Shown one piece after another: positions 1 through 41,941 of a stretch of 41,941 nucleotides of DNA. The notes under the pieces were generated by a model that made no database searches, was not told the DNA's origin, and saw only the letters and a program-made list of their open reading frames with translations. This DNA is from Armatimonadota bacterium (GTDB taxonomy: Bacteria > Armatimonadota > Zipacnadia > UBA1398 > JAKPQA01). Each line of letters begins with the position of its first letter. Position 1 is the first letter of the stretch. The stretch spans positions 1 to 41,941 of the forward strand of contig JAKPQA010000365.1 in the NCBI GenBank assembly GCA_029547025.1. Reading direction: 5' to 3'. The position numbers were made by a program, and so were the translations under genes.

Positions 1-277
1 GCCCCATCCGCGTCACGCCCAGGATGAAGAACAAAGTGCCCAGCGTCCATAGCGTGCCGCATGACACGGACAGCGCTGTGTCGATGACCTGCGCACGGGG
101 CGTCTGGCCCGTCGCCGCGAAGACCGCGGAGAGCGTGATCACGACTCCCACAACCATCGTGAGCAGGAACTGCATGCTGCTCATGGTGCACATCTTGCGT
201 GGGGCCATGTACAGCCCGAACAGCACCGAGCAGCCCAGAGCCAGACCCAGCCCAGCCGCATCGCTTGGCGTTGACAT
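1..277 (-). CDS. RhaT/GRP-like sugar permease, N-terminal fragment (runs off left edge)
   Basis: The minus strand from an ATG at 277 reads about 92 codons without a stop and leaves the window at base 1, so only the N-terminus is present. Three hydrophobic segments alternate with short loops: about residues 8-24 (containing LGLALGCSVLFGLYMAP), 37-57 and 74-90. The early pattern of a hydrophobic helix ending in GLYMAPRK, then a second helix, resembles 10-helix sugar permeases of the drug/metabolite transporter superfamily, such as the L-rhamnose/H+ symporter RhaT or the GRP glucose-uptake group. These carry sugars across the inner membrane. Substrate cannot be read from this fragment. It could be another DMT-superfamily protein. 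It diverges from the next gene, with 180 bases between the starts. Confidence 0.55.
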   Translation of the reverse strand, partial: MSTPSDAAGLGLALGCSVLFGLYMAPRKMCTMSSMQFLLTMVVGVVITLSAVFAATGQTPRAQVIDTALSVSCGTLWTLGTLFFILGVTRMG

Positions 278-457
278 CGCGCACCGCTTTCGGTTACTGC
301 TGGATGGCACTGCCTCGAACAGGAGCGCCGCACTGCCGTTGGAACATACGTTGGATCCCCTCCCAGTCGACGCCGACGGTGGCGCACGCGCGGGGCGGGG
401 GCTGAGTCAGCGCCGCGTTGGCCGATGCGTGGGCGCACTGGGGGGTTGGAGTAGGCA

Positions 458-1549
458 GTGAGTGTGGAGAGGCTTTACGGCGTTGGGTCGCGACACGTCT
501 GCGTCCTGCTTTCGCTCGTGGTGGTCTGGACCGCTGTAGTCCCTGCTCAGGCCTATGTCGGCAATTATATGGCGCTTTACTGGAGCGCGCGACGGAAGCT
601 CGTGCAGGGCCACTTCGGCGCCGCCGAGCGCTACACCAAAGCGGGCATGAGCGAGGAGAAACGCTGGTGGAGCCGGCTGGACAGCCACACCCGAATGGTG
701 GAGCGCCACGGGCTGTCCGCCACCGGCCGCCGACGGAGCCTCGTGAACATGGAACTGGCGTTTCTGAAGCTCCGCAGCGACTTCCATGCCGACCTGATGG
801 CCCAGGCGGAAGCCCAACTCCGCGAGCTGCGGGAGCCCGGGTACGGCGTCATCGGCGCTACCTTCGAGGACCAGCAGCTCGTCTACCGGCTCGACAAGGC
901 GCTCATGATCGCCGAGGTTGCTGCCGCCCGGGCCGAGCAAGAGCAGCATGACTACGCCCGTGGACGTCAGCTGTGGGACGAGGCTCTTCGGCTCCGCGAA
1001 CGATCACTAGCTGAGCTCAGAGCGCGACGTGAGTCCGTGGCTCAAGTCCCGGGCTCAGCGGCCCGCCTCGAGTACCTGGACGCGCAGATTGCCCGCTACG
1101 ATGACATGCTCACCCGACTCCGGGCCGAATATGAGTGGGCCACCGACCCGTTCCGAGTCGCAGGCCGGATGCGCTTCAATGAGCTCAAGTCCGAGCTCTA
1201 CACGGGCATGTACCGCAGCGTGTATGCGAAGCTCGGCCGCCATTACCGCGACAAGGCCATATACGCGTGCCTGCTCGCGACGGAGAAGGACGCGAGCCGC
1301 AAGGATCAGATGGACAAGCTGGCCGCCGAGCTCGCGGGCGGCGGTGACATTGGCGCCGACCCCGAAGCGCCAACCTGGTACTATTCGGTGGAGTTTGAGC
1401 TCCCGCTCTTCGAGTTCCCGCCGGGGGGCGACGAAAGATTCGACGAGGGGCTGGCCCGGCTCGCCGGCCGCGTCCCCGAAGACGATACCACGGACGCCGA
1501 TGCCGACGCGCCTCCGGCCGGGGGCGAGCTCGTGCCGTTGGGCAACTAG
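458..1549 (+). CDS. Secreted coiled-coil protein of unknown function
   Basis: This reads 363 residues from a GTG start with GGAG six bases upstream. Residues 12-32 form a hydrophobic signal segment ending in PAQA, so export is likely. The mature part is rich in Glu, Arg, Ala and Leu in heptad-like patterns (about residues 95-125, 150-190 and 205-230), suggesting long helices or TPR-like helical hairpins. The C-terminus is acidic and proline-rich. I do not recognise a family and see no catalytic motif. The stop overlaps the stop of the convergent phosphatase gene by 4 bases, so there is no room for a separate terminator. It may be a periplasmic or cell-surface structural protein; this is inference only. 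Confidence 0.7.
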   Translation: MSVERLYGVGSRHVCVLLSLVVVWTAVVPAQAYVGNYMALYWSARRKLVQGHFGAAERYTKAGMSEEKRWWSRLDSHTRMVERHGLSATGRRRSLVNMELAFLKLRSDFHADLMAQAEAQLRELREPGYGVIGATFEDQQLVYRLDKALMIAEVAAARAEQEQHDYARGRQLWDEALRLRERSLAELRARRESVAQVPGSAARLEYLDAQIARYDDMLTRLRAEYEWATDPFRVAGRMRFNELKSELYTGMYRSVYAKLGRHYRDKAIYACLLATEKDASRKDQMDKLAAELAGGGDIGADPEAPTWYYSVEFELPLFEFPPGGDERFDEGLARLAGRVPEDDTTDADADAPPAGGELVPLGN

Positions 1550-2898
1550 CCCGCGGGCTTCGCGTCGCCCGGCTCGAGACGCTTCACCACCATGATCGCC
1601 ACGTCGTCAGGGTGGCTGGTATCGTTCGCGTGCTGCCGGGCCGCGGCCAGCAAGCTCTGGGCGATGTGCTCGGCTGATTCCGCGACCCGTTCGCGGACGA
1701 TGGACGCGATCGCCTCGAGCCCAAGTTCGCCGCCGGCGCCGTCTGAGGCGGTGGTGACGCCATCGGAGGCCAGCACCAGCACGTCCCCCGGGCCCATACC
1801 GCACTCGCCTTCCCGGTAGACGGCATCGGCCTGAATCCCGAGGGCGGGTCCGCCGAGCTCGAGCCACTCCACCTGACCACCGCGCCGAACGATTAGGGGG
1901 GGAACCTGGCCCGCGGTCGTATAGGTCAGGCGCCCCGTATCCGGTTCGAGCCGCGCCAGCGATGCCGCGATGAACGAGTCCTCCTCGATCGTTGAGCACA
2001 TCACCTCGTTGAGGCATCGTGCGATGGCACCGGGTGTTTCGAGCATCTGGCTGGCCACGGCCAGACCGGCCCGGATCAGCGGGAGTTTCGCCACGCCGGA
2101 GATCGTCTTTCCGGCGATATCGGCCACGCAGAGCACGAAGGCGCCATCGGGACCCACCCGGATGTCGTAGTAGTCCCCGCCCCCGACGGCGTAGTCGGCG
2201 ATATCGAAGGCTTTCGCGACATCGTACCCGGCGATGACGGGCAGCGTGGTGGGCAGGGAGAACTCCTGGACCGAACGGGCCAGTTCCACGCGCTGGTGGT
2301 ACTCGACCATCACGCGCTCCTGCGCGAAACGCGCCTCGCGCTCCTGGTCCCGCACCCGTGCCATCGCCCCTGTGATGGCCGCCACGATCAGTAGCGGCAC
2401 GAAGTGGCTCGACCCCATCCGCTGGCACGTAGCGGCGATGCCGTCCGCGTCGCCAACCTGCCACAGGTACAGCCCAATGGCCGCCACGGCCGACACCATG
2501 CTTCCCACCAGCCCGTACCGCATGGCCGCCATGAGCACCGTCAGGTAGAACAGCGTGAAGAGCACCGGCGCGTAACTGGGCGTCTCGCGCATCCATGCGC
2601 AGAAGACCAGCAACTCGATGCCCATGACGGCAGGACGCAGTCGGTCGGCCTTCATGTGCCGCGCCGACGACCACAGCACCACCGCCTGTAGACACAGGAA
2701 CAGCAGGGTGATCGCGTAGAGGTTCCCGCGCGCCATCTGGCCCGACTGGACGGCGAAGGCCAGCGCGACGCACACGAATGTCACGCGGAACATGGCGGAC
2801 ATGGCGTCGAGGTCCGCCACCTCGACGCGTTGCAGCGCTCTGGGTCTGCGCTCGGAATCGGCCACGAGCCCCTCCGGCAGCCCGCGCATCGACTTCAC
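1546..2898 (-). CDS. Membrane SpoIIE-type PP2C serine/threonine phosphatase
   Basis: This is a 450-residue protein. The N-terminal half holds about five to six hydrophobic helices (residues about 35-190), followed by a linker helix (about 190-225) and a C-terminal SpoIIE phosphatase domain (about 230-445). The metal-binding aspartates of the family are visible: GGGDYYD, VADIAGK, ASDGV and PDDVAIM. Known relatives dephosphorylate anti-sigma-factor antagonists or other phosphoproteins at the cytoplasmic face. The first motif has an extra glycine (VGGGDYYD rather than VGGDYYD), and the second lacks the usual small-residue pair after GK. The start is a GTG whose last bases overlap the EcfT stop (GTGA), so it is the last gene of the ECF transporter chain. 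An ATG three codons downstream is an alternative. The signal sensed by the membrane region is unknown. Confidence 0.88.
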   Translation of the reverse strand: MKSMRGLPEGLVADSERRPRALQRVEVADLDAMSAMFRVTFVCVALAFAVQSGQMARGNLYAITLLFLCLQAVVLWSSARHMKADRLRPAVMGIELLVFCAWMRETPSYAPVLFTLFYLTVLMAAMRYGLVGSMVSAVAAIGLYLWQVGDADGIAATCQRMGSSHFVPLLIVAAITGAMARVRDQEREARFAQERVMVEYHQRVELARSVQEFSLPTTLPVIAGYDVAKAFDIADYAVGGGDYYDIRVGPDGAFVLCVADIAGKTISGVAKLPLIRAGLAVASQMLETPGAIARCLNEVMCSTIEEDSFIAASLARLEPDTGRLTYTTAGQVPPLIVRRGGQVEWLELGGPALGIQADAVYREGECGMGPGDVLVLASDGVTTASDGAGGELGLEAIASIVRERVAESAEHIAQSLLAAARQHANDTSHPDDVAIMVVKRLEPGDAKPAG

Positions 2899-3662
2899 CT
2901 ACCCGGTGCGCTCCAGACGCCGCACCCAGCGATGCGCAGCGCGACCGCCAGTCCGAAGTATGCCACCACACCGCCCATCACCGCTACGTCCCGCCAGCCC
3001 AGTTCGGAGGCCATCAGCCAGGTACGTCGACGCCGGGCGCCAAGAGCCCGGCACTCGAGAGCCATGGAGAGCTGGTCGGCGCCGCGCAGTGTCGAGAGCA
3101 ACATGGGAGCCAAGAGCGGCACATGGGCACGGGCTCGCCGAATCAGGCCGCCCGACTCCAGATCCAGCCCGCGAGATCTCTGGGCATCGATGATGTCGAG
3201 TGCCGTCGACACCACGGTGGGCACCAGGCGCAACGCCATGGCGATCACGAAGGCGAACCGGAACGGCACTCCGAGCCCCACCAGCCCCCGCGACATCTCT
3301 TCGGCTGTGGTGCATGATAGGAAGACCAGTCCCACGCACATGCCGGCAACCACCTTGAGCCCGGCGCCGAGACCGAACCATACTCCTTCGGCCCCGGATG
3401 CGCCCCGACCCGGTAGCACCACGGCCCAGACGAGCACTGTGAGGGCCACGAACAGAACGTACAGCCACCACAGCCGCAACAGGTTGCGGCCCGCCCCGGC
3501 GGTCACCGCCACCGCGACCGATGCCGCCAGGGCTGAGCCGGTGTACCGCGGATCGGCCAGCAGGAACGGTGCCGTGGCCCCCAGTGAGAAGAAGACCCAC
3601 TTGGTCCGGGCATCCACGGCATGGAGCCAGCCCGGCTCCTCCACATATAGCCCCCACCTCAT
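2895..3662 (-). CDS. ecfT: ECF transporter membrane coupling subunit EcfT
   Basis: This 255-residue membrane protein has five to six hydrophobic segments (about residues 20-35, 42-58, 65-83, 95-118, 135-150, 222-245). Between them lie the two cytoplasmic coupling motifs of EcfT, each with the Ala-Arg-Gly core: DAQRSRG near residue 162 and ECRALGA near 204. EcfT joins a substrate-binding S component to the ATPase pair and transmits ATP-driven movement for vitamin or metal uptake. It overlaps the ATPase gene upstream and the phosphatase gene downstream by 4 bases each, so all are almost certainly translated together. The family call is firm; the substrate depends on the S component. Confidence 0.93.
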   Translation of the reverse strand: MRWGLYVEEPGWLHAVDARTKWVFFSLGATAPFLLADPRYTGSALAASVAVAVTAGAGRNLLRLWWLYVLFVALTVLVWAVVLPGRGASGAEGVWFGLGAGLKVVAGMCVGLVFLSCTTAEEMSRGLVGLGVPFRFAFVIAMALRLVPTVVSTALDIIDAQRSRGLDLESGGLIRRARAHVPLLAPMLLSTLRGADQLSMALECRALGARRRRTWLMASELGWRDVAVMGGVVAYFGLAVALRIAGCGVWSAPGR

Positions 3663-5359
3663 GGCGTCACCGCCGGCGTGAGCGCCGACACGAGCTCGTC
3701 AACCGATAGAGCGCTGATCCCGAGCTCGGATGCGATCCGGACCACGGTCGGCGCTCGGAGTCCCGCATCCTCCAGAACGCGTTCCCGGCCCAGGATCTCC
3801 CGAACCGTGCCGTCGGCCTGAACCCGGCCCTGGGCCAGTACCACCGCCCGGTGGGCATACTCCGCAACAACCCACATGGCATGGGTGACGATAACAACCG
3901 CCACGCCGCTCCGGCTCAGCCTCCGCAGCAACTCCATGGTCGCTCGGACTTCGATCGGGTCCAGCCCTGTAGTGGGCTCGTCGAGGACGAGAACCTCAGG
4001 CCGCTGGGCCAACGCCCCCGCGAGTGCGACCCGCTGCCGGTCCCCCTTACTCAACGTGATCGGGTCTTCGCGCTCTCGACCCACCAGGCCCACCGCCTCC
4101 AGGGCCTCGTGCACATGCCTCGCCGTGTCATCCGCGTTGCGCCCGAGCGCACGAGGACCAAACGCCACGTCATCGAACACCGTCTCAGCGAAGAGCTGGT
4201 GGTCCGGGTTCTGGGCCACGTAGGCCACCTTCGAGCAGATCTCACGGGTCGGAGCCAGTGCCACATCCAAGCCGCACACGCACACCCGCCCGGGTGCCGG
4301 CCGAATCAGACCGTTCAGGTGCCGCAGCAGCGTGGACTTCCCTCCACCGTTTCGGCCGACGACGGCAACAACCTCGCCACGACCTACGACCAGGTGGGCG
4401 TCCTCCAAAGCACGGACCGGCCCGTATGAGTGCGAGAGTCCCTGGACGGTCACCACGGGCTCCCCGCACGCAGGCGGGGAGGGAGGCGGGTCGACCCGCC
4501 GCACGACATAACCGGCATCCCTGATCGCCGACGCGACACGGGCGGGATCCATGTCCGCGCCGCCGGTCTTCAGACGCAACAGCGAAGCGATCCGCGCCAT
4601 GGGTCCCGGCTCGAGCCCCATGCGGCACAACACCTCGGCGGGGGCGGGCTCGGCCGAGCTCCACGCCACATGACCCCGCGCGAGGAGCACCGTCTGGTCG
4701 TGCCCACCAGCTGACTCCGCCTGGTGGTCGGCCACAACGACCGCTCGACCGTCCCGCGCCAGGTTCTCCGCCGCACACGCAAGGCGGTCCCGCCCATCGG
4801 CATCCAGGTCGCTCGAAGCCTCGTCGAGGCACAGCAGGGCCGGACGCAGAGCCAGTACCGCCGCCACGGCAAGCCGCTGTTTCTGCCCGCCCGACAGGGC
4901 GTGAATGGACCGAGAGGCGAGAGCTCCGAGCTCCAGCGTGTCCAGGGCGTCGCGGACGCGGCGCCGAATCTCATCGCGTGGCAGCCCCAAGTTCTCGGGA
5001 CCGAAAGCCACCTCGAGCTCGACGGTGGGGCAGAAGAGCTGCGCCTCGAAATCCTGGAACACGAGCCCGGCGTGCTCGGCAAGCTCCGCGACTTTGCGCG
5101 AGCGGGTGTCCACGCCGTCGACAACCATGCGGCCCGCCAACTCGCCTCGGACCGCATGGGGGATGAGCCCGTTGAAGCACCGGCACAGGGTGGACTTCCC
5201 GGCACCCGACGGCCCCAGGAGTGCGACCCGTTCGCCACGCCCGACGGCCAGATCGACGCCATCCAGAGCCCACTCGCGGCCATGTGCCTGATGGCTGCTA
5301 GTCGCGTAGCGGAAACCGAGACCCTCGGCCTGGGCGACGCAAGGGGCGCCGAGGCTCAT
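3659..5359 (-). CDS. ecfA: ECF transporter ATPase, two ABC domains fused (EcfA-EcfA')
   Basis: This 566-residue protein carries two complete ABC ATPase domains in one chain, replacing separate EcfA1 and EcfA2 subunits. Domain 1 has Walker A GPSGAGKS near residue 48, signature LSGGQKQR near 153 and Walker B LLCLDEASSDLD near 175. Domain 2 has Walker A GRNGGGKS near 334, a Q-loop with QNPDHQLF typical of EcfA, signature LSKGDRQR near 434 and Walker B VLVLDEPTTGLDP near 458. The second signature is unusual (LSKGD instead of LSGGQ), which suggests unequal ATP sites. It powers uptake through EcfT. The ATG overlaps the S-component stop (ATGA) and its own stop overlaps the EcfT start in the same way. 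Confidence 0.95.
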   Translation of the reverse strand: MSLGAPCVAQAEGLGFRYATSSHQAHGREWALDGVDLAVGRGERVALLGPSGAGKSTLCRCFNGLIPHAVRGELAGRMVVDGVDTRSRKVAELAEHAGLVFQDFEAQLFCPTVELEVAFGPENLGLPRDEIRRRVRDALDTLELGALASRSIHALSGGQKQRLAVAAVLALRPALLCLDEASSDLDADGRDRLACAAENLARDGRAVVVADHQAESAGGHDQTVLLARGHVAWSSAEPAPAEVLCRMGLEPGPMARIASLLRLKTGGADMDPARVASAIRDAGYVVRRVDPPPSPPACGEPVVTVQGLSHSYGPVRALEDAHLVVGRGEVVAVVGRNGGGKSTLLRHLNGLIRPAPGRVCVCGLDVALAPTREICSKVAYVAQNPDHQLFAETVFDDVAFGPRALGRNADDTARHVHEALEAVGLVGREREDPITLSKGDRQRVALAGALAQRPEVLVLDEPTTGLDPIEVRATMELLRRLSRSGVAVVIVTHAMWVVAEYAHRAVVLAQGRVQADGTVREILGRERVLEDAGLRAPTVVRIASELGISALSVDELVSALTPAVTP

Positions 5360-6345
5360 GCAAGCGCCAGCCCGATCAGGGCCAATGCCAGGAATGGGGC
5401 CTGAACGGGCCAGACCCCGGCAGCCGGTAGCCCCGCCCGGTCCGGCAGTGCCGCGAACTCACCCGAGTAGAGACCCAGCCCGACGGCGTACAGACCAACG
5501 AGTCCGATCCACATCAGACACCGCCCCATGCGCGGCGCCCGAGGGACGCTAATGTCATCGGGCGGAAGAACATCCGCCACCAGGAGCCCCCATCGCTTCG
5601 CGCGCGGCAGAACCGCGGGCAGGAGCAACGGGAGCAACAAGGCGATCGCCACCGCGTTGTTGATGGCGATGATGGACGCCAGGAAGCCGAACGGCTGGCT
5701 ACCCAGCACCTCGGTGCCGAAGCCGATGATCCCGCCGCACATCATTGAACTCGCAACGGCCGTGGGCAGCACGGGGAGCATGCTCTCCCCCCAGCGCCGC
5801 AGGGTGGCCGTGGCGACCAGGCCGGCCCCGGCCAACAGGAGCGCCACTCGTCCGGCATAGTGCGTCCACCCGGCCTGACTCCCCTCGCCTGGCGACCACG
5901 TCACCACGGCCGCCACAGCCACGAGGGCGCCGAGCACGCCGAGGATCAGTCGGCCAAGCCAGGTGGGGGCCGGACCTCTTCCCGTCGCGCCCATCTCATT
6001 CGGGACCTCTGCGAGGGCCAGCTCGCGAGACACCGGCCCCCGATACAGCTTGTACGCGGTGTACGCGAATCCCAGGTTGCCGATGAATCCGAAGGCAGAC
6101 GATGGGCCCTGGGTCCCCCCGAGGATGTCTCCGATCAGGTTGCCGATGGCGGCCCCCCACGCCCCCGCCGGGCCCGCGATGATCCCCATCAGTACCGGGA
6201 TCACCACTGTCGGCCGGATCTCCGTGAATCCCGGAAGGATGACCAGCGCCTTGAAGGGCACCGTCAGTCCGCCATACAGCGCCGCGGTCAGAGCGGCAAG
6301 CACGACCATCTTCGTGCTCTGCCACATCGTCAACAGCTCGCGCAC
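5356..6345 (-). CDS. ECF transporter substrate-binding S component, enlarged
   Basis: This 329-residue membrane protein begins with a GTG preceded by GGAGGT at good spacing, which decides the start. The N-terminal part has the S-component pattern: a first helix, then a proline- and glycine-rich pair with RPTVVIPVLMGIIAGPAG and GNLIGDILGG. The S component binds the substrate in the membrane and docks on EcfT. I count about nine hydrophobic segments, whereas most S components have five or six; the extra ones lie in the middle (about residues 135-190) and at the C-terminus (about 280-329). The substrate is not evident; no vitamin-biosynthesis gene or recognised riboswitch adjoins it. It is first in the ECF chain, and its stop overlaps the ATPase start. 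Confidence 0.85.
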   Translation of the reverse strand: MRELLTMWQSTKMVVLAALTAALYGGLTVPFKALVILPGFTEIRPTVVIPVLMGIIAGPAGAWGAAIGNLIGDILGGTQGPSSAFGFIGNLGFAYTAYKLYRGPVSRELALAEVPNEMGATGRGPAPTWLGRLILGVLGALVAVAAVVTWSPGEGSQAGWTHYAGRVALLLAGAGLVATATLRRWGESMLPVLPTAVASSMMCGGIIGFGTEVLGSQPFGFLASIIAINNAVAIALLLPLLLPAVLPRAKRWGLLVADVLPPDDISVPRAPRMGRCLMWIGLVGLYAVGLGLYSGEFAALPDRAGLPAAGVWPVQAPFLALALIGLALA

Positions 6346-6493
6346 CGGGAACCTCCATCTCGTGGCGGAATCTGTTTCGTGTTGCGCCGGGAACCCTCCT
6401 GCCGATGCCGTGGCGGTGCGCCGCCCTCGGAAGGAGGCCTGGCGACCATAGAGAACCTACTTGCAGTCTCATTCGGGGACTGTGGAGGGCTTC
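6346..6493 (-). promoter_or_regulatory. Leader of the ECF operon with a repeated SD-like block
   Basis: This divergent intergenic region must carry the promoter of the ECF chain. On the minus strand the block GGAGGTTCCCGGTGCG at the ecf start has a near copy, GGAGGGTTCCCGGCGC, about 45 bases upstream, where no start codon follows. I compared it by eye with cobalamin, TPP, preQ1 and ZTP riboswitch cores and saw none. No convincing -35/-10 pair was found. Confidence 0.3.
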
Positions 6494-6970
6494 ATGGGGA
6501 TCTGCCAGGCTGTGTTGCGCGCCGCCATCGTTTTGGTGCCCACGATCCTCGCCGGGTGCAATCCGGTAGGCTGGATCACGGACCAGCTCGAGACGGGTGA
6601 CATTCTCGACAAGCTGGCGGGGGAGACCCGGATTCAGTACACGGTTCAGATGTCCGGGGGCGCGGCCATCGCGGGGGCTACGATGAGCTTCTATGCCCTG
6701 ACCACCGGGGGCGACTTCACCAACATCGATGACTGGGAGACGGTGGCCGACGCCTCGGTGACCACGGGCAGCGATGGCACGGTCATTGTGCGCGTGCTGT
6801 CGTCGCCCAACGAGGCCGGTGACGCCATCGTGCGTCCGGAGACCCACTATCGCATCGTCTATGAAGCTCCGGGTTTCCGGCGGTCGGTCGCGTCCCAGGC
6901 CCCCTATGACCTCAACACGGGGCTCAAGTCAAAGACGCTCGAGCTCACGCCTGAGACACTCAGCCGCTAG
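6494..6970 (+). CDS. Small lipoprotein of unknown function
   Basis: This reads 158 residues from an ATG with GGAGG six bases upstream, a better start than the in-frame TTG at 6461. Residues 1-22 are a lipoprotein signal with a canonical lipobox LAGC, so Cys22 would be lipidated and the protein tethered to a membrane. The mature part has an alternating beta pattern with many Thr, Val and Gly; segments such as GAAIAGATMSFYAL and DGTVIVRVLSS look like a carboxypeptidase-regulatory or Ig-like beta-sandwich fold. The fold guess is inference. Its 3' end overlaps the convergent ABC exporter gene by 11 bases. No function is assigned. Confidence 0.75.
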   Translation: MGICQAVLRAAIVLVPTILAGCNPVGWITDQLETGDILDKLAGETRIQYTVQMSGGAAIAGATMSFYALTTGGDFTNIDDWETVADASVTTGSDGTVIVRVLSSPNEAGDAIVRPETHYRIVYEAPGFRRSVASQAPYDLNTGLKSKTLELTPETLSR

Positions 6971-8852
6971 CTCGCTGGGCCTCTGCCGAACCCTGGGGGG
7001 CCGCCTGCACCACGTTGCCGAACTGCAGCTCGTGTAGTTGCCAGTAGGCCCCGCGCGCGGCCATCAGCTCGGCGTGGCTACCTTGCTCAACGACGCGGCC
7101 GCCGTCAATCACCAGAATGCAGTCGGCTTGCCGTACTGTCGCCAGTCGATGGGCGATCACGAACGCCGTGCGCCCGCGCATGAGTCGTCGCATGGCTTCC
7201 TGGATGTGAATCTCGGTCCGCGTGTCGACGCTGCTCGTGGCCTCATCGAGGATCAGGATCGCCGGGTCCGCCAGCACGGCACGCGCGATGGCTAGCAGCT
7301 GGCGTTGCCCCTGGCTCAGACTGCCGCCGGCCTCCGAGAGCGGCGTATCCAGCCCGTGCGGCAGATGGCGGATGAACCCGTCCGCATTGGCCAGCCGCGC
7401 CGCTTCCTCGATCTCCTCATCGGTCGCGTCGAGCCGGCCATAGCGGATGTTGCCCCGCACGGTGTCGGCGAAGACAAAGGTGTCCTGCAGCACGACCCCC
7501 AGGGCCCGGCGGAGTTCATCGCGCCGCACATGCCGGATGTCGCACCCGTCGATCAGAATCGATCCCGAGCCCACATCATAGAAGCGCGTGAGTAGGTTGA
7601 TGATGGTCGTCTTGCCCGCGCCCGTGGGGCCGACCAGCGCGATGGTCTGTCCGGCCTGGGCGTGAAAGGTGACGTCGCGCAGCACCGGCTGCTCTGGGAG
7701 ATACCCGAAGTCCACGTGGTCGAAGGTCACATCGCCGCGCACTGGCACCAGCGCCGCCGCGTCGGGCGGGTCCTCCGGCTCCGGAGGTTCATCCATGATG
7801 GCGAACACGCGCTCGGCCCCCGCGATGGCGAACTGGACCGAGGCCCACAGGCTCGCCAGCGCGTTGATCGGACGAGAGAACTGCTCCGCGTAGCTCAGGA
7901 AAGCCGCCACCGTCCCCACCGTCACCCACTGGCGAAGTACCATCCACCCTCCCGCACACGCGAGTATGGCGAAGGCGATGTTCCGCGAGAGGTTCATGAA
8001 AGGCCCCATGGCGCCGGCCACGATGGCCGCGCGCGTCGCGCTCCGCCTCAGGCGCGAGTTAGCGCCCTCGAAGTCGGCGATGGCCCGCCGCTCTCCCCGA
8101 AACGCCCGCACCACCCGTTGGCCGGTGATGGTCTCCTCGATCAGCCCGTTCAGGACACCCAAGTCCTCCTGCCGTTGACGGAACTCCTCGCGACTCGCCT
8201 TGGCGATCCACCGTGTCAGCGCGAACACCAGCGGCGTCGTCGCCACCGCCACGATGGCGAATCGCCAGTTCATCGCCACCATCGCGGCGCCCGCGCCCAC
8301 GATTCCCAGCACGCACCCCACCAGCTGGATCACCGTGTTCGCCAACGCGCTGTTAATGGCTTCGGTGTCGTTGGTGATACGGCTCATGACCTCGCCATGA
8401 GGATGGCTGTCGAAGAACCGGAGCGGCAGGGCCTGCAATCGGCGGAACAGGTCGCGGCGGATATCGAGGAGTGTCTCCTGTGAGACACGCACCATGATGA
8501 TGGTTTGCATCCACGCGAAAGCCGCTGAGAGGATGCTGCACGCAATCATCAGCCCCACGACCGTGGCCAGGCCCTCCATGCGACCCGGCGCGATGCATCC
8601 GTCGATGGCGCGACGGGTCAGGGCCGGACCAAGCAGTCCCAAGCCCGTGCTTCCCGCGACCAGCAGAGACACGATGACCAGCCGAGACCAGTACCGGCCC
8701 AGATACGACCACATGCGGAACAGCACTGCACGCACGTTTTCGGGTTTGGCAGCGTCGACCATGTGCGCGAAAGGACCACGCCCCGGGCCGGGGCCGGGCA
8801 TGGGGCCGGGATGTCCTGCCGGTCGCTCTGGTGTGCGAGAGGAGCTAGCCAC
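6960..8852 (-). CDS. ABC exporter half-transporter, catalytically intact subunit
   Basis: This 630-residue protein has a six-helix exporter transmembrane domain (about residues 45-340) and a C-terminal ATPase. Walker A is GPTGAGKTT near residue 405, signature LSQGQRQ near 511, Walker B ILILDEATSSVD near 531 with the catalytic glutamate, and the switch histidine sits in IAHRL near 565. The N-terminus is a Pro/Gly-rich stretch. I chose a GTG at 8852 that overlaps the end of the upstream exporter gene by 8 bases; the frame continues further upstream but only inside that gene. Together with the upstream subunit it forms a heterodimeric multidrug- or lipid-type exporter, as in YheI/YheH (BmrCD) or TM287/288. 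The substrate is unknown. Confidence 0.92.
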   Translation of the reverse strand: MASSSRTPERPAGHPGPMPGPGPGRGPFAHMVDAAKPENVRAVLFRMWSYLGRYWSRLVIVSLLVAGSTGLGLLGPALTRRAIDGCIAPGRMEGLATVVGLMIACSILSAAFAWMQTIIMVRVSQETLLDIRRDLFRRLQALPLRFFDSHPHGEVMSRITNDTEAINSALANTVIQLVGCVLGIVGAGAAMVAMNWRFAIVAVATTPLVFALTRWIAKASREEFRQRQEDLGVLNGLIEETITGQRVVRAFRGERRAIADFEGANSRLRRSATRAAIVAGAMGPFMNLSRNIAFAILACAGGWMVLRQWVTVGTVAAFLSYAEQFSRPINALASLWASVQFAIAGAERVFAIMDEPPEPEDPPDAAALVPVRGDVTFDHVDFGYLPEQPVLRDVTFHAQAGQTIALVGPTGAGKTTIINLLTRFYDVGSGSILIDGCDIRHVRRDELRRALGVVLQDTFVFADTVRGNIRYGRLDATDEEIEEAARLANADGFIRHLPHGLDTPLSEAGGSLSQGQRQLLAIARAVLADPAILILDEATSSVDTRTEIHIQEAMRRLMRGRTAFVIAHRLATVRQADCILVIDGGRVVEQGSHAELMAARGAYWQLHELQFGNVVQAAPQGSAEAQRASG

Positions 8853-10590
8853 GGCCCACTTCCACCTCGCCCAACTGCGACCGCGCGATCTCCTGGTAGA
8901 CGGGGCTCCGTTCGAGCAGCTCGCCATGCGTCCCCGCCGCCGCGATCACCCCATTCTCGAGCACCAGAATCTGGTCCGCATCAACCACCGAGCCAATCCT
9001 CTGGGCCACGATCAGCCGGGTGCACGGGTGCGACGTCTCCCCGAGGGCGCGCATGATGTGGGCCTCGGTCGCCGCGTCGACCGCGCTCGTGCAGTCATCG
9101 AGTATCAGTATCGATGGGTGGCACAACAGGGCCCGAGCGATGGCCAATCGCTGCTTCTGGCCCCCGGAAAGGTTCACGCCCCGCTGTCCGAGCACGGTCT
9201 CATAGCCGTTAGGAAAAGCCATGATGAAGTCGTGGGCTTGTGCCTGCCGGGCGGCCTCCTCCACCTCCTCGTCGGTGGCATCCGGCCTGCCGTAGCGGAT
9301 GTTGTCGCGGATGGTGCCCGAGAACAAGACCGTATCCTGGAGAACCACACCGATCCTCGCTCGGAGGTCCTCCTGTCGCATGTCCCGGACGTCCACGCCA
9401 TCGACGAGGACCCGCCCGCCCGTGACGTCGTAGAACCGAGGTACGAGATGGGCGAGACTCGACTTCCCTGATCCCGTGGCCCCCATGATGGCCACCCTCT
9501 GACCCGGTTCTGCAACGAACGACACGCCACGAAGTACCGGGTCGGCCTGCTGGCCGTCATAGCTGAATTCGACCCGCTCAAACTCGAGACGGCCCCGCCG
9601 CTCGGGACTCTCGGCGACCGATGCCGCGTCCCGCACCTCAGGCTCGGCGTCCAACACCTCGCGGATCCTCTGGGCTGAGGCCTCGGCCTGCGCAAGGCGG
9701 ATGATGAGCATGCCGACCATCATCAATGAAGAGAGCATCTGCAGCAGGTAGCTCACGAATGCCAGGAGCTGGCCCACTTTGGTCGTTCCCGCCTGGACCT
9801 GCCACCCCCCGAACCAGATGACACCGGCTACCCCCAGGCTCACCAGTGTCATCATGATGGGCATGGCGATAGCCATCAGGCACGCGGCGCGGACACCCCA
9901 CTCCATGAGATCCACGTTGGCCCGCTCGAAACGCTGGCACTCATACTCGGCCCGCACGAATGCCTTGACGACTCGCACACCGGCCAGATTCTCCTGGAGG
10001 GTGACATTGAGCCGATCCAGTCTCTCCTGAACCGCAAGGAAGAGCGTCTGACCCTTGCGACTGATAGCCACCAGAGCAAGAAGCACGAGGGGACCGACAG
10101 CGGCCAGCAGCCAAGAGAGCTGTGGACTCGTCAGCACCGCCATGATGAGGCTACCCACGACCAGCAGGGGCGCTCGGACCAGGATGCGGAGGAGCATGGC
10201 CACCGCTTCCTGGACCTGGTCGACGTCGCTCGTGAGCCGAGTGATGAGCCGACCGGTCTCCAGACGGTCCAGGTTCGCAAAGGAGAGCTCATGGATGCGC
10301 CGGAAGAGGGCCCCGCGAACGTCGGTCCCGAAGCCATACGCGGCGATGGCCGTGAACACCGAGCACCCCATACCGCCAATGAGGCCCACCACGCCCGCCG
10401 CCAGCATGAGGCCACCGATGCGGACCACCATCTGCGTGTCATGCCGCGCGATGGCCTGGTCGATGATGGTCTGAAGCAGACGAGGCTGGACCAGGTCCAT
10501 CGCGACCTCGAGTGCCATGAGAAGGGGGGCCAACAGCGCGGAAGCCCAATAGGGCCTCAGGTAGCTGAGGAGGCTCCGAAACAACCTCAC
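8845..10590 (-). CDS. ABC exporter half-transporter, subunit with degenerate ATP site
   Basis: This 581-residue protein begins at a GTG (reads MRLFRSLLSYLRPYW) with a GGGGG block ten bases upstream. It has a six-helix exporter domain (about residues 12-305) and an ATPase domain. Walker A is GATGSGKSS near 370 and signature LSGGQKQR near 470. The Walker B region reads LILDDCTSAVD, with Asp in place of the catalytic Glu, and the switch histidine is replaced by Gln (VAQRI, near 527). Both substitutions are known marks of the non-hydrolysing site in heterodimeric exporters. The downstream gene overlaps it by 8 bases and supplies the intact subunit. The transported substrate cannot be deduced. Confidence 0.92.
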   Translation of the reverse strand: MRLFRSLLSYLRPYWASALLAPLLMALEVAMDLVQPRLLQTIIDQAIARHDTQMVVRIGGLMLAAGVVGLIGGMGCSVFTAIAAYGFGTDVRGALFRRIHELSFANLDRLETGRLITRLTSDVDQVQEAVAMLLRILVRAPLLVVGSLIMAVLTSPQLSWLLAAVGPLVLLALVAISRKGQTLFLAVQERLDRLNVTLQENLAGVRVVKAFVRAEYECQRFERANVDLMEWGVRAACLMAIAMPIMMTLVSLGVAGVIWFGGWQVQAGTTKVGQLLAFVSYLLQMLSSLMMVGMLIIRLAQAEASAQRIREVLDAEPEVRDAASVAESPERRGRLEFERVEFSYDGQQADPVLRGVSFVAEPGQRVAIMGATGSGKSSLAHLVPRFYDVTGGRVLVDGVDVRDMRQEDLRARIGVVLQDTVLFSGTIRDNIRYGRPDATDEEVEEAARQAQAHDFIMAFPNGYETVLGQRGVNLSGGQKQRLAIARALLCHPSILILDDCTSAVDAATEAHIMRALGETSHPCTRLIVAQRIGSVVDADQILVLENGVIAAAGTHGELLERSPVYQEIARSQLGEVEVGRG

Positions 10591-10653
10591 CGAACGCGGT
10601 CCCCCTATCCCTATGCCGCAGGTCCCCCAATGCGTGCCCCGCGGCTCCCACAC

Positions 10654-10699
10654 AATTAGTTGCACATGCAAGTATACCAGCCAGCGGCACCGCGAACAG
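10654..10699 (-). promoter_or_regulatory. Possible promoter/operator of the ABC exporter pair
   Basis: An AT-rich island in otherwise GC-rich sequence lies 65-110 bases upstream of the exporter start. It contains a dyad TTGCA-CA-TGCAA at 10660-10671 and, on the minus strand, TATACT (10671-10676) resembling a -10 box. The hexamer at -35 distance (CTGTTC) is a poor match. The dyad may bind a regulator; this is inference. Confidence 0.28.
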
Positions 10700-10840
10700 C
10701 TGGTTCCCTCCAGGCACCGCCTCGCACGCATCGCCCCGAGTGGTCCCGGCGCAGGGCGCGTCCCCGTTTGGCAGGCCGAGCATGGAGACGCCCCCGAGGT
10801 GACGTCGCGCTGCCGCTCTGCAGGTCACCCCGCCGCTCCA

Positions 10841-11252
10841 ATGCGACCGGGAGCGACTCGCCGTGTGCGCGCGGGCTAGCCTGCGCGCTGGGGCTTCTGT
10901 GGGCGGTCTCGGCATGGGGTCAGGGGCCCAACCTCGTCCCAGACCCCGGCGTAGGAGACGATGGCGTTCCGGTGATGCACACTCTGACACGGTCCAAACC
11001 CTGGGCACTGTCCGCGGGCTCTCCATAAGGACCCAAGAAAGCGAGGTGGCCTATGTGCTCGCCGAGACCGGCACCAACACGCCCGCGAAGCGTCCATCTT
11101 TCATCGGCGCTATGGTTACCAGCTGGACCTCAATACTGGCCTGGGCCGCCGATCTCGCCACGCGCATGGCTCCGGACTACGAGGGAGTCAGCGCCGCCGA
11201 CCTGGCGGCGCTCTACCATCAGGCGCCCGATGGGCGCGGGGCTAGTCCCTGA
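10841..11252 (+). pseudogene. Remnant of a secreted-protein gene split over three frames
   Basis: Coding character moves between frames here. From an ATG at 10841 one frame gives a basic start (MRPGATRRVRAG) and stops at 10879. The next frame continues with a hydrophobic signal-like stretch LACALGLLWAVSAWGQ and then GPNLVPDPGVGDDGVPV, reminiscent of the first residues of many secreted beta-sandwich proteins, and ends at 11028. A third frame then reads on from about 10970 to a stop at 11252, with protein-like sequence such as EVAYVLAETGTNTPAK and DYEGVSAADLAALYHQAP. Two frame changes explain the whole. It could be a real pseudogene or consensus errors in an assembly. No family is recognised. 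Confidence 0.4.
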
Positions 11253-11278
11253 GGCCGGCTCTCTCGCAGGTCTGTCGA

Positions 11279-11300
11279 CCCGGACACCTTGGTGCCCGGG
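11279..11300 (-). terminator. Terminator-like hairpin after proB
   Basis: On the minus strand, 39 bases past the proB stop, CCCGGGCAC and GTGTCCGGG form a stem of nine pairs (one G-U) around a four-base loop. No U-run follows, so it would be a factor-assisted terminator or an mRNA-stabilising end. It fits proB being the last gene of its operon. Confidence 0.45.
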
Positions 11301-11338
11301 CAACGAACGCACGTCCCGCGCGAGAGTCAGCCGCCGCC

Positions 11339-12481
11339 CTACTCCTCGAAATCGCCGACCACCAGGTTGTCCCGGTGGACGACCACATCCCCCCGCCCCG
11401 CACCGATGAGAGCCGCGATGTCCTGGCTGTGGTGCCCCTTGACACGCTGGACCTCAGCCGACGAGAAGGCGGACAACCCCCGGCCGATCTCCCACCCGCT
11501 CTCGTCAGCGATGGCCACGAGGTCGCCGGCGGAGAACTCGCCCTCGACGCGCACCACTCCCACAGGTAGCAGGCTTGCGTTGCGTCGCGTCAGGCTCTCC
11601 TTGGCCCCGGCGTTCACGACAATGGTGCCCACCGCCACCGGGGCGAAGGCGACCCACCTCTTGCGGCTGCGGAGCCCGTTCGGATCCGGCTGAAAACGCG
11701 TGCCGAGGCACTCGCCCGCCACAACGCGCGGGATCACGTCGGGCTCCTTGCCATGCGCGATGATCACGGCGGCGCCCGCCCGGGTGGCTCGCTGCGCCGC
11801 GTGCAGCTTGCTGACCATGCCGCCAGTTCCAGCCAGCGTCGTGCTGTCCTTGCCGTGCCGTAGGACCTCGGGCGTGAGAACAGGCACCTCGCGGATTAGC
11901 CGGTCGGTGATGGCCCCGCTGTCGGCATCGACCTCGTGCAGACCATCGACATCGGACAGGATCAACAGCAGGTCGGCCGAGACCACACAGGTGACCAGGG
12001 CGGCCAACATGTCGTTGTCGCCGAATCGGATATCCTCGATCGCTACGGTGTCGTTCTCGTTGACGATGGGCACGACGCCGTAATCGAATAGTGCGGAAAA
12101 GGCGCGACACGCGTTGAGGTAACCCGAGCGCTGGGCCAGCCCCTCGCGCGTCAGCAGGACTTGAGCCACCGTCATCCCATGCCAGTAGAATGCCTGATGG
12201 TAGACCTGCATGAGCAGTCCCTGCCCGACCGCTGCATTGGCCTGGAGGCTGGCGATGCTCTTGGGCCGTCGCTTGAGCCCCAGGCGCTCCATGCCCGCCC
12301 GGATGGCGCCCGATGTGACCAGCACTACATCACGGTCCGGTTTGATCTGGCGGATCTGCCGCGCCAGCTCACCCACGTACTGCTCGTTGAGCCTCCCATC
12401 CTTGTGGGTCAGTGTGGATGTGCCTACCTTGATGACAATACGCTTGACGGCCGAAGCCGCGCCGCCGTCTGACGTGGCCAT
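11339..12481 (-). CDS. proB: Glutamate 5-kinase with C-terminal PUA domain
   Basis: This 380-residue enzyme phosphorylates glutamate with ATP in the first step of proline synthesis. The amino-acid kinase domain (about residues 1-260) shows VIKVGTSTLT near residue 15, LVTSGAI, the VPIVNENDTV loop that binds glutamate, FGDNDMLAA and LLILSDVDGL. The substrate-proximal GTGGMVSKLHAA follows. Residues about 285-375 form a PUA domain, typical of long ProB forms. The start is an ATG (MATSDGG); the open frame continues upstream without homology to the family. It is the last gene of the rplU-rpmA-obg cluster, 87 bases after obg. proA is not nearby. Confidence 0.97.
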   Translation of the reverse strand: MATSDGGAASAVKRIVIKVGTSTLTHKDGRLNEQYVGELARQIRQIKPDRDVVLVTSGAIRAGMERLGLKRRPKSIASLQANAAVGQGLLMQVYHQAFYWHGMTVAQVLLTREGLAQRSGYLNACRAFSALFDYGVVPIVNENDTVAIEDIRFGDNDMLAALVTCVVSADLLLILSDVDGLHEVDADSGAITDRLIREVPVLTPEVLRHGKDSTTLAGTGGMVSKLHAAQRATRAGAAVIIAHGKEPDVIPRVVAGECLGTRFQPDPNGLRSRKRWVAFAPVAVGTIVVNAGAKESLTRRNASLLPVGVVRVEGEFSAGDLVAIADESGWEIGRGLSAFSSAEVQRVKGHHSQDIAALIGAGRGDVVVHRDNLVVGDFEE

Positions 12482-12568
12482 GGAGTGACTCGCTTCCAGA
12501 AGGTGACAATGCCGGCGGCCAAGGGCGAACAGCCCCGTGTCTCGCATCCGCCTGTGGGGCTCCCGCGT

Positions 12569-13981
<1,413 letters not shown>

Positions 13982-14245
13982 CTAGCTCGCCGCGGCCTTG
14001 GGGTACACGCTCACGACACGCACGCCGCCAATCTGCTCGAACTTGACGGTACCGTCGACCAGAGCAAACAGCGTGTCGTCGTTGCCGCGCCCCACGTTCC
14101 GGCCGGGGTGGAACTTGGTGCCCCGCTGACGCACCAGGATACTGCCCGCGCGAGCCGCTTGGCCTCCGAACATCTTCACACCCAGACGCTTCGATGCGCT
14201 GTCGCGCCCGTTGCGCGAGCTTCCCATACCTTTCTTGTGCGCCAT
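13982..14245 (-). CDS. rpmA: 50S ribosomal protein L27
   Basis: This 87-residue basic protein is full length for bacterial L27. It begins [16 protein letters not shown] and carries the family core [15 protein letters not shown] and [14 protein letters not shown]27 sits near the peptidyl-transferase centre. The mature-type N-terminus (MAHKKG) shows no Firmicutes-like cleaved extension, which argues against a Firmicutes host. It lies 23 bases after rplU in the same operon. Confidence 0.98.
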
Positions 14246-14268
14246 ACTCTCACCTCACGGTCGTTCGG

Positions 14269-14592
14269 CTAGGCCCCGCGGCCGATTCGCACCACGCGCA
14301 CCCGCGTCAGCTCCTGCCGGTGCCCGAATGTGCGTTTGTAGCCGCTCTTGCACTTGTACTTGAACCCGCGTATCTTGCGGCCCCGGCACTGGTCCATAAT
14401 GCGCACGACCACTCGGGCATCGGGCACCGTGGGATTCCCGATCACCGTCTCGGCCAGTTCCTGAACCATCAGAACTCGGTCCAGCGTGAGCTCGGTGCCC
14501 TTCCGGCCCTCGAGCCGCTCGACCTCAAGCACGTCGCCTTCGGCCACGCGGTACTGTTTGCCACCCGTTGACACAACCGCATACAACGCCAT
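14269..14592 (-). CDS. rplU: 50S ribosomal protein L21
   Basis: This 107-residue protein binds 23S rRNA. The start is an ATG ([16 protein letters not shown]) with GAGG eight to ten bases upstream; the frame stays open upstream but those residues do not belong to the family. The typical L21 blocks [37 protein letters not shown] and the final TRVRVVRI are present. It is the first gene of the rplU-rpmA-obg-proB cluster and has its own promoter and a leader of about 110 bases. Confidence 0.98.
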
Positions 14593-14672
14593 CGCTGTTC
14601 CCTCAAGACGCGTCACAGTGCGGGCCGGCGTCCCCACGGCCCGAACGCGGGCTTGCCCAGTCAACACACAGC

Positions 14673-14692
14673 GACCCGGTTCGAGCCGGGTC
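14673..14692 (-). promoter_or_regulatory. Leader hairpin of the rplU mRNA
   Basis: GACCCGG and CCGGGTC form a perfect seven-pair stem with a six-base loop, placed right after the predicted transcription start. A smaller stem (GCCCG-CGTT-CGGGC) follows about 25 bases downstream. L21 leaders in other bacteria carry autoregulatory structures; whether this one does is inference. Confidence 0.4.
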
Positions 14693-14709
14693 ACACAGGA
14701 CGAAAACAG

Positions 14710-14738
14710 ATCTTACCACGTTGGCGGGCGTGTGTCCA
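14710..14738 (-). promoter_or_regulatory. Sigma70-type promoter of rplU-rpmA-obg-proB
   Basis: On the minus strand, TGGACA (14738-14733; 5 of 6 to TTGACA) and TAAGAT (14715-14710; 4 of 6 to TATAAT) are separated by exactly 17 bases. The expected start is near 14703, about 110 bases upstream of the rplU ATG. This is the best promoter match I found in the window. Confidence 0.6.
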
Positions 14739-15015
14739 GAGGCGATTCGCGGCGCGGGACGCGCGCACTGGCATGTGGCTTATCTTGTCTGAACTCAACA
14801 GGATTCGAGGCCGTCGGTGGCGCGGAAGCAGGGGTCCGGCAGGGCAGCCCGACGCAGTTCATGACACGGACCGCCTCAGTGCGGCGGCCTCTCGCATACC
14901 CACGCCACGCAGCTGCCCGCAGCGTCGACGACAATCGTAGGAACCCACGCCTCGTGGTTCGCTGCCTCCCCTGCGCGCCGCGTGAACTCTGTACGCCATG
15001 TCCGGGCCGACGCGT
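14739..15015. other. Gap between the DUF389 gene and the rplU promoter
   Basis: This holds the 3' end of the DUF389 transcript. An imperfect hairpin with AACCACG and CGTGG(G)TT arms near 14941-14958 could end that transcript. I see no gene: frames on both strands lack a recognisable family or a good ribosome binding site. Confidence 0.3.
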
Positions 15016-17094
15016 CTACCGCAGTGCGGCCAGCCGGTCGAGCAAGGCTACCATATCCTCTCGGCCGCGGGTCGCCGCCCAGGCCGAGGGCGTGCCGCCC
15101 GCCGAGTCATGGGCCCCGCAGTCTGCGCCGGCGTAGAAGAGAGCACGCACCACATCGCCTTGGCCCTCCGCGACGGCCCAGTGCAGGGGGGAGGCTCCGC
15201 GTGTATCGCGGGCTGTTGGGTTCGCGCCGCGCCTGAGGAGTAGCTTCACCACGCCCGTGTGCCCCCCGTAGGCCGCTCGGTGGAGAGGCGTCCACCCGAA
15301 CAGAGCCGACGAGCCAATGTCGACCCCCTTCGAGAGCAGCCGGTCCACCGCTTCTTCATCGCCATCGGCTGCGGCGTTGCTCAGGTCGAGGACCGGATCA
15401 GTGGGTGCCCCTTCGGACCGGAGAGCCACGGGCGCCACACCCGCCGGCAGCAGAGGCTGGTCGAGAGACGGGTCGATCTCGTACCCCGTGGCCGTTGCGG
15501 TACCCGCCGCGACGACGCGCACTCGCAGGCTGGCCGAGGGGTGCGCATGCAGCCGCAGATGCGTTTGCGCGGCGCCAACCTGTCGCGCTGTAACGCCACT
15601 CGGGGACAGCACTGCCGCAAGCACCGAGATGCTGGAGCCATCGTCTGTCGCGGATAGACCGGCGAGGAGAACGCCGGGCGCGCTCGAGTCCAGCGCGGCG
15701 CCGACCACACGCTCCCAGCGCTGACGCTGGAGCGACTCCGCCTGGTTGGCAGCGGCGGGTGGGCTCCTCTGGTCGAGAAATCCGTCGGCGTCGGCGGTTC
15801 GTACCAGCACGGACTGGACCACCAGCCGAACCGGCGCGCGCAGAACGCCAGACAGGTCCTTTTGGGCTCGTGCCACCGCCTCCGGACCGAATGCCGTCGG
15901 AGTTCGGACGACGGCCGTGACCACCGGGGTGGGTCCCCCCGTGTCCTGGGTGACATCGACGAGGACCGCTCCACGCACACTTTCGAGCCATCGGCTCAGC
16001 CTGTCGTTTATGACCGAGAGCCTCCTGGCCTCCTCGTCAACGGCCTCACGTTTCCTCTCGTCTTCTGGCCGGAGGAACACGGGTCCGTGCGCGTCCGAGT
16101 CGCTGGAGACCACGGACCGGACGATGAGCCGCGCTCGCGCGTCCACCTTCCGCCGAAGCGCGGACTCCATCCGGGCGACGCTGGCCGCCTCGTACGGCCT
16201 GGGCGAGATGACGGTGGCGGTGACCACGAGCTGTCCCTGGCGTTCCTCGTGACTCACGTCATCCAGCCACGCTCCGGTAGTCTCCAGGACCTGCTGACGT
16301 AGTACGGTCCGGACGCCTTCAGTGAGTCGCCGCTCGCGGAACAGCCCGAGTAACGTCTGGGTCATGTAGGCCCCAACGAGCATGAGGGCGACGATGTGGA
16401 CAAGCATCCTGCGAACCGGTGAGGCGGGCGCGACGCCAGTTGCCGCCGATGCGTTGTCGGCATCGGTGCCCCGGTGCAGGCCGACGAAGATGAATGCGGC
16501 GGCGCCGACCGTCTCGATGGCCAGGAAGTTGGCCGCGAAGAGGAGGAACGCGCCGCCAGCCCATTCCCACCGATGCCCGGCGAGGCAGATGCCGCACGTC
16601 GCGAGCGGGGGCACCAACGCCGTCGCAATGGCTACCCCCACGAGCGCAGGGCTCACTTTCGGGTCGATCGTCGCGTACGCGGCCGCGAGTCCCGCGGCGA
16701 GAGCGACGATGAGGTCGTAGAGGGTCGGCTTGGTGCGTGCCAGGATCTCGGATCCGTAGCCGAGGTGCAGCGGGACCAGCCCGATCAGGGTCGCCAAGCC
16801 CACGGCGATGATCACGCCGACGAGCTCAGTGGCCGCCGCGCGGCGTAGGATGCGCGTGTCGCCCGTGGCCACGCCGAAGGCGACGCCGATGATCGGGCCC
16901 ATCAGCGGAGCCACCAGCATGGCCCCGATCACGACCGCCGCGCTGTTTGCCATCAGTCCGTAGGCCGCGATCACGGTCGAGACGATCGTGAGAACAATGT
17001 ACCCCGCGTGGCGCGAGGAATGCGTCGAGACCGCCTGTCGCACTTCCTCTCGCCGCGCCGGCGTGACCCAGTACCGTTGGGGACGAAACCGCAC
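15016..17094 (-). CDS. DUF389 membrane protein with threefold repeat domain and ankyrin repeats
   Basis: This 692-residue protein starts at a GTG with GGGAGG six bases upstream. Residues about 30-185 are a DUF389 membrane domain (five or six helices; SAAVVIGAMLVAPLMGPIIG is the family hallmark), followed by a further helix pair and one near residue 235. Residues about 255-560 contain three divergent copies of a roughly 100-residue unit, each with a V-x-A-x-V-x-[ST]-P strand, a helix around an Ala-Arg/Gln-rich segment and a second strand ending in RxV or QSV. Residues about 570-690 carry about three ankyrin repeats (GWTPLHRAAYGGHTGVVKLLL, GASPLHWAVAEGQGDVVRALF). DUF389 has no settled biochemical role. 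The gene lies 31 bases after the MscS-type gene and is probably cotranscribed. Confidence 0.85.
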   Translation of the reverse strand: MRFRPQRYWVTPARREEVRQAVSTHSSRHAGYIVLTIVSTVIAAYGLMANSAAVVIGAMLVAPLMGPIIGVAFGVATGDTRILRRAAATELVGVIIAVGLATLIGLVPLHLGYGSEILARTKPTLYDLIVALAAGLAAAYATIDPKVSPALVGVAIATALVPPLATCGICLAGHRWEWAGGAFLLFAANFLAIETVGAAAFIFVGLHRGTDADNASAATGVAPASPVRRMLVHIVALMLVGAYMTQTLLGLFRERRLTEGVRTVLRQQVLETTGAWLDDVSHEERQGQLVVTATVISPRPYEAASVARMESALRRKVDARARLIVRSVVSSDSDAHGPVFLRPEDERKREAVDEEARRLSVINDRLSRWLESVRGAVLVDVTQDTGGPTPVVTAVVRTPTAFGPEAVARAQKDLSGVLRAPVRLVVQSVLVRTADADGFLDQRSPPAAANQAESLQRQRWERVVGAALDSSAPGVLLAGLSATDDGSSISVLAAVLSPSGVTARQVGAAQTHLRLHAHPSASLRVRVVAAGTATATGYEIDPSLDQPLLPAGVAPVALRSEGAPTDPVLDLSNAAADGDEEAVDRLLSKGVDIGSSALFGWTPLHRAAYGGHTGVVKLLLRRGANPTARDTRGASPLHWAVAEGQGDVVRALFYAGADCGAHDSAGGTPSAWAATRGREDMVALLDRLAALR

Positions 17095-17125
17095 AGCATG
17101 CCTCCCTCACGCGCCGGCGCCACCC

Positions 17126-20100
17126 TCATCCGGCGCCTGGCACGTCATCGATCCCGCCGCGCGTCCGCACGTGGATATCGCGCTGCGGGAATGGAATCTC
17201 GATGCCTTCCTTGCGGAACTCCTCGAGGATCCGCGCTGCGAGGAGGCTGCGGACGGACACGGCCGCGCTGGAGTCCCGCCCGCTCAGCCATGCGAGAAGT
17301 CGTAGGTTCACCGCGCTGTCCCCGAAGCCAGTCACCATGGCCACCGGAGCGGGGTCGTCCAGAATCTCCGGGCTCGCGTCCGCCGCCCTCAGCAGCACCT
17401 GCTGGGCCATCACTACGTCGGTCGAGTAGGCGACCCCGATGTCGATCTCGCATCGCACCTTCTGGTCTGCTGCAGCGAAGTTGGTCACCTTCTCTGAGAT
17501 GAGTGAAGAGTTGGGCAGTACATGACGTGTGTTGTCAAACGCGCGGAGCGTGGTGCTGCGGAGACCGATCTGTACCACGAAGCCTTTGAAGCCACCCGCC
17601 TCGATCAGGTCGCCCATGACGATGGGGCGTTCGACGAGGAGGATCAGCCCGGACACGAAGTTGCGGACCACGTCCTGTAGGCCGAAGCCCAGCCCGATGC
17701 CCGCCATCCCGGCGAACACGGTCAGCACGCTCCACTGGAAACCGGCAACGAGCATGGCCCAGAGCACACCGACGGTGCATGCTGCGTAGAACCACAGATG
17801 GGCCAAGGCATAGCGAGGGCCTTCGCCCACACGCAACCGCAGCCCGGGGGACGCGCCGATGAGGCGCTGTGTTACCCGGCCGATGTAGATGAAGATCCAG
17901 ACCAGCACCACGGCGCGCAGCAGGCTGAGGAGCGACACCTCGGTCCCCTGGACACTCACGGCGCCTCGAGAGAGGGCCGTGTATGCGTATTCCAAGTGCG
18001 GACGATGGACGCCCCACGCCTGCGCGGCCGCGTAGCAGACGGCCAAGGCCACGCCGGTTCGCGTGATGGCGCGGATGAGACCCCAGCCGACGTCCTTGAG
18101 CTCGCGGATCTCAGCCTCGTCGGGGTCCGCCGTGCCGGCGTCCGCGTCGGCTGGCACTCTTTCGGCCGTATGGCGGCCGATCAGGCGCCACAGGTAGTAG
18201 CCCACATAGAGCGCGACGCCAGTCCAGAGCAGCCCCTTGGCCGCCACATGCGCCAAGCTGCCGTAGCCGAGCAGAAGCGAGACCACCACCACGGCCGAGG
18301 AAGCGGCGGCATAGCTGTCGGCGTGGCCCAGGATCCGGCGCCGAGGGGGGCTATCGGCGAGCGCCACGAGGATAGCCGGCCGGACGCGCCGCATGTGCCG
18401 CAGTGACAGGACGAGGAAGCTCACGGCGAAGACGGCCCGCATGGTCACCGTGGCTTCCGGGTCTGCGTGGCCAGCGGCGACGAGGGCCGCATCGGCTAGC
18501 AGGGCGAGGGCTCCCAGCCATCCGGCCGCCAGGTAGATCCGATAGGCCTCGCTCGTGTCCCGGTCGGGCAGCCACAGCCGCCACTCACAGTCGGGCGCGA
18601 TGGCCACCCGCAGGAACCAGCGCCATGCCACCAACGCCGCCACAAGGCTGGCCGCGGTTGTGAGGAGCCATAGGTCGTACACCGGCCGGCACACGCCCCA
18701 CGACAGGGCGCCCATAGAGCCGGCGACAGTCAGGGCCACCAGGCTTCGCGCCCCGACGCGAATCCGCCAATGCCGGTCGTCCGCAGAGCCACCCCCGGGG
18801 CCGCCCGAAGCCGCGAACCTCCGTATCACTGAGAGGGCCAGGACTGCCGCCAAAAGCACGCCTGTGACGAACAGCGCCCGCGGATGCACGGCGTCGGCCG
18901 AATCGCGGGACGCCTGCCACTGACTCCCGATGGACGCCAGCCGGTCGTCGGGGTGGACGAGAGCCGAGGCCAGGCTCCGGACGCCCAACCAGACGGCGGT
19001 GCCCAAGCTCAGCCATGACTGCGCCGACAGCGGTGTGGCCCCCTGGCGGAGCAAGCTCCTCTCGCCCGCCTGACGAATAGCCGACTCCAGCTCCAGGGCC
19101 AGGTCCGAGGCCAGTTCCACGTTCTCGGAGACGGTCGACATGGACTCGAGGAGCACCTGGCGAGTCTGCTCCGCCGTGCTCCGGCACCGATCGAGATTGG
19201 TGATCGTCTCGCGGCGCAGACGGCCCAGCGTGCCCGAGCCCTGTGAAGCCGCGTCGTCCCATGACGGCCCGGTGACTGCCCGCGCATCGGCCAAGAGCCG
19301 GTCGTAGCGTGCAAGCCGCCTCTGGATGGCGACATAGGCCTGCTGGAGCGACTCGAACACGGACTCGTACTGCAGGCCCCTCTCCCCGAGCGCCTCGACG
19401 CGCAGCCGCGCGTCTCGTACGAGCTTGGCGCCGGCGCGCACGTCGCGGGGCTCTCGCCTCAGGCGGGACACGAGCTCGCGGTGCACCGCCCGGGCATCGG
19501 CGAGCTCAACCTGCCGCGCTGCCAAGGCCCGACGGCATGCGGCCAACTCCACCCGCGAGATCTGCGCCAGGATCTTCAGGGCGGTGGGGTCCACCTGCGC
19601 TTGCGGCGAGGGCTGCGGCTCCGTGCCGGACGCGGCGGCCGCCGCGGAGATTGACTCCTCGAGCACCCGCAGGCGACTCTCGCCGAGTCGCTGGCTCATT
19701 TGCTCGGCCTGGGCCGTATCAACGGTCGCCTTGGGTGAGTCAGCGGGCGGAGGCCGCTCGGGTGCGGTCTCCGCCTCCGTGGCGCCCTCTGTCTCGGCCG
19801 GCCCGCCCATGGGTGGTGGCTCGGAGGCGTCCGCTCTAGTGCCGGCTTCCCCAGACGTCGATGACTCCGGCTTCATTTGCGGCGGCGCCTCCCGCCGGTC
19901 GCCAGGGCTAGCCGGTGGCGTCTCGTCCTCTGTCTCCGGAGCGGGAGTCACGGGAGGGGCGACGTCGCCCTGGGTCTCGGTCTCGCGATGGCCGGGAACC
20001 GGCGCCGGGCTTCGCTCATCCTCGCCAGGGCCACCAGGTACCTCCTCCTGTGCCGGCGGAGGCGATCCACTGCCATACGACGCCGGTGGGCCACTGGGCG

Positions 20101-20296
20101 CCTGGATCGCCGCCGCGACCAGCGGCGCCACGGCGACGCCAGGCGGGAGAGGCGCAGCGCGCGGCAGGCCGTGTGCCAGCGGGACGGCCACCACGATGCC
20201 CAACGCAACAGCCGACAAGGCGGCCAGACGCCGCGCGCCGCCCCAACCGCGTGGGGCGGCCGACCGGTCGTCAGAAGTAGTACCAGATCGACCCAT
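17126..20296 (-). CDS. Large MscS/MscK-type mechanosensitive channel
   Basis: This is a 1056-residue protein. An N-terminal signal or anchor (residues about 20-45) is followed by a Pro/Glu/Thr-rich low-complexity region (about 60-210) and a long helical, coiled-coil segment (about 230-430). About ten membrane helices follow (from about 470). The MscS core comes last: GIGLGFGLQDVVRNFVSGL near residue 865 is the pore-lining helix, then VERPIVMGDLIEAGG and the beta domain with PNSSLISEKVTNF. Such channels open under membrane tension to release solutes. The ATG overlaps the upstream aminomutase-family gene by 26 bases, with a GGGAGG block 12 bases before it. The layout resembles MscK but the periplasmic part is Pro-rich and unlike it. 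Confidence 0.9.
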   Translation of the reverse strand: MGRSGTTSDDRSAAPRGWGGARRLAALSAVALGIVVAVPLAHGLPRAAPLPPGVAVAPLVAAAIQAPSGPPASYGSGSPPPAQEEVPGGPGEDERSPAPVPGHRETETQGDVAPPVTPAPETEDETPPASPGDRREAPPQMKPESSTSGEAGTRADASEPPPMGGPAETEGATEAETAPERPPPADSPKATVDTAQAEQMSQRLGESRLRVLEESISAAAAASGTEPQPSPQAQVDPTALKILAQISRVELAACRRALAARQVELADARAVHRELVSRLRREPRDVRAGAKLVRDARLRVEALGERGLQYESVFESLQQAYVAIQRRLARYDRLLADARAVTGPSWDDAASQGSGTLGRLRRETITNLDRCRSTAEQTRQVLLESMSTVSENVELASDLALELESAIRQAGERSLLRQGATPLSAQSWLSLGTAVWLGVRSLASALVHPDDRLASIGSQWQASRDSADAVHPRALFVTGVLLAAVLALSVIRRFAASGGPGGGSADDRHWRIRVGARSLVALTVAGSMGALSWGVCRPVYDLWLLTTAASLVAALVAWRWFLRVAIAPDCEWRLWLPDRDTSEAYRIYLAAGWLGALALLADAALVAAGHADPEATVTMRAVFAVSFLVLSLRHMRRVRPAILVALADSPPRRRILGHADSYAAASSAVVVVSLLLGYGSLAHVAAKGLLWTGVALYVGYYLWRLIGRHTAERVPADADAGTADPDEAEIRELKDVGWGLIRAITRTGVALAVCYAAAQAWGVHRPHLEYAYTALSRGAVSVQGTEVSLLSLLRAVVLVWIFIYIGRVTQRLIGASPGLRLRVGEGPRYALAHLWFYAACTVGVLWAMLVAGFQWSVLTVFAGMAGIGLGFGLQDVVRNFVSGLILLVERPIVMGDLIEAGGFKGFVVQIGLRSTTLRAFDNTRHVLPNSSLISEKVTNFAAADQKVRCEIDIGVAYSTDVVMAQQVLLRAADASPEILDDPAPVAMVTGFGDSAVNLRLLAWLSGRDSSAAVSVRSLLAARILEEFRKEGIEIPFPQRDIHVRTRGGIDDVPGAG

Positions 20297-22046
20297 ACTC
20301 GGCGGGATCCTCCCCGATGCTCTCAAGCCGCGCCAGGTAGTCGAGAACCGGTACGTCAACGCTGACATAGGGCTGGCTGGGGGCAATGCCCTTTTCCCAC
20401 GGGTGGAATTCGTAGACCCGCGAGCCGTTTGGGAGCACCGCGAGCAAGTCACGGTGTTGTGCCGCCCTCAGGTATACCTTGCCGAGCGCCGGGATGTTGA
20501 CAACCGCTTCGTCTGTCCGCCGCGTTCCCGGGAGCAGACGCGCCTCCTCCTTCTGCTCCTGGAGTATGCGCGCAATGGGCACTCGGTAGTCCAGCGTCTC
20601 GGCCTTGCCCTTGGGGGCGAAGGTATAGTACGGATCGACTCCGACCCGCCGCAGCAGCATGCGGAGGCGCGCCGTCTCGAACCGCCGTGAAGCATAGAAC
20701 GTGTAGACGACCTGGTTGTAGATGCCGATCCCTCGCGACCGCAGGCGGGCGATGGCGGCGACCATTTCGGGCGTGACCTCGTAGGGGTGCTGAACGTGCG
20801 TGACTAGTAAGATCTCGCGGTGTCCGGGGGAGCGAAGGCTGCCCAACAGGTCGGCCAGGGAATGGGTGATCCGCATGGGGAGCGTCACGGGGATTCGCGT
20901 GCCGATCCGGACGACGTTGAGCGACGCAATCCCGCGAACGCGTCGGAGTATCCTGGCCAGCGCGTCGTCGGGCATGGCGAGGGGGTCCCCACCCGTGATG
21001 AGCAGCTCCTGGATGGCCGGGTGGGCCGCGATCCAGTCGCAGGCGGCCTCGATCTGCTCCCAGGGCGCCAGGGCTTCGCAGGAGCCGGGCCCGGTGACCT
21101 CCCAGTTCCGCTGGCAGTAGACACAGAACTGCGAGCAACTGCGGTATGGCTTGAGGATGGCCACGGCCGGGTAGCGCCGAGTTACCAGCGGGATGGGAGA
21201 GGTCTCTCCCTCCCGCATGAAGTCCATGGCGCCCGGCCCGCCGTCGCGCATGTGCTCTCCCCACGCCGACGCGCACTGACAGGAGGGCAGGACCTGCGCC
21301 CTGAGAGCCCGGTCTCTGCCCGAGTCTGCTACCTCGTCAAACAGCGAGGCATAGTAGGGGGTCACCGCGAATGGCATACCCTCCGCTGTGGCCCGGCGAA
21401 CGCCCTCACGCTCGTCGGCCCGCAGCGCGACGGCCCGATCCAGACTGTCGAGTCCCGCGATCACGTGCGCTGCGTGCCACTGCCAGTCGGCCCAGTCAGC
21501 CTCATCGCCCCCCAGGGCCGCCAGGACCTCCGCTCGCCGCACCGACCTCCGCGCGACGGCCTCCGGAGACAGGCCGTCCTCATAGCGCTCCATCCATGAG
21601 GCTGCCGACGTCCACAGCGCATCCAGCGCCACGCTCCGCTGCGCCGCACTGCCAGGGTCCTCGCCGCTCGGATCCTCGGCCAGCGGCCCCAGGCACGCCT
21701 TTCCCTGCAGGCCCTCCAACAGGTGAACCATCTCGGCGTGGAACCCCGGCTGAAGGTCGGGCCGATCCTGTCGAGCGGCGACGTCGAGAAGGGCCGAGAA
21801 GACGCTGAAGCCCGAGAGTGCTTCGGAGCGCTCGGAGATCATGCTGCACAGAGCGCGTCCGCAGTCCCTGACCGTGTGTCCGAGCTCGGTGTGCGGCACG
21901 GCCTCATAGGTGTGCCACTGGCACCGCGAGATGACGTCGTACAGGAGTGGACGTGCTGAGGGGGATCCGTGAAGCGAGGCGATAGCGGGCAGAAGGGGTC
22001 CCGCTGCCGATCGAACGTGCTCCGCCGTGTACGCGGCATTTCGCAT
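20271..22046 (-). CDS. Lysine 2,3-aminomutase-family radical SAM protein, divergent
   Basis: This 591-residue protein has a strong AAAGGAG seven bases before the ATG, which excludes upstream in-frame starts. Residues 1 to about 270 match nothing I know; they include an SCQC pair. The radical SAM core has Cys304, Cys308 and Cys311 in CxxxCxxC, followed by ITGGDPL and IGTRIPVTLPMRIT, all typical of KamA. Lys523 in VVNIPALGKVYL aligns by context with the PLP-binding lysine of aminomutases, where the usual PGGGGK is changed to PALGK. Known relatives convert L-lysine to beta-lysine or act on glutamate. The substrate here is unproven. It is translationally coupled to the MscS-type channel; no ablB-like acetyltransferase is in the window. 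Confidence 0.85.
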   Translation of the reverse strand: MRNAAYTAEHVRSAAGPLLPAIASLHGSPSARPLLYDVISRCQWHTYEAVPHTELGHTVRDCGRALCSMISERSEALSGFSVFSALLDVAARQDRPDLQPGFHAEMVHLLEGLQGKACLGPLAEDPSGEDPGSAAQRSVALDALWTSAASWMERYEDGLSPEAVARRSVRRAEVLAALGGDEADWADWQWHAAHVIAGLDSLDRAVALRADEREGVRRATAEGMPFAVTPYYASLFDEVADSGRDRALRAQVLPSCQCASAWGEHMRDGGPGAMDFMREGETSPIPLVTRRYPAVAILKPYRSCSQFCVYCQRNWEVTGPGSCEALAPWEQIEAACDWIAAHPAIQELLITGGDPLAMPDDALARILRRVRGIASLNVVRIGTRIPVTLPMRITHSLADLLGSLRSPGHREILLVTHVQHPYEVTPEMVAAIARLRSRGIGIYNQVVYTFYASRRFETARLRMLLRRVGVDPYYTFAPKGKAETLDYRVPIARILQEQKEEARLLPGTRRTDEAVVNIPALGKVYLRAAQHRDLLAVLPNGSRVYEFHPWEKGIAPSQPYVSVDVPVLDYLARLESIGEDPAEYGSIWYYF

Positions 22047-22294
22047 CGGTGTCTCCTTTCGAGGCATCGACGCCGCACCGGTGCGACCGCGCGGGCCGGT
22101 CGCCCGGCCATCAGGGGCTCCGGCGCCTCCGCGCGATGGCGCGACGCACACCACCTCCGCCCCAGTGCGCGCCGCCCCGACGGCTCGCCGGGCGGTACCG
22201 CACTGAGCAGCATATGTGCCACGGCCCTACGGCCGCGGGGTCTACTATGGACCCATTCGCCGACACAGCGCCGAGTCCTCTGCACGGCCCTCCC

Positions 22295-24100
22295 TCAGTC
22301 CCGTACGGCGGAGACGATCTCGGCCGCATCGGTGTAGCACGAGGGCCCGAAGGGCATGATGAGGTACAGCCCTCGGCACTCGTGGAAGGCCACTCGCGCC
22401 AGTTCCACAGCCCGATCGAGTCCGCGCCGTCGCTGCGCGTCGCGACCAGGCAGTCGCGCGAGCTCGTCCAGCACGCACGGTGGCACATCGATACCGGGCA
22501 CACGGCCTGACGAGAGAGACTCGGCCATTCGTTGGCTCGTGATGGGTAGAACGCCGATCAGGGCGCGAAGGGGCAGTCCGGCCAGGTCCGTAGCGAGGGC
22601 GCGGAGCGCCTCGATCGCGAAGATAGGCTGCGTGAACACGAACTCAGCCCCCGCCGCGACCTTCCGCTGGAGCCAGCGCAGCTGTGGCGGGCCACCGCGG
22701 GTGACGCAGCCCGCACAGAAGTCGGGTGGATCGCCCAAGGCATCGCCGTTGAGCAGCTCGCCATCGCGTAGTGAGGCCACCAAGCGCAAGAGTTCGACCG
22801 AGCTACGCAGATCGGTGGCACGTTTGGCGATATCGCCAAACGGCCCCATGGAGGGCGAGTCGCCTGTCAACGCCAGTAGGCCGCGGAGGCCGAGGTCCCA
22901 AGCGCCGATCAGTCCTGAGTGCAGGCGCAGCACGTTGGAGTGCGTCACGGATACGTGCGGTATTGCCGGGACGCCGGTGGCATCCTGCACGGCGGCGGCG
23001 ACGACACACGCGTCACGCCCGACGCTCGCTGCAGGGTTATCGGGGACATCGAACAGATCGACGCCAGCCGCGGCGACGGTGCGGGCCCCTTCCACAATCT
23101 CGGCGAGGCTTCGTTTCCGATCGGCCCGGATCTCGACGGAGATCAGGGGTCGGTCCGCGGTGATGACATCGCGGACTCGATTGGGAGCCGGCGGTGTGGT
23201 TGGCGGCTCCGGGCCCACCGATATGGATCGTGCCGCGATGGGCGGCCGAGGTGGCACGCGCATGGGCGCGACGGCTGCGGCCATGGCGCGGACATGGTCG
23301 GGAGTCGTCCCGCAGCAGCCACCGATCACGGCCGCGCCCAGTCCGATGAGTCTGCCGGCGACCTCCGCGAACTCACCGGGGCCAAACTCATAGGTGACGG
23401 CGCCCCGAATGATCTGGGCGTTGCCCGCGTTGGGCGCGGCGGCGAGGGGAAGGCTAGTTAGCTGAGCCAGCTCGCGGAGTGTGCGCTGGGTCTCGGCAGG
23501 ATGCTGGCAGTTGGCGCCCAAGGCCACAGCACCGCACGCTTCGGCCTCCTCGACCAGCCGTCGCAGGCGCTCGTGGCGCGCCGCGCCCGCCGTGAGCCGT
23601 CCGACCTGCAAGATCACCGGTAGCCCCGTCGCGCGAGCCGCTTGCAGGGCCGCTCGGGCCTCGCGCAGATCAACGAAGGTCTCCAGCACCAGGGCGTCGG
23701 CCGCGGACAGGTACTCACACTGCTCGGAGTAGATCCGGACCAAGTCCTCGGCGGGGTAGTCGTCGGCGCGGAAACCGAGCGAGAGTGGTCCCACGCATCC
23801 CCAGACGGCACAGTCCACCCCGGCAGCGTCTCGTGCAATCTGGACGCCGGCTCGGTTGATCACAGCACATTCGCCGGTGAGCTCATGCTCACTCAAGCAA
23901 AGCGAGTTCGCGGCATAGGTGTTGGTTACGAGGGCCCGGGCGCCCGCGGCCACGTAGGCCTGGTACAATGTGAGCACCCGTTCGGGATCGCGGGTGTTGA
24001 GGGCCTCCACTGGTCCGCCGGCCGTTCCCGGGCCGTATAGGTTGGTCCCGATGGCCCCGCAACGCACCAGGGGCTGTTCGCCAGGTTCGGGGAGCTGCAT
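22295..24100 (-). CDS. Bifunctional homocysteine S-methyltransferase / methylenetetrahydrofolate reductase
   Basis: This is a 601-residue fusion, as in YitJ-like proteins. Residues about 1-285 form the Pfam S-methyl_trans domain, with zinc ligands Cys198 (GANC) and Cys262/Cys263 (GGCCGT). Residues about 305-595 form the FAD-dependent methylenetetrahydrofolate reductase barrel, with SVEIRADRKRSLAEIV at its start and LALTGDSPSMGPFGD in the FAD region. The pair makes 5-methyl-THF and could pass the methyl group to homocysteine. The ATG follows GAGAGG at nine bases. A TATGAT hexamer on the minus strand near 24135 may be its -10 box, but the -35 is poor. It is separated from the aminomutase-family gene by 248 bases. 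Confidence 0.93.
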   Translation of the reverse strand: MQLPEPGEQPLVRCGAIGTNLYGPGTAGGPVEALNTRDPERVLTLYQAYVAAGARALVTNTYAANSLCLSEHELTGECAVINRAGVQIARDAAGVDCAVWGCVGPLSLGFRADDYPAEDLVRIYSEQCEYLSAADALVLETFVDLREARAALQAARATGLPVILQVGRLTAGAARHERLRRLVEEAEACGAVALGANCQHPAETQRTLRELAQLTSLPLAAAPNAGNAQIIRGAVTYEFGPGEFAEVAGRLIGLGAAVIGGCCGTTPDHVRAMAAAVAPMRVPPRPPIAARSISVGPEPPTTPPAPNRVRDVITADRPLISVEIRADRKRSLAEIVEGARTVAAAGVDLFDVPDNPAASVGRDACVVAAAVQDATGVPAIPHVSVTHSNVLRLHSGLIGAWDLGLRGLLALTGDSPSMGPFGDIAKRATDLRSSVELLRLVASLRDGELLNGDALGDPPDFCAGCVTRGGPPQLRWLQRKVAAGAEFVFTQPIFAIEALRALATDLAGLPLRALIGVLPITSQRMAESLSSGRVPGIDVPPCVLDELARLPGRDAQRRRGLDRAVELARVAFHECRGLYLIMPFGPSCYTDAAEIVSAVRD

Positions 24101-24299
24101 GTCGGTGTACCTCTCCGCAGGTGAGTGGGGCTATCATAGCATGCGCGCCGTCATCTGCCTCCATGCGGCCCGTAGTCGCCATGACGCCGCCGAGCCCCCG
24201 AAACTGCCGTTCCTGAGCCGCGGCGACCCGCGCCGCGTGCAGCCACCGCCATCCACCACACGCGTCTCAGGGCCAACGGGAGCCGCGCACCTGGTACCC

Positions 24300-25154
24300 C
24301 TACATCCACCTCACAAACGCAGCTCTCCGCGGGGGTATGCCGTGGTAACGTTCAGCCGGGTGTCCCACGGCCAGAACGTAGTGCACCTCGTTGGTCTCGG
24401 GCATTCCGAGCCAGTGGCGGACATCGGGCAGCATCCGCAGCGCGTCGGAGGCGTAGCCGGTGATGCAGGAACCGAGGCCATGCGCCTCGGCCATGAGCAC
24501 GATGCTGAACGCGGCGAAGGCGCACGCCGCCGCGGGCATGACCTCGGTGGGATCCGCATGGATCACCACGACCGCCGGGGCGTCGAAGAACAGTCGATCA
24601 CGGCCAGCGTCTACGGCTTTGACAAACGCAGGGACGGCGGCCAACACGTGGGGGTGGGTGGCCGCCTCAACATCAAGCCCCAGGCGGGCGAGTCGAGCGT
24701 CGCGCGCTTGCCGGTCAGCCAGCGCGGCCGCGAAGGTCCGGTAGTAGGTCTCGATTCGTTCACGGAGATGGCGGAGGGCGTCCGGCGTGCTCACCACCAC
24801 GTACTGCTGAGCCTGGCAGTTCGCGGCGGAGGGGGCGTACTGCGCCGCGTCGATCAGTTCGCCGAGCAGGGACGGGTCAACGGGCTCCGATCGGAACCTC
24901 CGGGTAGTGCGTCGCGACCGGATCAGCGCATCGAGGGCCTCGGGTGACGGGCGCGCCTGGACCGGCGCAAGCTGGGCCCCCTCTTCGTCGATGATGGCTC
25001 CTTTGGGGCAGATCGCCATACAGTGGCCGCACTCGATGCACGCCACGTGGCCGATCTTGATCCGATCGGGCTTGGCGCGAACCATGTCGGTTGGGCAGGC
25101 CGTGACACAGGCCCCGCACAGGTTACACCGGGCCGCATCGACCGTGAGCTTCAC
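24300..25154 (-). CDS. 2x[4Fe-4S] ferredoxin-nitroreductase fusion
   Basis: This is a 284-residue protein. The start is a GTG with GGAGGGG six bases upstream, five codons inside the longest frame. Two cluster motifs open it: Cys10, 13, 16 and 20, and Cys39, 42, 45 and 49. A nitroreductase fold follows from about residue 70 (RTTRRF, APSAANCQAQQ and GLGSCITGY, contacts for FMN in this family). Electrons probably pass from the clusters to FMN to reduce an unidentified substrate. Similar ferredoxin-nitroreductase proteins are common in anaerobes. It is divergent from the beta-helix gene, sharing about 96 bases of upstream sequence. Confidence 0.92.
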   Translation of the reverse strand: MKLTVDAARCNLCGACVTACPTDMVRAKPDRIKIGHVACIECGHCMAICPKGAIIDEEGAQLAPVQARPSPEALDALIRSRRTTRRFRSEPVDPSLLGELIDAAQYAPSAANCQAQQYVVVSTPDALRHLRERIETYYRTFAAALADRQARDARLARLGLDVEAATHPHVLAAVPAFVKAVDAGRDRLFFDAPAVVVIHADPTEVMPAAACAFAAFSIVLMAEAHGLGSCITGYASDALRMLPDVRHWLGMPETNEVHYVLAVGHPAERYHGIPPRRAAFVRWM

Positions 25155-25250
25155 AGGTGGCCCCTCCACTCATACCGAATGTGCATGACCGAGGGGTTCG
25201 GGCATGCCCGGCAATAGACCTGGCTGGCTGCCCCACGAGGGGGGACTTTC

Positions 25251-27743
25251 GTGGCAATGCGCTGTGGGTGGGCCGCCTGCGCGGCGGCGCTGGCGGGGCT
25301 GTGGACGGCCCATGCGGCTGACGCGGCGCCGCGTGTCGAGTTCTGGGTCTCGCCTGACGGCTCCGATGCCGGACCGGGCACGCGGGTTCAGCCGTTCCGG
25401 ACGGTCGAGCGCGCGCGCGACGCTATCCGCGCCGCGAGGTCCGTGGCCGGTCCAGCCACCGTGGTGCTCAAGGCCGGCACCTACCGGCTCGCTCAGCCGC
25501 TCCACCTCGGGCCGGAGGATTCCGGCGCGGCCGGCAGTCCCGTGGTCTACCGCGCCGAGCGGCCGGGCACCGCGATCCTCTCCGGTGGCCGTCCCATTAC
25601 CGGGTGGGTGAAGCAGCCGGATGGCGTCTACCACGCAGTCGCGCCCAAGGCGAACTTCCGGCAGCTCTACGTGAACGGCGTGCGCGCCACCCGGGCGCGC
25701 GGGGGGCCGCTGCCCGATGCTGAGCCGTGGGGCGAGCTCCGCGCTACGATCAAGCCACTCCGCGATGGCGCCATGTATGCCCCACTCACGGATGTGGCTG
25801 AGGCCGGCTTCCGCACCTCCAACGGCGCCATGGCGAAGTGGCGGAACCCGTCGGACATCGAGCTCGGCTTCTTCAACTACTGGAGCCACATGATCTGCCG
25901 GGTCGAGAGCATCCGGCCCGATGGCGACGGCGCCATTCTCTCGATGGCGCAGCCAGGGTTCCTTTTCGCTTGCCGCAAGGGCGGTGTGCAGGCCGGCATT
26001 CCCGATTACGTCGAGAACGCACTCGAGCTGCTCGATGAGCCCGGCGAGTGGTATCTCGACCGATCCGAGGGAGTTGTCTACTACAAACCGCGACCGGGCG
26101 AGGACCTGCCGACGGCCGAAGTCGTCGCGCCCGTGCTGACTGAGTTGGCGCGGGTTGAGGGCACGCCGGACGCGCCCGCTCACGACATCCGGTTTGAGGG
26201 CATCACGTTCAGCCACGCCACATGGCTCCGGCCGAGCGAGTACGGCCACCCGGATGTACAGGCGAACTTCGTCTTCACCGCCGACATGCCGGTCTTCACG
26301 CGGCCCGAGTTCGAGAAAGGGTATGTGACGATCCACAGCGAGCTGGCGAAGAGCCCGGCGAACGTCGTCGTGCACGCCGGACATCGCGTGGAGTTTTCCG
26401 GCTGCACGTTCCGCCACCTGGGCGGTGCCGGGCTCGACCTCGAGTACGGCGCCCAGCGCAACGCCGTCACCGGCTGCCTGTTTGAGGACATCTCGGCCAC
26501 TGGCATCCAGGTAGGCGACGTGCAGCGCGATGACCATCACCCGAGCCGGCCGGAGCTCACCGTTCGTGGCAACCGGGTCACGAACAATCACATCCACCGC
26601 ATCGGTGTCGAGTTCGAGGACAGCATCGGCATCTTCTGCGGGTACACCGATAGCACGCTGATCGCGCACAACGAGATCCACGACCTGCCCTACTCGGGCG
26701 TCTCCGTGGGCTGGGGCTGGGGCGAGGAGGACGCGGGCGGCGGCGCGTACGTCATGCCGTTCAACTACGAGACACCGACGGCGGCGCGGCTCAATCGGAT
26801 CGAGTTCAACCATATCCACCACTGCATGCAGCGGCGGAGCGATGGGGGCGGCATCTACACCCTCTCCCGCCAGCCGGGAACCGTCATCCGAGGGAACCAC
26901 ATCCACGACAACGGCCCCGGCGTGCCGGGCGGGATCTACCTCGATGAGGGCAGCTCCATGATCGAGGTCTCCAATAACCTGGTCTACGACGTTGCGGCGG
27001 CGATGAACTACAACAACCACGCCCAGAACCGCATCGCTACGTGCGAGGAGCGCGACAACGTCTTCGGTCTGACCGAGTCGGCACCCGGCATCGTCGGGCG
27101 CGCCATGCTGTGCCGCAACGGGCTGCTGGAGGTCCCGCACTCCGCGGAGCTCGACCCCCCGCAGCTCACGGTTGGGGCCTGGGTGCGCGTGCCGGCCATC
27201 CCATCGGGCTGGGACCCGCGCCAGTGGCTGGTCTGCAAGGCGCCCAACGAGTTCGCCGATGGCAACTACTCATTGATTATCCATGGCGACAAGGTCGGCG
27301 CCTATCTGAATATCGGCGGCGGGCAGGAGAACTACCACGAGGCCTCGAGTCCCACCGGCACCATCCGCGTCGACACCTGGCAGCACCTGGCGATGACGTA
27401 CGACGGTGAAGCGCTGCGTGTGTTCTGCGATGGTCGGCAAGTCGCCGAAACGGCCATCGGAAAGGCTCGGACGACCACCGACGTGCCCCTCACGCTCGGC
27501 GGCCGGCAGGACCGCTACGGCCCCGGGTTCCTCCGCGGCGCGCTCGATGATGTGCTGCTGTTCGACCGCGCCCTCACGGCCGACGAGATCGCCAGTCACC
27601 ACGCCGCTGGGTTGCGCGGCGAGCGGATCCAGGGCGCGGCGGCTGAGTGGACATTCGACGACCTGCCGCCCGAGCCGCCAGTGGCGAGGTGGGTTCGGGC
27701 CCACGCGGGGCTCGAGCCGGCGTACCGGCACCTGGGACGGTGA
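25251..27743 (+). CDS. Secreted beta-helix glycan-active protein with LamG domain (GH141-like)
   Basis: This is an 830-residue protein beginning GTG (an ATG two codons later is equally placed), with a GGGGGGA block eight bases upstream. A signal peptide ends near residue 24 (AADAA). Then FWVSPDGSDAGPGT and PFRTVERARDAIR open a right-handed parallel beta-helix domain (about 30-600), the start pattern of GH141 enzymes and other beta-helix lyases. Repeated NxI/NxH rungs (HNEIHDLPYSGVSVG, NHIHDNGPGVPGGIY) continue it. Residues about 615-790 are a LamG/concanavalin-type domain (AELDPPQLTVGAWVRVP, LTLGGRQDRYGPGFLRGALDDV). It probably attacks or binds a decorated polysaccharide outside the cell. GH141 is a hypothesis. 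Confidence 0.85.
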   Translation: MAMRCGWAACAAALAGLWTAHAADAAPRVEFWVSPDGSDAGPGTRVQPFRTVERARDAIRAARSVAGPATVVLKAGTYRLAQPLHLGPEDSGAAGSPVVYRAERPGTAILSGGRPITGWVKQPDGVYHAVAPKANFRQLYVNGVRATRARGGPLPDAEPWGELRATIKPLRDGAMYAPLTDVAEAGFRTSNGAMAKWRNPSDIELGFFNYWSHMICRVESIRPDGDGAILSMAQPGFLFACRKGGVQAGIPDYVENALELLDEPGEWYLDRSEGVVYYKPRPGEDLPTAEVVAPVLTELARVEGTPDAPAHDIRFEGITFSHATWLRPSEYGHPDVQANFVFTADMPVFTRPEFEKGYVTIHSELAKSPANVVVHAGHRVEFSGCTFRHLGGAGLDLEYGAQRNAVTGCLFEDISATGIQVGDVQRDDHHPSRPELTVRGNRVTNNHIHRIGVEFEDSIGIFCGYTDSTLIAHNEIHDLPYSGVSVGWGWGEEDAGGGAYVMPFNYETPTAARLNRIEFNHIHHCMQRRSDGGGIYTLSRQPGTVIRGNHIHDNGPGVPGGIYLDEGSSMIEVSNNLVYDVAAAMNYNNHAQNRIATCEERDNVFGLTESAPGIVGRAMLCRNGLLEVPHSAELDPPQLTVGAWVRVPAIPSGWDPRQWLVCKAPNEFADGNYSLIIHGDKVGAYLNIGGGQENYHEASSPTGTIRVDTWQHLAMTYDGEALRVFCDGRQVAETAIGKARTTTDVPLTLGGRQDRYGPGFLRGALDDVLLFDRALTADEIASHHAAGLRGERIQGAAAEWTFDDLPPEPPVARWVRAHAGLEPAYRHLGR

Positions 27744-27765
27744 TGGCGATGGGGCTCCTGGCCGG

Positions 27766-29637
27766 CTATCCCCTCAGCTCTGCGATTAGCCTGGCTGCCT
27801 TGTGCCGCACATCCTGCAGGCGCTGGGTGCTAAACGTCGCGCTGTTCATGGGATTGGCCCATGGGATCCCGTCGACCATGGAGCGCAGCGCCTCCTCGGC
27901 GCGCAACGCCGCCCGCTGTCGCGGGGCGGATGCGGAGTGCTTTGCCCGCTCGATGGCCCGTTCCAGTGTATGGAGGTACGCGTAGTCGTCGACGCCTTCG
28001 CGGATGGACTCCCACGCAATGGTGGGGATGGCGCCCTGGTAGGTGCTCCAGTCATCGGGTTTCAGCAGGTGCGGATAGGCCGTGGCCTGGTCTTTGGGTT
28101 CGCCGGAGTTTACGGCCGAGCCGTCGAAGTCGTTGAACACGTCCTCGTGGGGCCGGCAGAAGGTCCAGGTCACTTGGGCCCGGGCCCCGGTCTTGTACCA
28201 CAACAGGCCCGTGGCATAGCGATTGTGGAACATGAACCCCTCCTGCGGGAATGGGTTCACATAGGAGCCCGAGCCATACCACCAGAACTCGGCACCGGTG
28301 CGCGCGCAGGCCTCTCGGGCTTCCCTGGCCGTGTCCCTCGCACTGACAAGACCCACAACAAAGCACGGCGCGGTCAGGTATTGGCTGGCCTTCTCGAGGA
28401 ACCCGATGTTGTAGAACGTGGCGTACGTCTCGGCTCCGCCTCCGCGCCAGCACTGGTAGTCCTGGATGGCGTAGGTGTTGTCGCCTGAGGGCTCATCGAC
28501 GCCGTAGTAGTACCATCGGGCACCGGCGTCTCTGGTTGCCTCGACGGCTGCCCGCGCCACCACCCGGAGCCCCGCCTTCAGCTTCTCGGGCCACTCGCCG
28601 GCGTGCAGATTCACCTCGATCCCGAGCGCCTGGGCGACGCGCTCCGGCATCCCACCGGCGCTACACACATGCGGCCCGGGCAGCCCCGCCTGCGCGCAGA
28701 GGGCCACGAGCTTCCTGAACGGCGAGGCGTCAAACGTCGCCCGGCCCTCGGCGATGCCGGTGAGATCCGGCTCGCCGAGGGGGATCTCCACCAGACCCGT
28801 GAATCCGTGGCGCGCGAAGTCGCGCACCTCGGCCAGCACCTGTTCGTCGCTCATCGTGCGCCATCGGCCCACGTCGGCGTAGAGCAGCGACAGCCGGTCG
28901 GCGGGGCGCTCCAGCGTGAACGGCAGCACCTCGACCGTGAGGGGGAGCAGTAGCTCGCCTCTTGGGCGGGAGGTGACGCGTACCGCCAGCCGGTACTGGC
29001 CCGCCCGGGCGTGTTCGGTAGCCGTGACCGTCAGCCAGAAAGCCGCGCTCCCGCCCTGACCCACATCGAAGGGCCGTTCCTCAAGGAGTCCTCGCTGGGT
29101 CGGCACGGTCTTCATGCCGTCTGAGCATGGCAGGAGTAGCTCGGGCGTCATGTACCACTGCCTCGACCGCCAACCGGTCCGCTGGGGCCAGAAGTGTTCG
29201 TGCCGCACGTCGACGGTCACGGGCGCGCCGCGTGGGTCGACCTCCACATCGAGGCCCCGTAGGTCGGCCAGCGCGTGGATGCCAAACCAGACAGCCACCG
29301 CCTGCCCCGGCGTGACCAGCGTCGAGAGCCTGGACACGCGCTCCTCGGGTCTCGGGGGCCGGTTCGGCTTGTAGTCACCGGGGTCGGCGGTGACATATGC
29401 CATCATGCGCGCTTCCCGCTCGCGGGCCGTTGGTGACGGAGGTAGCCAGTCTACGGCGGAGAGGCTTGTCTCGGTGAATGCATCGCCGGGGTCGACTGCC
29501 GCGTAGTGGACGCCGCCAATGTCTGCGCTGGGCCTGGTTTGGCCCCAGGCCAGAGCCGAGGTGCCCAACAATGCCACCAGCGCAACCGCGGGTGTGATCC
29601 GCATCATCGTGGTTACCGCCTTCCGTGGAGCCCGCAT
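27766..29637 (-). CDS. Secreted DUF4091 / GH123-like glycosidase
   Basis: This is a 623-residue protein. I chose the ATG that overlaps the stop of the upstream gene (TGATG), giving MRAPRKAVTTMM; an ATG ten or eleven codons further in is also possible. A signal peptide ends near residue 33 (ALAWGQ). A beta-sandwich segment precedes a TIM-barrel. WYYYGVDEP near residue 378 gives the Asp-Glu pair used by GH123 N-acetylgalactosaminidases. The C-terminus has the DUF4091 block AWESIREGVDDYAYL near 545. Enzymes of this type hydrolyse N-acetylhexosamine-containing glycans by substrate-assisted catalysis. Activity is inferred. It converges on the beta-helix gene with a 22-base gap. Confidence 0.82.
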   Translation of the reverse strand: MRAPRKAVTTMMRITPAVALVALLGTSALAWGQTRPSADIGGVHYAAVDPGDAFTETSLSAVDWLPPSPTAREREARMMAYVTADPGDYKPNRPPRPEERVSRLSTLVTPGQAVAVWFGIHALADLRGLDVEVDPRGAPVTVDVRHEHFWPQRTGWRSRQWYMTPELLLPCSDGMKTVPTQRGLLEERPFDVGQGGSAAFWLTVTATEHARAGQYRLAVRVTSRPRGELLLPLTVEVLPFTLERPADRLSLLYADVGRWRTMSDEQVLAEVRDFARHGFTGLVEIPLGEPDLTGIAEGRATFDASPFRKLVALCAQAGLPGPHVCSAGGMPERVAQALGIEVNLHAGEWPEKLKAGLRVVARAAVEATRDAGARWYYYGVDEPSGDNTYAIQDYQCWRGGGAETYATFYNIGFLEKASQYLTAPCFVVGLVSARDTAREAREACARTGAEFWWYGSGSYVNPFPQEGFMFHNRYATGLLWYKTGARAQVTWTFCRPHEDVFNDFDGSAVNSGEPKDQATAYPHLLKPDDWSTYQGAIPTIAWESIREGVDDYAYLHTLERAIERAKHSASAPRQRAALRAEEALRSMVDGIPWANPMNSATFSTQRLQDVRHKAARLIAELRG

Positions 29638-30872
29638 CAGCCGCCAACGACCTCCATGGCGATGCGCGACCACTCGAAGAGACGCTCGGGATCGTAGCGA
29701 ACGGTGCTGATGTCCTTGAGGATCAGCTCGAGCGGACAGCCGTGTTGCTCACAGATGTTGCGTGTGGTCGTCAGGCTCTCCCTTACCTCGTCCGGGTGGA
29801 AGTGGTCTGGGGCGAACACGGCGGGGTTAGGTTTGCGCGAGTAGACATAGTCGGAGCCGATCTCCCTCGCCCCCCGCTGCTCATCGACCCAAGGGCTCAT
29901 CGACACTTTACGAACCTTCGGGATTAACCGCACTTCGGCCATCTTGCCATCGAGGGGGTCGCAGCAGCCGTAGTAGACAAGCCCGAACCGCCCGCAAATG
30001 CGACTGGCGTAATCGACCTCGAACTCCTTGAATGTGGTCGGAGAGACCGTCGAGAACATCTGCGCGAGCCCGAACACCCATAGGTCCTGGGTGCGGGGCC
30101 TCTCCGGATCGTACCCGGGGGCGGGCAGCTCGTCGGTATACGCGCCGGTGCAGTGGATCAGGCACTGCGGTTGGCATAGGAGCCCCTGGCTCTCGAGCTG
30201 GTCGAGCATGGCCATGTATGCATCGGTCAGGCGCCCCACTAGCCGATGCATGTAGTCCGGCCGGTCGATCAGGGTGTACAGCGCGTTCTCGACGCCCATC
30301 CACGTCGAGATGGGGTCCCAGAGCGAAACATAGGGATCACACCCGGAGGCTCGGACCTCGAGGAGGCCGTCGAACAGCTCGTGAGCCACGGCCATCCGGC
30401 GCGCCGTCTCGTCGGTATCGTGGCTGATCCGCGGTGTCTGGATCTTCTCGAGGTCGTCCTCAGTCTGGAACTGGTTCTCGAACTTGTGGCCGACCACTGC
30501 ATTGGTCGGGTCGGTGACGGCGATTTGCTCACGCACGCCTACGCCGAAGCCCGTATTGTGAATTGCCTTCGGGACCAGTATGAATGGCTCGACCACCATA
30601 TCGACGGGGAAGTGGTCCCACTGGAGCAGCAGGCGCCGGAGATGGCCTTCGTATGCCTGGCACTCCGGGTCCTCGCACTCGATGTTGAGTGCGCCGCCGT
30701 AGTTCATCTCGTTCCAGCAGACCTGGTCGATCATGACCATGGGCCGCTCGGGGTTGAGCGCGTTGAGCTTGCGCCAGAGACGCCGCTTCTCCTCTTGCAC
30801 CGGCATGGCAGCGATCTCGGCGACGCGTGCCGCCAGGCCCCGTATGATGGCTATATCGCGCTGGTTGAGCAT
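29637..30872 (-). CDS. Uroporphyrinogen decarboxylase-like protein (UroD superfamily)
   Basis: This is a 411-residue cytosolic protein with no signal peptide. AGAGGAG nine bases before the ATG decides the start (MLNQRDIAI). It has the UroD-like barrel; family-like elements include the CLIHCTGAYTDEL segment (His240, Cys241) and YYGCCDPLDGK (Cys303, Cys304), candidate metal ligands in corrinoid-dependent methyltransferases such as MtaA and relatives. It lacks the ordinary haem-pathway context. Such proteins recur in glycan-degrading loci of Planctomycetota and Lentisphaerota with unknown role. It is directly coupled to the DUF4091 gene by a one-base overlap and lies 95 bases after the DUF6259 gene. 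Whether it decarboxylates or transfers methyl groups is open. Confidence 0.8.
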   Translation of the reverse strand: MLNQRDIAIIRGLAARVAEIAAMPVQEEKRRLWRKLNALNPERPMVMIDQVCWNEMNYGGALNIECEDPECQAYEGHLRRLLLQWDHFPVDMVVEPFILVPKAIHNTGFGVGVREQIAVTDPTNAVVGHKFENQFQTEDDLEKIQTPRISHDTDETARRMAVAHELFDGLLEVRASGCDPYVSLWDPISTWMGVENALYTLIDRPDYMHRLVGRLTDAYMAMLDQLESQGLLCQPQCLIHCTGAYTDELPAPGYDPERPRTQDLWVFGLAQMFSTVSPTTFKEFEVDYASRICGRFGLVYYGCCDPLDGKMAEVRLIPKVRKVSMSPWVDEQRGAREIGSDYVYSRKPNPAVFAPDHFHPDEVRESLTTTRNICEQHGCPLELILKDISTVRYDPERLFEWSRIAMEVVGG

Positions 30873-30967
30873 GTCGACGTCTCCTCTGTGCAACTCGCGA
30901 GCGCCCACGGCGCTTTTCGAAGGGGCGCGCCCCATGGCTGACTGGCCCCGACGTCTGGACCTTGCAG

Positions 30968-33900
30968 CTATGCCTCCAGTCTGAGCACCACAATACCCCG
31001 CGCGGGCAACGTCAGTCGCACACGGCGGCCTCCCTCCACGCGGTAGATGCAGTCACCCGAGCGGTAGACTTCCTCGAGCCCGGTGACTCGGTCTGTGGTC
31101 CACCCGCGGGGCACGCGAAGCGATACGGTGTGCGGCACAGTATCGGTGTTCGTCGCGATCAGCCCCAGCTCGCCCTCGCGGGACTCCCACGCCGAGTGCA
31201 GCACCGCCGGCATGGTCGCGACCTGTCCGGGATGCCACTCGGCCGAGAGCTCGGGCGCATCGCCCGCCATCACCATCGGCCGGAGCATCCGGCCGTAGAG
31301 GCAGAAGGGCCTGGCGGCAAGGTAGGCCTTCGCCAGTGCCGCGAAGTACGCCGTCTCCTCCTCCCGATGGCCGAGCTGGGTGTCATCGAGCCAGCCGATC
31401 TGGGTGCCCCAGACCAGCATCTGCGCGTTCTTCTGCCGGAAGGTCAGGGCATGTTCGTCCGAGTCCGGCGGCGTGTTGTAGCGGCCGTAGAGGATGCCGT
31501 AGCCCGAGTAGACATGGTGGAACATGGGGATCAAGCCCGAGGCCGCGAACGCGGCATTGCACGTCAGGCAGCCGTCGAACAGGTCCAGGAATGGCTCCGC
31601 GTGGTCCTCGGTCGTGAGCGCCAAGTCGGGCTTTGCCGCCCGGCCGCGCTGCTGGCAAAGCTCGACGAGCTTCCGGTAGCTCGGCACCCAGTACTCGCCG
31701 GTGCCTGCCGCGTGCGGGTGGGTCGGATCGAAGCACCGCATGGGGTAGTACGACGCGATCTGGTCGATGTAGACGCCATCGACGTCGAGCTCGCGCGCCA
31801 TGCGCTCGACGATGCCAGCTACCCTCCTCTGCCAGGCGGCGGTGGATGGGCACTGCACCGAGTGGTTCTGCTGGCCCCAGTTCTCGATGTACCGTTCCTG
31901 GTTCACGTCCTTGGTGCATGACTGCTGCGCGCCCTCGTTGGCGAAGCTCTCGGTGTCCGTGTCCCACAGCCGGCCGTTGATGTAGGGCACCACGCGTATG
32001 CCGCCGGCGTGCATTCGCTGGATCTCGCCGGGGAACTCGTCCTTAGCTGGGAAGTAGTCGGGATAGTCGTCATCGAAGGGGATCTGGTGCCAACCGTAGC
32101 GCTGAATGGCCATCGGCACGCCGACAGCCTTGCTCCGTTCGATCGCCTGGTCGCTCGGCGCCGAGACGAACCACGCCCCAAGGTCCACGAACCACTTTGG
32201 GATGTCTTTCCGCTCGGCCAACGGCCCAAGCTGGCACCACTGCTGCTGCAGCGCCCACTGGCGGTAGAGCTCGCACGAGTCGATCCAGTCGCCCTCGAAC
32301 ACACCGATGGCCGTTTCATAGGGCAGCTCGAAGGTGCCCGGCTTGCCGGGCGTGTAGGGCGGGTAGTGTGTCGCGATGTATGAGAGCGACCGCCCCTCCT
32401 CCGGTCGGAACTTGAACCGCTTGTGCCACGCGGCTCCATCGTAGGTCGCGAAGTAGAGCGCCGAGTTGCCCGACTGCACCGACGACATCTGCATCTCCGC
32501 CGCGTGCGAGGGGTAGATCAGGTCCGGCGACTCGTTGATGAGCGGCTTCCGCTCGAGGTACCCAAGGAACCGCGGATACGCCACCGTGCCGGCATCCGGA
32601 TCCACCCGCAGCCCGCTCAGGTAGGGGAAGTCGATCTCCCACAGCGCCCACTTCGTGCTGAGCGTCTTGACACGGATGCTCCACAGCGACTGCCTGGCGC
32701 CGCGCCCGATCCGAGCGCTGACCTCCACGTCGGCGGCGCGGGGTTCGTCGCCCACGGCGATACCGCGCCAGCGGAGCTTGAGCTTGCGCCCATCCTCGGT
32801 CCCGTCGGCCTCGTGCTCCGACGGACTGGCCGAGGTGACCTCGGCGATGGTCCCGGCCTCGTCGCGGAACCGAAGCCGCCAGAGCCCGCCGCCCGCGGCG
32901 CCGGGTCCGAAGTCCCTGTCGCCGTTCGCCGCCCTGAGGCCGCGGACCGGGAAACCGTCCTCGGCCGGGCCGAGGAGAACAGACATCAAGTCGTTGCCCA
33001 CAACCTGCTGCGAGCCCGCCTCAGGTCCCTCCCCACTCACGAGTGCCGCCAAGTGCTTCACCGCTTCCTGTGAACGCTCGAGGTCGGACAGGTCCCCGAC
33101 GACCGAGCTGGTCAGCCCAAGTGCCGCTTCCGTCAGCAGGCGCGCGCGGCCTCTGAGGCGCGGGAGGCGGTCGCGGATTCGCTCCACCTCGAACTCCAGC
33201 GGCCGAACTCTCGCGCTCAGGCGGAGTGCCTCGAGCGCCCGAGCCTGAGCCGTCAACGCCGAGCCGTCACCGCCCGACGGGCCGACGTAGAGCCACCCGC
33301 TGCAGTGGTAGCGTGTGTCGCTCATGGTCACCCAGGGCCCGTGGATGTAGCTCCCCCAGCCTCCGGCCAGCGCCAGGTCCTCGTCGTAGATCCGGCATGG
33401 CATGCCCATGAGGCCGATGGCATGCCGCGCGTCGAACATCCCCGCCAGCGTGGTGCTGACGTACGACGCGTTGGCGCCCGTTAGCGTGCCCGTCCGGTCG
33501 GGCGACGAGACGATCCACGAGGGGTAGCGGAGCTTCTTGTAAACCCGCTGGAACAGGTTCAGCTCCCCCCAGGAGCGAGGCTCTGGCTGCGTGACGAGCG
33601 CCTCGATGCGCACCAGCGGACTGCCGGCGAAGTAGGTGTAGAGGTAGGTGACCTCGGGCCTCCCCGGTGCCGGAGCGCCTGCGGCATCGCAGAACATGGC
33701 GTGGGCCCGCACGGTGCACGCCAGCGGCCGCTGGTCGATGATCTCGACGCGGGGCGAGCGGTCGTCGCGGGCGAAGTACATCCCTTCGATGCCGATGCGG
33801 TCGCCGCACATCTGGAGCACATCCGGCTCGCCGCCATCGGCGTACTCGATCCGCGCCAGCGCCCCCGCATTGGCGGTCAGCGAGTGCACGGCCGTGAAGG

Positions 33901-34258
33901 CGCCGGTCGAGACGCGGATCTCCCCGTCGGTCTCCTCGACGGTGAGCTGTCCGAACCTCGCTTCCTCCGCGCCGGCCTCAAAGCGAATCTCAAACCGCCG
34001 CTCCCCGCTGACCGGAGGGAGCCACGCCAGTTGCGGACCGGCCAGACCCGCAAGGACCTGCGTGGCGCACGGCCCCCGCTCCGCATCGTAGACGCGGGGA
34101 ATCGTGCCGTCGTCAGCGCCGGCCAGCACACGCAGTCCGTCGACATCGACCGTGAGCACCAGCGGCGTCTGCCAGTCGTCTGGGACCGTCGCGTCGATGG
34201 TGGCCGCGGGATTGCCGCCTGCCGCTAGTGCGCCGATGAGTGCATATGTAGTGAGCAT
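30968..34258 (-). CDS. Secreted DUF6259-type glycoside hydrolase-like protein
   Basis: This is a 1096-residue protein. The ATG has AAGGGA about five bases upstream and begins a short signal-like segment (MLTTYALIGALAAGG). A large N-terminal beta-sandwich (to about residue 600) leads into a TIM-barrel. Candidate catalytic residues are Asp in DVDGVYIDQIA (about 824-834) and Glu in TTEDHAEPF (about 880). DLGAWFVSAP (about 695) and WDTDTESF fit the DUF6259 family, related to GH-A-like clan enzymes. It probably hydrolyses a polysaccharide outside the cytoplasm. The signal peptide is weak, so secretion is less certain than for its neighbours. The C39-like peptidase gene ends 46 bases upstream on the same strand. 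Confidence 0.8.
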   Translation of the reverse strand: MLTTYALIGALAAGGNPAATIDATVPDDWQTPLVLTVDVDGLRVLAGADDGTIPRVYDAERGPCATQVLAGLAGPQLAWLPPVSGERRFEIRFEAGAEEARFGQLTVEETDGEIRVSTGAFTAVHSLTANAGALARIEYADGGEPDVLQMCGDRIGIEGMYFARDDRSPRVEIIDQRPLACTVRAHAMFCDAAGAPAPGRPEVTYLYTYFAGSPLVRIEALVTQPEPRSWGELNLFQRVYKKLRYPSWIVSSPDRTGTLTGANASYVSTTLAGMFDARHAIGLMGMPCRIYDEDLALAGGWGSYIHGPWVTMSDTRYHCSGWLYVGPSGGDGSALTAQARALEALRLSARVRPLEFEVERIRDRLPRLRGRARLLTEAALGLTSSVVGDLSDLERSQEAVKHLAALVSGEGPEAGSQQVVGNDLMSVLLGPAEDGFPVRGLRAANGDRDFGPGAAGGGLWRLRFRDEAGTIAEVTSASPSEHEADGTEDGRKLKLRWRGIAVGDEPRAADVEVSARIGRGARQSLWSIRVKTLSTKWALWEIDFPYLSGLRVDPDAGTVAYPRFLGYLERKPLINESPDLIYPSHAAEMQMSSVQSGNSALYFATYDGAAWHKRFKFRPEEGRSLSYIATHYPPYTPGKPGTFELPYETAIGVFEGDWIDSCELYRQWALQQQWCQLGPLAERKDIPKWFVDLGAWFVSAPSDQAIERSKAVGVPMAIQRYGWHQIPFDDDYPDYFPAKDEFPGEIQRMHAGGIRVVPYINGRLWDTDTESFANEGAQQSCTKDVNQERYIENWGQQNHSVQCPSTAAWQRRVAGIVERMARELDVDGVYIDQIASYYPMRCFDPTHPHAAGTGEYWVPSYRKLVELCQQRGRAAKPDLALTTEDHAEPFLDLFDGCLTCNAAFAASGLIPMFHHVYSGYGILYGRYNTPPDSDEHALTFRQKNAQMLVWGTQIGWLDDTQLGHREEETAYFAALAKAYLAARPFCLYGRMLRPMVMAGDAPELSAEWHPGQVATMPAVLHSAWESREGELGLIATNTDTVPHTVSLRVPRGWTTDRVTGLEEVYRSGDCIYRVEGGRRVRLTLPARGIVVLRLEA

Positions 34259-34304
34259 GTGAGTCCCTTCGGGGGCACGGACCGCCCGCGGGATACATGC
34301 TTCG

Positions 34305-35114
34305 CTACCGGCGCGCCGGGGACCTCATTGGGCCCCGCACGAACACAATGGCGCCGATCCACTGTTCCTCGAACTCGGCTCGTGAGAGGTCCGACACGCC
34401 CACGATGGGGTCGTGGACGGTCACCGAGTTCGCGTCGGCCCGCAGGACGGCAACGACGTGAAGTACGCCGCCGAAGATCACTGTGCACGCCAGGCACGGC
34501 TTCGGCGCGGCCACGAGGTCGCTCCACTTGGCGAGGCACCGCTCCTCCGGCCTAAGTCCGGCCGCCAGCAGCCCCTCGCACATACCCAGCGTCGAGGTGC
34601 CCAACCACGGCCGCGTGCCGCAGGCAACGGCTGCCTCATACTCGCTCGTCGGCACGCCCCAGCCGGAGCGTACGATCGCCGTGGCCGCTGCACCACAGCT
34701 CCATCCGGTGCTCTGCAGCAGGTGTCTCTCCCCGGAGAGAGTGCTCAGTCCAAAGACGTTCGCCGCCACGGCCGGAGGTCCGGCGGCCAGCGCGCACTGG
34801 TAGGCTACGAACCCGATCAACAGGCCGGTCAGCGGGCGGCGCAGCCACGTCGCAGGGGTACGGGGGAGCAGCGTGATCACGAGCACGGTGAGCAGCGCGC
34901 ATGGCAGGTGGACCTGCCACCAGCCCCACTCGGGCACCCACCACACGGAGCGAGACCCGCCCCAGGCGACCGTTGCCAGATCGGCGGCCAGCACAGCGGC
35001 CGCCGCTGTGCCCGTCGCACACCGGCATCTGGGCCCACGGCGGACGGCCCACATGCCAAGCCATACCGCCGCAATGACCATGGCCCAGCACGACACCGCG
35101 ATCGACCACGCCAT
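34305..35114 (-). CDS. Polytopic membrane protein with C39-like cysteine peptidase domain
   Basis: This is a 269-residue protein starting at an ATG with GGAGGTG eight bases upstream. Residues 1-115 form about four membrane helices. The C-terminal domain has a papain-like C39 triad: Gln134 (oxyanion), Cys140 in QSTGWSCGAA, His219 in HVVAVL and Asp235 in HDP. C39 peptidases of bacteriocin exporters cut leader peptides after Gly-Gly, but those are fused to an ABC transporter. This one has four helices and no ABC domain, and no double-glycine leader peptide is visible nearby. It may process a surface or secreted protein, or be a pseudo-peptidase. It is probably cotranscribed with the DUF6259 gene. 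Confidence 0.8.
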   Translation of the reverse strand: MAWSIAVSCWAMVIAAVWLGMWAVRRGPRCRCATGTAAAAVLAADLATVAWGGSRSVWWVPEWGWWQVHLPCALLTVLVITLLPRTPATWLRRPLTGLLIGFVAYQCALAAGPPAVAANVFGLSTLSGERHLLQSTGWSCGAAATAIVRSGWGVPTSEYEAAVACGTRPWLGTSTLGMCEGLLAAGLRPEERCLAKWSDLVAAPKPCLACTVIFGGVLHVVAVLRADANSVTVHDPIVGVSDLSRAEFEEQWIGAIVFVRGPMRSPARR

Positions 35115-35391
35115 GGCGAGTCACCTCCAGAGATCGATGGGCGTCTCGACCACTTGGATGGGCGAAGAAGGTCGGGGGTTGGGCCACTCGGGCGCTCCAC
35201 GACCGGGCTTGGGCGGAGGCCCGGCTTCGGCCAGGCGCGAACACCCCTCTGTGGGAGCGATCGGCGCCCGTGCGGAGTCTGCCGAAAGACGGACCTCCGA
35301 TCAGGCCAGTGGGCTTAGACGGAGATTGGGGTCGTGGGCTCGGTAGCCCCCGCCGGTGCGAGTGCTCCGAGCACCACAGGAAGGGCCTGCC
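35115..35391. promoter_or_regulatory. Divergent intergenic region
   Basis: This 277-base region separates the C39-like gene and the sialidase-like gene, so it should hold both promoters. I see no convincing -35/-10 pair. Just before the sialidase ribosome site, GGTGC and GCACC bracket a small dyad (about 35355-35375). No coding sequence is apparent. Confidence 0.3.
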
Positions 35392-36582
35392 ATGAACCAT
35401 CCCTCGACTCCGGTGCGGGCGCTCTTGCTCGCCCTGGCTGCGCTCGTCTCGAGGTCGGAGGCGGGCTGGAAGCCGCTCACTGTCCGCCAGATGGCTGGCG
35501 ACGCTGTCGGCCGCGAGATCGCGGCCGAGGGGCAGATCGTCACCGAGACCTGGAACCGCGTGGTGGCCGTGCCCTACATCGTCTACATGCCTGCCATCGA
35601 CCGCGTCCTCATGCTCGTGGGTTGCGACTACCCCCACCAGCCCATGGTCCTCACCAGCGACGATCGCGGCGCCACGTGGTCTCAGCCCCGACCTGTCTCG
35701 CCCGACCCCGCCGCCAACGCGGCCGCCGGGCTCGGCACCAGCCTGACATACCTCGGCCTGGGCCAGGTTGTCTTCAGTGCGGGGGGTCGGTGGTTCAGCA
35801 AGGACTTTGGCGAGACGTGGGAAGGCCCGGTGCCCATCCCCGCCGCGTCGAATGGGCAGCCCTGGTACCAGTGGGATCCGTACCGCGTCGATCACGACCC
35901 CATCACGCAGGAGCCCACCCGCCTGATCGAGACCGGCTACAACTGGGAGGGTGGCGGGCCGGAGTCGCCGACGGGCTACGAGCAGGGCTTCATCCGGTTC
36001 AGTACCGACTGCGGCCGCACGTGGAGCGAGGACATCCGAGTGCCCCAGTGGCATGCGGTCTCCGAGGTCGCGCTGTGCCGCGCCAAGGACGGTACCCTCG
36101 TCGCGGCCTGCCGCACCGACATGGCTCGGCAGTACTTCGGCAGCATCGACCACTACGAGGGCCTGGGCGTCTGCACCTCGACCGACGACGGCCACACGTG
36201 GTCGCCCGTGAACCGGCTCTACGACTTCGGGCGGCACCACCCCTGCATGGTACTGATGGCCAACGGCGATCTGGTGATGACCTACGTCGTCCGCCTGGGC
36301 TACCCGCGCAACGCCGACGGGCTGCCTCAGTTTGGGATCGAGGCCATCGTGAGCCGCGACAACGGCGCCAGTTGGGACATCGCGCATCGGTACGTCCTCG
36401 CCGAGTGGTCGGGCAATCGCACTGGGCCGAACGAGTGGTGGGCCAGCAGCCAGGCTACGTCGACCGTACTGCTCCCGGATGGCTCTCTGCTGACTGCCTA
36501 CGGAACGGGCTACCGGAGCGAGCCGATGGAGAACGGCCTGCCTGGCCCGAGGGACGTCGGCCTCATCCACTGGCGGCCGTAG
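35392..36582 (+). CDS. Secreted sialidase-like protein with five Asp boxes
   Basis: This is a 396-residue protein. The ATG is preceded by AGGAAGGG at six bases; upstream in-frame codons are not needed. A signal peptide ends near residue 24. Five Asp boxes (S-x-D-x-G-x-[TS]-W) mark the sialidase six-bladed propeller: TSDDRGATW near 88, SKDFGETW near 136, STDCGRTW near 203, STDDGHTW near 264 and SRDNGASW near 321. Exo-sialidases remove terminal sialic acids, but many Asp-box proteins act on other sugars. I could not identify a full arginine triad. It points away from the C39-like gene and toward the alpha/beta hydrolase. Confidence 0.85.
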   Translation: MNHPSTPVRALLLALAALVSRSEAGWKPLTVRQMAGDAVGREIAAEGQIVTETWNRVVAVPYIVYMPAIDRVLMLVGCDYPHQPMVLTSDDRGATWSQPRPVSPDPAANAAAGLGTSLTYLGLGQVVFSAGGRWFSKDFGETWEGPVPIPAASNGQPWYQWDPYRVDHDPITQEPTRLIETGYNWEGGGPESPTGYEQGFIRFSTDCGRTWSEDIRVPQWHAVSEVALCRAKDGTLVAACRTDMARQYFGSIDHYEGLGVCTSTDDGHTWSPVNRLYDFGRHHPCMVLMANGDLVMTYVVRLGYPRNADGLPQFGIEAIVSRDNGASWDIAHRYVLAEWSGNRTGPNEWWASSQATSTVLLPDGSLLTAYGTGYRSEPMENGLPGPRDVGLIHWRP

Positions 36583-36700
36583 GCATCCGCGAGCCTCCGC
36601 TGGACAGCCGCCAGGGTCGGCAACGGGTAGGTTTCCAGGGCCGCCCACTTTCCGAGACCTGCACGGCTCTCGCGGGTTCTATGGAGGACAGGAGGTCGCC

Positions 36701-37765
36701 ATGACTCGCATGCCAGCCCGGATAGTCCTGCCTCGCACGCCGCTCCTATGTGTGGTCTCCGCGGCGCTCTGCCTCAGCGCCGCGTGCATGCGCCAGGCAT
36801 CGGGCCAGGAGACCACTTCGGCGTCGGCCTGTGGCCAGCCCGGACCTCACCAGGTCGTCACGATGACTTTCGACTGGGCCGACCCCGCCCGCGCGGGCCG
36901 TCGTGTGCCGGCGAAGCTCTACGTTCCCGCGAGCACGGAAGCTCCGTGCCCCGTCATCATCTTCTCCCACGGGCTGGGTGGAACACGGGAGGGCTACGAG
37001 TACCTTGGGCGCCATTGGGCGAGTCATGGCTATGTCTCCGTTCACATCCAGCATGTTGGCAGTGACGACTCAGCCTGGCGTGGACAGCGGGACACTGTGG
37101 CCGCGATGCGCCGCGCCGCGGCTGACCCGCGTAACGCGATCGAGCGCCCGAGGGATGTCCGCTTCGCCATCGACCAGCTCGAGCGGCTGAACACAGAGGA
37201 AGGCGAACTCAGGGGCCGGCTCGACCTGGCTCACATCGGGATGGCCGGCCACAGCTTCGGAGCCCACACGACGCTCTGGGTGGCCGGCCAACCCATGCTG
37301 GGCCCGGCGGGCCTGCAACTACCTATGGGTGACCCGCGTGTAACGGCGGCCATCGCCATGAGCCCGGCGCCACCACCTCGTGCCAGCGACGCGGCCATCC
37401 GGCGCGCGTTCGGGCAGATCCGCCTTCCGTGTATGCACATGACCGGAACCGAGGATCAGAGCATCATCACCTCGACCACGCCGGCGCAGCGACGCATTCC
37501 GTATGACTGCTGCTCGGGGTCAGATCAGTACCTGTGCATCTACTCGGGGGGCGACCACATGGTCTATTCGGGCCGCGGCCGCCTGGCCGATCGGCCCAAG
37601 GACCCCGCCTTCCGCCAGCACACGCTCGAGCTGACCACGGCATTCTGGGATGCCTACTTGCGCAACGACCCCGCGGCCCGAACGTGGCTAGACGGCGGCG
37701 CGGCCGCAGCCTCGCTCGGCGCGGACGGGACTCTTGAGCAGAAGCATCCAGCGCCCCAGGAGTAG
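36701..37765 (+). CDS. Secreted alpha/beta hydrolase (dienelactone hydrolase/PAF-acetylhydrolase-like)
   Basis: This is a 354-residue protein starting at an ATG with GGAGG five bases upstream. An N-terminal signal ends at a non-canonical lipobox (SAAC, Cys29) or further on, so it is exported and possibly lipidated. The alpha/beta hydrolase fold shows FSHGLGGTREG (oxyanion region), the nucleophile Ser185 in GHSFG, an acid candidate Asp252 in TGTED and His286 in GGDHMVY. The serine triad suggests an esterase or lipase; in a glycan locus, deacetylation of acetylated sugars would fit. This is inference. It follows the sialidase-like gene on the same strand with 118 bases between them. Confidence 0.85.
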   Translation: MTRMPARIVLPRTPLLCVVSAALCLSAACMRQASGQETTSASACGQPGPHQVVTMTFDWADPARAGRRVPAKLYVPASTEAPCPVIIFSHGLGGTREGYEYLGRHWASHGYVSVHIQHVGSDDSAWRGQRDTVAAMRRAAADPRNAIERPRDVRFAIDQLERLNTEEGELRGRLDLAHIGMAGHSFGAHTTLWVAGQPMLGPAGLQLPMGDPRVTAAIAMSPAPPPRASDAAIRRAFGQIRLPCMHMTGTEDQSIITSTTPAQRRIPYDCCSGSDQYLCIYSGGDHMVYSGRGRLADRPKDPAFRQHTLELTTAFWDAYLRNDPAARTWLDGGAAAASLGADGTLEQKHPAPQE

Positions 37766-38172
37766 CCAGCGTGCGGCGACCGGCTCCGTTGCCGATGTGG
37801 TGTCGTTCCTCGGCACGTCACCGCAGTCGTGCCGTCCGATGCTGCCCTGCCACTGTATGGCGGCGTAGTCCTCTCCCCCACCACGACAGAGGCCGTCGTT
37901 TGGGCCTGGCAGACACACGAGCGGTGCACGGCGGCGCCGCCAGCGTGTCCAACGCCAACGACATGGTGCACCTCATTCACCGCCTGCCACCTCAGTCGCC
38001 CTGCGGACGACCTGAGCCGCGGAGGCCTCGGGCTCCTGGGGGCGAGTGGTGCGGGCTCCATCCGCAACGGCCAACGCGCGCGAGACGCGATCCATCAGGC
38101 AGGCACTGGGGGGGAGACAAGCCCCCTCCCGGCCTCTCCCGCACACGAGGGCGGTGAACAGCCAGCGCCGCT
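37766..38172. other. Gap between two convergent genes
   Basis: This 407-base stretch follows the alpha/beta hydrolase and precedes the 3' end of the GH106-like gene. I find no recognisable gene. A G-run and C-run at 38108-38126 (GGGGG, seven-base loop, CCCCC) could form a bidirectional terminator for both transcripts. Confidence 0.35.
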
Positions 38173-41100
38173 CTATGCCTTCCAGTCGAACTGGATCAGC
38201 TCCACGGGCGCCAGGACGAACCTCACTCGCTCGTCATCCTTGCCGAAGTACCCGCCCCACCCCACGCTGATCGCGCTGATCGCGTCGAGATCGAGCCGAC
38301 TGTTGGTATCCTTCGACCATCCGGCCAGCGAGAAGCTCTCGAGCCAGATGACCGACTCCTGCCAGCCCGGTTCCGACAGCGCGCGGCCCGCCGACGCCAG
38401 GTAGACCGCGCCGCCCTTCTCGTGTAGCAGAACCAGGAGTGAGGTGCCGCATCCAGCCTGGTCGTCGGGCGCGAACGTACGCAGCCTGAGGGCTTCGAAG
38501 CCCCGCAAGTCAGTGCTTGCCGGAAGCTTTGCGCTGGCGAAGCAGTGGCTGTCGATGCCGCCTTTCTGGATGGTGGCATCGATGACGACGGAGCCCGGCC
38601 GGTCGCCGCCCATGCCTGCCGTCGCGGGCGCGGTCGAGCGTGTGACATGCTCGGGCCCGGCGGCCTCGAACCGCACCTCGGCGCCCACGACGTCTGTCAG
38701 TGGCGTCGAGCTGGCCACGGGGCCGAGCGGCCCCTGCAGCTCCCGCCGCTTGCGTTCCACCGCGGTCGGGAACACGACGAACGTGGCGCTGTAGGGCTCC
38801 AGGGACAGCGACACCGCCCGTCCGCCACTGGCTTCGGAGGCGTCCCCAACCGAGATCGTGCCTGTGGCCGGGTCCCACAGCTCCGCGTCGCCGTCGGCCG
38901 AGAAGGTGCACTCAGCCTGGACCGGCGCCGCCGAGTCGTTGATGACGTAGTAGGCTTCGCGCCCTTCGATGCTCCAGTGGGCGTAGCGGAGCGCGCCGGA
39001 AGCATCGCCCGCGGAGAAGTCGCGCTCGAGCAACTGGTCGAGCAGCCGAGGCACGGCCGGGAGGAGCGTCTCGGGCACGTAGACCGCCACGCCGCCGGCG
39101 GCGTTGGTGTTGGCGATGATCTCTCCGCCCTCGCCCGCCTCCTCGCGGGCCGCGAGTCCCAGCATCCTCGCCGACGCGGCTCCCACGCGAGCGTCGCGCA
39201 GGTCCTCCGTGCTGTTCGCCGGGATGTCACCGGCACAGATCACGAGCCCGCCCTGGTCCCAGAACTCGCCGAGCCGCCGCCAGGCCTCGGCGGGGATTGT
39301 GTCGGTGGCCGCCAGCACCACCGCGCGGAAGCGCAGCGGGCCAGCGACGAGGGTGCCGTCCTCGACCTTGGCCTCGGCGATGGCGTGCGAGGGGATCACC
39401 TGGAAGTCCCGCTGGTTGCGGAACAGCAGGCCCTGGCACTCCTGCCACAGTCGATCGATGCGATGCACATCGGGTGAGCGCGTCGCCCCCTGCGTGGCCG
39501 GCGTCATGTGCGCCCAGACGCTCTCGATGGGGTATAGCACCGCCACATCCGTCACGGGCTTCCCGCCCGTCAGCATGGTGCCGCAGCGCCCGACGAACTC
39601 GTTCACGTGGCGCATCTGCGCCGTCTCCAGGTCGCGCCACGAGTAGTAGGACGTCGTCGTGTTTACGCCGGCCACATACAGGCGATTACAGGTGCCGACG
39701 ATGTCCGGTACGCCCACGGGCTCAACAGGCCTCGTGTCGCCCGCGGGCCGGTAGACCTGGGCGAAATCGGAGGTCTCCGACATGACAATGGGTGCTCCGT
39801 GCAAGTGAGCCACCGAGGAGAGTAGCTTCGCGATATGCCATGGCACGTTCGGCGGCGACGAGGTCAGGCAGTCGATGCCCGGGTAATCGAGGCGCTCCGC
39901 GCAGCGGTAGAAGTCCCCGTAGAAGATACAGTGGTTGGCGATACTCTCTTCCCACAGCAGATGGCCGCCTGAGCGTATCCCCGCCTGGTGGCACCAGTCC
40001 TGGATCTGTCCGAAGAATGCATCCGCCGTGCGCTGGCCCACGTGGTCCCAGAAGTCGCACCGCGCGCGGTGGCCGTCAGGCCCGGCATCAGCCACCAGCG
40101 CCGGCAGCCAGGGCGTGATGTCGTAGCCCTTGGCCGTCCGGAACGTCTGGGCGAAATCATCGGCCCACGGCACGGCCGCCCACGGTTGCTCTTTCATGAA
40201 CCCGGACATCAGCGAGGGCTCGTCCGTGAAGGTCGCGACGAACAGGTCCTTCAGCTCCGGCAGGCGCTTCACGTATTCCTCGTGCGTGAGCTCAATGAAC
40301 CGCTTCACCGGCCTCGGGTCCATGATGTTGATGTACGGCTGAGCGCGGAAGACGTTCGACACGGCGTGGGTGCCTTCGTGCAGGACGTTCTCGACGAACA
40401 CGAACACGTGCCACTCGCCGGCGGGCGGCGACCAGCGCAGGGTACCCTCGGTGATCGACCCCGACAGGTCCGTGGGGTCCTCCGCGTCGATCTGCCCCGC
40501 TTCGACCGGGCAGGCCACGGCCAGTCGTACCGGTCCGGGCGGCAGGGCGAGCTCGACCGCCTTGCCGTCGGTCGTCGTCTCCGCGATGTGCAGGCCCTTG
40601 GCCTGCCACTCGGGATGCTCCCTCAGCACCAGGCCCCCCGCGTTACCGCTGGGGTAGCCCTCCTCATCGTAGAGCCACATCGCCATACCCAGCTGGTGAG
40701 CCAGCCGTGCCCCGTGGACAAACGAGTCCCACAGCTCGTCGCTCTGGAGGTACTGGCTGAACGAAACGTTGCAGACCACGCCGCCAAAGCCCTGCTCGAG
40801 CAGTGTGGTGAAGAACGTCTCGTGCTGGTTTGGGTCGGCCGGCAGGCCATGGACGATCTTGAGGATCCGCCGGTCGGCGGGCGGGTTGGCGAAGCGTTCG
40901 CGGAGCTCGGCGCCCGTTGGCTTCATGCTCTCGATCAGCCTCTCAACGTAGTCCACGGGGAGCAGTGACACGGGTCCCTGTGGCATGCCCCCGGGGCCGC
41001 CGTGGTCGACGACACGGATGGCGAGTGTGTTCACCCCATCGGGGTCGATGCATTCCGCGGGCACGTCGTACCTGCGCGCAATCGTCGAGGGGTTCTGTGC

Positions 41101-41547
41101 GCCCTCACCAGTCGAGCCCACCTGCCGCCCGTTAACGAAGGTCGTGTCGACATCGTCCACCGCACCCATCCGCAGAACGAGGTCGATGCCGCGCCACGCG
41201 GCAGGGATGCGGAAGCTCATCCGGTACCACGCCACGCCGTTGTAGGCGTTCAGCTTCGACACTGCCGGATCCAGCTCGGGTGACGGCATGCCCTCGTAGG
41301 ACTCGGTGATGCCCTGATCCTCCCAGAAGCCCGGGACTCTCAGGGTCCGCCACCCCGAGTCGTCGAGGTTGGTGCTGGCCCACCCGTCCCTCTCACCCGT
41401 CTGGGCGGGGTCCGTATGGAACCGCCACTCACCCTCGAGGTTGCCGCCAGAGAGTGCCAGCTCCCGCGGCGCAAGCTGAGCCTGGCACGCCGCCGCCCAC
41501 ACGCACAACACGGCCGTCGCGACGATACAGGTGATCCGCGCCGACAT
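38173..41547 (-). CDS. Secreted GH106-like alpha-L-rhamnosidase candidate with GH2-like N-terminal domain
   Basis: This is a 1124-residue protein. The ATG reads MSARIT, with AAGGGG eight bases upstream, and opens a signal peptide (about 4-24). The N-terminal jelly-roll (about 40-200, WRFHTDP, WYRMSFRIP, LAIRVVDHGG) resembles GH2 sugar-binding domains. The catalytic barrel has the GH106 hallmark WLYDEEGYPSGNAGG near residues 290-304, FTDEPS near 441 and SGGHLLWEES near 528. GH106 contains alpha-L-rhamnosidases. A class-I glutamine amidotransferase-like segment may follow the barrel (about 700-830), with beta-sandwich domains at the C-terminus. Rhamnose as substrate is inferred from the motif, not proven. 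Confidence 0.85.
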   Translation of the reverse strand: MSARITCIVATAVLCVWAAACQAQLAPRELALSGGNLEGEWRFHTDPAQTGERDGWASTNLDDSGWRTLRVPGFWEDQGITESYEGMPSPELDPAVSKLNAYNGVAWYRMSFRIPAAWRGIDLVLRMGAVDDVDTTFVNGRQVGSTGEGAQNPSTIARRYDVPAECIDPDGVNTLAIRVVDHGGPGGMPQGPVSLLPVDYVERLIESMKPTGAELRERFANPPADRRILKIVHGLPADPNQHETFFTTLLEQGFGGVVCNVSFSQYLQSDELWDSFVHGARLAHQLGMAMWLYDEEGYPSGNAGGLVLREHPEWQAKGLHIAETTTDGKAVELALPPGPVRLAVACPVEAGQIDAEDPTDLSGSITEGTLRWSPPAGEWHVFVFVENVLHEGTHAVSNVFRAQPYINIMDPRPVKRFIELTHEEYVKRLPELKDLFVATFTDEPSLMSGFMKEQPWAAVPWADDFAQTFRTAKGYDITPWLPALVADAGPDGHRARCDFWDHVGQRTADAFFGQIQDWCHQAGIRSGGHLLWEESIANHCIFYGDFYRCAERLDYPGIDCLTSSPPNVPWHIAKLLSSVAHLHGAPIVMSETSDFAQVYRPAGDTRPVEPVGVPDIVGTCNRLYVAGVNTTTSYYSWRDLETAQMRHVNEFVGRCGTMLTGGKPVTDVAVLYPIESVWAHMTPATQGATRSPDVHRIDRLWQECQGLLFRNQRDFQVIPSHAIAEAKVEDGTLVAGPLRFRAVVLAATDTIPAEAWRRLGEFWDQGGLVICAGDIPANSTEDLRDARVGAASARMLGLAAREEAGEGGEIIANTNAAGGVAVYVPETLLPAVPRLLDQLLERDFSAGDASGALRYAHWSIEGREAYYVINDSAAPVQAECTFSADGDAELWDPATGTISVGDASEASGGRAVSLSLEPYSATFVVFPTAVERKRRELQGPLGPVASSTPLTDVVGAEVRFEAAGPEHVTRSTAPATAGMGGDRPGSVVIDATIQKGGIDSHCFASAKLPASTDLRGFEALRLRTFAPDDQAGCGTSLLVLLHEKGGAVYLASAGRALSEPGWQESVIWLESFSLAGWSKDTNSRLDLDAISAISVGWGGYFGKDDERVRFVLAPVELIQFDWKA

Positions 41548-41941
41548 CGAGACCGCCCCTTCCATCCTCAGCCGGGACGTCAACCAGCGAGGGGCGTTTC
41601 GCCTGGGGGTGCATGTCGGCCTGCCGCCGCGCTACCACGCCGCGGGCGCCAGTCTGGGCCTGGGTGGACGCGCATGGCTCGGACACCGCACTACCTGGCC
41701 TTGCGGAGAAGCAGTTGGAAGCCCACGCTCGCGTCGTCCCGCCCTACCCCCATTGGCGGTAACTTAGGGCTCCAGCGGCCCATGGGCCTGGTTGCGGAGC
41801 GGCGCCATGGGGGGAACCACGCGGGCTGTGCGTGGTGGGCCCCCAACGCGCCCATTCCAGGGTCCCGAGTGCGGCGCGAAGCCGCATTCGGGCTCGATCC
41901 GTCGGCCATGCGGCCGACCGGGCCGGTCAGGGGCCCCGCGC
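41548..41941. repeat. Terminal region with three adjacent hairpins
   Basis: No gene is convincing here. The first part upstream of the GH106-like start must hold its promoter. Near the end, three stems follow one another: ACCACGC/GCGTGGT (41816-41836, loop seven), a 12-pair stem with one G-U, CCCGAGTGCGGC/GCCGCATTCGGG (41864-41892, loop five), and GTCGGCC/GGCCGAC (41901-41918, loop four). The GACCG/CGGTC dyad overlaps the last one. Confidence 0.45.

Follow-up and report, generated by a model that had tools for sequence, protein, structure and literature searches.

A run of three consecutive genes on the minus strand of the window, a 41,941-nucleotide stretch of contig from an Armatimonadota bacterium, encodes a KamA-family aminomutase, an MscS-type channel and a DUF389 protein, in this order. 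We read the trio, with a probability of about 0.5, as an osmotic-adjustment operon in which beta-glutamate is made from L-glutamate, the MscS-type channel provides the outlet and the DUF389 protein, which carries ankyrin repeats, acts as a membrane partner. With about 590 aa, the enzyme is one of the long radical-SAM/PLP aminomutases of the KamA family, which form a clade of their own, and is predicted to be an acidic-substrate (glutamate) 2,3-aminomutase. The osmotic reading of the operon, already proposed in an initial annotation that started from lysine, is strengthened by the analysis; its chemistry needs correction from lysine to glutamate.

The coordinates of the operon are given in Table 1. 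The 26-base overlap of the aminomutase and MscS genes and the 31-base gap before the DUF389 gene, both described in the initial annotation, were exact on re-examination. A ribosome-binding site is present at all three gene starts, and the overlap likely results in translational coupling of the first two genes. The aminomutase frame can be extended to a GTG start reaching 22154, giving 627 aa; the ATG start is preferred because the extra N-terminal residues are predicted to be disordered (pLDDT <50). On one side, 248 bases separate the trio from a homocysteine-methyltransferase/MTHFR gene, and on the other about 320 bases lie between it and the rplU frame; it therefore looks like a free-standing operon. 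One gene each of KamA, MscS and DUF389 was found in the 6.3-Mb genome (96% complete), all at this locus. In the upstream region, the Rfam scan returned 0 matches and a sigma-70-like site was looked for and not found, while a promoter/terminator scan gave results at chance level. Control by a Na+ or c-di-AMP riboswitch was rejected, as the window and the 18 relative loci scanned gave no Rfam riboswitch match.

Table 1. Features of the KamA-MscS-DUF389 locus (positions in the window).
Feature	Position	Strand	Description
Aminomutase gene	20271..22046	-	Best start ATG 22046, behind GAAAGGAGACACCG; stop at 20271; 591 aa
MscS-type gene	17126..20296	-	ATG 20296; stop 17126; 1056 aa
DUF389 gene	15016..17094	-	GTG 17094; stop 15016; 692 aa
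Aminomutase/MscS gene overlap	20271..20296	-	Exactly 26 bases
MscS-DUF389 gap	17095..17125	-	31 bases; ribosome site GAGGGAGG precedes the GTG
Intergenic region 5' of the operon	22047..22294	-	Likely promoter and leader

The aminomutase scores 297.4 bits against TIGR00238, the model for KamA radical-SAM aminomutases (cut-off 199.2), and is thus a member of this family. Scores against the equivalog models rank glutamate over lysine over arginine aminomutase and lie below the cut-off in each case, with 196.5 bits for glutamate 2,3-aminomutase (TIGR04368, cut-off 650), 165.8 bits for the lysine 2,3-aminomutase AblA (TIGR03820, cut-off 525) and 151 bits for the arginine enzyme, far under its cut-off. 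The AF2 model of the protein has a pLDDT of 86, and Foldseek matches it to the lysine enzyme 2a5h over 408 columns. The FeS cysteines of the CxxxCxxC cluster (C340, C344 and C347; residue numbers refer to the longer 627-aa frame), R349, equivalent to the carboxylate Arg R134 of KAM, and K559, equivalent to the PLP lysine K337, are invariant among the aligned long enzymes.

KAM binds the epsilon-amino group of lysine through Asp293 and Asp330. In the window enzyme, K515 falls exactly on D293 of 2a5h, and D330 corresponds to N553, which precedes a PLP-lysine loop that is one residue shorter. The 80 homologs compared share this K/N pair with the window enzyme, including one (L032) in which a stop splits the reading frame and the pair sits in the next piece, and it recurs in a 704-aa KamA from Parabacteroides. 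The lysine enzymes, namely the references annotated as ablA on plasmids and a short paralog beside ablB in one relative (L090), have D/D at the two positions, whereas D/T is seen in the arginine enzyme blsG. In L087, the nearest EAM-like paralog found, the K is kept and T stands in place of N. We tentatively take the K/N pair to be the pattern of glutamate 2,3-aminomutase: in the Clostridioides difficile enzyme, as Ruzicka and Frey are said to have described in 2007, the two positions are held by Lys332 and Asn369. On this assignment, glutamate and beta-glutamate are the best reading of substrate and product.

The window enzyme resembles glutamate 2,3-aminomutase (eam, TIGR04368) in its superfamily, in the Lys at the KAM D293 position and, probably, in the Asn at the D330 position. 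It differs in its score, far below that equivalog cut-off, in about 170 additional helical residues at its N-terminus, in its cluster motif CPQICVYCQRN, and in its placement in a separate deep clade: in the tree, the 81 long enzymes constitute one side of a fully supported branch.

The second gene product is, from its domain matches, a channel of the MscS superfamily of MscK-like size. The beta and C-terminal domains are recognized over the cut-off (PF00924, 76 bits; PF21082, 50 bits), and hydropathy indicates a signal-like hydrophobic N-terminus followed by a Pro-rich region, more hydrophobic segments and the pore, beta and C-terminal domains at the C-terminal end. The closest PDB structure is MscK (7uw5), which aligns over residues 824-1100 of a 1108-aa frame. 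Against the MscK equivalog NF008438 the channel reaches 178 bits with its C-terminal part only, below the cut-off of 991. The pore, beta and C-terminal domains and the MscK-like length are shared with MscK/MscS channels, whereas the N-terminal two thirds have no Pfam match. MscS channels release solutes on down-shock.

The third protein contains a complete DUF389 domain (PF04087, 139.7 bits, cut-off 23.9), as do the TIGR00341/DUF389 membrane proteins, and about 7 hydrophobic segments by hydropathy. It differs from these proteins in its C-terminal ankyrin repeats (Ank_2, 72 bits), which the initial annotation did not mention, and in the location of its gene in an aminomutase operon. A role as sensor or scaffold is a guess. 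A defence-system reading was rejected, as the PADLOC matches are confined to the ankyrin repeats. The passages of literature found for DUF389 concern DUF3893 and DUF3892, which are different families.

The surroundings of the long enzyme were compared across relatives by a clustering test on 50 genomes that carry it, in which the distance of a family's gene from the enzyme gene was set against expectation. A ClC gene (usually a single gene) was located no more than 5.5 kb from the enzyme gene in 7 of the 50 genomes, against an expectation of 0.19, and three of these seven belong to a single clade of the tree. For the trehalose synthase TreT the count is 4 genomes at up to 3.5 kb (expected 0.06), and for MscS it is 3 at up to 4 kb (expected 0.39). 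The P values are optimistic because the tested families were chosen after the loci had been inspected and some of the genomes are related. Among the 25 commonest families of the near genes, ClC was counted 3 times and NHE, P-type ATPase and TreT 2 times each; none of these four appears among the 25 commonest families of control genes more than 4 kb away. As both lists stop at 25 families, this tally is only supportive. NhaA, Kef-type antiporters, a P-type cation ATPase and an SLC12-like carrier occur as single neighbours. Gene order around the enzyme differs greatly between loci, and in many relatives a nearby osmotic gene is lacking. The osmoadaptation role that the initial annotation gave to an aminomutase-channel operon gains from the ClC, MscS, cation/proton antiporter, P-type cation ATPase and TreT genes near the relatives, from a glutamine synthetase gene adjoining the enzyme gene in one of them, and from a published operon of this type (PMC11337218).

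The long-enzyme clade extends over Desulfobacterota, Myxococcota, Acidobacteriota, Zixibacteria, Spirochaetota, Planctomycetota and other phyla; in a search of genome contigs, at least 580 of 586 stretches among the matches listed encode a relative, and a plasmid search gave no match covering 80% of the query. The initial annotation had made conservation of the trio a point to check, and the outcome is divided. The exact KamA-MscS-DUF389 trio was not found elsewhere in 80 loci, 41 near-relative genomes and 291 genomes of the phylum, and is unique in these data. All three families do co-occur in one of the 50 genomes, at an acidobacterial locus (L014), within about 4 kb and in a different order: a Na/H-exchanger-DUF389 fusion comes first, followed by the long KamA, a cytidylate-kinase-like gene, MscS and TreT. 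The recurring feature is the proximity of the enzyme to genes for osmotic functions and ion transport, and no fixed cassette. As no genome of the phylum (n=291) other than that of the window organism encodes the enzyme at E <= 1e-80, the organism probably gained it by horizontal transfer.

Lysine 2,3-aminomutase carries out the first step towards the osmolyte N-epsilon-acetyl-beta-lysine, and it was to this substrate and this product that the initial annotation had pointed. Superfamily and fold are indeed those of the lysine enzyme, and the MscS-kamA-ablB operon is a published precedent (PMC11337218). However, Lys and Asn stand throughout the clade in place of the two aspartates that bind lysine, and the score misses the AblA cut-off widely (166 versus 525 bits). 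The search for an ablB-like acetyltransferase that the annotation had suggested gave no TIGR03827 match in the 96%-complete genome, and only 2 of the 50 relatives with the long enzyme have ablB above the cut-off, adjoining the short D-type KamA paralog in one case and lying away from the gene of the long enzyme in the second. Because ablB is absent and the binding residues, K515 and N553, are wrong for lysine, the route to acetyl-beta-lysine is disfavoured and was discarded as very improbable. A different modification of the scheme keeps glutamate as the substrate and has beta-glutamine or another derivative as the final osmolyte, made by a glutamine synthetase whose gene would lie at another place in the genome. 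It draws on one locus (L010) in which a glutamine synthetase gene lies 23 bases downstream of the enzyme gene, and on the glutamine synthetase of Methanohalophilus, which makes beta-glutamine (PMC1224877); yet the window operon contains no such gene and the stretch around the enzyme includes one in only 3 of the 80 loci, so that we consider this variant improbable.

The enzyme could also make a beta-amino acid for another purpose, such as a secondary metabolite, amino-acid fermentation or the modification of a protein, as EpmB performs on EF-P, and its neighbours would then be incidental. The variability of the neighbourhoods fits such a role, as do the aminotransferase class I/II gene directly upstream of the enzyme gene in several Desulfobacterota and the deoxyhypusine synthase and RsmI-like genes near it in Eisenbacteria. 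By contrast, the clustering with ClC and TreT far exceeds expectation in several phyla, and the aminomutase gene of the window tightly overlaps a channel gene; we hold this explanation to be unlikely. That the trio is an assembly accident, formed by chance neighbours or a misbinned contig, seems barely credible. The rarity of the enzyme in the phylum (1 of 291 genomes at E <= 1e-80) would agree with an accident, but the 26-base overlap, the ribosome sites and the renewed meeting of the three families at the acidobacterial locus speak against it. Moreover, Obg is encoded on the same contig and a second full copy is absent from the genome, which makes misbinning unlikely.

For the osmotic-adjustment operon we propose that the aminomutase, with SAM, a [4Fe-4S] cluster and PLP, would transfer the amino group of L-glutamate from the alpha carbon to C3 and so yield beta-glutamate, a compatible solute that would be metabolically inert and balance potassium. 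The MscS-type channel, probably co-translated, would be a tension-gated outlet through which beta-glutamate and other anions could escape on dilution. The DUF389-ankyrin protein may be a membrane partner that handles the cations in this balance, as a transporter or a regulator. Gene order and overlap, the families, the fold, the K/N exchange throughout the clade, the lack of ablB and the grouping of relatives with genes for ion channels and osmolytes are direct observations; glutamate as the substrate, the accumulation of beta-glutamate, the channel substrate and every aspect of the DUF389 role are what we infer for this system.

Beta-glutamate and beta-glutamine are established osmolytes, the latter made by glutamine synthetase in Methanohalophilus (PMC1224877), and marine archaea contain large amounts of beta-glutamate (PMC1224877, PMC8269262), with 730 mM in Nitrosopumilus (PMC8269262). 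Na+ riboswitches occur upstream of ablA and eam genes (PMC9337991). Because a salt-induced MscS-kamA-ablB operon (ynaI-kamA-ablB) has already been published for Ca. Methanoperedens (PMC11337218), the window operon is a variant and not a new kind. The published abl operon and that of the window have in common a KamA-family gene adjoining an MscS-type gene and the logic of a beta-amino-acid osmolyte. They differ in the long K/N enzyme, the lack of ablB, the large MscK-like channel and the DUF389-ankyrin gene that follows it in the window.

The pore water of anoxic sediments contains beta-glutamate, whose bacterial sources are, to our knowledge, poorly known. We tentatively suggest, at slightly less than even odds, that the long KamA clade, spread over many phyla, represents a second line of glutamate 2,3-aminomutases and gives bacteria a general route to the osmolyte beta-glutamate, one that has escaped notice because its enzymes carry the names lysine 2,3-aminomutase or KamA family protein. 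If this holds, misleading lysine-aminomutase annotations could be corrected, and the link between a beta-amino-acid solute, an MscS outlet and ion channels would become testable starting from one purified enzyme. If the clade makes beta-glutamate, its production would be readable from genome sequences for many uncultured bacteria of sediments and digesters.

The genes surrounding the long KamA aminomutase, which is predicted from sequence to be a glutamate 2,3-aminomutase, differ between lineages. At three Eisenbacteria loci (L050, L059 and L062), genes for deoxyhypusine synthase and an RsmI-like methyltransferase flank the long KamA gene. In several Desulfobacterota and Myxococcota (L013, L034, L040, L048 and L056), its immediate neighbour is a class I/II aminotransferase gene. 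A Latescibacterota genome (G061, contig C25) carries a long KamA gene (L029) and a short EAM-like KamA gene (L087; 595 bits against a cut-off of 650), arranged divergently with approximately 1 kb between them. The lysine/asparagine pair of the long KamA clade (K515/N553 in the window enzyme) is also present in a 704-aa KamA family protein encoded on a Parabacteroides plasmid (L112), where the third gene downstream is annotated as an NhaC antiporter.

Other genes in the window and features at homologous loci
Feature	Stretch	Coordinates	Remarks
Fused homocysteine S-methyltransferase/MTHFR	Window	22295-24100	Upstream of operon; 408 bits, below 453-bit equivalog cut-off
Carbohydrate-active, GH141-like beta-helix + LamG domain	Window	25251-27743	
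Carbohydrate-active, DUF6259	Window	30968-34258	
Carbohydrate-active, GH106-like rhamnosidase	Window	38173-41583	
Exchanger-DUF389 frame	L014	820-3903	Acidobacteria
KamA family protein	L112	2302-4416	Parabacteroides plasmid

An MscS gene lies within 3 kb of a gene for the trehalose synthase TreT in 6 of the 50 genomes carrying long KamA (G044, G049, G055, G059, G061 and G082), where about 0.16 would be expected.

At the Acidobacteria locus L014, a Na+/H+ exchanger domain is followed by DUF389 in one fused frame. Similar frames of about 1040 aa in two further Acidobacteria genomes (G051 and G054) are recognised by their length and DUF389 score, and the exchanger-DUF389 architecture is shown for L014 alone. 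The Acidobacteria fusion links DUF389, a domain of unknown function, to cation homeostasis.
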